Assembly (NCBI RefSeq): GCF_003814835.1
Contig: NZ_RKRG01000003.1
Location: forward strand, 124,001-188,000
From: Methanobrevibacter gottschalkii DSM 11977
Lineage (GTDB): Archaea > Methanobacteriota > Methanobacteria > Methanobacteriales > Methanobacteriaceae
Direction: 5' to 3'
DNA length: 64,000 bases
A model generated the notes under the pieces. The model ran no database searches. It was not told the origin of the DNA and worked only from the letters and a program-made list of their open reading frames with translations. Shown piece after piece: positions 1 through 64,000 of this stretch (position 1 is the first letter of the stretch; the number at the start of each line of letters is the position of its first letter). The position numbers and the translations under genes were made by a program.

Positions 1-1
1 A

Positions 2-925
2 CCCCTCGCTACATCTGAAGGAGCACTTGTAGCTTCTATTAATAGGGGTGCATCAACTATTACTGCGTCTGGTGGTGCAAATGTAAGAATAACCTCAGAT
101 ATTATGACTCGTGCACCAGTAATTAAGTGTGAAGGTGTGGGTGATGCATTAAAAATTAAACAATGGTTTATTGATAATTTTGATGAATTAAAATCTATTG
201 CGGAAAGCACAACTTCTCATGGTAAATTAATCAAAATTGATCCTATTTTAATAGTTGGAAGTTATGTTTATCCAAGATTTGTTTTTTCAACTGGGGACAG
301 TATGGGAATGAATATGGTAACAATAGCTTCTGAAAAAATTTTAGATAAACTGGCACAAGATACTAGTGCAGTTCATGTGGCATTAAGTGGTAATGTTTGT
401 GTTGATAAGAAACCTGCTGCGATAAACATTGTTGAAGGAAGAGGAAAAAGTGTTATAGCAGATATATTGGTGCCAAAAGATATAGTGTTAAAAAAGCTTA
501 AAACAACTGCTGAAGCAATTGTTGAAGTGAACATGGCTAAAAATTTAATTGGTTCGGCAGCAGCTGGAAGTATGGGATTTAATGCACATTATGCAAACAT
601 GGTTGCAGCAATATTTTTGGCAACTGGTCAGGATCCTGCTCATGTTGCTGAAGGTTCATTAGGTATTACAACAGCAGAAGATAGGGATGGAGATTTATAT
701 TTTTCTGTTAATCTGCCGGATTTGCCAGTAGCTACTGTTGGTGGAGGAACAAGTCTTGAAGTTGCTCATGAGGGATTGGAGATTCTTGGTGTTGCAGGTT
801 CTGATAAAGCACGTGAATTTGCAGAGATTGTTGCATGTACTGTACTTGCAGGTGAATTATCTCTTGTTGGAGCATTAGCTGCAGGACACCTTGCAAGAGC
901 TCATCAGGAACTTGGAAGAGGATAA
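2..925 (+). CDS. hmgA: HMG-CoA reductase, 5' end outside window
   Basis: Reduces HMG-CoA to mevalonate with NADPH, the committed step of isoprenoid and archaeal ether-lipid synthesis in the cytosol. The reading frame is open from base 2, so the gene starts upstream; the first in-window ATG (104) is internal. Class I signatures are visible in order: PLATSEGALVAS at the left edge (catalytic Glu), SGNVCVDKKPAA (catalytic Lys), GQDPAHVAEGS (catalytic Asp) and a C-terminal GHLARAH (catalytic His). All four catalytic positions of the family are therefore present in the visible part. The stop is followed after one base by the ATG of the next small gene, suggesting co-transcription. Confidence 0.96.
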   Translation, partial: PLATSEGALVASINRGASTITASGGANVRITSDIMTRAPVIKCEGVGDALKIKQWFIDNFDELKSIAESTTSHGKLIKIDPILIVGSYVYPRFVFSTGDSMGMNMVTIASEKILDKLAQDTSAVHVALSGNVCVDKKPAAINIVEGRGKSVIADILVPKDIVLKKLKTTAEAIVEVNMAKNLIGSAAAGSMGFNAHYANMVAAIFLATGQDPAHVAEGSLGITTAEDRDGDLYFSVNLPDLPVATVGGGTSLEVAHEGLEILGVAGSDKAREFAEIVACTVLAGELSLVGALAAGHLARAHQELGRG

Positions 926-926
926 T

Positions 927-1133
927 ATGGATGATTTTCTTGATGAATTATATCCGGAAATCACTCTTGAAACTGAGGATATTGTAATGACAATATCATT
1001 AAAAAAAGATTATTCTCAGACTAAAGATGTTAATGTGAGAAAAAAGGAATTTATAAAGGATTTAAATGATTTTATAAAAGAATTTGAAGAGACTTCGGAA
1101 TCATTGGAGTTTATGAGATATTTTGATGATTAG
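927..1133 (+). CDS. Small acidic hypothetical protein (68 aa)
   Basis: I do not recognise this family. It encodes a short, charged, probably helical cytosolic protein with an acidic start (MDDFLDELYPE) and end, and no signal peptide or cysteines. I chose ATG 927, one base after the hmgA stop, over an upstream start at 891 that lies inside hmgA; a GGAAGAGG ribosome site sits just before it. Tight coupling suggests it is translated with hmgA. Its stop overlaps by four bases the stop of the convergent DUF116 gene. Function unknown. Confidence 0.7.
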   Translation: MDDFLDELYPEITLETEDIVMTISLKKDYSQTKDVNVRKKEFIKDLNDFIKEFEETSESLEFMRYFDD

Positions 1134-1768
1134 TATTTTGAGTCTAATTTTTCGAATATTTTCTTAATATTTACTTTTGTTTCAAAACAACCTGTTTTTT
1201 CAAGCAAAACTCCTTGAGGGCAAAAATCAGATAATAACATCATCATCTGGTTCAAATCTTCATGACAAGCCACTCCAAGCACGGCTTTGAACTTGTTTTC
1301 TTTAACTATTTTTTTAACAAAACTGGATCCTGGAACAATATACATTTTATATCCCATTGGTTCGGCTTTTTTCTTAACGACACCAATTGAACATAATCCG
1401 CATTCAGTACAGTTTAATCCTTCTTTTTGGAGTGTTGCAGGACAATTTTTATGTCTTAAACAGTGGGGTAGGAATATTAATGTTTTTTCAGAGGGTATTG
1501 ATCTAAATTTTTCTTTGTTCAATTCATCTCTTACTTTAATTGAGATATCATCAATCAAGTATTCATCAAGTTTTAAAAAGTTTGCTATTGATTTGAACGG
1601 GAAGTATAGGGAATCAACAACAAATAAAATAAATCTTGGAAATTTAATTTCATTTTTCCTAGCTATTAAAACTCCTAAAACTAATATGACAATGAATAAT
1701 ATTATAATGAGGATTGCTAAAAAAACTACAAGCTGTCCTAAGAATGTATAGAATGAATCAAAAATCAT
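1130..1768 (-). CDS. DUF116 family membrane-anchored cysteine-rich protein
   Basis: A 212-residue protein with one N-terminal transmembrane segment (about residues 11-36), a basic stretch, then a cytosolic domain rich in cysteines: C103, C109, C120, C123, C126, C168, C183 and C194. The CPATLQKEGLNCTECGLC region and GVACHEDL are typical of DUF116, a family widespread in methanogens and anaerobic bacteria with no established function. The cysteines suggest metal or Fe-S binding, which is inference. ATG 1768 is preceded by TTAGGTTAAA. It is probably co-transcribed with the gene ending at 1777. Confidence 0.85.
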   Translation of the reverse strand: MIFDSFYTFLGQLVVFLAILIIILFIVILVLGVLIARKNEIKFPRFILFVVDSLYFPFKSIANFLKLDEYLIDDISIKVRDELNKEKFRSIPSEKTLIFLPHCLRHKNCPATLQKEGLNCTECGLCSIGVVKKKAEPMGYKMYIVPGSSFVKKIVKENKFKAVLGVACHEDLNQMMMLLSDFCPQGVLLEKTGCFETKVNIKKIFEKLDSKY

Positions 1769-1776
1769 ATTTTAAC

Positions 1777-2229
1777 CTAAAATTTTTCGATTGTAAAATT
1801 ATCAAATTCTTTATTTAATTTGATCCCAGTTGGGGTTTTTATTATTTTAAGTCCAGATAAACTGTCACATGAACATAAAACATTTTGTTCAGGATGGGTT
1901 CCGGGGATAATATTACAATTTAGGTTAACTTCATCACCAATTGATATAACAGTTTCTAAACGTTTAGTTGAAGGATGGTCTTTGTTTAAAATGATAAGTG
2001 GTGAAGATTCTTCACGACTGAGATAAGCCTGTGAGCGAATTGTTCTTTTATCTTTTTTAAAGTTAGACACAGCAATAATATCATCAGATTCTAAAAATTG
2101 AACTATTTCCTGGTTATCATGTGTTGCAATAAATAACATTTTATTATCATGTGCTACTTTAACAATACCCACTATTCCAGTTTCTCCTTCAAGAAATAGT
2201 ATTTCATTATTTTTAAAATCAATATTCAT
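1777..2229 (-). CDS. Hypothetical protein, about 150 aa
   Basis: Not recognised. The sequence alternates short beta-like and loop segments (FLEGETGIVGIVKVAHDNK, IGDEVNLNCNI) with a CSC pair near residue 120, and has no signal peptide or membrane segment; it looks like a small soluble beta-rich protein. I place the start at ATG 2229, with GTGAT five bases upstream, rather than GTG 2238, which is part of that ribosome site. It lies eight bases upstream of the DUF116 gene on the same strand and downstream of a small zinc-ribbon gene, so the three may form one transcription unit. Confidence 0.75.
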   Translation of the reverse strand: MNIDFKNNEILFLEGETGIVGIVKVAHDNKMLFIATHDNQEIVQFLESDDIIAVSNFKKDKRTIRSQAYLSREESSPLIILNKDHPSTKRLETVISIGDEVNLNCNIIPGTHPEQNVLCSCDSLSGLKIIKTPTGIKLNKEFDNFTIEKF

Positions 2230-2251
2230 AGATATCACTAAAAAATAAAAA

Positions 2252-2275
2252 GTAGAGTAAATAAGTTTACTCTAC
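2252..2275 (-). terminator. Hairpin overlapping stop codon of the zinc-ribbon gene
   Basis: Perfect 10-bp inverted repeat (GTAGAGTAAA and TTTACTCTAC) with a 4-nt loop. Read on the minus strand it contains the TAA stop of the 51-aa gene and is followed by TTTTTATTTTTT. It is a plausible terminator or transcript-end stabiliser between this gene and the 1777-2229 gene. Confidence 0.6.
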
Positions 2276-2422
2276 AAGTTCAACATTTTCACTTTGGCAT
2301 GATGGACAAACTACTTTTTTTCCAAGGCCTTTAAATGAATTTCCACAGTCTTTACAAAAGTATTTTTTTGTTTTTAATTTTTTTATATCAATATCGGCCA
2401 TTGGCCCTCCACCGGAACACAT
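2267..2422 (-). CDS. Small zinc-ribbon protein (51 aa)
   Basis: A 51-residue protein starting MCSGGGPMADIDIKK and holding two CxxC knuckles (YFCKDCGNSF and VVCPSCQS) spaced as in a rubredoxin-like zinc ribbon. ATG 2422 is preceded by AGGTGATTTTTA, an excellent archaeal ribosome site. The CSGGG start plus one ribbon resembles small conserved zinc-finger proteins of methanogens without known partners. Nucleic-acid or protein binding is a guess from fold. The stop codon is inside a strong hairpin. Confidence 0.8.
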   Translation of the reverse strand: MCSGGGPMADIDIKKLKTKKYFCKDCGNSFKGLGKKVVCPSCQSENVELVE

Positions 2423-2467
2423 TAAAAATCACCTAATATTATCTATATATTATTATTATATATTATA

Positions 2468-3484
2468 TTAATGATTCATTACTCTTTTAATATTATTAAT
2501 TTTTTCAAGTATATCTTGTTCATGATTCAGGTCATATTGTAATTCATAAAAATATAATGCTTGATGTAATGCTTGTTTTTCATCATATTTATCTGATAAC
2601 TCTTCTAATGTTTTTAAAATAAATGGATTCACATCAATCTGAATTTTTTTATCTTTTAAAGTGTTTAAACATTCTTCTAACTCCAATTCAATATTGGTTC
2701 CTTTTGATTTTATATACTGAAGTTTGCTGTATACAATCGGATTTAATTCGTATTTCATACTATAATTATATAATGCGGCGGCCATCTCGAAATTCATTTC
2801 TTCCATATAAAACTGACCTAAGTTCCTATAGCATCTTGCAAGATCCTGCGGGTAATATGCATATTCAAGTGCTTGTATTGTGTACATGTAAAATTTATTA
2901 AAATTAGGTGCTTTAGTCTTATAAATATCAGATAACTCTAACAGTATCCTTGAAGAAACTGGGTTAATTTTCAGTGCCTTTTTTAGATAAAATTCTGCTT
3001 CTTTTAGTTCATGTTTTTCTAAAAGGAGGAATCCATATACATAATACAAATCAAGTAGAGGATGGTTATTTGGTATGTATCTCATTTCTTTTTTAGCACC
3101 AATATATTTATTGAATATTTCTTCTTCCAATTGATTGGTGAAGAAGTGGTATTCATTTACTGCATCATCTTCAAACATTGGTTGGAAAGTTTTCATAAAT
3201 CCATTAAGCTTGTCTAGTGCATTATCATACTTTCCCATTTCAATCATTGGGTAAATCTCTTCTAAAATATCAATTACCGGAGTTTCATTTTCTGAAATTT
3301 CTATAAATTCTCTTTTTTCCTCATCACTTAAACAATCCCACATCATGCGTGAAATCTCTTTTGTAATTTCCAGGTTATATGGATGATCTTTATAGTTTTC
3401 TATTTGTGATGCCAGATATTTCCGATTTAAATCTTTATTTTCACCTAAATTTAATTTAATATTGTTTATTATTTTTTCGTACAT
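2468..3484 (-). CDS. TPR-repeat protein
   Basis: A 338-residue soluble, acidic, almost entirely helical protein. Tetratricopeptide-like pairs are visible from about residue 145 to 270 (LLDLYYVYGFLLLEKHELKEAEFYLKKALKINP, split here only for recognition, then a second copy around DLARCYRNLGQFYMEEMN). TPR proteins are scaffolds for protein complexes; nothing here identifies the partner. ATG 3484 follows AGGTGTTTTA. The gene is divergent from the thermosome gene with about 120 bp between them, so a shared regulatory region and a chaperone-related role are possible but unproven. Confidence 0.8.
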   Translation of the reverse strand: MYEKIINNIKLNLGENKDLNRKYLASQIENYKDHPYNLEITKEISRMMWDCLSDEEKREFIEISENETPVIDILEEIYPMIEMGKYDNALDKLNGFMKTFQPMFEDDAVNEYHFFTNQLEEEIFNKYIGAKKEMRYIPNNHPLLDLYYVYGFLLLEKHELKEAEFYLKKALKINPVSSRILLELSDIYKTKAPNFNKFYMYTIQALEYAYYPQDLARCYRNLGQFYMEEMNFEMAAALYNYSMKYELNPIVYSKLQYIKSKGTNIELELEECLNTLKDKKIQIDVNPFILKTLEELSDKYDEKQALHQALYFYELQYDLNHEQDILEKINNIKRVMNH

Positions 3485-3516
3485 TAAAACACCTAAAGTT
3501 AGTTTAATAAGTAATA

Positions 3517-3598
3517 TTTTTATATAACTTCTAATCCATATTAAATATGTATAAAAACTTAGTTTTATATTGTTTTATTAGAAAATTTTAAAGGTGAT
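3517..3598 (+). promoter_or_regulatory. Divergent promoter region, TPR gene / thermosome
   Basis: Two TATA-like stretches are visible: TTTTTATATAAC at 3517-3528 and TTTTATATTG at 3564-3573. AAGGTGAT at 3591-3598 is the thermosome ribosome site. The first box is well placed for a leader of about 60 nt before the thermosome ATG. No obvious heat-shock palindrome was seen. Confidence 0.45.
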
Positions 3599-3604
3599 TA
3601 AAAA

Positions 3605-5248
3605 ATGGCAAATCAACCAATTTTCATCCTTCCTGAAGGGACTGAAAGATATTCCAAAAGAGATGCTCTAAGAATGAATATCACTGCCGCTAAAGTTTTA
3701 GCAGGTATTGTAAGAACTACTTTAGGTCCTAAAGGTATGGATAAAATGTTAGTTAATTCATTAGGTGATGTAACTGTAACTAATGATGGTGCAACTATTA
3801 TGAGTGAAATGGATATTGCACAACCTGCAGCTAGAATGCTTGTGGAAACAGCTAAAAAACAAGAAGAAATTGTTGGTGATGGTACTACATCTGTTGTTGT
3901 AATTGCTGGTGAATTATTATCTAAAGCTGAAGAATTATTAGATGATGGAATTGCAACTTCTGTTGTTGTAAAAGGATTTAGAAATGCAACAGAAAAAGCC
4001 GTGGAACTTTTACAAGGTATTGCTATTGATGCTGATGATAAAGAAACTCTTAAAAAAGTGGCAGTTACTGCAATGAGTGGTAAAGGATCTGATTATGCTA
4101 AAGAACATTTAGCTGATCTTGTTGTTGAAGCTGCTTTAAGAATTGAAGAAGATGGAAAATCTGATATTGAGAATATTAATATTCAAAGAGTCTCCGGAGA
4201 TTCAGTTGAAGATTCTTTCTTGGCTGAAGGTATTGTAATTGATAAAGCACCCCTTTCTAAAGCTATGCCTAAAGATATTAAAAATGCAAAAATTGCTATC
4301 ATGAAATATCCTATTGAATTAAAAGATATTAACACTGATGCAAAAATTGATATTACTAGTCCTGATCAATTTGAAATGTTCTTAAAAAATGAAGAACAGA
4401 TGATTAGGGATTTAGTGGATAAAGTTGTTGATTCTGGAGCTAATGTATTATTCTGTCAGAAAGGTATTGATGATATGGCGGAACATTACTTGAAAAAAGC
4501 AGGAATCATGACTTTCAAAAGAGTTAAAAAATCAGATATGGAAAGAATTGCAAAAGCTACTGGCGCTAAATTAGTAACTGATATTGAAGATTTGTCTGAA
4601 GATAAATTAGGTTCTGCAGGTCACGTATATCTCGATAAATTATTTGATCATGAATTGACATTCATTGAAGAATGCGAAAACCCAAAAGCGTCTTCTATTG
4701 TTCTTAGAGGCAGTACCCGTTATGTAACCGAACAGATTTCAAGAGCTATTGATGATGCGTTAGGTGTAGTTGCCGCTACTATCGAAGAAGGTAAAGTCCT
4801 CATTGGTGGAGGAGCATGTGAAATTGATTTGGTAAAACAATTAAGGGATTATGGTGAAACAGTAAATGGAAGAGAACAATTAGCTATTTTAAAATATGCT
4901 GAAGCATTAGAAGTTATTCCTAGAACCTTAGTTGAAAATGCAGGTTTGGATACTATTAACTTGATTGCTGATTTAAAAGCTGCTCACGAGGAGTCTAATT
5001 TAATTGGTATTAATGTATTCACTGGTGAAGTTGTAGACATGAAAGAAGCTGGTGTTATTGAACCGTTAAGAGTGAAGATCCAGGCTTTACAGTCAGCTGG
5101 CGCTGCTAGTGAAATGATTTTACGTATTGATGATATGATTGCAGCAAGAAACGCACTTAACTCTACTGGACCTGACGAGTCTGGCAATGATGCTAGCGGT
5201 ATGCCTCCTATGCCTGGCATGGGTGGAGGAATGCCCCCAATGATGTAA
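3605..5248 (+). CDS. thsA: Thermosome subunit (group II chaperonin)
   Basis: ATP-driven double-ring chaperonin of the archaeal cytosol, related to eukaryotic CCT. The 547-residue length is normal. Visible signatures: [13 protein letters not shown] (38-50), NDGATIM (60-66), GDGTTSVVV (91-99, nucleotide site) and a C-terminal Gly/Met/Pro tail ending [10 protein letters not shown], which projects into the ring cavity in this family. Start ATG 3605 is preceded by AAGGTGAT. It stands alone, with its own promoter and a terminator hairpin on its stop codon. Whether it is alpha or beta cannot be told without the other paralogues. Confidence 0.97.
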
Positions 5249-5283
5249 AATTAATTTTACATTTTTTTATTTTTCTTTTTTTA
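5244..5283 (+). terminator. Thermosome terminator
   Basis: The palindrome TGTAAAATTAATTTTACA (5244-5261) includes the TAA stop (5246-5248) and runs straight into a long T-rich tract. This looks like an intrinsic terminator; archaeal termination needs mainly the T tract. Confidence 0.65.
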
Positions 5284-5765
5284 CAATAAATTTCAAATAA
5301 TTTTATGCATGTTTTATACATAATTTGTAGTTAATTTCGGGCTTTATTTTGTTTTTTTGACATTCTGATCTTTTTTTATTTATATGGCCTTATTTTTTAA
5401 TATTCTCTATTAAATTTATTGTTTTTTATTTTAACTTTAATTAAATCAATGATTTTATATTATATAAGTTCTAATTATATGTTATTTTATACAATAAGCA
5501 TTAAGATTGATGTTTATAAATTGATATTGTTTATTATCTTGAAATATTCTTTCATATCTTTTAATCGTTTTATAACTTAATTCAAGTATATTTTTACTTA
5601 ATATTCAATTTTCATAATATTTTAATCTTATTTTTAAAAATTAAACTCATTTAAGTTGATTTAGGAAATAAAAAGGTTTATATAAGATATTTGCATATAC
5701 ATATTGTTGAAGTGAGACAATAGTCTCATGGATGACTTTAAAAATTGTTATGGAGGTAAAATATT
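5284..5765 (+). promoter_or_regulatory. Promoter and leader of the 5766 wall-enzyme gene
   Basis: Of this gene-free stretch, 5284-5670 is featureless AT-rich sequence with no supported ORF or RNA. The functional part is at the right end. GGTTTATATAAG (5675-5686) is a strong TATA box predicting a start near 5708. It is followed by an inverted repeat TGAGAC-AATA-GTCTCA (5713-5728) inside the leader, and GGAGGT (5752-5757) as ribosome site. The inverted repeat just past the predicted transcription start is well placed for a repressor. Confidence 0.65.
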
Positions 5766-8700
5766 TTGAACAAACAATTATTACTCACTTTTCTTTTTGT
5801 ACTTGCAGTGATATTATCTGTTAGTGCAATTTCAGCTAGTGATGTAAATGTTACAGATTCTTACACAACAAGTGTAGCGGATGGCGCATCAAATGTCTCA
5901 GTTCCTATTGAAAATTCTGATGATTCATCAGTACTTTCTCTATCAAGCGAATCAGATGTTGGCAATGTATCATCTAAGAATTCTGAATCTGTAAAATCAA
6001 ATACTTTATCAACTAACTCGGATACTAACTCTTTAAGTAATAGGGGAAATGATGTTTTAGAAGTGAATAATACCGCTTCTCCAACTATTAATGCATCTGA
6101 AACTATTGCTTCAAAAGATATTACTAAGTATTATAAAGGAAGCACAGGTTATACTGCTAAATTTTTAGATATGCATGGTAATCCATTAAACGGGTCAGAT
6201 GTTAAAATTACTGTTAATGGTGTTACTTATACTAAAAAAACTAATAGTGTAGGTGTTGCTTCTTTAGCGATTAATCTTAAACCCGGAACTTACAAAATAG
6301 TTTCAGAAAATCTCATTACAGGTTATAAATTAACCAATACTATTAAAGTATTGTCAACCATTAATGCAAATGACGTTACTAAAGTTTATACTGACGGAAA
6401 GAAGTTTTATGCAACCTTTTTGAAAAGTAATGGTAAAGCTTTAGCTAATGCATATATCAAGTTTAAGATTAATGGAAAAACATACTCTAAGAAAACTAAT
6501 AGCAAGGGTGTTGCTAGTCTATCAATGACTAACCTTAAAAAAGGTACTTATAAAATGGTCTCTTATAATAAGGATGGTCTAACTAAAACTAATACTGTTA
6601 AAGTTGTTTCTAAGACTAGTTCAAAGCTTAATACCAATGCCTATACTTTCCTTAAAAGCGATAGTAAAAATATTAAAGTTACTTTACTTAACGGTTTAGG
6701 ATATGCACCAGGTTCAGGTAAAATAATCAAGTTCACCGTAAATGGTAAAACTTATTCTGCTAAAACCAACAGTAAAGGTGTAGCTTCACTTAAATTACCT
6801 TATTTAAAAGCAGGTACTTATACAGTAAAATACAAGTTTTCTGGAAATACATTTTATACTGCATCTAGTGCATCTAATAAATTATATATTCTTCCAAGTA
6901 AAACTGCTACTTTCACTGTGAAAAGCACAACAACTTTTGGTAAAGGTGCTAATACTCCTTTCAAGGTTGCTTTAACTTCAGGTAGTGTTCCTTTAGTAAA
7001 AAAAACTATTACTTTAACTGTAAATGGAAAGTCATATGATAAAACTACTGATAGTAATGGAATCGTTTCAATACCTATTGATTTACAAAATGGCAAATAT
7101 ACAGTAACCTATAAATTCAATGGTGATTCTAAAGTAAATGCTAAAACCGGATCTTCTTCAATTATAGTTAAGGAAAGAACTTCCACTAAAGTTACTTGGA
7201 AAAGTGGAACATCTTTCTATCAGGGTGCTCAGTCTTATAAAGTTTTATTGCAGGATTCTAATGGTAAAGCTTTAGCAAGTAAAGTTGTTAAATTAACTGT
7301 AAATGGTAAGACTTATTCAGCAACAACTTCATCAAATGGATATGCTACATTTAATGTAAATTTAGCTCCTGGAAATTACTCAATTTCACTAAAATATCCT
7401 GGAGATAATTCTTATGCTCCAAGCAATGGAAATGTAAAAGTCAGTGTTGAGAAAAAAGAAAATACAGGATATGGGTATTGGGTTTATGGTGAAGACATGA
7501 GCAATGTTGACCTTAAATCATTAGCTTCCAAAGGAACTAGCGATTTATTCTTAAACTTTAAAGCAATTGAGCTTCATGGTCAATCTAAAGTTGAATCATG
7601 GATTGCTAGCGCTAATAAGTTAGGAATGAGAGTTCATATTTGGATGCAAATATTCTATGAAGGTGGAAAATGGGTCAATCCTGTTAAAAATGGAAAACCA
7701 TATGAGGCATTTTTTGAGAAAAAAATAACTGAAGCTCAAGGATATGCAAAAATCAAAGGTGTGGCAGGTATACACTTTGATTATTTAAGATATTCAGGTA
7801 ATGGTGAAAGTGCTGCTCATAAAACTCCTGGTGGTGCTGCAGCAATAAGTCAATTCGTTGAGGATGCTACTGAAGCTATTCATAATATTGATTCTAATAT
7901 TATCGTTTCAGCTGCATTGATGCCTGAAACTACCAGTATTTTAAAATACTATGGTCAGGATTACTCGGTAATTAGTAAATACTTAGATGTAGTTATTCCA
8001 ATGATTTATAAAGGAAATTATGGTAAAACTTCAGCTTGGATTACTACAACTACAAAATGGTTTGTAGATAATTCTAATGGTGCTCAAGTATGGGCAGGCT
8101 TACAGGGATATAAATCTGATAGTAATGTTACTAAATTGTCTGCTTCCACAATCAAAACTGATGCACAGGCTGCATTAGATGGTAAAGCTCCAGGTGTAAT
8201 TATATTTAGATGGGGTGTAACTAACTTTGTAGATTTCAGTTCATTATCTGACAAATCCACATCCCCAAGTACTACTGGATCCGTAACTATTGCAGATATA
8301 ATTGCAGCAGCAAATAATTTGAAAAATGTTATTAATTCAAAGAATACAATCCCTGCAACAGTTAGCGTTGGTGGGTCAAGTTATTCAACTGCTCAGTTTT
8401 TATACATGATGACCGAAGCTGTTAAGAAGATTAATGGTGGTAAAACTTCATCACAAATATTGCCTATATCTGTTGGAGTTCCAACAAATCCATCTGGTTC
8501 ATTTAAATCAGGTAATATCGCATCCAGCGAATATGTGAATATGGCAATCAGTATTAATAGTTTCATTATGGAAAATGGTAGAGCTCCGAATTTCGCTTCA
8601 TCATCTTCATTAGGCACTATTGATTATGATTCTTTAGTTGAAATGTTTGCTGATATTTTAACAGACTATAAAGATAATAATAAATTGCCAACTTCTGTAA

Positions 8701-9704
8701 AAGTGGACAATGGTACAAAATCCGAAGTCATAACTGCCAAAACAATATCCATCAAGGATATCGTTACTGGTGCGACTAATTTGAAAAAATATTATAATGA
8801 TTATAAGAAGTTGCCTTCCACTGTTACTGCAGGTAAAATTACATTCAAATTATCTGAATTTGTTTACTTGATGAGTAAAGCTATTAATCAAATCGGAAAA
8901 TCTAATACAAAGGCAATTACTATAATCACTGGTATAGGTAATCCAACAAATCCTTCTGGAGATAATATTAATTCAAAATATTTATCAAAATCAGAGTATC
9001 TTAAAGTTGCATTAAATGTGACTAATTATATAAATAAAAATAAAGTAGCTCCTAATTATGTTTCATCCAGTCTTGGTAAAATTATCTACTCTGAATATGT
9101 CGATGCATTTTCACGTATCCTGGCATTTTATGGTAATGAAAATCGTTTACCAAATACAGTAACTATTAGTTATTCATCAGGATCCGGATCAAATTCTGGA
9201 ACTGGTGCAACTGGAACTGGTTTAAATGAAGCACTTAAAAATGGTACTGAGTTGTCACAATATCTTAAAGCTACTAAAAATTGTCAGGTAGACAATTCTA
9301 AGATTAAAGATATTGTTAACAAAGTGACTAAAGGTTTAACATCTGTTAAAGATAAAGCTACTGCAATTTATAATTATGTAAGAGACAATTTGGATTATAG
9401 TTTCTATTACAATACTAAATATGGTGCTGTAGGTGCTTTAAATGCTAAAAAAGGAAATTGTGTCGATCATTCACACTTGTTAGTCGCCATGTTTAGAACT
9501 GCTGATATTCATGCCAGGTATGTTCACGGTAAATGTACATTTTCCAGTGGAAGTACTTATGGTCACGTATGGGTTCAGGTGTTAGTTGATAAGAAATGGA
9601 CAGTTGCAGATGCAACAAGTTCAAGAAATTCTCTTGGAAAAGTAGCAAATTGGAATACTAATAAATTTTCATTTAATAATTATTATTCTGAACTTGGTTT
9701 CTAA
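5766..9704 (+). CDS. Secreted pseudomurein-targeted multidomain protein: Ig repeats, TIM-barrel glycosidase-like, PMBR, transglutaminase-like peptidase
   Basis: A 1312-residue exported protein. Signal peptide 1-25; Ser/Asn-rich linker to about 110; five Ig-like repeats (about 115-560) with the VNGKTYSxKTNSxGVASL pattern; a TIM-barrel domain (about 568-830) with GIHFDYLRYSG and VVIPMIYKGNYG, resembling GHL10/COG1649-type putative glycosidases; four pseudomurein-binding repeats (about 840-1140); and a C-terminal transglutaminase/C71-like domain (1168-1312) with Cys1232 (KKGNCVDHS), His1267 (YGHVWVQV) and Asp1282 (VADATS). PMBR plus Cys-His-Asp peptidase is the layout of pseudomurein endoisopeptidases. 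It probably remodels or binds the cell wall. TTG start, strong GGAGGT. Substrate of the barrel is unknown. Confidence 0.88.
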   Translation: MNKQLLLTFLFVLAVILSVSAISASDVNVTDSYTTSVADGASNVSVPIENSDDSSVLSLSSESDVGNVSSKNSESVKSNTLSTNSDTNSLSNRGNDVLEVNNTASPTINASETIASKDITKYYKGSTGYTAKFLDMHGNPLNGSDVKITVNGVTYTKKTNSVGVASLAINLKPGTYKIVSENLITGYKLTNTIKVLSTINANDVTKVYTDGKKFYATFLKSNGKALANAYIKFKINGKTYSKKTNSKGVASLSMTNLKKGTYKMVSYNKDGLTKTNTVKVVSKTSSKLNTNAYTFLKSDSKNIKVTLLNGLGYAPGSGKIIKFTVNGKTYSAKTNSKGVASLKLPYLKAGTYTVKYKFSGNTFYTASSASNKLYILPSKTATFTVKSTTTFGKGANTPFKVALTSGSVPLVKKTITLTVNGKSYDKTTDSNGIVSIPIDLQNGKYTVTYKFNGDSKVNAKTGSSSIIVKERTSTKVTWKSGTSFYQGAQSYKVLLQDSNGKALASKVVKLTVNGKTYSATTSSNGYATFNVNLAPGNYSISLKYPGDNSYAPSNGNVKVSVEKKENTGYGYWVYGEDMSNVDLKSLASKGTSDLFLNFKAIELHGQSKVESWIASANKLGMRVHIWMQIFYEGGKWVNPVKNGKPYEAFFEKKITEAQGYAKIKGVAGIHFDYLRYSGNGESAAHKTPGGAAAISQFVEDATEAIHNIDSNIIVSAALMPETTSILKYYGQDYSVISKYLDVVIPMIYKGNYGKTSAWITTTTKWFVDNSNGAQVWAGLQGYKSDSNVTKLSASTIKTDAQAALDGKAPGVIIFRWGVTNFVDFSSLSDKSTSPSTTGSVTIADIIAAANNLKNVINSKNTIPATVSVGGSSYSTAQFLYMMTEAVKKINGGKTSSQILPISVGVPTNPSGSFKSGNIASSEYVNMAISINSFIMENGRAPNFASSSSLGTIDYDSLVEMFADILTDYKDNNKLPTSVKVDNGTKSEVITAKTISIKDIVTGATNLKKYYNDYKKLPSTVTAGKITFKLSEFVYLMSKAINQIGKSNTKAITIITGIGNPTNPSGDNINSKYLSKSEYLKVALNVTNYINKNKVAPNYVSSSLGKIIYSEYVDAFSRILAFYGNENRLPNTVTISYSSGSGSNSGTGATGTGLNEALKNGTELSQYLKATKNCQVDNSKIKDIVNKVTKGLTSVKDKATAIYNYVRDNLDYSFYYNTKYGAVGALNAKKGNCVDHSHLLVAMFRTADIHARYVHGKCTFSSGSTYGHVWVQVLVDKKWTVADATSSRNSLGKVANWNTNKFSFNNYYSELGF

Positions 9705-9826
9705 TTTCTACTTCTTTTTTATTTTTTATTTGCAATTTTAATTTTACACTTATTTTTAGGTATACAAAAACTTTTTTATACTTTAAGCCATAAATATAAA
9801 ATCAATTATTAAGGTAGGTGAAAACT

Positions 9827-10540
9827 ATGGCTAACGGTAAAATTAGTGAAAATATTGAAGAATACCTTGAAGTTCTTTATTGCAATGGAAGTAATGGGGA
9901 ACAGGTTTCTACCACTAAATTATCTGATGAATTAGGTATTGCACCTGGAAGCGTAACTCAAATGCTTAAAAAATTAGAAAAATTAGGATATATTGATTAT
10001 ACTCCATATAAAGGAGCTACTTTGACTCATGAAGGCATGAAAATAGCTAGAAAAATTACAAGAAAACATAGAATTTTAGAAAAATTCTTGTTGGATGTTT
10101 TAAAAGTTAAAGAAGAAAATATCCATGAACAGGCTTGTGAAATGGAACATGCTTTATCAGATGAAGCGGAAAGAGCTTTATGTAATATGTTACAACATCC
10201 TGATGTATCTCCTGATGATAATGTTATTCCTGCTTGTAATTTTAATTTTGAAAGTTGCAGTCAATGTTTTTCTCAGAAAGATTTTGATCAAATTATCAAT
10301 AGGGAATTCAACTTATTGTCTATTTCAGAATTAACCTCTGATACTGAAGGAACTATTTCATTCATTCGTGGAAATACCGACCTTTTGGACAGTATTGCAG
10401 ATTTGAACATTAAAGTTGGATGCCAGTTAAATTATGCAATTAATGATAATAAGGATGAAGATTCTTATTTGGTTTTCATTGATGATGAAGAGTTTAATAT
10501 TCCTAAAGAAATGGCTAATAATATTTTTATTAGAATTTAA
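9827..10540 (+). CDS. DtxR/MntR-family metal-dependent transcriptional regulator
   Basis: A 237-residue protein with an N-terminal winged helix (ISENIEEYLEVLY, then VSTTKLSDELGIAPGSVTQMLKKLEKLGYI), a dimerisation/metal domain containing the family motif CEMEHALSDEAE, and a C-terminal FeoA/SH3-like domain (about 165-237). Members repress iron or manganese uptake genes when metal is bound; which metal cannot be read from the sequence. A Cys-rich insert (CNFNFESCSQC) sits between domains. ATG 9827 follows AGGTGAAA; the upstream GTG at 9818 is part of that site. The promoter carries a half-site TTTAGGTATAC, which could reflect autoregulation. A full DtxR-like box occurs at 22976 in this window. 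Confidence 0.9.
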   Translation: MANGKISENIEEYLEVLYCNGSNGEQVSTTKLSDELGIAPGSVTQMLKKLEKLGYIDYTPYKGATLTHEGMKIARKITRKHRILEKFLLDVLKVKEENIHEQACEMEHALSDEAERALCNMLQHPDVSPDDNVIPACNFNFESCSQCFSQKDFDQIINREFNLLSISELTSDTEGTISFIRGNTDLLDSIADLNIKVGCQLNYAINDNKDEDSYLVFIDDEEFNIPKEMANNIFIRI

Positions 10541-10634
10541 CTTTTCTTTTTCTTTTTTTACAAACAAAGATATATATAATATTTTGTTCAAAATAATACC
10601 ATTAATATAATTTATTTCTTTTTATGGTGTTTTA

Positions 10635-11150
10635 ATGCGTGGTAGTTTATCAAATGATATTGTATCTATTAAGATTGAAGAGGGAAGCAAAAAACCAATA
10701 GCTTTACATGAAAAAAGTCTTTTTGGTAAAATTGAAGCTGATTCATTAAATCTTTCTTTAATTGAAGCTTGTTATTTGTTGGAAAAAGGTCGTTTAAATA
10801 TTTATGAAGATGATTTCGAATGTAGTGTTGGTTACATCATTGATCTTTTAAAAGAACAAGATTTATTTGGAAAATATGTTGTTTACCGTGATTTAAAAGA
10901 CCGTGGTTTTGTAATTAAAACTGGTTTTAAATATGGATCTGAATTTAGATTGTATAATCGTGGAAGAGGTCCGGGTCAGGGACATTCTGATTATTTAGTT
11001 AAGATTATTTTTGAAAATTATGAAATTAATGCTCTTGACTTTGCAAGCTATGTTAGAGTTTCACATGGAGTTAACAAAAAACTACTGTTGGCTATTGTGG
11101 ATGATGATTTTGATATTACTTACTATAATATTGAATGGACTAGACCTTAA
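10635..11150 (+). CDS. endA: tRNA-intron endonuclease
   Basis: Cuts introns from precursor tRNAs (and rRNA) at bulge-helix-bulge sites. The 171-residue length fits the homotetrameric alpha4 type known from Methanocaldococcus. The catalytic triad is readable with exactly the family spacing: Tyr107 (RLYNRG), His117 (GQGHSDY) and Lys148 (GVNKKLLLAIVDDD). ATG 10635 is preceded by GGTGTTTTA. It lies upstream of trpS in the same direction with about 100 bp between and its own AT-rich promoter. Confidence 0.96.
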   Translation: MRGSLSNDIVSIKIEEGSKKPIALHEKSLFGKIEADSLNLSLIEACYLLEKGRLNIYEDDFECSVGYIIDLLKEQDLFGKYVVYRDLKDRGFVIKTGFKYGSEFRLYNRGRGPGQGHSDYLVKIIFENYEINALDFASYVRVSHGVNKKLLLAIVDDDFDITYYNIEWTRP

Positions 11151-11247
11151 TTAAATCAAAGAAGTTTATTGTATTTTTATAATTTAATATGTTTATTATT
11201 ATAATTTTTAATCATAAATGTAATTTAATGTGAGTGTTGGTGATAAT

Positions 11248-12345
11248 ATGGGGAATTTGATAGATCCATGGGCATCATTTAGTTTAGATTATGATAAGTT
11301 AGTTAATCAATTCGGTATTGGTAAATTTTCAGATATTATAAATGAAATTAAAAATCCTCAAAGATTAATGAAAAGAGGAGTGATATTTGGACATAGGGAA
11401 TTCAGTGAAATTAATAATTTAATCAATCAAAATAAAGATTTTGCTGTTGTAACTGGTATGATGCCAAGCGGTCAAATGCATATTGGTCATAAAATGGTTG
11501 TTGACCAATTAAAATGGTATCAGGAAAAAGGAGCAATGCTGTCTCTTCCTATTGCAGATTTGGAATCTTATGCGGCTCGCGGAATGAGTTTTGAAAAAGG
11601 TCGTGAAATTGCAGTAAATGAATATTTAACAAACTGGATAGCACTAGGGCTTGATTTGGAAAAAGATAATGTAAATGTATATTTGCAATCTCAAAATAAA
11701 GCACTTCAAGATTTGGCTTTCATGGCATCCAGTAAAACTAATTTCAATCAACTCAAGTCAATATATGGATTCACACCTTCTACAAATATTGCCCACATTC
11801 AAGCACCATTGGTTCAGGTTGCAGACATATTACTTCCACAAATTGAAGAGTTCGGAGGTCCGAAAAAGGTTGTAGTCCCGGTTGGAATAGACCAGGATCC
11901 TCATATTAGATTAACAAGGGATATTGCTCAAAAACTTCATGAAGATTTGGGGCTTTTAACTCCGGCATCTACATATCATAGGTTTTTGACAGGTTTGACT
12001 GGTGATAAAATGAGTAGTTCCAAACCATCTACAGCAATTTATCTTAATGATGATACAAAAGAGGCTGTTAAAAAAGTCAGATCTGCTAAAACTGGTGGTA
12101 GGGAAAGCTTAAAAGAGCAACAGGAATTAGGTGGAGAAGTTGATAAGTGTGTAATTTATGAAATGTTGTTATATCACTTTATTGATGATGATGGTGAACT
12201 TGAAAAAATTAGGCATGAATGTTTAAGCGGAACTCTCCGTTGTGGGGACTGTAAAGTTAGGACTGCTGAATTGGTGGAAAAATTCATGGATGAGTTAAAA
12301 GAAAAACAGGTTGAGGCTCGTGAAATAGCTAAAACTTTATTATAA
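11248..12345 (+). CDS. trpS: Tryptophanyl-tRNA synthetase
   Basis: Class I synthetase charging tRNA-Trp. The 365-residue protein carries the HIGH-type motif in PSGQMHIGHKM and the KMSKS-type motif in GDKMSSSKPS, with the archaeal/eukaryotic type N-terminal extension (DPWASFSLDYDKL). I chose ATG 11248 with GGTGAT just upstream rather than GTG 11230. It is followed after 30 bp by threonine synthase in the same direction, so the two may be co-transcribed, although a stem at 12340-12358 overlaps the trpS stop. Confidence 0.96.
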   Translation: MGNLIDPWASFSLDYDKLVNQFGIGKFSDIINEIKNPQRLMKRGVIFGHREFSEINNLINQNKDFAVVTGMMPSGQMHIGHKMVVDQLKWYQEKGAMLSLPIADLESYAARGMSFEKGREIAVNEYLTNWIALGLDLEKDNVNVYLQSQNKALQDLAFMASSKTNFNQLKSIYGFTPSTNIAHIQAPLVQVADILLPQIEEFGGPKKVVVPVGIDQDPHIRLTRDIAQKLHEDLGLLTPASTYHRFLTGLTGDKMSSSKPSTAIYLNDDTKEAVKKVRSAKTGGRESLKEQQELGGEVDKCVIYEMLLYHFIDDDGELEKIRHECLSGTLRCGDCKVRTAELVEKFMDELKEKQVEAREIAKTLL

Positions 12346-12375
12346 AAATATTTTATAAATAATAGATGTGATTTT

Positions 12376-13572
12376 ATGATTAGATGTGTATCTTGTGGAG
12401 AAGAATATGGTGATGATGAAGTAATCTACACTTGTGAAAAATGCGGATCCGTACTTGAACTCGTCAACGAAATAGATGTTTCTAAAGACATTTTTGATGG
12501 TAGAAAGGATACTTTGTGGAAATTTAAAGAATGCATTCCTGTAGATGAAAACAAAATTGTTTCTCTTGAAGAAGGTGGAACTCCATTCTGTAAATGTGAT
12601 AAACTGGGAAAAGAACTTGGAGTAAATTTGTATGTTAAAGTAGAAGGTTCTAATCCTACTGGAAGTTTTAAGGACAGAGGAATGACTGTTGGCATGACTA
12701 AAGCAATGGAGTTAGGTGTTGATACTGTTGGCTGTGCTTCAACTGGAAATACTTCTGCATCGTTATCTGCTTATGCAGCCCGTGCAGGATTAAGATGTAT
12801 TGTGTTCTTACCTTCTGGAAAAGTTGCTTTAGGAAAATTAGCTCAAGCAATGTTCCACGGAGCTGAAGTAATGTCTATTGATGGAAACTTCGATGAGGCT
12901 CTTGAAGCAATGACTGCTCTTGCATTGGAAAAACATCTTTACTTATTAAATTCAATTAATCCATACAGATTAGAAGGACAAAAAACCATTGGTTATGAGA
13001 TTGTTCGTGATTTAGGCTGGCAAGCTCCTGACAGGATTATTTTACCAGTTGGCAATGCTGGAAATATTTCTGCAATCTGGAAAGGTGTTTCAGAATTTTA
13101 TAATGCCGGATTTATTAAAGATTTGCCTATGATGACAGGTATTCAAGCTGAAGGTGCTTGTCCTGTAACTAATGCATTTAAAAAAGGAGATAGAAAAGTG
13201 GTACCTGTAGAAAATCCAGAAACTATTGCTACAGCTATACGTATAGGAGCTCCTGTAAGTGATATTAAAGCACTAAATGCAATTTATGATTCAAATGGTT
13301 ATTCTGAAACTGTAACTGATGAGGAAATCCTTGATGCGCAAAAGTTGCTTGCAAGAACAGAGGGTATTGGTGTTGAACCGGCTTCTGCAGCTTCTATTGC
13401 AGGTCTTAAAAAACTTGTTGATGAAGGTGTAGTTGACAAGGGTGAGACAATCACTTGTGTTGTTACTGGACACTTATTGAAGGATCCTAATACTGCTATT
13501 GAAGCATGTACCAAACCTACTCAGGTTGATGCTGATATTGACACCTTAAGAAAAATCTTAATGAATAAATAA
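12376..13572 (+). CDS. thrC: Threonine synthase
   Basis: PLP enzyme converting O-phosphohomoserine to threonine. At 398 residues it is the archaeal fold-type II form with an N-terminal zinc-ribbon-like segment (Cys4, Cys7, Cys20, Cys23). The PLP Lys is K99 in NPTGSFKDRGM, with the phosphate-binding GNAGNISA loop further on. The ATG at 12376 is close to GATGTGAT. It ends with no hairpin but a T-rich tail. The partners homoserine kinase and dehydrogenase are not in the window. Confidence 0.96.
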   Translation: MIRCVSCGEEYGDDEVIYTCEKCGSVLELVNEIDVSKDIFDGRKDTLWKFKECIPVDENKIVSLEEGGTPFCKCDKLGKELGVNLYVKVEGSNPTGSFKDRGMTVGMTKAMELGVDTVGCASTGNTSASLSAYAARAGLRCIVFLPSGKVALGKLAQAMFHGAEVMSIDGNFDEALEAMTALALEKHLYLLNSINPYRLEGQKTIGYEIVRDLGWQAPDRIILPVGNAGNISAIWKGVSEFYNAGFIKDLPMMTGIQAEGACPVTNAFKKGDRKVVPVENPETIATAIRIGAPVSDIKALNAIYDSNGYSETVTDEEILDAQKLLARTEGIGVEPASAASIAGLKKLVDEGVVDKGETITCVVTGHLLKDPNTAIEACTKPTQVDADIDTLRKILMNK

Positions 13573-13762
13573 ATTTAGTTAAAGCTTATTTTATTTTTTA
13601 TTTTTTCTTTTAATTCTTATTTATTCTAATCTAAATTATACTTTTTTTATTTAAGCTATGCTATGAAAAACATTTTTAAATATAATACTGACAATTTTCA
13701 TGTTATAAAAGTATGACTGTAAATGTTGAAATTATCAAAAATTAACAATAATTTACCAATAT

Positions 13763-13815
13763 ATTTATATATAAGCAAATTATAACTATTATTAACAAAA
13801 TTATGAGGTGTTATA
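13763..13815 (+). promoter_or_regulatory. Histone promoter
   Basis: ATTTATATATAAG (about 13763-13775) is a strong TATA box. A start near 13798 would give a very short leader before GAGGTG (13805-13810) and ATG 13818. Confidence 0.6.
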
Positions 13816-13817
13816 TC

Positions 13818-14018
13818 ATGGCTGAATTACCATTCGCTCCTGTAGGAAGAATTTTAAAAAATGCAGGTGCACAAAGAGTAAGTGATGATGCAAAAGTTGC
13901 TTTAGCTGAAGCTATTGAAGATTATGGAAATGATATCGCTGCTAAAGCTATAGGTTTTGCTCGTCATGCTGGTAGAAAAACTGTAAAAGCTGAAGATGTA
14001 AAATTAGCAATCAAATAG
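13818..14018 (+). CDS. Archaeal histone (HMf type)
   Basis: A 66-residue histone-fold protein that wraps DNA as dimers and higher assemblies. The sequence [20 protein letters not shown], the central [16 protein letters not shown] helix and the final [15 protein letters not shown] are diagnostic for HMfA/HMfB-type histones. ATG 13818 follows GAGGTG; an ATG at 13803 is upstream of that site and unlikely. Monocistronic, with a strong TATA and a terminator hairpin 17 bases after the stop. Confidence 0.97.
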
Positions 14019-14035
14019 ATTTGCTGTGGTCTTTT

Positions 14036-14065
14036 GATAGTAATTTTTACTATCTCTTTTACATT
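14036..14065 (+). terminator. Histone terminator
   Basis: Stem GATAGTAA (14036-14043) and TTACTATC (14047-14054) with a TTT loop, followed by TCTTTTACATTTTTT. It lies 17 bases after the histone stop. Confidence 0.65.
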
Positions 14066-14388
14066 TTTTCGATTAATAAATTATTATTTTTTTAAAAATT
14101 ACTTATTTTTGCTTTATTTTAAAAACATTTATATACTATGTAAACATATTTAATAAATGTCTAGTTCTCTAGAATTATTTCATTAATTACTAAATTTTTA
14201 TTTTTAGTTTTGCTAAAAATTATATGAAATTCAGAAGTATTTGTATTGAAAGTTTAATCCCTCTTATTTTTTTCTCGGGATTATATTTAGTGATATATGA
14301 ATTGTTCAAGAATTAGTATTATTAAAACTATATTAAATTATTCCATTGAATAATTTGAGTAATTTTTATAGTTAAAAAATAATATAAC
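14066..14388 (+). other. Gene-free stretch with an orphan promoter and two hairpins
   Basis: TTTATATA at 14128-14135 is a good TATA box about 340 bp before the L7Ae start, too far to be its main promoter. Downstream are a perfect 8-bp stem ATTTTTAG/CTAAAAAT (14200-14220, 5-nt loop) and a 6-bp stem AATCCC/GGGATT (14256-14282). No ORF with a start and ribosome site is visible. It may be a small RNA gene or spacer. Confidence 0.35.
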
Positions 14389-14471
14389 TATATATAATTA
14401 CATTATATTATAATTCAAGAATGAATTGTAATATCTGCCGATGGATGGCATAGCCAGATGAAAAAGGAGGT
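14389..14471 (+). promoter_or_regulatory. L7Ae promoter and leader with candidate kink-turn
   Basis: CTATATATAATTAC (about 14388-14401) gives a start near 14417. The leader contains GCC-GA-UGG (about 14437-14444), a short loop and CCA-GA (about 14455-14459): UGG pairs with CCA and the two flanking GA dinucleotides face each other, as in the tandem sheared pairs of a kink-turn. The outer stem is weak. AGGAGGT at 14465-14471 is the ribosome site. L7Ae binds kink-turns, so self-regulation is plausible. Confidence 0.45.
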
Positions 14472-14478
14472 ATATTTT

Positions 14479-14847
14479 ATGGCAAACATTTATGTAAAAT
14501 TTGACACACCTGAAGAATTAGCTAAACAAGCTGAAGAAGCATTAGAAACTGCTTTTACCACTGGTAAAGTAGCAAAAGGAACCAACGAAGTAACTAAATT
14601 CATCGAAAGAGGAGATGCAGCATTAGTTGTTATCGCAGAAGATGTTGATCCTGCTGAAATTGTTGCACACATCCCTGTTTTAGCTGATGAAAAAGAAATT
14701 CCTTACGTTTACTTACCTACTAAAGAACAAGTTGGTGGAGCTGCTGGATTAACTGTTGGTACTGCATCTGCATGTATTGTGGACGCTGGTGATGCTGAAG
14801 CTGCTGTTGCTGAAATCGTAGAAAAAGTTGCTGAATTAAAAGATTAG
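14479..14847 (+). CDS. rpl7ae: Ribosomal protein L7Ae
   Basis: A 122-residue kink-turn-binding protein of the large ribosomal subunit, also a core part of box C/D and H/ACA RNPs and RNase P in archaea. The family signature is seen in VAKGTNEVTKFIERGDAALVVIAEDVDP and the downstream VYLPTKEQVGGAAGL. ATG 14479 with AGGAGGT upstream is preferred over ATG 14458. It heads the translation cluster and is followed by S28e after a 29-bp gap. Confidence 0.97.
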   Translation: MANIYVKFDTPEELAKQAEEALETAFTTGKVAKGTNEVTKFIERGDAALVVIAEDVDPAEIVAHIPVLADEKEIPYVYLPTKEQVGGAAGLTVGTASACIVDAGDAEAAVAEIVEKVAELKD

Positions 14848-14876
14848 ATTCTTTTAATTGAATTACGGTGATTTAC

Positions 14877-15083
14877 ATGGAAGAAGGAACTCCTGCTGAA
14901 GTCATTAAAGTTTTAAAAAGAACTGGTATGACTGGTGAGGTAATGCAAATTAAATGCAGAATCCTCGATGGTAGAGATAAAGGAAGAATTTTAACAAGAA
15001 ACATTATGGGGCCTGTAAGGGAAGGTGACATTTTAATGTTACTTGATACAATTAGAGAAGCTAAGGAAATTAGAACTCCTTAA
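14877..15083 (+). CDS. rps28e: Ribosomal protein S28e
   Basis: A 68-residue OB-fold small-subunit protein near the mRNA exit/decoding region. Recognised by [18 protein letters not shown] and the highly conserved [16 protein letters not shown] 14877 follows GGTGATTTAC. In the operon it lies between L7Ae and L24e. Confidence 0.96.
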
Positions 15084-15097
15084 GAAGGTGTAAGAAC

Positions 15098-15259
15098 ATG
15101 AGAACTTGTTCATTCTGTGGTAAAGAAATTGAAGAGGGTACAGGTAAAATGTACGTCAAAAGAGATGGCTCAATTTATTTCTTTTGTAGCAGTAAATGTG
15201 AAAAAAATATGATTAAACTTGGAAGGGTTCCAAGAAAAGTTAAATGGGTTAAAGAATGA
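15098..15259 (+). CDS. rpl24e: Ribosomal protein L24e
   Basis: A 53-residue zinc-ribbon large-subunit protein. The four Cys ligands are CSFCG near the N terminus and [10 protein letters not shown] later; the basic tail [14 protein letters not shown] contacts rRNA in this family. ATG 15098 follows GAAGGTGTAAGA. Its stop overlaps the ndk start (ATGA), indicating translational coupling, an order conserved across euryarchaea. Confidence 0.95.
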
Positions 15260-15708
15260 TTCAAAAAAGTTTTGTTATGATGAAACCCGACGCTGTTCAA
15301 AGACGTCTTATGGGTAAAGTTTTGTCTCGTTTTGAGCAAAAAGGTCTTAAAATTGTTGCTTGTAAACTGATTCAGATTGATGAAGAATTAGCAAAAACTC
15401 ATTATGGTGAACATGCAGATAAACCATTCTTCCCAGGTTTAGTTGAATACATTACTTCTTCACCATCTTTAGCTATGGTAATTGAAGGAGACGAAGCTAT
15501 TACCACTATTAGGAAATTAGTTGGTGCAACTAATCCTTTAGAAGCAGATCTTGGAACTATTAGAGGAGATTTTGGTATGGATACTGGAAGAAACATTATT
15601 CACGCATCAGATGCTCCTGAATCTGCTGAAAGAGAAATTGCTCTTTTCTTTAATGAAGATGAAATTTGCGATTATCAAATTGTTGATAACGATTTAATTT
15701 ATGAATAA
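15256..15708 (+). CDS. ndk: Nucleoside diphosphate kinase
   Basis: Balances NTP pools by phosphate transfer through a phospho-His. The 150-residue protein has the catalytic His116 in [14 protein letters not shown] and the N-terminal [16 protein letters not shown] 15256 overlaps the L24e stop by four bases. An AATAAATTT/AAATTTATT stem (15704-15730) spans its stop before the aIF5B gene. Confidence 0.97.
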
Positions 15709-15745
15709 ATTTAGATTTTAAAAATTTATTATCAAAGACGATATT

Positions 15746-17536
15746 ATGAAAATCAGATCCCCGATTGTATCAGTTTTAGGACATGTGGACCATGGTAAGA
15801 CCACCTTGTTGGATTATATTAGAGGAAGTACCATTGCAGATAAAGAAGCAGGCGGTATTACTCAACATATTGGTGCTACAGAAATTCCAAATGATACTAT
15901 TGAAGAAATCTGTGGAAATTTCATATCAAGATTAACTATCAAAGATTTAATCCCGGGATTATTCTTTATTGATACTCCTGGCCACGCTGCATTTACTAGT
16001 TTAAGAAAACGTGGTGGAGCATTAGCTGATTTAGCAATTTTGATTGTTGATATTAATGATGGATTTAAACCACAAACTTATGAAGCTTTAAATATTCTTA
16101 AAATGTATAAGACTCCATTTATTGTTGTTGCTAATAAAATTGATAGAATTTTTGGTTGGGAGACCCATGAAGGAGCTTCTTTTAGTGAATCTTTCAATCA
16201 ACAAGCTCAAAGTGTTAAACAAGAATTGGATCTTAAACTTTACGAACTTGTTGGTACTCTTCATAAAGAAGGTTTCCAATCTGAAAGATTTGACAGAGTC
16301 AGTAATTTTGCTTCACAGATTAGTATTATTCCTATTAGTGCTAGATCAGGTGAAGGTATTATTGAAGTATTAGCAATGCTGCTCGGACTCGCTCAAGAAT
16401 ATTTAACTGAACAATTAGAAATTAATGAAGATGCTCCTGCTAAAGGTACTATCTTGGAAATTAAAGAGGAAGTAGGATTAGGTCTTACTGTTGACAGTAT
16501 TATTTATGATGGTGTTCTACGAACTAATGATGAAATTGCTTTAATCAATTCTTCAAATGAAGTTGTAACTACTAAAATTAGGTCTATTTTAAGACCACTT
16601 CCGCTTGAAGAAATGAGAGATTCTAAAAAGAAATTCAGAAAATTAGATGAAGTTGTTGCAGCTGCAGGTATTAAGATTGCTGCACCAAATTTAGATGATG
16701 TTGTTTCAGGTTCACCACTTAGAGTACTAAGTGAGGAAGAAGACGTTGAAGAACAACTCCTGAAAGAAATTGAAGATATTACTATTAACACAGAAGATGA
16801 AGGTCTTTTAGTTAAAGCAGATACATTAGGTTCTCTTGAGGCTGTAGTTAAGTTGTTAAGAGATTTAAATATACCTATTCGTGAAGCAGACATTGGTGAT
16901 GTAAGTCGTAGGGATATTATTAACTCTAAAATTGCATTAAATGAAAATGAAGCGCATGGTGCCATAATTGCTTTTAATGTGGATGTTCACCCTAACTCTT
17001 TAGATGATTTAAGCAACTCTGATGTTAAACTTTTCAAAGGAGATGTTATATATCAAATCATTGAGGACTATCAGGAATGGACTGATGAAATTGAAAGAGC
17101 TAAAAAGAAAGCATTTTATGATGCTATAGTTAAACCTGCAAAATTTGTTGCATTACCTAAATTAGTTTTCCGTCAAAGTAAACCGGCAATTATTGGAATC
17201 GAATCACTTAGCGGTACAGTTAAACAAGGTCAAGTTTTAATTAACAAAAATGGAGAATATGTTGGTGTAATAGCCAGTATGGAAGATAAAGGTGAAACAT
17301 TGCCTTCTATTCCTAGAGGTCAAAGGGTGGCTATGGCTATTAAAGATGCTATTGTTGGAAAACATTTCGATGAAGGTGATGAATTATATATTGATGTTTC
17401 TGAGAAACATTATAAATTCATTGAAAGAGAATTCAAGGATAAATTAACTGAAGATGAATTTGAAACTCTTTATGAACTCGTAGAGATTAAACGTAAAAAA
17501 GATCCTGATTGGGGTAAATTCGGTCTTTTTGAATAA
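15746..17536 (+). CDS. infB: Translation initiation factor aIF5B (IF-2)
   Basis: GTPase that promotes subunit joining. At 596 residues it is the compact archaeal form. Motifs: [14 protein letters not shown] (G1, about 10-23), a [12 protein letters not shown]3 (about 73-83), VVANKIDR (G4, about 127-134), then beta-barrel and C-terminal tRNA-binding domains. Interestingly the ribosome site before ATG 15746 is weak (AAAGACGATATT). Located in the canonical slot between ndk and S6e. Confidence 0.97.
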
Positions 17537-17574
17537 TAAATTAATTATATAAAAAAATAAAGGAGGAAAATACC

Positions 17575-17958
17575 ATGGCATTCAAAGTTGTTGTATCTCA
17601 AGGTGCTGAAACTCATCAAATTGAAGTAGATGAAACTAAAGCTTTTAATGGTTTAACTATCGGTGAAGAATTTGATGGCGGACTTGTCGGTTTAGATGGT
17701 TATACTTTAAAAGTAACCGGTGGTAGTGATAAAAACGGTTTCACTATGAAAAAAGATGTTACTGGTACTAGAAGAATCAAAAGTTTATTAACTGGCGGTA
17801 TCGGTTATCATCCTAAAGCTGACGGTGTTAAAAGAAGAAAAACTGTTAGAGGAAACACTATTGCTGAAGATATTGTACAAATCAACACTGTAGTTACTCA
17901 AGCTGGAAATAAATCAATAGCTGATATTATTGGTGCTGGTGAAGAAGAGGAAGAATAG
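17575..17958 (+). CDS. rps6e: Ribosomal protein S6e
   Basis: A 127-residue small-subunit protein recognised by FKVVVSQGAETHQIEV at the start, FTMKKDVTGTRRIKSLLTGG and the basic YHPKADGVKRRKTVRGNTI core. It lacks the long phosphorylated tail of eukaryotic S6, as is usual for archaea, and ends in a run of Glu. ATG 17575 follows AAGGAGGAAAATACC. An AATAG/CTATT hairpin (17954-17968) covers the stop and is followed by T-rich sequence. Confidence 0.97.
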   Translation: MAFKVVVSQGAETHQIEVDETKAFNGLTIGEEFDGGLVGLDGYTLKVTGGSDKNGFTMKKDVTGTRRIKSLLTGGIGYHPKADGVKRRKTVRGNTIAEDIVQINTVVTQAGNKSIADIIGAGEEEEE

Positions 17959-17985
17959 TTACACTATTTTTCTTATTTTACTTTT
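17954..17985 (+). terminator. Possible S6e terminator on the stop codon
   Basis: A 5-bp stem AATAG/CTATT with loop TTACA includes the TAG stop and is followed by TTTTCTTATTTTAC. Weak stem but good T-rich tail; may only partly stop transcription before aIF2 gamma. Confidence 0.4.
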
Positions 17986-18020
17986 AAGTCGAATTAAAAT
18001 TATAAAAAAGGTGGTTATCT

Positions 18021-19235
18021 GTGAACGTACAATCAGATGTTAACATAGGTTTAGTTGGTCATGTAGATCATGGTAAAACCACTCTTACAAAAGCATTGTC
18101 AGGAATCTGGACTGATACTCATAGTGAGGAAACAAAAAGAGGTATTTCTATCCGTTTAGGATATGCAGATATTGAATTTAGGAAATGTCCAGAATGTGGT
18201 GAACCTGAATGTTACACTACTGATGATAAATGTCCGATTTGTGGGAGTGAAACAGAATTAATTAGAAAAGTGTCATTTGTTGATGCTCCAGGTCACGAAA
18301 CTCTTATGGCAACTATGTTATCTGGTGCTGCAATTATGGATGGTGCAGTATTAGTTATTGCTGCAAATGAAACTTGTCCACAACCACAAACTAAAGAACA
18401 TCTCATGGCGCTTGATGTCATCGGTGTAAAAGATGTTATTGTAGTTCAAAATAAAATTGATATTGTTTCAAAAGAAAGGGCTATTGAAAGTTATAATGAA
18501 ATTAAGGAATTTGTTAAAGGTACTTGTGCGGAAGATGCTTTGATTATCCCTGTTTCTGCTCAACAAGGAGCTAATGTAGATATTTTGATTGAAGCAATGC
18601 TTAAACAAATTCAACCTCCTGAAAGGAATGTTGATGACACTGCATTAATGCATGTAGCAAGATCATTTGATATTAATAAACCTGGTTCAGGTGCTGATAA
18701 AATTAAAGGCGGGGTTATTGGAGGCACTTTGATTCAAGGTAAATTCAAACTTGGCGATACTATTGAAATCAGACCGGGCCCTACTAATGATGGTAAGAGG
18801 ATGACTTTAACATCAGAGATTATTGGTCTTGAAGCTAATGGTGAACAAGTTGAAGAAATTGGTCCTGGAGGGCTTGTTGGTATTGCAACTAAATTAGATC
18901 CATCTTTAACTAAATCAGATTCACTATCCGGTACAGTTGCTGGTGAAGAAGGTACTTTACCTGATGTATTAGATAGTTTCAAAATGGATGCTAATTTACT
19001 TGATCGTGTTGTCGGTACTAAAGAAGAACGTGATGTTGCTCCGATTAAACTTAAAGAACCTTTAATGATTAATTGCGGTACTACAACAACAATCGGTGTT
19101 GTAACATCTACTAAGAAAAACGATGTTGAAGTAACACTAAAGTTACCTGTGTGTGCAAGTCCGGGTGATAGAGTAGCTTTAAGTCGTAGAGTTGGAGCCC
19201 GTTGGAGATTAATTGGTTACGGTATTATTAAATAG
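18021..19235 (+). CDS. eif2g: Translation initiation factor aIF2 gamma subunit
   Basis: GTPase core of the heterotrimer that delivers initiator tRNA. The 404-residue protein shows [11 protein letters not shown] (G1), a zinc knuckle [31 protein letters not shown] (G3) and VQNKIDIV (G4), followed by two beta barrels. The start is GTG 18021 with AAGGTGGTT upstream. It is followed 10 bases later by a PIN-domain gene, an association common in euryarchaea. Confidence 0.97.
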
Positions 19236-19245
19236 AGGGAAAATA

Positions 19246-19638
19246 ATGAACTCTAAAGAAGTTGTAATTGATACCAATTTTTTTATGGTTCCTTTTCAGT
19301 TCAATGTTGATATCATCACTGAACTTGAAAAATTATTACCTTCTTATAATTTGACTACTCCAAGCTTTGTTATCAATGAATTGAAGGGTTTGAAAAGAAA
19401 TAAAAATGCAAAAACAAGGTTAAATGCAAATTTAGCTTTAAAATTAGCTAATTCTTCAAAAGTTGAAATAAAGGATATTTCATTGCTTGAAAATGAAACT
19501 GTGGATGATGCGTTACTTAGAGTTTCAGAAGTTTTAGCTACGAATGATATTGAACTGAAAAATCGTGCAAAGGACAAAGGTATAACCGTTGCATATTTAA
19601 GACAAAAAAAATATATTGCTGTTGATGGCAAAATATAA
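19246..19638 (+). CDS. PIN-domain protein (Fcf1/VapC9-like)
   Basis: A 130-residue predicted metal-dependent RNase. Acidic PIN positions are visible: Asp in VVIDTNFFM near the start, Glu in FVINELKGL, Asp in ETVDDALLRV and Asp in ATNDIELKNRA. Its size and its slot between aIF2 gamma and rpoE match the conserved archaeal PIN family related to eukaryotic Fcf1/Utp24, involved in rRNA processing, rather than a toxin. No antitoxin gene is adjacent. ATG 19246 follows GAGGGAAAATA; upstream starts lie inside aIF2 gamma. Confidence 0.88.
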   Translation: MNSKEVVIDTNFFMVPFQFNVDIITELEKLLPSYNLTTPSFVINELKGLKRNKNAKTRLNANLALKLANSSKVEIKDISLLENETVDDALLRVSEVLATNDIELKNRAKDKGITVAYLRQKKYIAVDGKI

Positions 19639-19674
19639 TATTAATTAAACTTATTAATAAAATGAGGGATTATT

Positions 19675-20259
19675 TTGTATTATAGAACAAAAATTAAGGA
19701 TACTGTAAGAATTCCACCTTACAAGTTTGAAAGTCCTATTAATGAAGTCGCTATTGAAACTTTAAACGAACAGTATGCTGGTCGTTTAGATAAAAAATTA
19801 GGTTTACTCATTTGTGTTAATGATATTCTTGAAATTGGTGAAGGTAAACTCATTATTGGTGATGGAGCTACATACCATAATGTTGTTTTCGAAGCAATTT
19901 TCTTTAAACCTGAACAACATGAAATTTTCGATGGTGAAGTAATTGATATTGTTGATTATGGAGCTTTTGTGAGAATCGGATCTATGGATGGTTTAATCCA
20001 TGTTTCCCAAGTAACTGATGATTATATTACTTATGATGCTAAAAGAGGTGCTTTACTTGCAAAAGAATCTAACAAAGTTTTAGAAGAAGGGGACTTAGTT
20101 AGGGCTAGAGCAGTTAGTGTTTCTATTAAAGATGAATCAAATAATAACATTGAAAATAGTAGGAATTCTAAGATTCCTCTCACAATGAGACAAACTAATC
20201 TGGGCAGATTTGAATGGATTGAAGAAGCAAAACAAAAAAGTAAGAAGGTTAAAGAATGA
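19675..20259 (+). CDS. rpoE1: RNA polymerase subunit E' (Rpo7)
   Basis: The Rpb7 homologue that forms the polymerase stalk with Rpo4. The 194-residue protein begins [17 protein letters not shown] and carries an S1 RNA-binding domain ([20 protein letters not shown], about residues 82-165). The start is TTG 19675, supported by GAGGGAT just upstream and by the conserved N terminus. The stop overlaps the Spt4 ATG (ATGA). Confidence 0.96.
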
Positions 20260-20432
20260 AAGCTTGTACTGTTTGTAAAATGATTTCAAATAAAGATCAT
20301 TGTCCTAATTGTGGAAATCCAACTTCTGACAATTGGAGCGGTCTTTTGATTATAACTGATCCTGAAGAATCCAATGTAGCTCGTGAATTGAATATTACTG
20401 TTGCGGGCGAATACTGTTTAAGAGTAAGATAG
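20256..20432 (+). CDS. spt4: Transcription elongation factor Spt4 (RpoE'')
   Basis: A 58-residue zinc protein that pairs with Spt5 to hold RNA polymerase on template. Four Cys ligands: CTVC at 4-7 and CPNC further on, followed by [17 protein letters not shown], diagnostic of the family. Start ATG 20256 overlaps the rpoE1 stop, so translation is coupled. Confidence 0.96.
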
Positions 20433-20442
20433 AGGTTTTATT

Positions 20443-20949
20443 GTGTTACGTTTGGATACAGAAAATAAAGATATAATGTCTGAGCTCAAAAGGCCTTTAG
20501 GTAAATTATATCCTAACTTTGAAGATGCAATTGATGAAATTAAATCTTCTGAGTTTTTAATTTCTGTTGGTGATGCAACATTCGGTAATCTTACTAAATA
20601 TGAATTATACCCGAATATTGGTATAATTGATAATGTAATTCAAAGAAAAAATCATACTCATGAAATTATACGTGCAGAACATATTTTGAAAGCTGAAAAT
20701 CCCGCTGGAACTATTACTGATGATCTATGGGAAACCATAGGACACGCTCTTGAATTATCTAACTCTGGCGAATGTTATGTAATTGAAGTAGCAGGGGAAG
20801 AAGATCTTGCTGTTCTTCCTTGCATCATAATGGCAAATCCGGAAACTACCATTTTATATGGTCAGCCAAATGAAGGTTTAGTGCTTTTAAAAGTTTCTGA
20901 TTTAAAAAATAAAGCTAAAAAACTTATTGACGGATTTATCAAAGAATAA
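20443..20949 (+). CDS. GTP-dependent dephospho-CoA kinase (DUF359)
   Basis: Last step of CoA synthesis in archaea, using GTP; the family (formerly DUF359) was defined biochemically in Thermococcus. The 168-residue protein shows VGDATFGNL, IGIIDNVIQRK and NPAGTITDDLW as well as VAGEEDLAVLP, all family hallmarks. Start GTG 20443 with AGAGGTTTT. It lies between Spt4 and S24e, a frequent euryarchaeal order. Confidence 0.93.
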   Translation: MLRLDTENKDIMSELKRPLGKLYPNFEDAIDEIKSSEFLISVGDATFGNLTKYELYPNIGIIDNVIQRKNHTHEIIRAEHILKAENPAGTITDDLWETIGHALELSNSGECYVIEVAGEEDLAVLPCIIMANPETTILYGQPNEGLVLLKVSDLKNKAKKLIDGFIKE

Positions 20950-20967
20950 ATTAATTGAGGTTTTATT

Positions 20968-21282
20968 ATGGAAATCGAATTTATCGAAGAAAAAGAAAAT
21001 AAATTATTTAACAGAAAAGAAATTAAATTCTATGTTGATTATGATGGTGAAGCAACTCCTAAAATCTTAGATATTAAATCTAAATTAGTTGCTTTGTTAA
21101 ACACTAAAAAAGATTTAATTGTAGTTGATAATGTACAGCCTCACTACGGTGAACCTAAAGCATTAGGATATGCTAAAGTTTACGCAACTGTAGATGACTT
21201 AAAATACATTGAAACTAATCACGTATTAGCTAAAAACGAAGAACCTGAAGAAGCTGCAGAAGAAGCAGAAGATGAAGAATAG
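20968..21282 (+). CDS. rps24e: Ribosomal protein S24e
   Basis: A 104-residue small-subunit protein recognised by ENKLFNRKEIKFYVDYDG and FGEPKA-like HYGEPKALGYAKVYA. The C terminus is a strongly acidic tail of Glu and Ala. ATG 20968 follows TTGAGGTTTTATT. S27ae follows after nine bases. Confidence 0.95.
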   Translation: MEIEFIEEKENKLFNRKEIKFYVDYDGEATPKILDIKSKLVALLNTKKDLIVVDNVQPHYGEPKALGYAKVYATVDDLKYIETNHVLAKNEEPEEAAEEAEDEE

Positions 21283-21291
21283 GTGGTTTTA

Positions 21292-21444
21292 ATGGTAAAA
21301 AAATCTGATCTGTATAAAGTAGATGGCGACAAAATTGAAAGAAAAAATCCAATTTGTCCTCGTTGTGGTGAAGGTGTATTCATGGCTGATCATGGTGACA
21401 GATTCGCTTGTGGTAAATGCGGATACACTGAAATGAAAAAATAA
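21292..21444 (+). CDS. rps27ae: Ribosomal protein S27ae
   Basis: A 50-residue zinc-ribbon small-subunit protein with C-x2-C pairs in [16 protein letters not shown] and [10 protein letters not shown], the usual archaeal form without the ubiquitin fusion of eukaryotes. ATG 21292 follows AGGTGGTTTTA. It ends the translation cluster. The Kae1/Bud32 gene that often follows in other archaea is not here; argH is. Confidence 0.95.
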
Positions 21445-21522
21445 GATTTTTATAATCTTTATTTTCTTTTTTTATTTATTTTTATTTATAATTTATTTTA
21501 ATCATTTTTAGAAGGGATTCTT

Positions 21523-22944
21523 TTGGATAATATTAGAAATGGTCGTTTTAAAACTGGAATGACTGATGAAGCTGCAATTTACACTTCATCACTTGAAGCG
21601 GATAAACTTCTTTTTGAAGCTGATATTAAAACTAATTTTGCTCATACTTCAATGTTAAAACATGAAGGGATTGTTGATGAAGAAATTGCGGATAAAATTT
21701 TATGTGCTCTTGATTCTCTTAAAGAAGAAGGTTATGATGCATTAGTATTCGACCCTTCTGTTGAAGATGTGCACATGGCTATTGAGAACTATGTTACTTC
21801 TAAAATCGGCCCTGATGCTGGTTTTATGCATACTGCCAAATCACGTAATGATCAAGTGGCTTGTGATGTTAGATTAGTTTTAAGAGAAGAAATTATCAAC
21901 ATTCAAGTTGGTATTTTAGAATTTATGGAAGGCCTTGTTGAAATGGCCGGTGAACATTTGGAGGATGTCTTCATTGGTTTTACTCATTTGCAACATGCCC
22001 AACCAATCACTATTGCCCATCATTTAATGGCTCATGTACAGGCTCTTAAAAGAGATTATGAACGTTTAAATGACACTTATAAACGTGTTAATTTAAATCC
22101 ATTAGGTTCTGCAGCAATGGCAACTACGAGTTTTCCAATTAATAGGCAATTAACAACTGATTTGCTTGGCTTTGATGCATATTTGGAAAATTCAATGGAT
22201 GGAGTTTCCACAAGAGATTTCATTGCTGAGAGTGTTTTTGACTTGGTATCTTTATGCACTACATTATCTAAAATCTGTGAAGAGTTAGTTTTATGGAGCA
22301 CCTATGAATTTGGCGTTATTGAAATGGCAGATGAGTATTCATCAACTTCTTCTATTATGCCTCAAAAGAAAAATCCTGATGTTGCTGAACTTGCAAGAGG
22401 TAAATGCGCAATTGTCAACGGTGAATTGGTTACTATTTTAACTATTCTTAAAGCAATTGCATACACTTATAATAGAGATTTACAAGAAATTACTCCGCAC
22501 CTATGGAATTCTTTAAAAGTAACTAAAGACACTTTATCTATTGTGACTAAAATGTTGTTGTCTGTTGAATTTAAAACTGAAAGATGTGCTGAACTTGCAG
22601 GTAAAAATTTTGCAACTGCAACTGATTTGGCAGATATTATGGTTCGTGAAAAACAAATTCCATTTAGGACTGCTCATAAAATCGTTGGAAGAATTGTTAA
22701 TGAAGCAACAACTAAAAACATGGTGGAAGAGGACATCACTTCTAAATTCATTGATGATATTTCAGCTGAATTAGGTTTTGACAAATTAAACTTGGCTGAT
22801 GATTTAATTCAAAGAGCTTTAAATCCTGTTGAAAATGTAAGAATTAGATCTGTTCCTGGTGGACCCGCACCTGAAATGGTTGAAATTGCACGTGAAAACA
22901 TTAAAGAATTTTTAAATGCTGAATTTGAAAAACATGGAATTTAA
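21523..22944 (+). CDS. argH: Argininosuccinate lyase
   Basis: Final step of arginine synthesis, cleaving argininosuccinate to arginine and fumarate. The 473-residue protein has [25 protein letters not shown]-like [12 protein letters not shown] and the fumarase/aspartase superfamily signature [11 protein letters not shown] with the catalytic Ser. Start TTG 21523, preceded by GAAGGGATTC. The stop lies inside a perfect palindrome (22936-22953). Confidence 0.97.
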
Positions 22945-22965
22945 TTAAATTCCTATATTTTTAAG
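22936..22965 (+). terminator. argH terminator-like palindrome
   Basis: GGAATTTAATTAAATTCC (22936-22953) includes the TAA stop and is followed by TATATTTTTAAG. Terminator or 3'-end stabiliser. Confidence 0.5.
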
Positions 22966-22975
22966 AAAATATTTA

Positions 22976-23001
22976 TTTAGGCTAACCTAAATATTTATAT
23001 A
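22976..23001 (+). promoter_or_regulatory. DtxR/IdeR-like box overlapping a TATA box
   Basis: TTTAGGCTAACCTAAA (22976-22991) has 6-bp arms TTTAGG/CCTAAA around CTAA and closely resembles iron-regulator boxes of the DtxR family (core TTAGGTTAGSCTAACCTAA). TTTATATA (22994-23001) follows at once, so bound regulator would occlude TBP/TFB. Predicted start near 23023 on the plus strand. Confidence 0.65.
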
Positions 23002-23022
23002 CTCTAATTTACTAATACAATA

Positions 23023-23150
23023 ATGTTGAGGTAATCTTTGATTATTGAAACATGGTTATTAGAATAAAAAAGGTTATAGAATACTTATTAATGGATAAGT
23101 AAGCTCAGCTTCTATTTGTATTTTTATTCTATTAATCATTTTTGTTTTTC
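23023..23150 (+). ncRNA. Candidate metal-regulated structured RNA or micro-ORF transcript
   Basis: Downstream of the box there is no gene on this strand before the convergent zinc-ribbon gene. The transcript would fold as nested stems: TAGAATAAAAA (23060-23070) with TTTTTATTCTA (23121-23131), ATAGAA (23076-23081) with TTCTAT (23110-23115), and ACTTAT (23083-23088) with ATAAGT (23095-23100), followed by T-rich sequence. A 9-codon frame (TTG 23038 to TAA 23067) has GAGGTAAT upstream and ends in the first stem arm. Either a small RNA or a peptide leader; the structure may also end the opposite gene. Confidence 0.45.
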
Positions 23151-23320
23151 TTGTTTTTTGATTTTAGATAGTTTTCGTGTATTTCTTCAGCTAAATCATC
23201 ATTGCCCTCAATGACTGGTCCTGTGTAATCACAGTCATAACAAACCCATTGAGACCAATTTTGCGGTATTATCCATTTTACTTTTCTAGATCCGCATCTA
23301 GGACAAATTTTATGCATCAT
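23132..23320 (-). CDS. Small zinc-ribbon protein (62 aa)
   Basis: One zinc ribbon, HKICPRCGSRKVKW then WVCYDCDYTGPV, followed by an acidic helix and a Lys/Asn-rich tail. It starts four bases after the stop of the KH/PP-loop ATPase gene on the same strand, so the two are very likely co-transcribed and may work together, for example in RNA binding or modification (inference). Confidence 0.8.
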   Translation of the reverse strand: MMHKICPRCGSRKVKWIIPQNWSQWVCYDCDYTGPVIEGNDDLAEEIHENYLKSKNKKNKND

Positions 23321-23324
23321 AGTA

Positions 23325-24341
23325 TCAAATCTTATAAAAGCTCCATATTAAATCTAATGCTTCTCCAGGTTCTAATGCTCCTGAACGTGTTTCTCTAAGA
23401 ATTCTCTGTATTGAAAATTTTTTCATATGTGGAAATTTTCTGTGAACTTCATAAAGAAGTGGACAACCGAATCCTTTGAATGTACTTAAATTATATTTTT
23501 CAATCAATGATTTTATCTCTTGTTTGCTGGTACTTAAACTTGCTGGAAGATTCAATCGATATAATGAATCATATTGTGAATTTATACATTGACTACCAGT
23601 TGCAAGCATATCACCAAAGATAATTATTGGAATTTCTTTTGATTTTGCATATTCTCTTACGAGTTCTTCAGTATTTTTTGAACATCTTCCGCATGGATGA
23701 ACCTTACCTGTAAATGATTCATTAATAACCTCTGAATAATCAGTTCTGAGGTATTCATGAGAAATATCTAATTCATCACATATTTTTTTGATATTCCGTT
23801 TAAATTGTTTTGGGAGTATGATTGTTCCAGGATCAACTGTAACAGCAATAGGGTTGAATCCGAGTTTTTTAGCTAAAATTAATGAAAAACTACTGTCAAC
23901 ACCACCGGACAATGCAACTACTGCTTCATGTTTGTATGATTTTTTAAATTCATTTTCACTTAAATAATTCTCGAAATTAAAACTGTAAATACTTGATATC
24001 TTATCGTCAATAACTTTTTCCAGGTTTTTTAAGCCAACTGAATCTGAATTTAAGTTTAGAATAGTCTTTTTTGATAAGTCTAATTTGTATTTTTTATTTA
24101 AAAAGTCACCATATGATTCAACATGAATGCTTTCAAGACCTAATTTTTCTCTGAGTTTACCAACAACCCAACCTCCTTTTCCAATAATGGCTGATTTATC
24201 TGGCCTGTCTTCAGTGATAATCCATAATTCATTGGTGTTTTCATTAAAATAAATTTCTTCAATATAAATATTTACTTTATCATGGCCAATGTCTTCTCTT
24301 ATTGAATTAACTTCATTTAAAATAAATTCTTCAGTATACAT
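23325..24341 (-). CDS. KH-domain / PP-loop ATPase, probable tRNA-modification enzyme
   Basis: A 338-residue fusion. The N-terminal part carries a KH-type GxxG loop (IIGKGGWVVGKL, about 52-63), then a PP-loop domain with SGGVDSS (145-151) that binds ATP and adenylates a substrate. A CGRC pair (217, 220) and FGCPLL further on resemble the Fe-S or zinc cysteines of TtcA/Ncs6/TtuA thiolases. RNA-binding plus PP-loop points to tRNA sulfuration or related chemistry, but the exact target is not known to me. Start ATG 24341 after TGTGAAATA; the TTG at 24362 lacks a ribosome site. Confidence 0.8.
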   Translation of the reverse strand: MYTEEFILNEVNSIREDIGHDKVNIYIEEIYFNENTNELWIITEDRPDKSAIIGKGGWVVGKLREKLGLESIHVESYGDFLNKKYKLDLSKKTILNLNSDSVGLKNLEKVIDDKISSIYSFNFENYLSENEFKKSYKHEAVVALSGGVDSSFSLILAKKLGFNPIAVTVDPGTIILPKQFKRNIKKICDELDISHEYLRTDYSEVINESFTGKVHPCGRCSKNTEELVREYAKSKEIPIIIFGDMLATGSQCINSQYDSLYRLNLPASLSTSKQEIKSLIEKYNLSTFKGFGCPLLYEVHRKFPHMKKFSIQRILRETRSGALEPGEALDLIWSFYKI

Positions 24342-24796
24342 TATTTCACATTTAAATATCAATTAATGTTATGTTGATTTAATATTAATTAATGTTTTTA
24401 TATCATACTTTTAATGCCATTAGAGTTCTTGAAATAATCAGTTTTCATGATGCTGGTTATACTTCTAATATATTAAGAATTTTATATATTGCCTATTTTT
24501 GAGTAAATTTGCTTTAAGTTATTTTGTGTGTAGAATTTTTGTTAAAAGTGGTTAAAAACATTTGAATTCATTGTTCAGTATCTCATAAAGATTTTTAAGA
24601 TAATTTTCTTTTTTACAGTAACATATTAATAATACTTTTGTTTAAATATATAATTAGTAAAGTAAATTTAATATTTTTTAAATTATTATTATAATTATTG
24701 TTTTTAGATTTTTATTAAATTTTACTTTATATTTTTGCTGGATAGTTTATCTATTTGGTATAATTTCATAGATTTAATATGGGGAGAGGATTTAAA
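24342..24796. promoter_or_regulatory. Divergent intergenic region
   Basis: On the minus strand GATATAAAAAC (about 24400-24410) is a TATA candidate for the ATPase gene. On the plus strand TTTAAATATATAATTAG (24641-24657) is a candidate for the adhesin-like gene, giving a leader of roughly 120 nt. GGGGAGAGG (24781-24789) is its ribosome site. I see no ORF or RNA in the middle. Confidence 0.4.
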
Positions 24797-26827
24797 TTGA
24801 AAATTGATAAATTTTTATTATTAATTTTGATATTTTTTATTTTGTTATCTTGTGTTAGTTTAGTTTCTGCTTCCAATACTGTTGATACAAATTTAACTCA
24901 TGATGCAAGTAGTGATGCTAATATCGGAATTAATGATATTGAATCTTATTCTTCTGGTGTTTTTTCTGATGATGTGAAATCAACAGGTAATGTTATTGTT
25001 AATCAGAGAAATTATAAGATGTATTTTGATGATAGCAATGTTTTAAAAAAGGAGTATGGCGGCAAAATCATCGCGTTTAGTGGTAAGTTCACTGATAAAG
25101 GTGTTATTACTATTGATTCCGAAAATACTAAAATTACTGGTCGAAATACATTGTTTAACAATACTGTTTTTAACATCAAATCTAATGGTGTGATGTTGAC
25201 TAATTTAAATTTTGTTTTAAATAAGGAATTTAGTGATAATGAAGGTGCTTGTGTACTGATTAATGGTGACAATGTCACTGTCTATAATGTTGATATTGAT
25301 TATAATGTGCCTAAAAATGTTACCGGATTTGGAATCTATTCCAATGGTTTGGATGAAAGTTTATCTGATGTTAAACTGGTCAACAATACTGTTCGGCTTC
25401 ATGGTAATGCTTTAAATGATGGGTATAATTATGGGGTGGTATTGACTAATACTCGTGATGCTATTGTTTATGGTAATATTATTGATTGTCAGCTTCCTTT
25501 GAGGGCTGTTAATTGGATGGCTGAAATATATGGAGGTATAAGTATGGATGCAGTATCCGGGCTGGCTGCGGGCTCATGTAATGGCTTAAGACTTTCCAAT
25601 AACTACATCAGATGTGTTGTCAATGGTGTTGCTCAGGGCGAACCTACATTGGATGCTGTACTGATTTATGCATGTCACAATTCGACAATAGAAAACAATA
25701 CAATTATTGAAAATGATTATGTTACAAAAAAGGGTGATGTTAATTATTTGTATGGTTTGGATTTGTATTTGTCTAATGATGTTGTAATCTATGGTAATGA
25801 CATTCATATTCGCACAAGCGGAGGTAAAGAGGCTCACGGTACTGCTTATCCGATTCAAGTAACTGGACAGGCAGAAAATATCCTGATTGCATTTAACAAT
25901 TTGAGCAGTTACAGTAACGGACCTAATATAGGTATTTATTCACAAAACTATTATGGAGTAACTCATCTGGATATTATTAGCAATTTTATTAATGTTACAG
26001 GTCATGCAAGCAAACACAGTTGGGCTTTGGTTGCTGGAATTGAAGTGCAGGATTCCGATGACAGAATAATGAACAATACCATTATTGTTGATACTGTGAA
26101 TAAATTTGAAAAAGGATACAACGTTTACGGCATAAGCTATTCACAACGAACCGATGGAGATCACAATTATAATATTCAGTATAATAATGTCTCAACCAAT
26201 AGTGACCATGCTGTTGCACTGAAAGGCAGTGGCAGTTCCACTGTCAGTAATTCCATTGTTGCCAATAATATTTTAAAGGGCAGAAAATATGGTGGAAACC
26301 GTGCAGCATACATTACTGGAGGAACAGGTAATGTTATTATTAATAATACTGATGGGTCCCGTCCTGTTCATAAAATGACTGATGATGAGTATTCCGATAA
26401 TTTGAAATTTTATCTTTCAAGTCCTTTTAAAGGAAACGGTCTGGGATTGGGTTGGCTTGACGGTGATGGAAACTCCATAATCGGCAATGGTGACAGAAAT
26501 GGCAATTCATTAAATAATGGAAATAGCGGTTTGGTTAACAATAAGGTTTATGGTAATAATCTTAATTATAGTGAATCGCAAGCACGTAATGGTGTTTTAA
26601 ATTCAACATATTACACTTATGGTTCTTCAGGTACTGATATTGCCAGTGCTTCTTCATCTTCTGGTTCAGGTGCTGGAAGCAGTAACTCTGAGTCATCTGA
26701 TGTGAAATCCTATGAAGTAACTAAAAAAATTAATGATAATTTAATTCATATTCCTATTGTTATTATGGCTGTTATTGCATTAATTTTACTAATCATCGGA
26801 TATAAAAGAAAAGAACACAAAGAATAA
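24797..26827 (+). CDS. Adhesin-like beta-helix surface protein, transmembrane-anchored
   Basis: About 676 residues. Signal peptide (LKIDKFLLLILIFFILLSC then VSLVSAS), an NYKMYFDDSNVL cap at about residue 75, then a right-handed parallel beta-helix with many NN-rich turns (NNTIIEN, VVIYGND), a Ser/Gly linker, the motif SYEVTKKI and a single C-terminal membrane helix with a basic tail GYKRKEHKE. Likely displayed on the cell surface for contact with host, substrate or partner cells. I prefer TTG 24797, seven bases after GGGGAGAGG, over ATG 24779, which precedes it. The SYE[VI]TKKI-TM tail is shared with the 31703 gene. Confidence 0.85.
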   Translation: MKIDKFLLLILIFFILLSCVSLVSASNTVDTNLTHDASSDANIGINDIESYSSGVFSDDVKSTGNVIVNQRNYKMYFDDSNVLKKEYGGKIIAFSGKFTDKGVITIDSENTKITGRNTLFNNTVFNIKSNGVMLTNLNFVLNKEFSDNEGACVLINGDNVTVYNVDIDYNVPKNVTGFGIYSNGLDESLSDVKLVNNTVRLHGNALNDGYNYGVVLTNTRDAIVYGNIIDCQLPLRAVNWMAEIYGGISMDAVSGLAAGSCNGLRLSNNYIRCVVNGVAQGEPTLDAVLIYACHNSTIENNTIIENDYVTKKGDVNYLYGLDLYLSNDVVIYGNDIHIRTSGGKEAHGTAYPIQVTGQAENILIAFNNLSSYSNGPNIGIYSQNYYGVTHLDIISNFINVTGHASKHSWALVAGIEVQDSDDRIMNNTIIVDTVNKFEKGYNVYGISYSQRTDGDHNYNIQYNNVSTNSDHAVALKGSGSSTVSNSIVANNILKGRKYGGNRAAYITGGTGNVIINNTDGSRPVHKMTDDEYSDNLKFYLSSPFKGNGLGLGWLDGDGNSIIGNGDRNGNSLNNGNSGLVNNKVYGNNLNYSESQARNGVLNSTYYTYGSSGTDIASASSSSGSGAGSSNSESSDVKSYEVTKKINDNLIHIPIVIMAVIALILLIIGYKRKEHKE

Positions 26828-27182
26828 TAAAAAAATCGATTCAAATTGTTAAAAAAATAATAGATATATACTCTATTGTTTTTTACACTATTTTTTAACA
26901 CGATATTCATTAAATTTATATTAATTAAACTTCATAAATTAATGATGAGTAAAATAATATTGAAAAAAAATTACTTATTATTGAATTAATTTTTATTTAA
27001 TATATTTTATTCAAAGTTTATTTTGGTTAAAAGAGTTACTAAACTCATAATAACTATGTTGTTTATTGTATTGACAAAAGACTTAATTATGAGTTAAATG
27101 ATCTTATTTTAACTAATCCAATATAATTCCGGATAAAACTCTGGAAATTTTTAATTAATATTAATTAGGAGGTTTAATAAAA
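26828..27182 (+). promoter_or_regulatory. Leader region of the 27183 gene with a long inverted repeat
   Basis: AACTCATAAT (27042-27051) and ATTATGAGTT (27086-27095) form a perfect 10-bp inverted repeat with a 34-nt loop, about 90 bases before the start. TTAGGAGGT (27166-27174) is the ribosome site. No confident TATA box; no ORF. Confidence 0.45.
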
Positions 27183-30100
27183 TTGAAACTGAATAAAATA
27201 ATCGTTTTATCATTATTCCTTGTACTTATCTGTTTTATTGGAGCAGCAAGTGCAACTGAAGATGTCAATGATACAGCAATTGCTGATTCAGAAATTGATG
27301 AAGTAAGTGCTGTAGATATTGAACAATCTGTTGACGATAATGAGATAACAGAAATTCAAAGCAGTGATGAATCAAATAAGGTTCTTGCAAGGGGAACACC
27401 TACTACTGCGAAGGATTGGAATACATTAAGAACAAAATGTGAAAAAACAACTGATCAATATATAACATTGACTGGTACTAGTTATCCAATTGGAACTTAT
27501 ATAACTTTTAAAAATAGTGCTACAATTGTTGGTAGTGATGTTAGTTACATTACTGGAGGTTCTACTTCAAATACTCCTTTTGTAAATAATAATTCTGCTT
27601 TAACACTACATTTTATTAATGTGAAATTTTTAAATGTTAATGCTAAGAATTTGTTAGAGCTTGATGGTACTGTTTATTTGGATAATTGTACTTTTGATAA
27701 TGTTCAAACTGCAACCGGACACAATTCTGTAATTTATAATACTAATAATTTGATGTATTTGACTGGTTGTAATATTACTAATTGTCATACTGGTTATGGT
27801 GCTGTTAGTAATTATAACTCTGGAAGTACAACAAGTCCTGTAATGTATGTTGATGATTGTAGGTTTATTAATAATAGTGCTAGTGTAGAACCGGGTGCTA
27901 TTAATAATTGTGGAATTTTATATGTAAATAACTCTGAATTTGATGGTAACCATGCAAACTGGTGGGCTGGAGCAATTCATACTCATACAAATGCTCAAAC
28001 AGAAATTGAAAATACTAATTTTAGAAGAAACACTGCTGGATGGAATGGTGGTGCATTATTCACCTACAGCAAACTTAAAATAAAAAATTGTACTTTTGAA
28101 GACAACAACTGTACCACTAACAATGGTGGTGGAGCAATCGGAGCATACAACTATGGATCAGGATACAATATAACAATAGATTCATCTAGATTTAATTATA
28201 ATACAAACCTTTGCTATGCATACACAAATATTTCAACTACTTCAGTTGGTCGTGGAGGAGCAATCTCTGTACTTAATGGAGGTTATTTAACTGTTTATAA
28301 TTCAAATTTCACTGGAAACTATGCAAAAATAGGTCAGGCAATTGCAGCTGCAACCTATAATTATGAAAATGGAACTGGTGGAAACCCACACATTAAAATA
28401 TGCAACAATAAATTTACAGACCACACTGCAACTGGAATTGATACTGTAGTTATTACTGGAAATGATTATATATTCAACAACAATGTATTTATAAATAGTT
28501 ATCAAAACACCATTTATACAGGAACTGGAAACACATACAATTCTGCAGCTTTGCCGGGTAATCTGAATTCCAAATTGAATTTAAAAACAAAATTAAGAGC
28601 AACTAATACTGAAATTTTATCTGATTATCAGGATCATGATGTTGTTTATGTTAATGTTTCTTCAGATAAAGATGCAGAAGATGACAATGTTCATGGTCAA
28701 AGTTGGGATGATGCTTATGGTGGTTTGGAGTGTTTTGTAATGGCAATAAATTATCTTCATAATAATGGGATAATTTATATTGCAGATGGGCGTTATAATG
28801 AGGACTATGGCTATGAATACTCAATAGCTCATGGAAACTTTACTATGATTGGTCAAGGTCCAAAAACTAATATAGAGAAGATTATAACAACTGTATATGG
28901 AGGTAGTGATCAAAATTCTACTCATAATTTTATCAATTTATCTTTCACTGGTAAAGATTTTGGTATAAATGCTAATTTCATTAATTGTACATTTTTAGGT
29001 TCAATTTCAATTTCAAAAGGTCTCACATATCATGATCCTAATCATGTTGTGGAATATGGTTATGCTCAAACTTATTTCATGAACTTTAATAACTGTGTTT
29101 TCAAGGATGTCAATACTACTAATGCTTTAGTTACTCTTTATAAGTATGGTGCTGTGAACTTTACTAATTGTATTTTTGAAAATATTACTGCTGATTCAAT
29201 TGTTTATCGTAATGATATTAATTATTTTGAAGAGGATGGAATTTCATTTAAAAACTGCACTTTCACTAACTGTAAATATAATGGTATTGCTGATTCCTTA
29301 GCTAATTTTGATGATGCTGTTGTTATTGAGGATTGTACTTATGATAGTGAAGTTGCTTTAGGAACAACTGAAGTTAATGGTCATTATTATATAAATGCTA
29401 CTAAACTTAAAGTTACTGCTGTTGGCACAAGTATTTCAATTAAATCTAATGAAAATAATGTAATTGTTAATTTAACTGATGTTAACGGTAATCCTGTTGC
29501 TAATGCAGGTATAATTTATAGTATTGCCGGAACCAATGCCAGTGCAACTACTGGCGCTGACGGTACTTTCACTCTTTCTAATTTAAAAGGTATTGTAAAC
29601 ATCACTGTTTACTATTCAGGCAATGAATCTTATTTAGCTTCTAATAAATCTGATAATTTCATATTTAAATACAATACTGCTGTTTCCAGTGCGGTTAATG
29701 GTGATGATATTCTAATCATTTTAAAAGATGATGAGAACAATCCAATTGCAAACGCTAATGTAATTTATACAGTCAACGGCATTGACTACAATGCAACCAC
29801 AGATGAAAATGGAACAGTAACTGTTTCCAATTTAAAAGGTAAATTTGCATTCAACGTATTATATAAAGGAGACACACTACACACAGCTTCCAATGCTTCA
29901 AACACATTCATCTTCAAATATGGTACAAAAATTACAGCAAAAAAAGTAACAGCCACTTACAATGTTGCTAAAAACTTAGTTATCACATTAAAAGATGAAA
30001 ACGGAATTGCTATTGCAGGTAAAAAAGTAACCGTTAAAGTCGGATCTATCCGCAAGACTTTAACTACTAATGCTAAAGGTCAGGCTACTTTAAAAGTCAG

Positions 30101-30482
30101 CAATCTTTTGCCTAAAACATACTCTGCAACCGTAACTTATGCTGGTGATGATACACACATTAAATCCTCAGTTAAAGTTAAGGTTGTTGTTAAAAAAGCA
30201 ACACTTAAAGTATCTGCTAAGGCTAAAAAATTCAAAAAATCATTAAAAACCAAGAAATATTCTATTGTTTTGAAAAATAATGTGGGCAAAGTCCTGAAAA
30301 AGACTAAAGTTACATTAAAAATAAAAGGAAAAACATTCAAAGCATACACCAACAGCAAAGGCATTGCCACATTTAAAATTACCAAGTTAACTAAAAAAGG
30401 TAAATACAATGCTTACATTAAGTTTGCTGGAAGCAAATACTACAACAGCTTAAACAAAAAAGTCAAAATAACCTTAAAATAG
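27183..30482 (+). CDS. Adhesin-like protein: beta-helix plus Ig-like repeats
   Basis: A 1099-residue exported protein. Signal peptide 1-24 (MKLNKIIVLSLFLVLICFIG then AASA), beta-helix with GGA/GGAI-type Pmp-like repeats (GAINNCGILYVNNSEF, GGAIGAYNYGS) to about 450, a second helix starting at VYVNVSSDKDAEDDNVHG (about 480), then four Ig-like repeats from about 755 and a Lys-rich final Ig domain ending KVKITLK. No membrane helix, so attachment probably uses the basic Ig domains. Start TTG 27183 after GGAGGT. It ends in a terminator hairpin and is followed by a transposon remnant. Confidence 0.87.
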   Translation: MKLNKIIVLSLFLVLICFIGAASATEDVNDTAIADSEIDEVSAVDIEQSVDDNEITEIQSSDESNKVLARGTPTTAKDWNTLRTKCEKTTDQYITLTGTSYPIGTYITFKNSATIVGSDVSYITGGSTSNTPFVNNNSALTLHFINVKFLNVNAKNLLELDGTVYLDNCTFDNVQTATGHNSVIYNTNNLMYLTGCNITNCHTGYGAVSNYNSGSTTSPVMYVDDCRFINNSASVEPGAINNCGILYVNNSEFDGNHANWWAGAIHTHTNAQTEIENTNFRRNTAGWNGGALFTYSKLKIKNCTFEDNNCTTNNGGGAIGAYNYGSGYNITIDSSRFNYNTNLCYAYTNISTTSVGRGGAISVLNGGYLTVYNSNFTGNYAKIGQAIAAATYNYENGTGGNPHIKICNNKFTDHTATGIDTVVITGNDYIFNNNVFINSYQNTIYTGTGNTYNSAALPGNLNSKLNLKTKLRATNTEILSDYQDHDVVYVNVSSDKDAEDDNVHGQSWDDAYGGLECFVMAINYLHNNGIIYIADGRYNEDYGYEYSIAHGNFTMIGQGPKTNIEKIITTVYGGSDQNSTHNFINLSFTGKDFGINANFINCTFLGSISISKGLTYHDPNHVVEYGYAQTYFMNFNNCVFKDVNTTNALVTLYKYGAVNFTNCIFENITADSIVYRNDINYFEEDGISFKNCTFTNCKYNGIADSLANFDDAVVIEDCTYDSEVALGTTEVNGHYYINATKLKVTAVGTSISIKSNENNVIVNLTDVNGNPVANAGIIYSIAGTNASATTGADGTFTLSNLKGIVNITVYYSGNESYLASNKSDNFIFKYNTAVSSAVNGDDILIILKDDENNPIANANVIYTVNGIDYNATTDENGTVTVSNLKGKFAFNVLYKGDTLHTASNASNTFIFKYGTKITAKKVTATYNVAKNLVITLKDENGIAIAGKKVTVKVGSIRKTLTTNAKGQATLKVSNLLPKTYSATVTYAGDDTHIKSSVKVKVVVKKATLKVSAKAKKFKKSLKTKKYSIVLKNNVGKVLKKTKVTLKIKGKTFKAYTNSKGIATFKITKLTKKGKYNAYIKFAGSKYYNSLNKKVKITLK

Positions 30483-30519
30483 ATGAATTCAATATTCATC
30501 TATAATTTTTCTTTTTTTA
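30481..30519 (+). terminator. Terminator of the 27183 gene
   Basis: Stem AGATGAAT/ATTCATCT (30481-30501, 5-nt loop) overlapping the TAG stop, followed by ATAATTTTTCTTTTTTT. Confidence 0.7.
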
Positions 30520-30520
30520 G

Positions 30521-31535
30521 GGTGTCTGCCAAAATTTGATTTTTTTGCTGAATAATTTTAGGTTTAATTTTTTCTTATTTTCATCATATTTTATTTGATT
30601 TTTCTTAAATTCTATTTTTATATTGTTAAAATTATTATTTTTTAATATAGTTTTGTACAAAAATTTTTTAGTTAATCATGATGAATTTATTGATCCAATT
30701 TTTATAGTAGGAATCTCTATTTATGATTCTATAGAATTCTTTTTCGAATAATTCTTCCATAAATTCTATTGTATCAAATAAATAATATGCCATATACTTT
30801 TTTATTGATTTCCAAACTTGTTCTATTGGATTTAAGTGGGGGATGGGGAGGTAAATGAATTAATTTTATATTTAATATTTCGCATGCTTGAATCACTAAA
30901 TTAGCTTTATAAAGTGAGTGATTATCCAATATTAGTACAAATTTTCTTTTTTTGTAAATTATTGATTATATTGTCTTTATTTAGTAATTTAATGATTATT
31001 TCTTTTTGAATATTTTCTATGTTTGTGTGTTTTTCAGGGTTTAATTTATTTGCTTTATTCTTTATTTTTACTAAAAATTGTTTTTCAGAACTATTGCTGT
31101 TTGATATGAATTCATTAAATTCATTTTTTAATGTTTCTAATGTATTTTCTTCTTTTAATTTATTGTAAATCTTATTTTCATCTAGTTTATCATCGGTCAA
31201 AATATTTTTAAGTTCTGATTTTAACTCGTTATTTGTGCAATTAACAATTCTAAGATTGATTAATGATTTTATTTTCCTCAAATATACAAGTATTTTGTTG
31301 AAATAGTATTAATGAATTGCCGTTTACTGCTTAATAGCCATTTGCATTTAATTTTATTCTTGTAGTTATTTTTGTCTGTCTATTTTTTGTTCCTAATTCA
31401 TAGTATATTCTGCTAAAAATACAACGGAAAATTTAGAAGATTTCTGCGAAATTACATCCATTAAAAACCAATTAAACCTCGTTGTGTCAATATTTTAAAA
31501 ATCAATAAAACAGCCAAAAGTCAATTTTGGTGACC
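30521..31535 (-). mobile_element. IS630-type insertion sequence remnant
   Basis: About 1 kb. The left end GGTGTCTGCCAAAATTTGA (30521-30539) and the right end, read inward, GGTCACCAAAATTGACTTTTG (31535-31515) are imperfect terminal inverted repeats that share CCAAAATT and end in GCTG. The interior encodes a broken DDE transposase on the minus strand. 31282-31510 shows further frame fragments (NGNSLILFQQNTCIFEENK) but no intact gene. It lies between two adhesin-like genes. Confidence 0.65.
30668..31281 (-). pseudogene. Frameshifted IS630-family transposase
   Basis: Reading the minus strand, an open segment of about 113 codons (31281 to about 30945, no family call) shifts frame into KFVLILDNHSLYKANLV and ACEILNIKLIHLPP, then shifts again within a C-rich run (about 30840-30850) into LNPIEQVWKSIKKYMAYYL and on to the TAA at 30668. 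LILDNHS (second Asp) and LNPIEQVW (Glu) are the DDE_3 signatures of IS630 transposases. At least two frameshifts make it non-functional. The first segment is Lys/Asn/Glu-rich and could be a degraded N-terminal part. Confidence 0.7.
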
Positions 31536-31596
31536 TTTAATAATAAAAAAGAAGAAATATTTTAAGTTTCTAGAAATGATGGTTTTTTTCATAAAA

Positions 31597-31702
31597 TTTA
31601 TATATCTATTATAAGAGAATACAACATAATTAATGTGTTATTTATATTTTTTAAATAAAACTTGAATTTATGGTGTGAAATAATTTTGAAGGTGGTGAAA
31701 AA
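31597..31702 (+). promoter_or_regulatory. Promoter and ribosome sites of the 31703 gene
   Basis: TTTATATATC (31597-31606) is a good TATA box with a start near 31630. Two ribosome sites are visible: GGTGTGA (31672-31678), spaced for TTG 31686 in another frame, and AAGGTGGTGA (31689-31698), spaced for ATC 31703. Confidence 0.55.
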
Positions 31703-34700
31703 ATCAATAAGAAATTATGCATTGGCCTTATTATTTGTTTTATTTTATTCTCATTAAACACGGCATTTGCATCAAATGAAACACAGAATAATGTTGATTG
31801 TTTGAAAAACTCAGATGATGTTTTAAATATCGATGTTTTAAACCAAAATTCTACTGTTAATTATCCAAGGAGCCATAAAACAATTGAAATTACACAGGAT
31901 AATTATGAAAATTATTTTAATATTAGAACAGGAAAGATTATTGATGCCTCATGTATTTCTAAGGGAGATACTTTAAAAATTGGCAATATTTCAAATAGGG
32001 CTTTTGTTATAGATCGTCAACTTATATTAATGCCAATCTCTTCTAATGATAAGATTAGTAATGGTTTTATCCATCTTATTAAAGGAAGTGATGGTTCTAC
32101 TGTAACAAATCTTACTATTAATAATACAAAAGATAGATTAAATATTTTAGGTGGAAATGTAGGTCAATTACATGGTATTTGGTTATCAAATTCTAATAAT
32201 AATCTTATTTCATATAATACAATAAGGATTGCAAATGCTGCAGGCGTTTATGCCATGCCTATGGGTTGGTCAAGCAATAATAGAATTATTTACAATAATA
32301 TGAAAACATATATCACATGTAATATGGTTATGGGACAATGTCATTATAATTTAATTTCACATAATAGTTTAGAATTGTTAAGTTATTCCGATACATCTGT
32401 TACAAATTTAATTTATTTTAATCCTTTTGGGCATGCCGATTATAGTGGTTCTGGATTATGTAAATATAATATGATTTCATTCAATGATTTTAAAGGTTTT
32501 TCTAATGGGCCTATGTCCATTTTATTACAAAGTGTTTATGAAAATCATGATGGCACTGTTATTGCAAATAACACTTTTTCTAAAGGCTCATATGCTATTC
32601 ATTTATTTGGTAACAATATTTCTGTTTATGGTAATGTAGTACTCAATAGTGGTATTGGTATTTCTGTTTTTGGACGTAATTTTTCTGTTCATAATAATGC
32701 TGTAATTGGTGACAGTCAAGGTTATGGTATTATGGCAGAAGCGAATGGTGGTTCGCTGTGTAATGTTTATAATAATAATATTACTTTTATAGATGTTTAT
32801 AATGCAATATTTATTGGTAATCATGTCAAAGCTTATAATAATTATATAAATATCAAAGAATATGGGGTGAGTATATTTATTAAAGGTAACTGCTCCAATA
32901 TTCATGATAATAGGATTAATAACAAACATGATGCTGGTATATCAGTATTAGGTAATAATAACACTATAAATAACAATATTATTAATACCAAAAATATAGG
33001 TATTACACTACCTGCTAGATCTACTAACTGCCGTTATTATAATAATACATTTACCAATAATAAAATTAATAGTGAAAGTTATGGTATTTATATTGATGGT
33101 TTAGTTTATAATTGTATAATATTGGATAATATTATTGAAACTAATAGTACTATGGGCATTTTTAAAGACATAACTGATGAATTATCCAATATTGAAGAAA
33201 ATAACATGGTTAATGGTGTTATTTTAGATTCAACATATATTATTGTCAATAATACTAACTATCATAAATATTTTGATAAATATGGGCATTTAACATTTAA
33301 ATTCGAAAAAAATAAAACTAAAATAATATTTTTAACATTTTTAACAAATAAAAATTTAATTTTTCAGGAAAAAATAAATGTAATTAGTAATAAAATGAAC
33401 AATTTACTAATTAATGTTACAATTACTTTTGAAACCAATGCCAGTGGTTCATTAATACGTGATTTTAATTTTATTAATCATGATAAAGAAGCTATTATTC
33501 TAAATGGTGTTAATGATGTTACAGTCACTAGGAATAATATTACAAATTTATTTAGAAATGGCAGTTTATCTAATTCAGCTGTATTGATTCAAGATGTTTG
33601 TGAAAATCTTATAATATCCTATAATAATATATATGTAAATTCAAGAACACATTGTTATACTTATGCAATCAATGCTCCTTCAATTAATCCAGCTACTCAT
33701 AAAATGAATAACAAATTATCTAAAAGAGTTAATATTTTAGATAATACAATAATCATGATTTCTTCAGGTATTACAGAAGCTATTTACACTGATACTCTAT
33801 CTGAAAGTAATTTTATTTCTAATAAAATTAATATTATTTCTAAAAATTATGGATATGGTATTGCAGTTTCTAATATGATTGGAAGGTTATCTGATATTAA
33901 TGTTTCAAATAATGAAATTGTTATCCATAGTGAGCAAATGGCATATTTAATCGAACTTCTCCAAGTGGATAATTCAACAATTGAAAATAATAAGTTATAT
34001 GGTAAAAGTAATGGAGTCTATGCTATTGGTATATATTGGTCTGATAATATTTCTGTTAATAATAATGCCATTTCTGTATTTGGTGGAAATTTATCTAAAA
34101 TTTTAGAAATATCTGATGTATTAGGTATCGGAAATTCAGCTATAGCAATACTTAGGAATTCATCTAAAATTATTATTTCCGAAAATATTATTTATGCTAA
34201 TCTTTCAAAAACAATATTTGACAATACTACTGATGGGATTATAAATGCATCTTTTAATTCATTTATTATTGATAATGAGAACTATAACTGTTATTTTAAT
34301 GAGGTTGGAGAATTATATTCTAATGTTGTAATAAAAAATAGTACTTTGCTAATTCATAATTTAACAAAAAATCAATTATTGATTATAAATGATCTAGTTA
34401 AAATCTCATCTTATGATTTAAATTCACCCTCTTCAATTTCAATAATTTTTAAAAATAATGCATCAAATTCAATTATTTCCAATGCATCTTTTATTAATTC
34501 TTCAATTGATTTAATCAATGTTTCAAATATTAATATTATAAATAACACTTTTAACTCTTCAAATAGTTGTATATTAAATATTAATGGTGGAGAAAAAAAT
34601 TTATTTGTTAATAATGAGCTATTTATTAATTCTACTGATATTTCAGTGATTAATCTCAATAAAACTTTATTAAATATTATAAAAAATAATAATATTAAAT

Positions 34701-37396
34701 TCAATACATCTAATTCTAAAATTATAACTATTAATAATTCTAATTTCACATTGATTAGTAATAATGTAATAATAGGCATATCCGATTCATTAATTTTTAT
34801 TTGTTCTAAGGGTTCAAGTTATGATAATATTTATAAAAATATATTAAATGCTAATGCTTCGTCAATATGCGGATATTTAGCTTCTAATGCAAAATGGAGT
34901 AGTATTAGTTATAATAATATTTTAATTAATAAATCAACCAATCAGTCAGCTATATATTATTGTAATAACTCATCTAATAATACAATTAATGAAAACTATA
35001 TTATTTCATATTCACTAAATGCTAATGACTATGCAGTTTCAGTAATTTCAAATGAAAGTTTATCAAATTTAATAATTAAAAACTATTTAATAAGTTCTAA
35101 TGGATTTAAACGAGCTAATTTTGCAGTATACGCTCCATTTGATTTGGTTAAAGATAATTCTCCATTTGACATTTATGTTTCATGTAATGGAAGTGATGTT
35201 GTAGGAGATGGTAGTATTGATAATCCTTATGCTACAATCAAAAAAGCTATTGAAAATAGTTTAAATTTGTATGTTATACATGTATTTGATGGAAATTATA
35301 CTGAGTCTAATATTATTATTGATAAGAATTTAACACTTGTTGCTGTTAATTTAGGTAAAGTTTTCATTGATGTTCAAATTAATCAATTATTTGATATACT
35401 TGAAGATAATACTTTATCAATTTCTGGCTTTTTAATTGGAAATGCTCATAATGTTGATGGAGGATCCGTATTTATTAACAATGGTAAGTTGTTCATTAAT
35501 AATGTAGTTATATTTAATTCCTCATCTTATTTTGATAATTCTCATCCAATATTTGACCAAAATATAACTTATCATGAAGATAATTTAATTGATAAAGCAC
35601 ATACAGTTGATTGTTCTAATACAGGTAAAGGCGGAGCAATTCTCAATAACGGTGAATTAATTATTAATTCATCTATCTTTTTTAATAATTTTGGGCATCG
35701 TGGTGGTGTAATAGCTGATTATGGCAAAACTATTATAAATTCATCTATTTTTTATAATAATCGGGGAATTCATGGAGGATGTATTTATTCAGATTCAAAA
35801 AATAATTTGTTTGTAATTAACTCTATTTTTAATAATAACACAGCAGTAACTTCAATAGACTTTTGTAAAATCATGTTACATTCCATTGGTTGGTCAATTG
35901 GAGAGAATTATATTTATAATTATAAATCTGAATGTGATTCACCAATTGGTGCTGGTGGAGTAATTTATACTAAAAATACTTCAGTATTAATTAAAAATTC
36001 ATCTTTTATTTATAATTCTGCTCGTATTGGTGGTGTAATAGCCACACAATGTGATATTTTTACACAACTATCAAATTTTATTTCTGATGTTAATTTATAT
36101 ATTGATAATTGTTATTTTAATAGTAATAAGGCTAATGATACTAGATTTAAAGATGATCCACTTTATTTAAAGAACTATGATTATTTTAACGATTATAATG
36201 GAGGAGTTGTTTATGGAACATACAATAAACTATATATAAATGCTTCTAATTTTTATTATAATCAGGTTATTAATAATGGAGGAGTTTTATATGCTAAAGC
36301 TAATGATGGTAAGATAATAGACTCTATTTTCAATAATAATCGTGCAGGAAGTAATGGTGGTGCTTTAGATATTTCAAAAAATTTCCTTATCATGAGATCA
36401 ATTATTTCAAATAATTCAGCTAGATATGGTGGAGCTATTGAATATGATTCTTATACCTATTATGGGCATATTCAAGACAACTTTAACATTTATAATTCCA
36501 CCATATCTAATAATAAAGCTTTAAATGCTGGTGGTGCATTTAACATAGGTTCTGGAAATGTTTCTGTTCATGATTCAAATATTGTAAATAATTTTGCACC
36601 TTCTGGTACTACAATAAATTCTCATGGAATCAAATACGCTATTGATATGAGATATAACTATTGGGGTGTATTGCCAAATGGTCATATTGGACCTGATGAC
36701 TCAGTTTGGAATGTGAATCATAATTTATTTAAACCATGGTACAAACAATGGGTAGAATGGAAGCCAAAAGTCATTGAATCAAATAATTCTGGTTTTAACT
36801 CTAATTCTAGTAATCATAATCCTTATATCAATCCTAATTCCAACTCTGGTGGAAATAATCATAATAATCCAATATCTACAGGATCTAGTTCTTCCACTAC
36901 AACTTCAATTGGTGGAGCTAATGGGAATAATCATGGATACGGTAATGGGAAATACTTTGGTTCAGGTGATGGAAATAATTTGGGTCCGAGTAGTGGAAAT
37001 GGAGGTTTTTATTTAGCTATTCCAGGTTATAATAAATATAATGGGCAAAATGTGAATTCAAATACCTCATCAAATTCACATAAGTCTCAAAATCGTGGAA
37101 ATGTTGATTCAGATAGCCTCAGTAAATCAAATAGTTCAAAATATAATCCTGATTTAGTTTCTGCTGGTTTTACTGTTAATGCTGCTTCATCTCCATCAAG
37201 TTCTCAAAGAGGAATAGAACGTGCTAGTAAGGAATCAGGTTCTTTAAGTGATTCAGCATCTTATGAAATTACTAAAAAAATTAAAGAAGTCTTTTATGAT
37301 GAGAACCATATAACTACGTTTATTTTATTTATAATTATTATATTGTTTTTAATAATTTTAGGATACAAATATGGAGTTGGTAAATTTGATGAATGA
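31703..37396 (+). CDS. Giant adhesin-like beta-helix protein, transmembrane-anchored; start codon anomalous
   Basis: About 1897 residues. The in-frame signal peptide (INKKLCIGLIICFILFS then LNTAFA) begins at ATC 31703; no ATG, GTG or TTG exists in frame between the stop at 31676 and TTG 31802, which lies after the signal peptide. Three beta-helix blocks each begin with an NYxxYF cap (DNYENYFN, TNYHKYFD, ENYNCYFN); a later one begins IYVSCNGSDVVGDGS; Pmp-like GGAI/GGVI turns follow; then a Ser/Asn/Gly-rich stalk, SYEITKKI, a membrane helix and a short tail. Surface adhesion is inferred. Either ATC initiation or a frameshift in the signal peptide (see findings). Confidence 0.75.
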   Translation: MNKKLCIGLIICFILFSLNTAFASNETQNNVDCLKNSDDVLNIDVLNQNSTVNYPRSHKTIEITQDNYENYFNIRTGKIIDASCISKGDTLKIGNISNRAFVIDRQLILMPISSNDKISNGFIHLIKGSDGSTVTNLTINNTKDRLNILGGNVGQLHGIWLSNSNNNLISYNTIRIANAAGVYAMPMGWSSNNRIIYNNMKTYITCNMVMGQCHYNLISHNSLELLSYSDTSVTNLIYFNPFGHADYSGSGLCKYNMISFNDFKGFSNGPMSILLQSVYENHDGTVIANNTFSKGSYAIHLFGNNISVYGNVVLNSGIGISVFGRNFSVHNNAVIGDSQGYGIMAEANGGSLCNVYNNNITFIDVYNAIFIGNHVKAYNNYINIKEYGVSIFIKGNCSNIHDNRINNKHDAGISVLGNNNTINNNIINTKNIGITLPARSTNCRYYNNTFTNNKINSESYGIYIDGLVYNCIILDNIIETNSTMGIFKDITDELSNIEENNMVNGVILDSTYIIVNNTNYHKYFDKYGHLTFKFEKNKTKIIFLTFLTNKNLIFQEKINVISNKMNNLLINVTITFETNASGSLIRDFNFINHDKEAIILNGVNDVTVTRNNITNLFRNGSLSNSAVLIQDVCENLIISYNNIYVNSRTHCYTYAINAPSINPATHKMNNKLSKRVNILDNTIIMISSGITEAIYTDTLSESNFISNKINIISKNYGYGIAVSNMIGRLSDINVSNNEIVIHSEQMAYLIELLQVDNSTIENNKLYGKSNGVYAIGIYWSDNISVNNNAISVFGGNLSKILEISDVLGIGNSAIAILRNSSKIIISENIIYANLSKTIFDNTTDGIINASFNSFIIDNENYNCYFNEVGELYSNVVIKNSTLLIHNLTKNQLLIINDLVKISSYDLNSPSSISIIFKNNASNSIISNASFINSSIDLINVSNINIINNTFNSSNSCILNINGGEKNLFVNNELFINSTDISVINLNKTLLNIIKNNNIKFNTSNSKIITINNSNFTLISNNVIIGISDSLIFICSKGSSYDNIYKNILNANASSICGYLASNAKWSSISYNNILINKSTNQSAIYYCNNSSNNTINENYIISYSLNANDYAVSVISNESLSNLIIKNYLISSNGFKRANFAVYAPFDLVKDNSPFDIYVSCNGSDVVGDGSIDNPYATIKKAIENSLNLYVIHVFDGNYTESNIIIDKNLTLVAVNLGKVFIDVQINQLFDILEDNTLSISGFLIGNAHNVDGGSVFINNGKLFINNVVIFNSSSYFDNSHPIFDQNITYHEDNLIDKAHTVDCSNTGKGGAILNNGELIINSSIFFNNFGHRGGVIADYGKTIINSSIFYNNRGIHGGCIYSDSKNNLFVINSIFNNNTAVTSIDFCKIMLHSIGWSIGENYIYNYKSECDSPIGAGGVIYTKNTSVLIKNSSFIYNSARIGGVIATQCDIFTQLSNFISDVNLYIDNCYFNSNKANDTRFKDDPLYLKNYDYFNDYNGGVVYGTYNKLYINASNFYYNQVINNGGVLYAKANDGKIIDSIFNNNRAGSNGGALDISKNFLIMRSIISNNSARYGGAIEYDSYTYYGHIQDNFNIYNSTISNNKALNAGGAFNIGSGNVSVHDSNIVNNFAPSGTTINSHGIKYAIDMRYNYWGVLPNGHIGPDDSVWNVNHNLFKPWYKQWVEWKPKVIESNNSGFNSNSSNHNPYINPNSNSGGNNHNNPISTGSSSSTTTSIGGANGNNHGYGNGKYFGSGDGNNLGPSSGNGGFYLAIPGYNKYNGQNVNSNTSSNSHKSQNRGNVDSDSLSKSNSSKYNPDLVSAGFTVNAASSPSSSQRGIERASKESGSLSDSASYEITKKIKEVFYDENHITTFILFIIIILFLIILGYKYGVGKFDE

Positions 37397-37415
37397 TAAT
37401 CATTATTCTTTTTTT
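37392..37415 (+). terminator. Possible terminator on the stop codon of the 31703 gene
   Basis: AATGATAATCATT (37392-37404) spans the TGA stop and is followed by ATTCTTTTTTTATTATT. Short stem; read-through into the next gene 41 bases on is likely. Confidence 0.45.
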
Positions 37416-37437
37416 ATTATTAAAATAGGGTGTTTCA

Positions 37438-40400
37438 ATGTCATATACTAAATTTATTTTAATATTATCAATAATATTCCTACTGTTTGCTTCAATAGCT
37501 TTTGTTAGTGCTGCTGATACTAATACGAGCATTGTAGAAGAACCAATGGATGTTAAACATAATTTATGTGATATTAATAATTCTTTAGAAAATCAAGAAA
37601 TTTATGTCAGTCCATTAGGTGATGATGATGCTAATGGAAGTTTTCAAAATCCTGTTTCCTCCATTCATCATGCTGTTGCAATGGCAAAAAATAATTCTAA
37701 AGTTATTTTAATGGAGGGGGAATATAAAGGTGCAAATAATACATTTATTTTAATTAATAAAAATTTAACAATTGAATCTTTTTCAAATAATGTTGTTATT
37801 AATGGAGAGAATAAACATGCATTTTTTAAAATAACCCCCTCTTCTTCTTTAATACTTAATAATATTAAATTTATTAATGGATATACAGATTCTTATTCTC
37901 AATTAGGTATTATTAATAATCTTGGAACATTAGTGATAAACAATTCTTCATTTAATAATATGAACTCTATTATGGGAACATTTTTTAATGAAGGAACTTT
38001 AAAAATTGAAAATACCAAGGTTACTAATGCAGTTTCTTTAACAATGGCTCAAATATTAACTAATATTGGGAATACTACTATATTAAATTCCCAATTAATT
38101 GAAAACAATGAATATTCTTCAATTGATGTTGTTGTTTATAATTATAATAGGATTAGTATTGTTAATTCTCAAGTTAATAATTTATTTTCAAATAAGAAAT
38201 ATTCTGAAGATTCATATAATTTAGCTTCAATTCTTATTAATAATTCTAAGTTAGATAACATTGATCTTGAAGATGCATTTGTTTGTATTCACAACTCTCA
38301 AATCACATTTAAATCTATTTTTAATGGTTGTAATGTTTCTGTTGATGAGAGTACATTTCTTTATAATAAGTCTCTTTTTTCAATAATTAATGTAATGAAT
38401 TCAAATTTTACAGCGATTCATTCAGTTTTTAATTCTCCTATTTCAACTAAACGTTCGCATGTTAATATAACATATTCTGCAATTTTAAGATCAATATCTG
38501 GAAATGCCTATAAATGTTATCTTTATGCTCCTTATAATTGGTGGGGTATTAATTCAGGTCCATCTTATCAATACTTTACAGATGTTAATGTTAGTTATTG
38601 GGCAATATCTACTTTCGAATATGAATCTGACTATATTCCAATTAATCCTAATTCCACTTTTACAACAACATTAAATAAATGGAGTGATGGGAATTCTACA
38701 TTTGAATTTAAAACAGAAGAATATTTACCGTTTAGACATTTGAAATTTGAATCTCAAAATGGTAAATTTTTATATTCATCTGCAAATATCGAAAAAGTTT
38801 TTTCAAATTATTTAATTGGAAACAATCTTGATTGTCAAGTTCATGTTATTATAGACTTTCAAAGGTTGACTCTTAGAATTGGAGAAGGTTTAACTAACTA
38901 TAATTATTTTGTCTCAACAGAAGGGCATGACGGTTTAGGAAATGGTACTTTCGAACATCCATTTAAGACAATAAATTATGCTGTTTCCAAAGTAGGAAAT
39001 GGAAACACTATTTGTTTATTAGAAGGGATTTATAAAGGCAATTGGAATTCTAATGTTACAATTACGAAGAATATAACTATTGTTGGATTAGGAAATGTAA
39101 ATTTACTAAGATCTAATGATTATAGTATCTTCAATATTAAAGAATGGGGAAGTTTGTCTTTAAAAAACATTAATTTCTCTGTTGATATAATTGATTATGC
39201 ACATCCATTAATTATTTTAAATGGTGGGAATTTATCTATTATCAATTGTTCTTTTTCAAATATAACTTCTACAAATGTTATCCACACATCTAATGGGATA
39301 GAACATAATGGAATTGTTAATATATCTGATTCTTATTTTGCAGATATTTCAGGCTCAATATTAATAGGGTCTGCTAAAGTAAGTGTTTCAAATTCTTTAT
39401 TTGAAAAAATTAAATGCTATAGGATAATTCAAGGATATGAATATTATAATGTACTATTTGCAATTTCATCTTCCATAGAAATTTATAGTTCCTGTTTTCA
39501 AAATAATTTAATGGGTATTGTAAATTTACATCCATTTTTTTATTCATCATCAAAACTTAGATATTCTCAATATAGTAATGCATATTCAAGATATGCTTAT
39601 ATTAAAAACACAAAATTTGAAAATAATGTATTTTTCGATAAGAATTCTTATTATTCAAGTAATGGAATTGGATTGGATATTTATAATGAAAATGAACATT
39701 TTTATGGAATTATAGATAACTGTTCATTCATTAATAATAAAGGTCAATTAGCCATCGCCACCAGTGTTAATTCATCAATATTTATGAATAATTTTGAATC
39801 CCGTTATGGTTATAGTATGGTTTATGCTGATTTAATTAATAATTCAGTTTTTATTAATAATAAAAATCTGTATGAAGATTATAATAATGTATTTATCGGT
39901 AATGGCATAGCTAGTGCTGGATGTATATTGGAGTCTATTTTTATGTATAATGAAGCTGCTTTTGGTGGAGCTATTGCAGATACAAAAGAAGCCCATTATT
40001 GTGTTTTTGTAAATAACACTTCTAAATATGGTGGTAACGATATTTATTCTTATTCAGGAGATGTAGATTATTCTAGTAATTGGTGGGGTGATAATCAAAA
40101 ACCAAACTCTGATAAAGTTTTTATTTTCCTTGGAACTTTAACTTTGAATAATTGGGTCATAATGACATTTGAGTCTGTTTCAAATTCTATTATTAAAGCT
40201 TCATTAAATGCTCTTAATAATGGGGAAGGTAATATTTGTAAAATTAACCACAACATGCCTTCTCGCATGGTTTATTTCAAAATTAATCATGGAAGTCTTT
40301 CTCCAGAGAATACTTTACTTATAAATAATTCTGCTTATACAAACATGACTTATAATTTAAATTTAGATTTTAAAGTCTATGCAAGAATTGATAATCAACT

Positions 40401-43400
40401 ATTAGAGTTAGATATTAGAAATACAAAAACTCTCTTAATAATGGAAGATGTTATTTTTAAAGGTAAAAGTAATAATTTTGCTGTTGATTTAATCAATATT
40501 AATGGTTATAAAATATTTAATCAAACATTAGTTGTTGAAATTATTGATGAGAATAATACACAGAATATATTTACAATTCAAACTGATGATAATGGTCATG
40601 CAGAATTTAATGTAGATTATCCAGTTGGTATTTATCAGGTAAATATTAATTATTTAGGTAATGGATATTTTGATAAATGCAATTCTACTTCTATAATGAA
40701 AATAATAAAATCTAATACTTATTTAATTAGTTATAATCAAACATATTACGGCAAAAATAACTTGTTTAAATCTGTATTATTTGGTGAAGGAAATAAGAAA
40801 TTAAGCAACATGACTATAAAATTCACGATTATAGATTCTAAAGGTAATTTAAGGGAAATCTATTCTTTAACAAATCAAGACGCCACTAGTGAAATTATTA
40901 TCAATTTGGATGTAGGTGAGTATACAATAAGGTCTGAATTTTTAGGTGATTTATGGTATTCTTATTCAAGCAGTATTTCTCATATATTGGTCAATCCTGT
41001 TAGTTCCACACTAATTGTTTCTAATGTTACATTATATGGTGTGGGTGATGTTTATAATATTACTTTAAAAGATATTCATGGATCATTGATACGTGGTGAA
41101 AATATTATTGTCACAATAACTCAAGGAGCATCATGTGATAAATTTACATTAAAAACAGATAATAATGGTGTTGCAAAATTAACTATAAACTATTTACCTG
41201 GAGTTTATAATGTTAAAGCTCAGTTTTTAGGAGATAGTATATATGCCCCTACTAGTGGTGAGGGAGTTATTAAAGTTGAAAAAATTTTTACTATAATTTC
41301 AGGGTTCCATCATTGTATTTTACCATTAAATGGGATATACACAGTTGTTTTAAGTGATATGTATGGGCGACGTGTCAATAATGAATCTGTAACATTATCC
41401 TTATATAAAGGCAATCTAATAAAGAAATACACAATTAATACTGATGCTAATGGAGAAGCTGATTTTGTTATAAACCTTGAAGAAGGAACTTATCTAACAA
41501 CTTTTGAATATGGTGGAAATAAATGGTATTGTGATGCAACTAATGCTGCAACTATTGTTATTAGTAAAAAAGTTAATTTATCCAACATTAATATAAATTC
41601 AACAGATTTGGTTCAGTATTATGGGGAAAATAAATATTTCATAATAAAATTTAATGATCCTAATGCATATAGCCAATATGGCAAAAAAATTGGAGTTACA
41701 ATATCTTCTGGCTCATGGTCACAATCTTATGAAGTTTTCACTGATATTTTTGGTCTTGCACGTTTAAAAATCAATTTGAATCCTGGAGAATATAATATTA
41801 CTTACAAATATTCAAATAGTCATTATAATATATTTGGCACATCTTCAAATACTATACATGTTTATAAAATGCCTGCTGTTTTAATAGCGAATAATATTGT
41901 GATGAAAAGTAATGAACAACAATTATATGAAATAAATCTCAGAGATATTAATAATAATCCTATCAAAAACATGCTTGTAAATATTGATATTGATGGTGTG
42001 AAATATAATTCCACTACAAATGATGAGGGTATAGCTAAAATATTACTTAGTTTGGGTGTTGGAAAGCATATTATTAGTTATAATTTTATCAATCCAAATT
42101 ATTTGTCCTCAAACTCATCATCTGTTATTCTAGTTGTTGATAGTGATAAAATACCTTCAAATTTATATTCACAAGATATTAATGCATTTGATAATCAAAT
42201 ATTAAATTTCACTATACGATTGTCAGACATGTTAAATAATAGCATATCAAGTTCTGAAGTAATACTTGAGCTTTTTACATTTTATGGAGAGTCAATTATT
42301 AATATTACTGGTATCACAGATTCCAACGGAAGAATTAGCTTTGATTTAAATTTAGATTATGGAAAATATATAGCTAATTTACATTATAATGGAAATGCTT
42401 TGTATTTAGCTAGCTATTCAACTAATACGATTAATATTGAATCAGCTGATAATCGTACAAAAACCATTTTATTTAATGTAGAGACAAAATTAACTAATTC
42501 TAAATATTATGTTATTTTGTCCGATATTAATGGAACTTTGCTTGTTAATAAAGAAATTAAATTTATCATTGGAAATAAAACAATTACTTCCATAACTGAT
42601 GAAAAAGGAAGAGCTTACTTGGAATTAAACCTAAATCCTAATTATTATATTATAAAAGCTATTTTTAATGGGGATAAGGATTACAAATCAGTTTCTAGTT
42701 TGAAAAAGATATTTATTTCAGGTGAACTAACGCATTTATATGCTATACCATTAGTTAAATATTATAGGAATGGAACTCAATTTCATGCAAGACTTGTGAA
42801 TTCTAAAGGAGTTCCTTTAATTAATAAAATATTATCTATTTTATTGGAAGGGAATTATTATAATTGTACAACTGATGAAAATGGATGGATTACATTAAAT
42901 ATTGACTTAAAACCAGGATTTTATGATGTGGAATGTTACTATTATTCAAATAATACTGATGAAAATTCTTTTGATAAAACCAATATCACAGTATTATCTA
43001 CTGTTTTAGGTCAAAGTGAAGTGAAATATTATGGAGATTATCCTTATTTAACAATTAAATTTTTAGATGGTGCGGGAAATCTAATTAAAAACACAAGTTT
43101 TGTTATTGATATTGATGGTAAGAAATACTCTGCACAAACTAATGATGAGGGTATTTTTAATTTTAATCTTAATTTAAATTCAGGAAGTCATCTTATTTCA
43201 GTTAACAATCCTTATGATGGGTTATTTGTGACGTATAAATTAGATATTTTAACAACTATTTGCTCAAATAATCTAGTTAAAGTTTTTAACAATGGAGTTT
43301 CATATACTGCGCAATTACTTGATAGCTTTGGAAATCCATTAAAAAATAAAAACGTAAAAATAATTATTAATGGTGTTTTATATTATAAAAAAACAGATGT

Positions 43401-44019
43401 TAAGGGTATTTTAGAATTAAATATGGATTTTAATCCTAAAATTTATCTTGTGACAGTTTTTAATCCAGTTACTAAAGAATATATTGAAAATACAGTTAAA
43501 ATATTGCCAACACTTATTAATAACAAGAATATAAATATGTATTTCTCGAATTGTGCTTTTTATAAAGTTCGTGCCATTGGAAGTGATGGTAAAATTGTTG
43601 AATCGGGGGTAATTGTTAAAATTAAAGTTAATGGAAAATCTTACAAAATTAAAACAAATAAAGATGGTTATGCTTTGTTTAAAATAAACTTAAAACCTGG
43701 AAAATATATAATTACTGCAGAATACAATTCATACATTGTATCAAATAAAATTAATGTAAAATCATTACTAACAGCTAAAAACATTTTTCATAAAAAAGCT
43801 AAAAAGATTAAATTTTCATCTAAATTAGTTGATATTAAAGGAAAAGCATTAAAAGGTAAAAAAATAACTTTTAAATTTAAAGGAAAAGTCTATAAAGTTA
43901 AAACTAATAAAAATGGAATAGCCACACTTACGATTAAGAATTTAAAAGTTGGAAAATATACTATAATGTCAATATGGAATAAATTCAGGATAAAAAACAC
44001 TATTAAAATTAAAAAATAA
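37438..44019 (+). CDS. Giant adhesin-like protein: beta-helix and many Ig-like repeats (2193 aa)
   Basis: Signal peptide MSYTKFILILSIIFLLFASI then AFVSA. Two beta-helix blocks begin with the cap IYVSPLGDDDANGS (about residue 50) and YFVSTEGHDGLGNGT (about 490). From about residue 1000 to the end come roughly a dozen Ig-like repeats (pattern KYYGxxxYxxIKFxDxxGxxIxN, then TNDEGIxxFNLNLxPGxY), the last being a Lys-rich domain with KGKKITFKFKGKVYKVKTN. No membrane helix: the basic C-terminal domains probably bind the wall. ATG start with GGGTGT upstream; 41 bp from the preceding adhesin-like gene, so possibly co-transcribed. It is convergent with the 44236 gene, whose C terminus is homologous. 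Confidence 0.87.
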   Translation: MSYTKFILILSIIFLLFASIAFVSAADTNTSIVEEPMDVKHNLCDINNSLENQEIYVSPLGDDDANGSFQNPVSSIHHAVAMAKNNSKVILMEGEYKGANNTFILINKNLTIESFSNNVVINGENKHAFFKITPSSSLILNNIKFINGYTDSYSQLGIINNLGTLVINNSSFNNMNSIMGTFFNEGTLKIENTKVTNAVSLTMAQILTNIGNTTILNSQLIENNEYSSIDVVVYNYNRISIVNSQVNNLFSNKKYSEDSYNLASILINNSKLDNIDLEDAFVCIHNSQITFKSIFNGCNVSVDESTFLYNKSLFSIINVMNSNFTAIHSVFNSPISTKRSHVNITYSAILRSISGNAYKCYLYAPYNWWGINSGPSYQYFTDVNVSYWAISTFEYESDYIPINPNSTFTTTLNKWSDGNSTFEFKTEEYLPFRHLKFESQNGKFLYSSANIEKVFSNYLIGNNLDCQVHVIIDFQRLTLRIGEGLTNYNYFVSTEGHDGLGNGTFEHPFKTINYAVSKVGNGNTICLLEGIYKGNWNSNVTITKNITIVGLGNVNLLRSNDYSIFNIKEWGSLSLKNINFSVDIIDYAHPLIILNGGNLSIINCSFSNITSTNVIHTSNGIEHNGIVNISDSYFADISGSILIGSAKVSVSNSLFEKIKCYRIIQGYEYYNVLFAISSSIEIYSSCFQNNLMGIVNLHPFFYSSSKLRYSQYSNAYSRYAYIKNTKFENNVFFDKNSYYSSNGIGLDIYNENEHFYGIIDNCSFINNKGQLAIATSVNSSIFMNNFESRYGYSMVYADLINNSVFINNKNLYEDYNNVFIGNGIASAGCILESIFMYNEAAFGGAIADTKEAHYCVFVNNTSKYGGNDIYSYSGDVDYSSNWWGDNQKPNSDKVFIFLGTLTLNNWVIMTFESVSNSIIKASLNALNNGEGNICKINHNMPSRMVYFKINHGSLSPENTLLINNSAYTNMTYNLNLDFKVYARIDNQLLELDIRNTKTLLIMEDVIFKGKSNNFAVDLININGYKIFNQTLVVEIIDENNTQNIFTIQTDDNGHAEFNVDYPVGIYQVNINYLGNGYFDKCNSTSIMKIIKSNTYLISYNQTYYGKNNLFKSVLFGEGNKKLSNMTIKFTIIDSKGNLREIYSLTNQDATSEIIINLDVGEYTIRSEFLGDLWYSYSSSISHILVNPVSSTLIVSNVTLYGVGDVYNITLKDIHGSLIRGENIIVTITQGASCDKFTLKTDNNGVAKLTINYLPGVYNVKAQFLGDSIYAPTSGEGVIKVEKIFTIISGFHHCILPLNGIYTVVLSDMYGRRVNNESVTLSLYKGNLIKKYTINTDANGEADFVINLEEGTYLTTFEYGGNKWYCDATNAATIVISKKVNLSNININSTDLVQYYGENKYFIIKFNDPNAYSQYGKKIGVTISSGSWSQSYEVFTDIFGLARLKINLNPGEYNITYKYSNSHYNIFGTSSNTIHVYKMPAVLIANNIVMKSNEQQLYEINLRDINNNPIKNMLVNIDIDGVKYNSTTNDEGIAKILLSLGVGKHIISYNFINPNYLSSNSSSVILVVDSDKIPSNLYSQDINAFDNQILNFTIRLSDMLNNSISSSEVILELFTFYGESIINITGITDSNGRISFDLNLDYGKYIANLHYNGNALYLASYSTNTINIESADNRTKTILFNVETKLTNSKYYVILSDINGTLLVNKEIKFIIGNKTITSITDEKGRAYLELNLNPNYYIIKAIFNGDKDYKSVSSLKKIFISGELTHLYAIPLVKYYRNGTQFHARLVNSKGVPLINKILSILLEGNYYNCTTDENGWITLNIDLKPGFYDVECYYYSNNTDENSFDKTNITVLSTVLGQSEVKYYGDYPYLTIKFLDGAGNLIKNTSFVIDIDGKKYSAQTNDEGIFNFNLNLNSGSHLISVNNPYDGLFVTYKLDILTTICSNNLVKVFNNGVSYTAQLLDSFGNPLKNKNVKIIINGVLYYKKTDVKGILELNMDFNPKIYLVTVFNPVTKEYIENTVKILPTLINNKNINMYFSNCAFYKVRAIGSDGKIVESGVIVKIKVNGKSYKIKTNKDGYALFKINLKPGKYIITAEYNSYIVSNKINVKSLLTAKNIFHKKAKKIKFSSKLVDIKGKALKGKKITFKFKGKVYKVKTNKNGIATLTIKNLKVGKYTIMSIWNKFRIKNTIKIKK

Positions 44020-44204
44020 TGGGTGTTATAAAAAAAGTATTTGAGTTAATCAGTCATAATATTATAATTAATTAATCTTTTGTTTATTTTATATTTTGAT
44101 TGATAACTATTGTTTTATTTTAATCTTATTTTGGTTTTAATTGTTGTTATATTTTTATTACAATATTTTGCACATATAATCTTATAAAATTAATTATCAA
44201 ATAA

Positions 44205-44239
44205 TTAAAAAAATAGTAATAGAGGTTTCAAACCTCTAT
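44205..44239 (-). terminator. Terminator of the 44236 gene
   Basis: Perfect stem ATAGAGGTTT/AAACCTCTAT (44219-44239, 1-nt spacer in the palindrome) spans the TAG stop; on the minus strand it is followed by TACTATTTTTTTAATT. Confidence 0.7.
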
Positions 44240-47200
44240 CTTTTAACTTTTACGGATCCTGTGATTATGTCTTTTACATAGGTCACTTTTACTGTATATT
44301 TTTTACCTGCCTTGAGTTTTTTAATAACATTCTTTTTAATGATAATTTTAGCTATTCCTTTATTGTTTGTTTTAGTGGTGTAGGTTTTACCTTTAAATTT
44401 GAATGTTATTTTTTTGTTTTTAAGTGGTTTTTTGTTGGATTTTTTTAATGTTGCTTTTAAAGTTAATTTTTTTGCAGATTTTCTGATATTAATTTTTTTC
44501 GCTGTTTTAAGTATTTGTTTAACGGTTATTTTGTTCTTAACACTTTGACCTTTGTATGTTGCAGTAATTTGATATGTTTTTGGAGTTAATGTTATTTTTA
44601 AACTTGCATAACCGTTTTTATCTGTTTTGATATTGTAAGTTTTTTTGTTAATTTTAAATTTAACAATTTCTCTAGCTCCTACGGATTTACCATTATCACC
44701 AATGATGCGAACTTTATAGCTAAATCCAGATAAATAATCACCAATTATGTTTTTATTATTATTTATTCTAGAAACAATCTTTAAAGTAGCTGTTTGTGTT
44801 TCAAAATTAGATGGATTTGTAATTAATACAGTGTATGTTCCAATTGCTAATTTTTTGTTTAATTTAACAACTCCATTTGCATTACTTCTAACTTCATATA
44901 TACTATTTCCGATTTTGAGTTTTACAAGTGTATTGTCTAATGGTGTTCCATCATCATTTAATAAAGTTGCTTGATAATCTAATCCACTATTATATCCTCT
45001 GATCATATTAAATCCTTGGATTGTGGATTTGATAGTTATTTCTGTGTTAATTTTTTTATCATTAACTAAAATTGTTGCAGAATATTTTCCAACATTTAAG
45101 TCAAGATTTACACTTACAATCCCTTCCTGGTTGGTGATTTCTGTGTAATTTACATTATTAAGTTTAATTTGAACACTTTGACCAACAATTGCATTTCCTT
45201 CACTATCTATTACGATAACTCGTAGTTTTTCAGAACCTTTGTAGTATTTTTCAACATTCGGTGCTGAAATATTAATTTCAAGTACTTTAATGTTTAATGT
45301 TGTATTTTTAGCTAAGTATTTTTCGTCTCCAGAATAGATAACATTTGCTAAGTAATTTCCTTGTGCTAAATTAGGAATGATTGCAATAGCTTTATTATCA
45401 TGTATTTCTGCCACATATGTTTTATTATTTAAGATAACATTTATTGTTCCTGTTAAGTCAGAAGGTATTGTTATTGTTACTGTCACATTATTTCCAACCA
45501 GCACTGCTTTAGAACTTGCATTAATATTTGGATCTATTCCGTTTACAATTAGTGTGGATGAATTTATTACATTGTCATGTAATTCAGTAGCATTTATACT
45601 GTAGTTTAATGTATATGTTCCACGAACTAATGTGTCAATATTAAAGATAGCTATACCATTATTGATTTTAGTAGAATACTCTTTATTATTAACTTTTAAA
45701 GTAATAATTTCATCATCTGCAGATAAGTTGTCGAATAAAACATTCACAGTAATTGTTTTAGTTCCATAATCAAATTCTATATCATTAGCAATGATAGTAA
45801 CATTATGGGTTATATTACTTGTTAAATTAACTGTTTGGTTATCTATTTTAGCTTCTATATAATAACTAGTTGCATTTTTCGCCATATTGATTTGATTGAT
45901 AAGATGATTAATAATATTTCCATTGGCATATTCTAATGTAGCGTTTATAGCAGACATTGTAAATGGTCTAGGATATAAATATCCTGTATAATCTGTTATG
46001 TTTTCACCATCAGTAACTTTAAAAGATAAAATAATGTCTTTTAATAAACTTTCTTTATTACTTTGATTTAATGTTAGTATTAACCAGGTTTCAGGAGTTG
46101 TATCAACATTATCTACTTTATAAGTAGGTTTAGAATTACTTCCCCACCAATTATTATTTAAGTAAATATTGGATATATCGTATTTTTCAGTGGATATTGT
46201 TCCATCTGCAAAGTAAGAGTTTATTACAGTTAGATTATAATTGCTTGTTGACATAATCAGGTTGGATACATTTTTAATAAATGATGACTTTATTATTAAA
46301 TTTCCCATTTGATTATTTAGAATGTTATTTAAATTTAAGAAACTGGAATTGTGAATTTTAATATTTGTAGAGACAGACCAACTTATAGCAGCATTATTTG
46401 TAATATAAAAATTAGGTCCAGTATATTTGGCATCATGACCATCTATTGTTGTATTTATTAATGTTATACTTCCAATTGTTCCAATACTTATAGTAAATGC
46501 TGGATTATCAGCATATGTATCGTCTGGATCAATGAGTTCTAAAGGCATTTTACCTGTCCTAAATATTTTGGAATTAATAATGCTTATATTGCCAAGGCCT
46601 CCAATTACAAGGGTGTTTCCTGTCCAACCATTGGTACGCATAGAATCTTGAATATTTGAATTGTAAATATTTAAAATACCCTCATTAAACATATCAGAAC
46701 AATATTTAGCATGATTTGCAATAAATGATGAATTGTCAATGATTGTTATACCTTTGTTATATATAGATCCACCATAACTTGAATCACCATTATTATAAAA
46801 AATAGAGTTAATAATGTTTAATGTACCTTGATTATTGATTGCACCGCCGTTGTATCCACGATTTTTAGTAAATTTAACACTATCAATAAATACATTAGCA
46901 CCTTTTTCAATAACAACCGCAGATTTTTGACTATTCATGTTTTTATAATTATAATTAATTTCACTAATGGTCATATTTATTAATTTTAAAAATCCATTAC
47001 CTGCATGTAATACGGTTATAAACCAGTTGTTTTTAGTATTATTTCCTGTGATGATTGTTTTATCAATTCCTTCACCAATAATTGTGATATTTAAAGAATC
47101 ATAAATTGTAATATTATTATTGAATTTACCGGTATAGTTACCTTCCAATACTTTGATAAAAATTACTTTAGATTGTTTATAACCTTCGTTTAATGCATTT

Positions 47201-49971
47201 TCAATGGTTTTGTAAGGATTTTCATATGAACCATTTCCATTTTCATCATCTCCTCTACTATCAGAAACATATGAAGTAATATTTTCTTTTAATGGATTAA
47301 GAATTACATTAACAACAGCACTATTATAAATGGTGGTGTTTGATTCATAGTTATATGAACCACTTAAAGTATAATTGCCGTTTTTTGTAAATCCTAAATA
47401 ATTTAATTTAGCTACACCATTAATAACTTCTGCAACTCCCATATATGAGCCATTTAAATCAAATTCAATCATTCCACCACCAATAACAGCTCCACTAACA
47501 TGACTAATATTTGCAATCACAATATCTTGTAAATTATGTGTAATTAAGCTATTAAAAGTTACTGTAATGTTGTCTAATTGTCCGTTTTCATAACCGATAT
47601 TGGCCTTTTCAATAAATATGTCTTTACCATTATTTGCACTATTATTTTCAAAAAATACATTTTCAAGAATGCATTTCGGAACTTGACTGCCGGTATAATG
47701 AGGTAAGATAATAATAGCTCCGCCATTATTTAAAGCAGTATTATTAATAAATTTTGCACCTTTAATTCTTCCGGTCTTAATAGCTAACCCGGATCCATCG
47801 GTTTTTACATAATTATTTTTAAAAGTAATATTTTCAATTATTATTTCAACGTTATTTCCATTAATATCATAATATGCTATATAACTGGACACATTGTTTC
47901 CTATGAAAGTTTCGTTTACAGATATTAATTTATTAGAATAACTTTGAAAAATATACTTCGAATTTTCACTAATAACAGTATTATTAATGTAATCGTTATT
48001 TATTAATACACTATTTCCAGAGATACTAACAATAGAAGAACCATGTCGTCCGTTAACGGTATTGTTGATTATAGTAGTGTTTTCAATATGTATTATATTA
48101 TTTCCAAGAGAACCTATCCGTAAAAGGCAATTATTTTTAGTATTGTTACAATTTTTAAATTTGGAATTGTAAATTTCTGCATTGTATATGTATATTCCAC
48201 CACTGTTAGTGTAAGTTAGATTATTAAAAATTATTTTAGATGTATCACTATATTCTCCATTTAAAGAATCAGCATGTTCAATAACAGAATCATAGATTTT
48301 TAGAATATAAGCAGAAATGACATTTCCACTTGTATTTCTTAGGGTCAGGTTTGCTAATGTCACATTTAGATATTCACCAAAATTAAAAATCTTTTTTGTG
48401 TTTTCTGCATCAATTATGGTATTTCTATAAGATTCACCAAAAATAGTTAATTTACCAACATTAGAGTAAGATAAATCTTTATTGTCACTTCCAGTATAAA
48501 CTCCATCTTTCATGTGAATAGTTAAATCTATTGTATTTTCAAATCCATAATTTAATGCATGTTTAAGTGTTTTAAATGGATTATTTTCACTTCCATTACC
48601 AGTTGTATCATTACCATCATTTGATACCCATAATTCTAGGGGGTCATGATTAAAATCAACATGGAGTGTTGCATTTTTCACATTAACTTCAAATGGATTT
48701 TCATAATAGTAATAAGTTCCACTAAGTGTGTAATCACCATTATCTAATAATTTAATCACAGATATTGAAGCAGTACCATTATTGGATCTGCTGGACTTTA
48801 TTTTTTCATCATTAATAAAGAAATGAACTTCTCCATAAGTACTTACACTATTGTTTAAATCATCTGTTACTTCACAATATAATTTAAATTCAGTTCCATT
48901 AATTGTCGCATTTTTAAATTTGAGATATGCATTAAATTCAGTTAAAGAATAGATTAAAGCTTTTTTTGAAGTACAGTTTATAAATTGATTATTTTTAAGA
49001 TAGGTATTTGAAATATAAATTATGCCTCCATCGTTATTTCCAGTATAATTACAATTAATAAATGTATTATTAATTACTTTACGTTTACCATATCCATATT
49101 TTAATTCAAATGTTCCAGAATGATATACTCCAGTTATATTTTCAAATTTATTTCCAATAATATTTGCATTTGAATATTGGATTAAAAAAGAGGGTAAACT
49201 ATATAAATATGGTGTTGTTGAATTTATAAATGTAGAATTGATAATATCTATTATTGTTGATTCACTGCCTTCACAATAAAAATCTGCACATCCTTCATGT
49301 CCATAATTATTTTTAAATACTGAATTTGTAATTTTTATATCTTCTGTATTTTCTGCATAAATTGCTGCAGAACTAGTAGCATAATTATTATCAAAAATAC
49401 AATTATCTATGGTTAAATTTCCAGAAGTAGTCATAACTGAACCAATTTCAGATTTTCCATGTGTAAATGTAATATTTATTAAAGTTACAATAGAATCAGC
49501 ACTAATTGATGTGAAAATGGCTGATTCATCATTTCCATCGAGTATAGTTTGACCATTACCTGCTCCAATAATAGTTAAACTACTGTTATAATTCCTATGA
49601 GCTAAATTAATACTTAAATCCGTATTATTTTCACCACTAAATCTTCCAGCACTTAAATATACAACTGCATTATCAGAATCATTTACATTAGATATGGCTT
49701 TATTTAATGTAGCATATGGGCTGTTTTGACTGCCTGATCCTGAGTCATCTCCAGTGTAATTTACATAAATTGTTTTATTATAACTTGCTGAAGCAAGAAT
49801 ATTATTATCATTAAAAGAGTCTGCACTAAGTATTTCCTCATAATTTTCCGAAGAAAGATACTCTTCAGTGTTATTTGAATTATCATATGCACTAACTGCA
49901 TTTAATGATAAAATAGTCAATAAAACAATACCAACTAATATTATTTTATTTATTTTCAGAATTTTACTCAC
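44236..49971 (-). CDS. Giant adhesin-like protein: three beta-helix blocks plus Ig-like repeats (about 1911 aa)
   Basis: Signal peptide (KINKIILVGIVLLTILSL then NAVSA). Three beta-helix blocks start with IYVNYTGDDSGSGS (about 70), LWVSNDGNDTTGNGS (about 450) and SYVSDSRGDDENGNGS (about 905). Ig-like repeats follow from about 1385, ending in a Lys-rich domain (KNKKITFKFKGKTYTTKTN). No membrane helix. The annotated start is GTG 49971, but this GTG is part of AGGTGAG; a CTG at 49959, seven bases after that site, aligns with the TTG-AAA starts of the sister genes, so the true start may be CTG. Its C terminus is homologous to the convergent 37438 protein. Confidence 0.85.
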   Translation of the reverse strand: MSKILKINKIILVGIVLLTILSLNAVSAYDNSNNTEEYLSSENYEEILSADSFNDNNILASASYNKTIYVNYTGDDSGSGSQNSPYATLNKAISNVNDSDNAVVYLSAGRFSGENNTDLSINLAHRNYNSSLTIIGAGNGQTILDGNDESAIFTSISADSIVTLINITFTHGKSEIGSVMTTSGNLTIDNCIFDNNYATSSAAIYAENTEDIKITNSVFKNNYGHEGCADFYCEGSESTIIDIINSTFINSTTPYLYSLPSFLIQYSNANIIGNKFENITGVYHSGTFELKYGYGKRKVINNTFINCNYTGNNDGGIIYISNTYLKNNQFINCTSKKALIYSLTEFNAYLKFKNATINGTEFKLYCEVTDDLNNSVSTYGEVHFFINDEKIKSSRSNNGTASISVIKLLDNGDYTLSGTYYYYENPFEVNVKNATLHVDFNHDPLELWVSNDGNDTTGNGSENNPFKTLKHALNYGFENTIDLTIHMKDGVYTGSDNKDLSYSNVGKLTIFGESYRNTIIDAENTKKIFNFGEYLNVTLANLTLRNTSGNVISAYILKIYDSVIEHADSLNGEYSDTSKIIFNNLTYTNSGGIYIYNAEIYNSKFKNCNNTKNNCLLRIGSLGNNIIHIENTTIINNTVNGRHGSSIVSISGNSVLINNDYINNTVISENSKYIFQSYSNKLISVNETFIGNNVSSYIAYYDINGNNVEIIIENITFKNNYVKTDGSGLAIKTGRIKGAKFINNTALNNGGAIIILPHYTGSQVPKCILENVFFENNSANNGKDIFIEKANIGYENGQLDNITVTFNSLITHNLQDIVIANISHVSGAVIGGGMIEFDLNGSYMGVAEVINGVAKLNYLGFTKNGNYTLSGSYNYESNTTIYNSAVVNVILNPLKENITSYVSDSRGDDENGNGSYENPYKTIENALNEGYKQSKVIFIKVLEGNYTGKFNNNITIYDSLNITIIGEGIDKTIITGNNTKNNWFITVLHAGNGFLKLINMTISEINYNYKNMNSQKSAVVIEKGANVFIDSVKFTKNRGYNGGAINNQGTLNIINSIFYNNGDSSYGGSIYNKGITIIDNSSFIANHAKYCSDMFNEGILNIYNSNIQDSMRTNGWTGNTLVIGGLGNISIINSKIFRTGKMPLELIDPDDTYADNPAFTISIGTIGSITLINTTIDGHDAKYTGPNFYITNNAAISWSVSTNIKIHNSSFLNLNNILNNQMGNLIIKSSFIKNVSNLIMSTSNYNLTVINSYFADGTISTEKYDISNIYLNNNWWGSNSKPTYKVDNVDTTPETWLILTLNQSNKESLLKDIILSFKVTDGENITDYTGYLYPRPFTMSAINATLEYANGNIINHLINQINMAKNATSYYIEAKIDNQTVNLTSNITHNVTIIANDIEFDYGTKTITVNVLFDNLSADDEIITLKVNNKEYSTKINNGIAIFNIDTLVRGTYTLNYSINATELHDNVINSSTLIVNGIDPNINASSKAVLVGNNVTVTITIPSDLTGTINVILNNKTYVAEIHDNKAIAIIPNLAQGNYLANVIYSGDEKYLAKNTTLNIKVLEINISAPNVEKYYKGSEKLRVIVIDSEGNAIVGQSVQIKLNNVNYTEITNQEGIVSVNLDLNVGKYSATILVNDKKINTEITIKSTIQGFNMIRGYNSGLDYQATLLNDDGTPLDNTLVKLKIGNSIYEVRSNANGVVKLNKKLAIGTYTVLITNPSNFETQTATLKIVSRINNNKNIIGDYLSGFSYKVRIIGDNGKSVGAREIVKFKINKKTYNIKTDKNGYASLKITLTPKTYQITATYKGQSVKNKITVKQILKTAKKINIRKSAKKLTLKATLKKSNKKPLKNKKITFKFKGKTYTTKTNNKGIAKIIIKKNVIKKLKAGKKYTVKVTYVKDIITGSVKVKR

Positions 49972-50000
49972 CTTTTCAATTAATTAATTAATTAAAAAAC

Positions 50001-50040
50001 ATATTCAAGTTCAATTGAATATATGTCAATATATAATTGA
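50001..50040 (-). promoter_or_regulatory. Promoter and leader palindrome of the 44236 gene
   Basis: On the minus strand AATTATATATTGAC (about 50038-50025) is the TATA candidate. In the leader, ATATTCAA (50001-50008) and TTGAATAT (50015-50022) form a perfect inverted repeat with a 6-nt spacer, about 30 bases before the start, a likely operator. Confidence 0.5.
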
Positions 50041-50433
50041 AGGCATATTTAAAGGTTATTAAGAATTACATAATTTTTATTAACATTGATTATTTTAAAT
50101 TATAATGTGCGTTAGTTAAAATTTAATTTCATAACTTTAAATTAAAAACATGGAATTATCATTTTAAAATCAAAAAACATGAAAAAATAATACTAAAATT
50201 CAAAAATAACTAAATTGACTAAAAGGAAAATACACTGCCATTATTAAGTTTGTAGGTAACAGATACTGCATAACAGTCAGCAAAAAGTTTAAATAACAAC
50301 TTTACAAATAGCCATTCATATAAAAGAATTTCTCTAAACGAAATTCTATTTTGTTTTTTTTTAGGAATTTAATTCATGCTTTAATTAATCCTTTTTTTAT
50401 TAATATTCTTCAGTATTTGGTCTTGTTGGTAAT
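50041..50433. other. Gene-free stretch, probably decayed sequence
   Basis: The minus strand has an open frame of over 40 codons ending near 50219 (contains EWLFVKLLFKLFADCYAVSV) without a supportable start, perhaps a gene remnant. Otherwise I see nothing. Confidence 0.3.
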
Positions 50434-50460
50434 GTTATCATTGTATACAATGTTGATAAC
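50434..50460 (+). promoter_or_regulatory. Palindromic operator of the antitoxin relic
   Basis: Outer arms GTTATCA (50434-50440) and TGATAAC (50454-50460) enclose the palindrome TTGTATACAA (about 50441-50450). A TATA-like AACTATATATTC follows at once (50458-50469). This is typical of autoregulated toxin-antitoxin operons. Confidence 0.5.
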
Positions 50461-50505
50461 TATATATTCTTTCAATAATAAAAGTTACAAACACTGATGA
50501 AATGA

Positions 50506-50628
50506 AAACTAAAGTATAAAGGGTTAGTTTATTATCATGAAATATTAGAGGATATTGGGCATAAAAATGATTCTTTTAATGATATCGTCTCTAAAGTTAT
50601 GGAGAATATCAAGAAATTAATGGTTTAA
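50506..50628 (+). pseudogene. VapB-like antitoxin fragment
   Basis: The frame ending at TAA 50626-50628 reads YYHEILEDIGHKNDSFNDIV then SKVMENIKKLMV, matching the C-terminal half of small archaeal VapB-type antitoxins (DSFNDIVSKLxE). No in-frame start exists; the only ATG (50502) is in another frame and stops after five codons. No toxin gene follows before the aldo/keto reductase. A truncated relic. Confidence 0.5.
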
Positions 50629-50763
50629 TTAACAGATAAATGATTTGAAAAAGGAGAAGGAATTCATTTTTCATTTTTTTATTTAGAAATCTTCATTTAT
50701 TGGATTGTTTTAATTTAATGATTTTATAGATATGATCATAATAATGTTTTGAGGGAAATATTA

Positions 50764-51915
50764 ATGAAATACAGAAAGTTAGGAAATACTGGTGTTGAAG
50801 TATCTGAAATAGCTTTTGGTGCTGAATTTTTAGTAGAAAGGCCTTATAGGGATACTGAAGTTTTAATTAAAGCATGTGAGGAACACGGGATTAATTTTGT
50901 TGATTGCTGGATGAGTGAACCTGATGTACGTTCACATTTAGGTAAAGCTATTAAACCTAATCGTGAAAAATGGGTAATTCAAGGCCACATTGGAGCTACT
51001 TGGCAAAATAATCAATATGTAAGAACTCGTGAAATGGATAAGGTAATTCCTGCTTTTGAAGATTTTATGGAAAGATTTCAAATTGACACACTTGACTTTG
51101 GAATGATTCACTATGTTGATCAAATTGATGATTATAATGAAATAATTAATGGTCAATTCATTGAATATGTTCGTAAGTTAAAAGAAGAAGGAACAATCGC
51201 TCATATTGGATTAAGTACTCATAATCCTGATATTGGACTTTTAGCTGCTCAAAATCCTGAAATTGAATTATTAATGTTTTCTATTAATCCTGCATTTGAC
51301 ATGTTTGGTCCAATGGAGGATATTGAGGAATATAGGAAAGAGGATGCATATGGTGATGAAAAATTATCTTCTATTAACCCCCAAAGAGCAGAATTATATG
51401 AATCATGTGAGAAGAGTGGGACTGCTTTAACAGTAATGAAGGGTTTTGCCGGTGGAAATTTATTAAGTGCTGAAACATCACCATTTGGTGTTGTATTAAC
51501 TCCAGTTCAATGTATTCATTATGCTTTAGAGCAAAAAGGGGTTTCAAGTATTTTTGTTGGTGTGAAAACCGTTGATGAACTTTTAGAATCCTTAAAATAC
51601 TGTGAAGCAACAGAAAATGAAAAAGATTATGCAGAAATTTTAAGAACAGCTCCAAAACACTCGTTTGAGGGACAATGCACCTATTGTGGGCATTGCACTC
51701 CATGCACCTCGGAAATAGATATATCAATGGTAATAAAATTATTTGACCTTGCAAAAAATCATGATGAGGTTCCGGCAAGTATTAGGGAACATTATAATAA
51801 TTTAAAATATGATGCAACAGATTGCAGTGCATGCGGGGACTGTGAAGAAAGATGTCCATTTGATGTAGCTATTGTGGATGTGATGGAAAACATTCAATGC
51901 TTATTCTCTCAATGA
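50764..51915 (+). CDS. Aldo/keto reductase with C-terminal Fe-S domain
   Basis: A 383-residue redox enzyme. The N-terminal AKR barrel begins MKYRKLGNTGVEVSEIAFGA; the C-terminal part has a cluster of cysteines, CTYCGHCTPC and CSACGDCEERCPF, fitting 4Fe-4S binding as in COG1453-type reductases. Usual catalytic residues are partly replaced (NFVDCW in place of NYFDTA), as often seen in this branch. The substrate is unknown; ferredoxin-linked reduction is inferred. ATG 50764 follows GAGGGAAATATT. Confidence 0.88.
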   Translation: MKYRKLGNTGVEVSEIAFGAEFLVERPYRDTEVLIKACEEHGINFVDCWMSEPDVRSHLGKAIKPNREKWVIQGHIGATWQNNQYVRTREMDKVIPAFEDFMERFQIDTLDFGMIHYVDQIDDYNEIINGQFIEYVRKLKEEGTIAHIGLSTHNPDIGLLAAQNPEIELLMFSINPAFDMFGPMEDIEEYRKEDAYGDEKLSSINPQRAELYESCEKSGTALTVMKGFAGGNLLSAETSPFGVVLTPVQCIHYALEQKGVSSIFVGVKTVDELLESLKYCEATENEKDYAEILRTAPKHSFEGQCTYCGHCTPCTSEIDISMVIKLFDLAKNHDEVPASIREHYNNLKYDATDCSACGDCEERCPFDVAIVDVMENIQCLFSQ

Positions 51916-52066
51916 GGTAAACTTGTCCACAATCATTGAATTAGGGAGTTATTCAACCATTTTAATAATCGGTTATAAAGTAAAAATGGAATATTAATGT
52001 TAAAGTAGGTATGAAAATTTCAAGAATCCTGATTGATTAAAAAAATAGGAAAATTAGGAAACAATA

Positions 52067-52200
52067 TTATTTCCCAATCATGCCTTTAAAACTGTTGATA
52101 TCAGCCATGATTCTCTTCAGTTCACTTTTAAGTTCGTTTTTATCATTTTCAATCTTGACGAACTCTGGTGATTTGACATGAAGCTTTTTGACTTCAGTAT
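52067..52200 (-). pseudogene. Orphan copy of an integrase C-terminal tail
   Basis: Encodes INTEVKKLHVKSPEFVKI followed by a short coiled coil ending GMIGK. The same tail occurs at the 3' end of the integrase pseudogene (53826-53957) in the same orientation, clearly similar at the DNA level with a shared stretch of about 20 bases. There is no recombinase body upstream: the frame extends to an ATG at 52258 only through the operator region. Best read as a duplicated gene end bounding the ATPase cassette. Confidence 0.6.
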
Positions 52201-52236
52201 TTATTTTTTCGGAAGTTGATATTATAAACATATGCT

Positions 52237-52293
52237 GGTCAGTTATTTGACCACACATTTATATATAATGTGGTCAAATATTTAACCAAATAG
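52237..52293 (+). promoter_or_regulatory. Twin-operator promoter of the ATPase gene
   Basis: GGTCAGTTATTTGACC (52237-52252) and GGTCAAATATTTAACC (52272-52287) are near-perfect 16-bp palindromes of the same type, centres 35 bp apart, on either side of the TATA sequence ATTTATATATAAT (52257-52269). The second lies between TATA and the expected start, the usual place for an archaeal repressor. Confidence 0.6.
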
Positions 52294-52325
52294 ATTAAAT
52301 ATTTTTTTTCATGGTGTGATATTAA

Positions 52326-53777
52326 ATGTATGAAAAAGAAGAAATTATCAGCGATTACATTAAAGAGGAATTATCCGATGTACCTAATATTTTAGATAAT
52401 GAATTAACATTGGATGGCAGAAGTTTTGAACATAGAAAAGAGTTTGAATTTATTAAACATCATATTGATGAGTTTTTAGAAAAAACAACCAATAACCGTT
52501 ATTTCGCACTTCCCGGCTTAAGAGGTGTCGGGAAAACAACACTACTATACCAAACCTATGAGTACCTGTTTAAATCCAAAAACATCAACCCAAATCAAAT
52601 ACTGTTCATTTCATGCGAAAACCTAAATGACATAGTGGATTTTAAAATCATAGATGTTGTAAAACAGTTTTTAGAAACCTACCACAACACCACCCTAAGA
52701 AGACTGGACAAAAAGATATTCCTGCTCATCGACGAATCACAACATGACAAAAAATGGGCATTGTCCGGAAAGAGGATATATGACAAAACCAAAAATATAT
52801 TCATGATTTTCACAGGTTCATCAGCATTGAATCTTGAATACGATGCAGATTCAGCAAGAAGACTGCTCAAAGAAAACATCACTCCACTAAACTACAATCA
52901 GCACCTGAAACTAAAATACAACTACAATGCCGCCAACGTTTCAGCATCCCTCAAAAAATTAATTTTCGAAGGAGACATAACCGATGCAGTCAGCTGCGAA
53001 CAACAGATAAATCAGGATTTAATCAACATCAATGGCTATTCAACAACCGACTGGAATGAATTTTTAAAATATGGAGGATTTCCAACATCACTCTTTGAAA
53101 ACAACCCCCATATAATCTGCAAAAACATAACTGGAATGATAAATAAAGTAATATCACATGATATGGGAACAATATCCTCAATAACCTCAACCAGCCAAAC
53201 ACATGCCAACCGCTTACTGAGATTTCTGGCACTCCAAAAGCCAGGAGACATTTCACAGGAAAAAATGGGAACATACCTTGGAACCTCAAAGGGCAATGTT
53301 AGAAACATTCTAGACATTCTTGAAAAAACCCAACTCATATTTCACTGCGAACCCCATATCGCATCACCTAAAAGATCCATCAAGTCATGGGAGTATTTTT
53401 TTGCAACATCAAGCATAAAACATATCCTGACATCATCAATAGGCAATCTTAATTCAAATAAAAATGCATATCTTGGAGTTCTTTTGGAAAATCTTGTTGC
53501 ATCAACATTATTCTATCTGAGCAATGAAGAAGGAAACTATTTCACATTATACTATGATCCTGAAGACAGAGTCAATGTCGATTTTGTAATTCAGGGCGAG
53601 TTCCAAAAGGCAATACCTATTGAAGTGAGCATGGGCAAAAAGAAGAAAAGGCAAATAGCGACTGCAATTGAGCGTTACAATGCGGATTATGGAATAATAA
53701 TTTCAAATACAACTAAAACAATAGCGAAAAAAGATAATATTATTTATCTGCCTCCAAAAACATTCTCATTTTTATAA
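52326..53777 (+). CDS. AAA-family ATPase with DUF4143-like C terminus
   Basis: A 483-residue protein with Walker A GLRGVGKTTLL (about 65-75), Walker B KIFLLIDESQH (about 128-138) and sensor-type FTGSSALNL, a winged-helix segment (about 295-340: SQEKMGTYLGTSKGNVRNIL) and a restriction-nuclease-like C-terminal region (VDFVIQGEFQKAIPIEVSMG). This is the AAA_14/DUF4143 layout, common in archaea and mobile regions, function not established. ATG 52326 follows GGTGTGAT. Codon choice is richer in C-ending codons than neighbours, suggesting transfer. It sits between two integrase-tail copies. Confidence 0.85.
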   Translation: MYEKEEIISDYIKEELSDVPNILDNELTLDGRSFEHRKEFEFIKHHIDEFLEKTTNNRYFALPGLRGVGKTTLLYQTYEYLFKSKNINPNQILFISCENLNDIVDFKIIDVVKQFLETYHNTTLRRLDKKIFLLIDESQHDKKWALSGKRIYDKTKNIFMIFTGSSALNLEYDADSARRLLKENITPLNYNQHLKLKYNYNAANVSASLKKLIFEGDITDAVSCEQQINQDLININGYSTTDWNEFLKYGGFPTSLFENNPHIICKNITGMINKVISHDMGTISSITSTSQTHANRLLRFLALQKPGDISQEKMGTYLGTSKGNVRNILDILEKTQLIFHCEPHIASPKRSIKSWEYFFATSSIKHILTSSIGNLNSNKNAYLGVLLENLVASTLFYLSNEEGNYFTLYYDPEDRVNVDFVIQGEFQKAIPIEVSMGKKKKRQIATAIERYNADYGIIISNTTKTIAKKDNIIYLPPKTFSFL

Positions 53778-53825
53778 AAAAATGAGCACAATATATGTTT
53801 TTAAATAGGAGATTGGGAAAAGTAC

Positions 53826-54929
53826 TTATTTCCCAATCATGCCTTTAAGACTTCCAATATCAGCCCGTAGCCTGTCCAATTCACTTTTAAGTTCGTTTTT
53901 CTCGTTTTAAATTTTAACGAATTCAGGTGATTTGACATGGGGCTTTTTGACTTCAGTGCTGATGGTAATGGCCGGCAAATGTTCAATATACTCATATTTC
54001 AAATCTTCAGTGTTTATCATGAAATATACCTTATTAGTCCTGCTTTTGGATTTGCCCTGCAAATTATTGACATCATCCAAGCTCATGTCGTCATTGTACA
54101 GTGATGATGTATGGAATTTCCTAAGTATATGGCTTCTGAAACGGTTGTAATTGCCGACTTTTCCAAGTCCCAAATCATCATTGATTTTTTGAAAATTAAT
54201 TGAAAAATAACCCACAACCATTTTAAAAAGCTTTGACTCGTTGGTAACATTATCGGTACGGGATAAGATGTGGGTATTGATGGTCTTGACAGCTTCGGGA
54301 CTGCAGTAGGTCGTATAGTGCTTGTTGGTCTTTTTTCGGCGAATATTGAATGTGGGGACTATGTGTCGTTATCCTCAATCAAATCGATTATCTCAAAGGT
54401 ATCCATATTCTTGTTTGGAATATACTTGGACAGGGCATCTATGTAGTCCTGTATTTCAGGCTCAAGGTTTCTGCTTTTGCACAGCCGCTAGAGCAGATAA
54501 AAAGTATCGCCGCCTTCATCACAGGCGTTGCAATATTAACCACCTCACGGATTATCTCCTTGTCCGGCAGATCGCTGTAATGGATTGGTTGCATTTTCTG
54601 TATTGATTATTGGTTGATTTTCAGCAGGGAATAGATTTCAATGTCATAGAACTTGTAGAACTTGATGACACACATCATAACAGACTTTGTTGTATTTAGG
54701 GCATAGTTGTTTAGATAATGTTGGTGGAATTCCAGCAGTCTGCTTTTGATTTTTCTGTGCTTCCATTTGATTTCCTTGTTTTCTTCATCTTCCGCTTCCT
54801 TAAAAACTCATGAAGCTCCATGCCAAAATACTGGCAATACTGCTTAAACACATATGCATAGGCCTTTTTGGTACCTTCAGAGTTGTTGTATATCATAAAT
54901 ATATTTTTTAATAGCTCATTTGTTTTCAT
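53826..54929 (-). pseudogene. Decayed tyrosine recombinase (integrase)
   Basis: Reading the minus strand from ATG 54929 (GAGGTGCGAAT before it): MKTNELLKNIFMIYNN, a SAM-like core-binding domain (GTKKAYAYVFKQYCQYFGME), then a frameshift near FLKEAEDEE, a stop after LLKINQ, a catalytic region SSGCAKAETLSL where Lys replaces the expected Arg, more frame changes, HILRKFH (HxxR box), LQGKSKSRTNKVYF with the nucleophilic Tyr, and the tail KKPHVKSPEFVKI, where GAA has become TAA, then NEKNELKSEL to GMIGK. Several lesions; not functional as read. Confidence 0.75.
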
Positions 54930-55276
54930 ATTCGCACCTCTCATTTTCGGTTGTAAAAAAATTTCAAAGAGCAATAAAAAGTGATATTCACGATAAGTAT
55001 ACAATAATTTGAATCTGATATAATTAATGCATCATTCTATATGGATGGATAAAAAACAAATAATAAAAGAGTATAATTATATATATAGGTGATTTTGAAG
55101 TTTCAGCTTTTCTTATTGAAATTGGAAGGTTCGAAAGATTTTATAAATAAATTAAAACAGCGAACTTGAAAAAAACTTCTAAAAAAGAGGATAAATGAGA
55201 ATAAAAACGAAAAATTTATATGGATATTTTCAGATAAAATGTTTGATGAACAAAATTTTTATTTATAGGCGGTAGT
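54930..55276 (+). other. Gene-poor stretch with a transposase scrap
   Basis: Contains the fragment described at 55088-55150. 55151-55276 has an AT-rich promoter-like stretch (AAAATTTATATGG, about 55208-55220) for the following reductase and GGCGGTAGT before its ATG. Nothing else recognised. Confidence 0.4.
55088..55150 (+). pseudogene. IS110-like transposase fragment
   Basis: A 20-codon open stretch reads GDFEVSAFLIEIGRFERFYK and then a stop; it resembles the GVGxxxAxxILAEIGDxxRF region of IS110/IS1111 transposases. Too short for certainty; no flanking repeats seen. Confidence 0.35.
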
Positions 55277-56122
55277 ATGCAATTTTTAATTTTAAACAAT
55301 GGAATTAAAATGCCGATTTTGGGATTTGGAACATACCAAATACCTCCAGAAGAAACAAAACAGGCTGTACTTGATGCAATTGATGTAGGTTATAGATTAA
55401 TTGATACAGCACAATTCTATAAAAATGAAAAAGAAGTTGGTGAAGCGATTAAAGAGTGTGGTGTTGACCGTGAAGAGTTATTCATTACAACAAAAGTATG
55501 GATAAATAATTATGGTTATGAAAACTGTCTTGATTCTATTAAAGAATCCTTGGAAAAATTAGGTCTGGATTATATTGATTTGGTCTTAATTCATCAACCT
55601 TTCTCTGATTATTATGGTGCTTATAGTGCTTTGGAAGATTTATACGAAGCAGGCATTATCAAAGCGATTGGGGTATCTAACTTTTATCCAGATAGATTAA
55701 CTGATATCTGCTTATTTAATCGCAGAATCATCCCTCAAATCAATCAGGTTGAGGTAAATCCATTTAATGGGCAATATGCTGCACAAGCAAACATGGAGAA
55801 AAATGGAGTTCAAATGCAGGCTTGGGCACCATTTGGACAAGGTAGGCATGGCATGTTTGAAAATGAAACATTAAAAAAAATTGGTGAGAAAAATGGTGGC
55901 AGGACACCAGCTCAAGTAATTTTAAGATGGTTGGTTGAAAGAAGCATTGTTGTTTTAGCAAAATCAACTCACAAAGAAAGAATGGCTGAAAACATTGATA
56001 TTTTTGACTTTGCACTTGATGAGGAGGACATGATGGAAATAATGAATTTGGATAATGGTGAAACCCTGTTTTTCAACCACCAAAATCCGGAAGTTGTTGA
56101 AAGGTTTGAGGATATAAGTTAA
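55277..56122 (+). CDS. Aldo/keto reductase (AKR5-like)
   Basis: A 281-residue NADPH-dependent carbonyl reductase. The full catalytic tetrad can be read: Asp (LIDTAQFY), Tyr (QFYKNEKEVGEAI), Lys (FITTKVW) and His (LVLIHQPF), plus the coenzyme-binding VLAKSTHKERMAENI. Similar to bacterial 2,5-diketogluconate reductase-type enzymes; the natural substrate is not deducible. ATG 55277 follows GGCGGTAGT. It lies 33 bp before the sulfhydrylase gene. Confidence 0.93.
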   Translation: MQFLILNNGIKMPILGFGTYQIPPEETKQAVLDAIDVGYRLIDTAQFYKNEKEVGEAIKECGVDREELFITTKVWINNYGYENCLDSIKESLEKLGLDYIDLVLIHQPFSDYYGAYSALEDLYEAGIIKAIGVSNFYPDRLTDICLFNRRIIPQINQVEVNPFNGQYAAQANMEKNGVQMQAWAPFGQGRHGMFENETLKKIGEKNGGRTPAQVILRWLVERSIVVLAKSTHKERMAENIDIFDFALDEEDMMEIMNLDNGETLFFNHQNPEVVERFEDIS

Positions 56123-56155
56123 TATTTAAGAAAGACAAATAATTTAGTGATTATT

Positions 56156-57442
56156 ATGGCATATGAAATTAAAAACAAGAAGAATATTTCAACAATTGGA
56201 GTGCATGCAGGCCAAGAGGAAGTTGATGAAACAGGTTCACGTGTAACTCCAATTTATCAGACAACATCTTATGTATTTGACTCACCAGAACAGGCCGCAA
56301 ATAGATTTGCACTTAAAGAAGGAGGAAACATTTACTCAAGACTTACAAACCCTACTACTGAAGCATTTGAAAGGAGAATGGCAGCTGTTGAAGGTGGAAC
56401 ATCTGCATATGCAACTGCAACTGGAATGTCTGCAATCTTTTATGCAATTATCAACATAACCTCTGTTGGAGATAACATTGTATCTGCAGATAATTTGTAT
56501 GGCGGAACCTATGAATTATTTGAAAATACATTAGAAGATTTGGGACGTAGTGTAACTTTTGTTGATTCACAGTCTCCTGAATTATTCGAGGAAGCTATTG
56601 ATGATAAAACAAAAGCAATTTATGTGGAATCTATTGGAAATCCAAAATTGGACATCCCAGATTTTGATAGGTTAGCTGAAATTGCACATTCACATGGAAT
56701 TCCATTAATTGCAGACAATACTGTTGGAATCGGGTCTGTAAGACCATTTGACCATGGAACAGACATTATTGCATCCTCCGCTACAAAATACATTGGCGGT
56801 CATGGAACTACTCTTGGCGGGATTATCATTGAAAAGGGTGACTTTGACTGGATGAGTGGAAAATTCCCATCATTGTCCGAACCTGATGCAACATATAATG
56901 GATTAGTATTTGGAGAAGCATTCAAAGATTCTGCTTTTACAACAAGAATCAGAACAGTCGTTGGAAGAGACACTGGTGCTGTACCTTCTCCATTCGGATC
57001 ATTTTTACTTTTACAAGGTTTAGAAACACTAGGACTTAGAATTGAAAGGCATGCTTCAAACGCAATGGCTGTTGCAGAACATTTGGAGGCACATCCTAAA
57101 GTAGCTTGGGTAACATATTCCGGTTTGGAATCATCTCCTAACCATAAGATAGCTAAAAAATATGCTGAAAAAGGATATGGTGGAATAGTATCATTTGGTC
57201 TTAAAGCAGGTTATGATGGGGCTTTAAAATTCATTGAAAATGTTGAGTTAATCTCATTTTTAGCGAATATTGGTGATGCAAAATCATTAGTTACTCATCC
57301 GGCTTCCACTACTCATTCCCAATTGTCTGAAGAACAACAGTTATCTACTGGGGTAACACCGGATTTAATTAGATTTTCTGTTGGTATTGAAGATTTGGAA
57401 GATATTTTGGCTGATGTGGATCAAGCTTTAGATAAAATTTAA
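56156..57442 (+). CDS. O-acetylhomoserine sulfhydrylase
   Basis: PLP enzyme of the Cys/Met metabolism family making homocysteine from O-acetylhomoserine and sulfide. The 428-residue length and sequence fit MetY: TIGVHAGQEEVDETGSR at the start, TPIYQTTSYVF, the PLP Lys in ASSATKYIGGHGTTLGG, and the C-terminal VTHPASTTHSQLSEEQQL. ATG 56156 is preceded by TTAGTGATTATT. Acetyl-transfer partner MetX is not in the window. Confidence 0.94.
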   Translation: MAYEIKNKKNISTIGVHAGQEEVDETGSRVTPIYQTTSYVFDSPEQAANRFALKEGGNIYSRLTNPTTEAFERRMAAVEGGTSAYATATGMSAIFYAIINITSVGDNIVSADNLYGGTYELFENTLEDLGRSVTFVDSQSPELFEEAIDDKTKAIYVESIGNPKLDIPDFDRLAEIAHSHGIPLIADNTVGIGSVRPFDHGTDIIASSATKYIGGHGTTLGGIIIEKGDFDWMSGKFPSLSEPDATYNGLVFGEAFKDSAFTTRIRTVVGRDTGAVPSPFGSFLLLQGLETLGLRIERHASNAMAVAEHLEAHPKVAWVTYSGLESSPNHKIAKKYAEKGYGGIVSFGLKAGYDGALKFIENVELISFLANIGDAKSLVTHPASTTHSQLSEEQQLSTGVTPDLIRFSVGIEDLEDILADVDQALDKI

Positions 57443-57477
57443 ACTGAAAGCCTTTCAAAATCTCTTTTCAGATCTCT

Positions 57478-58842
57478 ATGCAGACTAATAGGAACATTGA
57501 ATCAATAATTGGAAATCCTCGAAAAGCTATTAATAAATTGGCTTTTCCAACTATATTTTCATTGCTTTTAATGTTTTTTAATAATTTAATTGACAGTTTT
57601 TGGGTTGCAGGAATCAATGCTGATGCTCTTGCAGCTCTGGGTTTTATTTCTCCCCTTTACCTTGTTATCATTGGTCTTGGAACTGGTGTTGGTGCAGGCA
57701 CTAATTCTTTAATCTCCAGATATCTCGGAGCGCAAAGAATTGATGATGCAAATAATGCGATTATTCATTCAATAATTTTAACGGTTATTATTTCAATCAT
57801 TGTTTTAATTATAGGTATTTTCTTTTTAGATGATTTGATTATATCGCTTGGGGCAAGTGGTGTAATTTCATACTGCTTGAGTTATGGTGAAATCATATTT
57901 TTACTGAACATTGTATTTTTACTACCCAATGTAATAGCCAGTATTTTCAGAGCCGAAGGTGATGTTGGGTGAGCGACAAATCCATTAATCCTAACGGCTA
58001 TTTTAAACATGATTTTGGATCCAATTTTAATTTATGTACTTGATTTAGGCATTTTTGGAGCAGGATTTGCAACTGTTATTGCTTCATTTATCGGATTAAT
58101 ATGGATGATTTACTGGATTTACATTAAAAAAGATACATATTTCAGATTTAATTTCTCAAATTATAAAGCTGAATTTGGAATATATAAGGAAATCCTTCTT
58201 GTTTCACTTCCTGCAGGTACTGAAGAGATTATATTTTCTTTAGTTGCAATAATCTTAAATTACTTAATTATTACAACATCCGGTGTTGGTGAGGTTTCAG
58301 CTTTTACAATAGCTTGGAGATTTATCGCAATGGCATTTCTACCATGTATGGCAATTGGTATTGCTACAATCACTGTATCAGGTGTTGCTTATGGAGCTTG
58401 CAACTGGCAGAACTTCAATGAAACAATCAAATACTCAACATTAATTAGTTTGACTATTACATTAGTTTTTACTGTGGTGTTTTTCTTCTTTGCTTATCCA
58501 ATTTGTGAGGTATTTAATTTCACTTCAAATAATCTGGAATTAGTTACTCGTTCTGCTGAAATTCTACAACTGTTGGTATTTTATAATTTCATGATTCCAT
58601 TTGGAGCAACAGCAGCTTATGTTTATCAGGGAGTAGGTTCCGGATTTAAATCACTTTCTTTGACAATACTTCGGGAATTAATTTTAAGCATGGGATTCGC
58701 TTATTTGATGGGAATTACTTTCAATATGGGAATTTTTGGAGTGTATCTTGGTGCAATAGTTGGAATGAATATCGGTTCATTTATTGGATTTATTTGTATT
58801 TGGATTTTTAATCTTAACTTTAAAAAAGAAATTCATTGCTAA
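57478..58842 (+). pseudogene. MATE-family efflux transporter interrupted by one in-frame TGA
   Basis: A 454-codon frame with about 12 membrane helices split by a single TGA at 57970-57972. Before it: NIESIIGNPRKAINKLAFPT and EGDVG; after it, in the same frame, ATNPLILTAILNMILDPILI. Family members usually have Arg or Lys at the stop position (GDxxRA), so CGA or AGA to TGA is the simplest explanation. The second part has no ribosome site of its own beyond ATG 58009. Start ATG 57478 lacks a clear ribosome site. Likely a recent pseudogene or read-through. Confidence 0.8.
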
Positions 58843-58859
58843 TCAGTATTATTTTTTTA

Positions 58860-59048
58860 TTAATTTAAAGAGTTTTGTAATACTTTTGATATAGTATTAC
58901 TTTTATTTTAATTATTTAAATATTGAATATTATTAGTCATGAATTTAAACAATGATTATTACTTTTTACTTAATTTAAAGCATTTTGGTAATACTTTTTT
59001 TAGAAAAATTTATATTTATTTTTTTATAAAATTACTCATGGTAGTAAT
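58860..59048 (+). promoter_or_regulatory. CobN-like gene promoter with repeated GTAATAC elements
   Basis: GTAATAC (58877-58883) and GTATTAC (58894-58900) form an inverted repeat with a 10-nt spacer; another GTAATAC is at 58988-58994. The surrounding TAATTTAAAG...TTTTGTAATACTTTT is itself duplicated (58861-58887 and 58971-58998). TATA candidate AATTTATATTT (about 59007-59018) is followed by ATTACT/AGTAAT (59031-59048) over the expected start. Looks like a metal- or cofactor-responsive control region. Confidence 0.5.
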
Positions 59049-59111
59049 ATTTTTTTAAAATTATTTACTACTTGAAATTTTTTGCCTTTAATTTTAAAGG
59101 AGAAATTTAAA

Positions 59112-62100
59112 ATGAAATTTTTTAGAAAAAAACCAAGAATATTTTTGATACTTTTAATTGTAATGATATGCTTTTGTTTATTCTCACAACTGGCTTTCGC
59201 CGAAAATATCAATGAAAGTGAAGTTGTTGGAAATGCAGAAATTGAAAATAATTTAAGCAGTACTAATGATAATTTTGAAGTTTCAAAAGATATAGGTTAT
59301 AACGTCTCTAAAAAGATTTCAACGGATAATTCAAATGAAAATTTAAGAAATTCTCAACACATGACTTTATTTATAATTAGTGATAATCCGGGAACAAATA
59401 TTCTGGATAAAGCTATTTTAGAACTTTCCAATGAAAATAAGATAAATGGTGTAAATTTAATTATTAGAAATGGAAATCAAGTAAAATCAATGAATGAAAA
59501 TGAATTAAGTTATTTATTATCTGATTGTGATGCTTTTATAGGTGAATGGATTAGTAGTGATGTCGATTCTGTATTGACAAGTGTTTTAGTAAAAAATCCT
59601 GATTTGTCTAATAAAAAATTATTTCTTGTATTGGAACCTCCTTCAGGCAATTTAAACTCGGGGTCCAGTTCATTGAATCTAATTAGGAATAATACCTTGA
59701 ATTATAATAAGATATTTACAAATTATTCCAATGAAGAGTTAATTAATTATTTTAAGAATACTAAAAGGGGCAACTCATATTCTAACATTAATAATTATTT
59801 AACAAATGGAAACGGAAAAAATTTCGATTCAATTTTTAATCGATTAGTTCTTTATAAGGATTTGAATGATAAAAATAATTTGAAAAATCAAATATTGTTT
59901 ATTTTAAATTATTTGGGCGTTGATGTTAGTTATGAACAGCCAACATTTACCGGTGTTAAAAACTATGGTATTTATAGGGATAGATGGTACTCCTTGGATG
60001 AGTATATTTCTACTTTTTTTAAAGCAACTAATAATAGGACGGTTGGGATTTTAGAAAGTAAAATGTATATTGAATCTCAGCAGTTAAACACTTGCTATTC
60101 AATTATAAACTCATTGGAATCAAGAAATTATAATGTAATTCCTGTCTTTGCTGATGGAGGATCTGCTGAACAATTGAAGGTCATGGTTGAATCCTGGACA
60201 AGTGCGGGAGATGATATTTCAGGATTTTTATCTAATTCTTCTAATTTTGATGTTTATATTGATGCGATTGTATCGATGGTGGCATATGGTGTTGGTGGGG
60301 AAAACTTCACAAAAGCAACATCTTTTTTTGAAGAAGCTGGTGTTCAGGTATTTAGGGCGGTTCACTCGGATCATGTTTCAAATGAACAGTGGGAATTAGG
60401 TTCTACTGGTTTAACTACAGAAAAAAGTGATAAATGGTGGCACATTACTATTGCTGAAGCGCAAGGAATAATTGATGCCACATTCATTGGAGGTAATTCA
60501 AGTTATATATCAAATTTAACCGGAGCTCAAATTACCACTTATATTCCGCATGAAGGGAACATAGGGTTACTTGCTGACAGAATCGATTCTTGGGTGGATT
60601 TAAAATACACCTTAAATGAGGATAAACTGATATCTATAATTTATTATAACTATCCACCGGGAAAACAAAACATCGGTTCCAGTTATTTAGATACAATAAA
60701 AAGCATTTATAATATACTTTATACTTTAAAAGCTGCAGGATACACTGTTGGAAGTTTGCCAGTTGATGTTAGTGAACTTGAATATCTAATGCTTACATGC
60801 GGTATAAATGTAGCTACATGGGCACCGGGAGAACTTGAAAAAATAGCTAATAGATCTTGCATAACTTTACTTCCGGTAAGTGAATATAACTCCTGGTTTA
60901 ATTCATTAGATGAAATTGTAAGAATACAAGTTTCTAACGGTACTGTTGCATATATTGGTGAGTTAACTAAAAGAGCCGTTGAATTAGATTATACCAAAAC
61001 AATTGGAAGCACAATTGACGACTGGTATAATCAAGTTGTTTCCTTACTTCCAGATGAAAAATCAGTTGAAGCAAAAGAAGTTTTAAGTAATATTGTCAGG
61101 GCTTTAAAAGATTATGCTAATACTCATTCACAAGACTATTATAGATTATATTTAAAATATTTTGATGAATTTAAGGAATTAAACATTCAAGGATTAAATG
61201 GATGGGGTGAAACTCCAGGAAATGTCATGGTAGTTAATAAAAATGGTACAGATTACTTTGTAATTCCCGGATTGACATTTGGAAATATATTCGTGGCTCC
61301 GGAACCTCAAAGAGGATGGGAGTCTGATATTAAAAATCTTTACCATTGTACTGCTGTTGCTCCAACACATCAGTATTTGGCTGCATATTATTATATGCAA
61401 ACTAGAAATCCAAATGCCATGATTTTCACTGGAAGGCATGCAACACATGAATGGTTGCCAGGCAAAGAAATTCTTTTATCTGCAACTGATTATGGATCAG
61501 TTGTTGTTGGTGATGTACCTCAATTATATTTTTACATTAGTGATGGCTTAGGTGAAGCTATTCAAGCTAAACGAAGAGGATTTGCAGTTATTATCTCTCA
61601 CTTAACTTCTCCAATGTCCTATACTCATTTGTATGGTAATTTAACTTTTCTTGCTAATCTGATAAATGATTATCAAAAAGCAGGGAGCAGTTCAGAAAAA
61701 AATAAAATTGGAGAAAAAATACAAGATTTGATAATTAGCAATGATTATTCAACCAATTTAGGACTCAATAAGAGTCAAATAAAAAGCATTTCTATTGATT
61801 CATTAATAGAAAAAATTAATATATTTTTAAAATCAACTCAGGATACTTTACATCCGTTAGGCCTTCATGCATTAGGAGAATATTGGAGTGAAGAGGATAT
61901 TGCTAGTACAGTTTCTGCAATGCTTTCTCATGATTTTGTTTTAGAGAATAATCAGGGAACACTTAATTTATTTACAGAACTTTCTAATTATTACTATTCA
62001 AAATCATATGGTGATTTAACTCCATTTGAAAGGGAATTTGTATTGAATAAATCTTATGATATATGTAAAGCATTGATTTATTGGGATGTTAATTCTGTAA

Positions 62101-64000
62101 GTAATGTATTAATTAATGGCAATGTTAAATTTAACAATTCTAACTTCTATGCTTGTTTAAATTTGGCTAAAAGCTACATAAATCTTATTAATCAAAGTAT
62201 TTCAAATGAACTAAATGCCATGCTTGATGGTTTAAATGGCAGATATATTCCTACAGGAGAAGGTGGGGAAATTGTTGTAAAACCAAGTATTTTACCAACA
62301 GGTACAAACATTTTCCAAGATCAATCATCTGAACTACCAACACAGGATGCATGGAATTATGCAAAAATTCTTGCATTATTAACTTTAGCTGATTTAAATG
62401 ACACTACTGAAAAAATTATCATGGGGATATGGTGTGTTGAAACAGCAAGGGATGATGGTGCTTTGGTTTCAACTGTTCTTTATTTGTTGGGCATGAAACC
62501 TGTTTGGACAAATTCTTCAAGCGCCGGCTTTGATGATGAAGGAAATCCTACTGGAAAAAAAGTTGGTGCAATGCCTGAAGTCATTAAATTAAATGATTTA
62601 ACTCGTCCTGAGGGTTGGAATAAAAAAAGAATAGATGTTACCATAATTACTAGCGGATTATTCAGAGATTTATACTCTTCTCAGTCTGTTTTAATGGATA
62701 ATGCATTTAGAGTAGCATTGGCAAGGTCATATTTAACATTAATTAATAATAAAACTTTAATGAATGGAAAATATGGCAAGGAATTAAGACAGGCATTGGA
62801 CTGTGTCATGGAGGGTATAAATTATTATAGGGCTTCTAATGAAGCTTTAAAAGATAATTATGTTGCTCAGCATTGGATTAAAGATTGCCTATATTATTTG
62901 AGTATTGGTTATAATGCATCTTATGCAGGGGAATGTGCAATTACCCGTATATTCGCACCACCTAATGGAGATTATGGTGCAGGAATATCAAAATTGGTGT
63001 CAATGTCATGGACTTGGAACAACACAGACGAATTAGCTCAGTTTTACTTAGGTCGAATGGGAAATATGTATTCTAAAAATTACTGGGGAGATACAAATCC
63101 ATTAGTATTTCTAAAAGCATTATCTAACTCAGACACAATAATAACAAGCCGCAATACAAATCAGTATGGTGTAATGGATAATGATGACTTCTTTGATTAT
63201 TGGGGTGGTTTATCAATGGCTGTTGAACATGTTTCAGGTAAATCTCCAAAAATGAATGTTTTAATGTATGCTGATAAGGATAATGCATATATTTCTTCGC
63301 TTGAAGAAGTCATGTATCGTGAAATTGCTTCAAGGTATGACAATCCCGAATGGATTAAAGGAATGATGAAAGAAGGATACAGTGGGGCTCGTTATATGTC
63401 CAATAAATTTGTTAGCAATCTATTGGGTTGGCAAGTGACAAGACCGGATTCAGTTTCAGATGATTTATGGAATAGGGTGTATAATACCTATTATAAAGAC
63501 AAATACAATCTGGGTGTTAAGGATTGGTTAATGAGTGGAAATAATGCCTATTCCCTTATTTCAATGAGTGGAACAATGTTGAGTTCAATTCATAAGGGAT
63601 ATTGGAATGCTGATGATGCAACAATAAGAGATATTGCAAATACTTGGGCGCAGGCAACAGTTAAAAATGGTGTTGCATGTTGTGATTGCAGCTGTGGTAA
63701 TGTGGCTATGATGCAGTGGGCAGTTCAGTATGTAAATCCTGATATTTTAGCACAATTATTGCCGAAATTATATGATGCAACTGAAAATCCAGTATTCTTA
63801 AACAATACTCATAATCCAAATACTAAACCTGAAAACAATAATGATCCTCAAGTAGAACCTTCAACTCCAAATCCTACTGATGGTTCTTCTTCTAGTTCAA
63901 CTATTTCTAATAATGCAACTTCCACAAATTCTAATCAGCATTCATTAAGCAATAGTCAAAATTCACAAGGAAATGCGGTTTCTGATGTGGGAGACAGTAG
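59112..64000 (+). CDS. Secreted CobN / Mg-chelatase H-like protein, 3' end outside window
   Basis: Open from ATG 59112 to the right edge (over 1629 residues). Signal peptide (MKFFRKKPRIFLILLIVMIC then FCLFSQLAFA). The body matches the large subunit of cobaltochelatase/Mg-chelatase: YNYPPGKQNIGSSYLD (about 512), GRHATHEWLPGKEILLS (about 772-788) and WIKGMMKEGYSGAR (about 1413). CCDCSC occurs at about 1523. From about 1560 the chain becomes Ser/Asn/Thr/Pro-rich, like a wall-spanning stalk. Chelatase H subunits insert metal into tetrapyrroles in the cytosol; here export implies surface tetrapyrrole or metal capture or chelation (inference). No CobS/CobT ATPase is visible. Ribosome site AAGGAGAAA. 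Confidence 0.88.
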   Translation, partial: MKFFRKKPRIFLILLIVMICFCLFSQLAFAENINESEVVGNAEIENNLSSTNDNFEVSKDIGYNVSKKISTDNSNENLRNSQHMTLFIISDNPGTNILDKAILELSNENKINGVNLIIRNGNQVKSMNENELSYLLSDCDAFIGEWISSDVDSVLTSVLVKNPDLSNKKLFLVLEPPSGNLNSGSSSLNLIRNNTLNYNKIFTNYSNEELINYFKNTKRGNSYSNINNYLTNGNGKNFDSIFNRLVLYKDLNDKNNLKNQILFILNYLGVDVSYEQPTFTGVKNYGIYRDRWYSLDEYISTFFKATNNRTVGILESKMYIESQQLNTCYSIINSLESRNYNVIPVFADGGSAEQLKVMVESWTSAGDDISGFLSNSSNFDVYIDAIVSMVAYGVGGENFTKATSFFEEAGVQVFRAVHSDHVSNEQWELGSTGLTTEKSDKWWHITIAEAQGIIDATFIGGNSSYISNLTGAQITTYIPHEGNIGLLADRIDSWVDLKYTLNEDKLISIIYYNYPPGKQNIGSSYLDTIKSIYNILYTLKAAGYTVGSLPVDVSELEYLMLTCGINVATWAPGELEKIANRSCITLLPVSEYNSWFNSLDEIVRIQVSNGTVAYIGELTKRAVELDYTKTIGSTIDDWYNQVVSLLPDEKSVEAKEVLSNIVRALKDYANTHSQDYYRLYLKYFDEFKELNIQGLNGWGETPGNVMVVNKNGTDYFVIPGLTFGNIFVAPEPQRGWESDIKNLYHCTAVAPTHQYLAAYYYMQTRNPNAMIFTGRHATHEWLPGKEILLSATDYGSVVVGDVPQLYFYISDGLGEAIQAKRRGFAVIISHLTSPMSYTHLYGNLTFLANLINDYQKAGSSSEKNKIGEKIQDLIISNDYSTNLGLNKSQIKSISIDSLIEKINIFLKSTQDTLHPLGLHALGEYWSEEDIASTVSAMLSHDFVLENNQGTLNLFTELSNYYYSKSYGDLTPFEREFVLNKSYDICKALIYWDVNSVSNVLINGNVKFNNSNFYACLNLAKSYINLINQSISNELNAMLDGLNGRYIPTGEGGEIVVKPSILPTGTNIFQDQSSELPTQDAWNYAKILALLTLADLNDTTEKIIMGIWCVETARDDGALVSTVLYLLGMKPVWTNSSSAGFDDEGNPTGKKVGAMPEVIKLNDLTRPEGWNKKRIDVTIITSGLFRDLYSSQSVLMDNAFRVALARSYLTLINNKTLMNGKYGKELRQALDCVMEGINYYRASNEALKDNYVAQHWIKDCLYYLSIGYNASYAGECAITRIFAPPNGDYGAGISKLVSMSWTWNNTDELAQFYLGRMGNMYSKNYWGDTNPLVFLKALSNSDTIITSRNTNQYGVMDNDDFFDYWGGLSMAVEHVSGKSPKMNVLMYADKDNAYISSLEEVMYREIASRYDNPEWIKGMMKEGYSGARYMSNKFVSNLLGWQVTRPDSVSDDLWNRVYNTYYKDKYNLGVKDWLMSGNNAYSLISMSGTMLSSIHKGYWNADDATIRDIANTWAQATVKNGVACCDCSCGNVAMMQWAVQYVNPDILAQLLPKLYDATENPVFLNNTHNPNTKPENNNDPQVEPSTPNPTDGSSSSSTISNNATSTNSNQHSLSNSQNSQGNAVSDVGDS

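Follow-up and report, generated by a model that had tools for sequence, protein, structure and literature searches.

The window analysed here, a 64,000-nucleotide stretch of Methanobrevibacter gottschalkii DSM 11977 DNA, contains a gene that raises the question of whether one secreted polypeptide can cut both the glycan and the peptide of pseudomurein, as an earlier note made from the sequence alone had proposed. The explanation that we favour, with reasonable confidence, is that the encoded protein is a secreted, wall-bound pseudomurein hydrolase of the methanogen itself, with two activities. Its role in the cell would probably be in wall turnover, cell separation or autolysis and remodelling.

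Domain organisation of the protein

The gene (5766..9704; this and all features below are on the + strand) is an open reading frame of 1312 amino acids with a TTG start, about 8 nt upstream of which sits the sequence GGAGGT. The protein comprises, in order, a signal peptide, a low-complexity Ser/Asn region, Ig-like repeats, a TIM barrel, five pseudomurein-binding repeats (PMBR) and a transglutaminase-fold domain. The N-terminus (approximately residues 1–24, 5766..5837; MNKQLLLTFLFVLAVILSVSAISA), judged by eye, reads as a Sec-type signal peptide. The Ig-like region (approximately residues 112–562, 6099..7451, outer borders approximate) matches Pfam Big_3_5 in four stretches as well as Big_1. 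It is followed by the glycosidase-like barrel (residues 565–835, 7458..8270), which was delimited using Pfam PF13200, AlphaFold2, Foldseek and a profile match to Cwp19. The PMBR region (approximately residues 841–1136, 8286..9173) matches PF09373 with an E-value of 1.4e-31 and 107.5 bits; four of the five repeats could be located singly, at 8508–8591, 8736–8828, 8973–9065 and 9075–9167. The C-terminal domain (residues 1150–1312, 9213..9701) was assigned as a transglutaminase-fold cysteine peptidase with C1232, H1267 and D1282 from PF01841, alignment, AlphaFold2 and Foldseek. The signal peptide, the domains and the Cys-His-Asp residues named in the earlier note are therefore all present as described (Pfam, sequence and an alignment of 23 sequences), and the Pfam order bears out its placing of the barrel after the Ig repeats and before the PMBRs.

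A glycosidase-like barrel with a putative acidic pair

Residues 634–759 match PF13200 (DUF4015, 'putative glycosyl hydrolase domain') with 39.1 bits (cut-off 27) and an E-value of 6e-10. Structure prediction, which had been suggested as a check, gave a complete (beta/alpha)8 barrel for residues 563–837 (AlphaFold2 with an alignment of 62 relatives; pLDDT 96.0, pTM 0.92). In this model a ring of residues surrounds the C-terminal mouth of the barrel, where the active site of TIM-barrel glycosidases lies: D672 (7779..7781), the final residue of strand beta4 (GIHFDYLRY); E721 (7926..7928), directly past beta5 (SAALMPE); Y748, past beta6; Y782, past beta7; and F814/R815, at the end of beta8. D672, E721, Y748 and Y782 are invariant among archaeal relatives in alignments of 46 and 39 sequences. 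When viruses, Bacteroidales and Clostridia were added (62 sequences), D672 was still invariant and E721 was kept in more than 90%. The earlier note had let its proposal hang on an acidic pair in the predicted active site, and such a pair is found at the barrel mouth, one member invariant and the other nearly so. E721 is a candidate general acid and D672 a candidate catalytic or intermediate-stabilising aspartate; in the likeliest chemistry, D672 would serve as nucleophile, base or stabiliser of an N-acetyl-assisted intermediate.

Foldseek searches with the barrel model matched endo-galactanases, PgaB, Cwp19, SleL and chitinases. PgaB, Cwp19 and SleL act on cell-wall or biofilm glycans, and these likenesses support the reading of the barrel as a glycan enzyme. 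The barrel-family profile matched 4s1a (1.6e-14), Cwp19 (4e-14) and, more weakly, GH18 chitinases. The family comparison proposed beforehand thus held for a glycosidase-like barrel and failed for COG1649 itself: among named families DUF4015 is the closest, and Cwp19/GHL10 and GH18 lie further away. GH18 enzymes carry the motif DxDxE, with the catalytic glutamate on beta4. Membership of GH18 was ruled out, as beta4 of the barrel reads GIHFDYLRY, with leucine at the position of that glutamate; in the GH18 alignment D672 falls on the aspartate that precedes the missing residue. GHL10/COG1649 membership was rejected on Pfam score, a search of the 1312-residue protein giving no GHL10 match at E-values up to 1, though a distant kinship is real and GHL10 is matched by 4 of 46 barrel relatives at E ≤ 0.001. 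By sequence and predicted strands, the end of beta7 reads GLQGY and lacks a glutamate; the catalytic glutamate of PgaB/GHL13 ends beta7. Because the barrel lacks the glutamate of the GH18 DxDxE motif and apparently also the beta7 glutamate of PgaB/GH5, a mechanism cannot be transferred from a solved relative. On sequence and model, the barrel appears to be glycosidase-like with a plausible acidic pair, and to belong neither to GH18 nor, by score, to GHL10.

A putative peptidase domain of transglutaminase fold at the C-terminus

The best-scoring family for the C-terminal domain is PF01841 (Transglut_core), which matches residues 1182–1283 with 84.4 bits and an E-value of 8e-24. PF12386 (Peptidase_C71) scores 20.1 bits against a cut-off of 22, and because this falls just under the cut-off the domain was assigned to the wider transglutaminase family; judged from its sequence, it probably works like C71. 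The C1232, H1267 and D1282 triad is invariant across 23 aligned relatives. An AlphaFold2 model of the domain (pLDDT 93.9) has as its top structural matches in Foldseek a Cytophaga transglutaminase-like protease and the pseudomurein peptidases PeiP and PeiW, which have the transglutaminase fold and are proven hydrolases (PMC2989375). The peptidase part of the earlier proposal stands as regards fold, triad and PMBR; hydrolysis by the transglutaminase domain is putative, since exported or host transglutaminases have been suggested to cross-link pseudomurein (Leahy et al., PMC2812497; a pangenome study, PMC11915815).

The domain combination recurs among methanogens

Of 150 Methanobacteriales genomes, 133 contain a relative of the barrel, and each of the 19 genera sampled is represented among them; in the phylum as a whole, DUF4015 scores over the Pfam cut-off in 112 of the 152 genomes searched. 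Among 46 diverse barrel proteins, many of them truncated by the limits of the flanking sequence, at least 32 carry PMBR and at least 19 carry Transglut_core. Fusions of barrel, PMBR and transglutaminase occur in the genus of the window, in further genera of the same family and also in another family of the order. A chance or mis-assembled fusion was ruled out by this recurrence across many genomes, and the presence of the barrel in every genus sampled likewise indicates that the architecture is not accidental. The remaining 17 of the 150 genomes of the order gave no barrel match, so the barrel is not essential for possessing pseudomurein.

The genome from which the window comes also encodes the modules in other combinations. 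One locus (L033) has two tandem Ig+barrel genes without PMBR or peptidase, adjoining a PGA_cap gene, which suggests that the barrel may have other substrates as well. Elsewhere are an Ig-PMBR-transglutaminase protein that has no barrel (L164) and a short protein combining PMBR with C71 (L163).

Barrel proteins in viral contigs

Nine loci were identified in a barrel scan of IMG/VR, in contigs whose hosts were inferred from gene content. In four (L069, L071, L072 and L074) the encoded protein is about 590 amino acids long and lacks a signal peptide; the barrel stands at its very start and is followed by PMBR and a C39-like cysteine peptidase; the PMBR of L072 is weak, below the Pfam cut-off, and in L071 and L074 an integrase gene comes after the barrel gene. 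Two others (L075 and L076) encode PMBR+barrel proteins without a peptidase, near portal or terminase genes. The PMBR of L075 is 48% identical to that of PeiW, a proven lytic enzyme. The barrel gene of L076 shares 10 nt with an overlapping PMBR+C39 gene. L070 has an Ig+barrel gene with an Ig+C71-like gene after it, and L073 encodes these modules within a single protein. By sequence, then, the barrel has been combined with wall peptidases of three kinds, namely transglutaminase, C39-like and C71-like. On the tree, no fewer than five separate changes are needed to account for the viral copies. Methanogen viruses need enzymes against the wall of their host, and viral barrels therefore point to pseudomurein as the target. 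Searches of GenBank phage records and BFVD gave no close match to the barrel, none was found in the plasmids searched, and a viral scan with the transglutaminase alignment returned no relatives.

Barrel and transglutaminase genes in rumen Bacteroidales

A genome scan identified barrels in rumen Bacteroidales that are 28–39% identical. They form a single clade nested among archaeal sequences (support 100/100 in a midpoint-rooted tree). In these bacteria the barrel and a homologous PMBR-transglutaminase module, the latter a lipoprotein, are separate genes kept together, with a transglutaminase homolog near the barrel in all eight genomes tested. One such homolog aligns with the PMBR-transglutaminase region of the window over 361 amino acids (E 3e-30), and two align over the full catalytic domain at 37–38% identity. 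Of 120 genomes in one bacterial family, five carry both barrel and transglutaminase and the other 115 carry neither; the chance of this coincidence is 1 in C(120,5), about 5e-9, if genomes are independent, and shared descent raises the true figure. The loci carry SusC/SusD, GH20 hexosaminidases, MurQ, a glutamate symporter, M20 and C1-like peptidases, and a kinase and a transporter resembling GlcNAc enzymes. As these bacteria have no pseudomurein to assemble, the barrel-transglutaminase pair is there most simply degradative. MurQ acts on MurNAc-6-phosphate, a murein sugar absent from pseudomurein, so murein is possibly a target too. Contamination as the origin of the copies was ruled out for the loci examined by their GC content (0.47–0.57 versus 0.33), the presence of SusC/SusD on the same contigs and the single nested clade.

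Discussion

The proposal that one protein cuts both glycan and peptide of pseudomurein gains support from the recurrent pairing of the barrel with PMBR and a wall peptidase in archaea, viruses and bacteria, including the C39-like and C71-like partners in viruses and the co-occurrence in Bacteroidales. As we infer catalysis, substrate and bond specificity, the signal peptide would export the protein, the Ig repeats would serve as a stalk and the five PMBRs would hold it on pseudomurein, where the Cys-His-Asp domain would cut peptide cross-links and the barrel, in cooperation with it, would cut the glycan strands (GlcNAc / N-acetyltalosaminuronic acid). For an enzyme that cuts the sugar chains of the pseudomurein wall, which would be the first known, the barrel is a strong candidate.

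The same domains could be imagined to build the wall rather than to degrade it, the transglutaminase domain making Glu-Lys cross-links and the barrel trimming or transferring glycan, loosely in the manner of a bifunctional penicillin-binding protein. The proposal of exported transglutaminases as the missing cross-linking enzymes (PMC2812497, PMC11915815) would fit this, as would the fact that this is a housekeeping gene of the wall-bearing host and the PMBR-transglutaminase paralog that has no barrel (L164). We regard it as unlikely, because the same barrel occurs in lysin-like viral proteins, because in bacteria without pseudomurein to build the homologous PMBR-transglutaminase occurs as a lipoprotein within SusC/SusD loci, and because the structural matches include PeiW and PeiP, whose hydrolytic activity is proven (PMC2989375). 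It is quite unlikely that the peptidase alone acts on pseudomurein and that the barrel is a lectin-like, non-catalytic domain or one directed at capsule, glycoprotein or host glycan. The residues of active-site type are kept across archaea, viruses, Bacteroidales and Clostridia, unlike those of a decayed enzyme, and in the viral proteins without peptidase (L075 and L076) a barrel that only binds would duplicate the PMBR; what speaks for such a role is that the paralogs without PMBR adjoin a PGA_cap gene (L033) and that the literature searched holds no experimental demonstration of glycosidase or other activity for DUF4015.

A further alternative, that barrel and peptidase are a weapon aimed at the murein of competing bacteria, could draw on the profile match to Cwp19, a murein lytic transglycosylase (PMC6016235), on MurQ in the Bacteroidales loci and on reports of bacteria-killing murein hydrolases in archaea (PMC12352652). 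PMBR targeting, the spread of the barrel throughout the pseudomurein-bearing order and the lysin-like proteins of methanogen viruses point instead to the archaeal wall, and just two murein-hydrolase homologs are reported in the pseudomurein classes (PMC12352652); we consider this alternative very improbable. The two-activity pseudomurein hydrolase is accordingly the reading we retain. A broader proposal, which we put forward tentatively and at somewhat less than even chance, is that the barrel represents the first pseudomurein glycosidase family, common to methanogens, their viruses and rumen Bacteroidales, and that the bacteria acquired both barrel and PMBR-transglutaminase from methanogens and employ them, within SusC/SusD loci, to feed on the walls of methanogens.

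If the favoured reading is correct, an enzyme that cuts the glycan would help to open methanogen cells (for staining, DNA extraction or transformation) and to map the glycan, and could be used in methane-control work, which has so far relied on PeiR. It would also explain archaeal wall remodelling and virus exit, and the Bacteroidales loci suggest that some rumen bacteria digest methanogen walls. In the literature searched, which covered few subscription papers, no paper was found that describes a pseudomurein glycosidase, lysins bearing the barrel or the Bacteroidales locus.

Comparison with known systems

Bifunctional bacterial autolysins and phage lysins combine a glycosidase with a peptidase or amidase. 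By analogy, the protein described here would likewise unite two wall-cutting domains and wall-binding repeats in a single polypeptide, though its domains are unrelated to theirs and the wall is chemically different. Among bacterial enzymes, a related barrel (profile E 4e-14, Foldseek TM 0.70) occurs in Cwp19 (GHL10) of Clostridioides difficile, a secreted wall-binding protein with lytic transglycosylase activity on murein glycan (PMC6016235). Cwp19 differs in its murein substrate, in its beta4 sequence (HFDDY compared with HFDYLRY in the window) and in having no peptidase domain, and in the profile alignment it has no counterpart of E721. DUF4015 (PF13200) proteins of Clostridia and other bacteria share HxDYxR on beta4 and SAALMPE on beta5 with the window barrel; they form a separate, well-supported clade (99/95), none of whose members is characterised in the literature searched.

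Closer to the window, the Group III (TG-type) adhesin-like proteins of Methanobrevibacter smithii and Methanosphaera likewise have Ig-type repeats, PMBR and a C-terminal transglutaminase, and one M. smithii protein is listed with a 'putative glycosyl hydrolase domain'; in the available part of that source (PMC11532034) they are treated as adhesins and a two-activity wall enzyme is not discussed. The enzymes described for pseudomurein in the available parts of the literature are peptidases only (PMC2989375, PMC4592898, PMC6189367). PeiW and PeiP (Peptidase_C71) and PeiR (C39 type) combine PMBR with a cysteine peptidase for pseudomurein, as the 1312-residue protein appears to do, and PeiW and PeiP share the fold and Cys-His-Asp triad of its C-terminal domain. 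These three enzymes consist of PMBR plus peptidase only (PMC6189367), whereas the protein of the window is host-encoded, apparently secreted, of the Transglut_core family rather than C71, and bears the additional barrel.

Relatives of the barrel and peptidase domains

Two tandem genes that come after a PGA_cap gene in the window's own genome encode secreted Ig+barrel proteins with neither pseudomurein-binding repeats (PMBR) nor a peptidase (L033:5892-10310), and such tandem pairs were seen again in related genomes. The window's genome also encodes a short PMBR and Peptidase_C71 protein without a signal peptide (L163:731-1549); it is 37% identical to the C71-like domain of the viral locus L073 and is possibly a provirus lysin or a relic of one. 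Large adhesin-like ORFs are clustered at 27183-49971 of the window. When four were tested against Pfam, Ig-like repeats were detected in three (27183-30482, 37438-44019 and 44236-49971), and 31802-37396 gave no match.

Most barrels of loci L046-L053, L062, L063 and L133 contain a Tyr/Lys/Arg/Trp-rich insertion of ~90 residues between beta3 and the next helix. On viral contig L077 (8075-10684), a distant barrel ends an 869-aa protein that also has Ig-like and beta-helix-like parts, as judged by eye; its branch is long and its tree placement unsure.

Barrels ~55% identical to that of the window were found on high-GC contigs (0.62-0.65) from MAGs named Lentisphaerae, Verrucomicrobia and Coriobacteriaceae (L089, L090, L092). 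In the tree, the L089 barrel falls within the branch of Methanobrevibacter, a placement suggestive of recent transfer.

SusC/SusD loci of rumen Bacteroidales (L118-L140; wider regions L157-L162) encode two to three barrel lipoproteins, a PMBR-transglutaminase lipoprotein and large PMBR-like/BACON proteins, together with GH20, GHL10, MurQ, NagK/NagP-like proteins and a glutamate symporter. These barrel-containing loci may represent a utilisation locus for pseudomurein (or murein).
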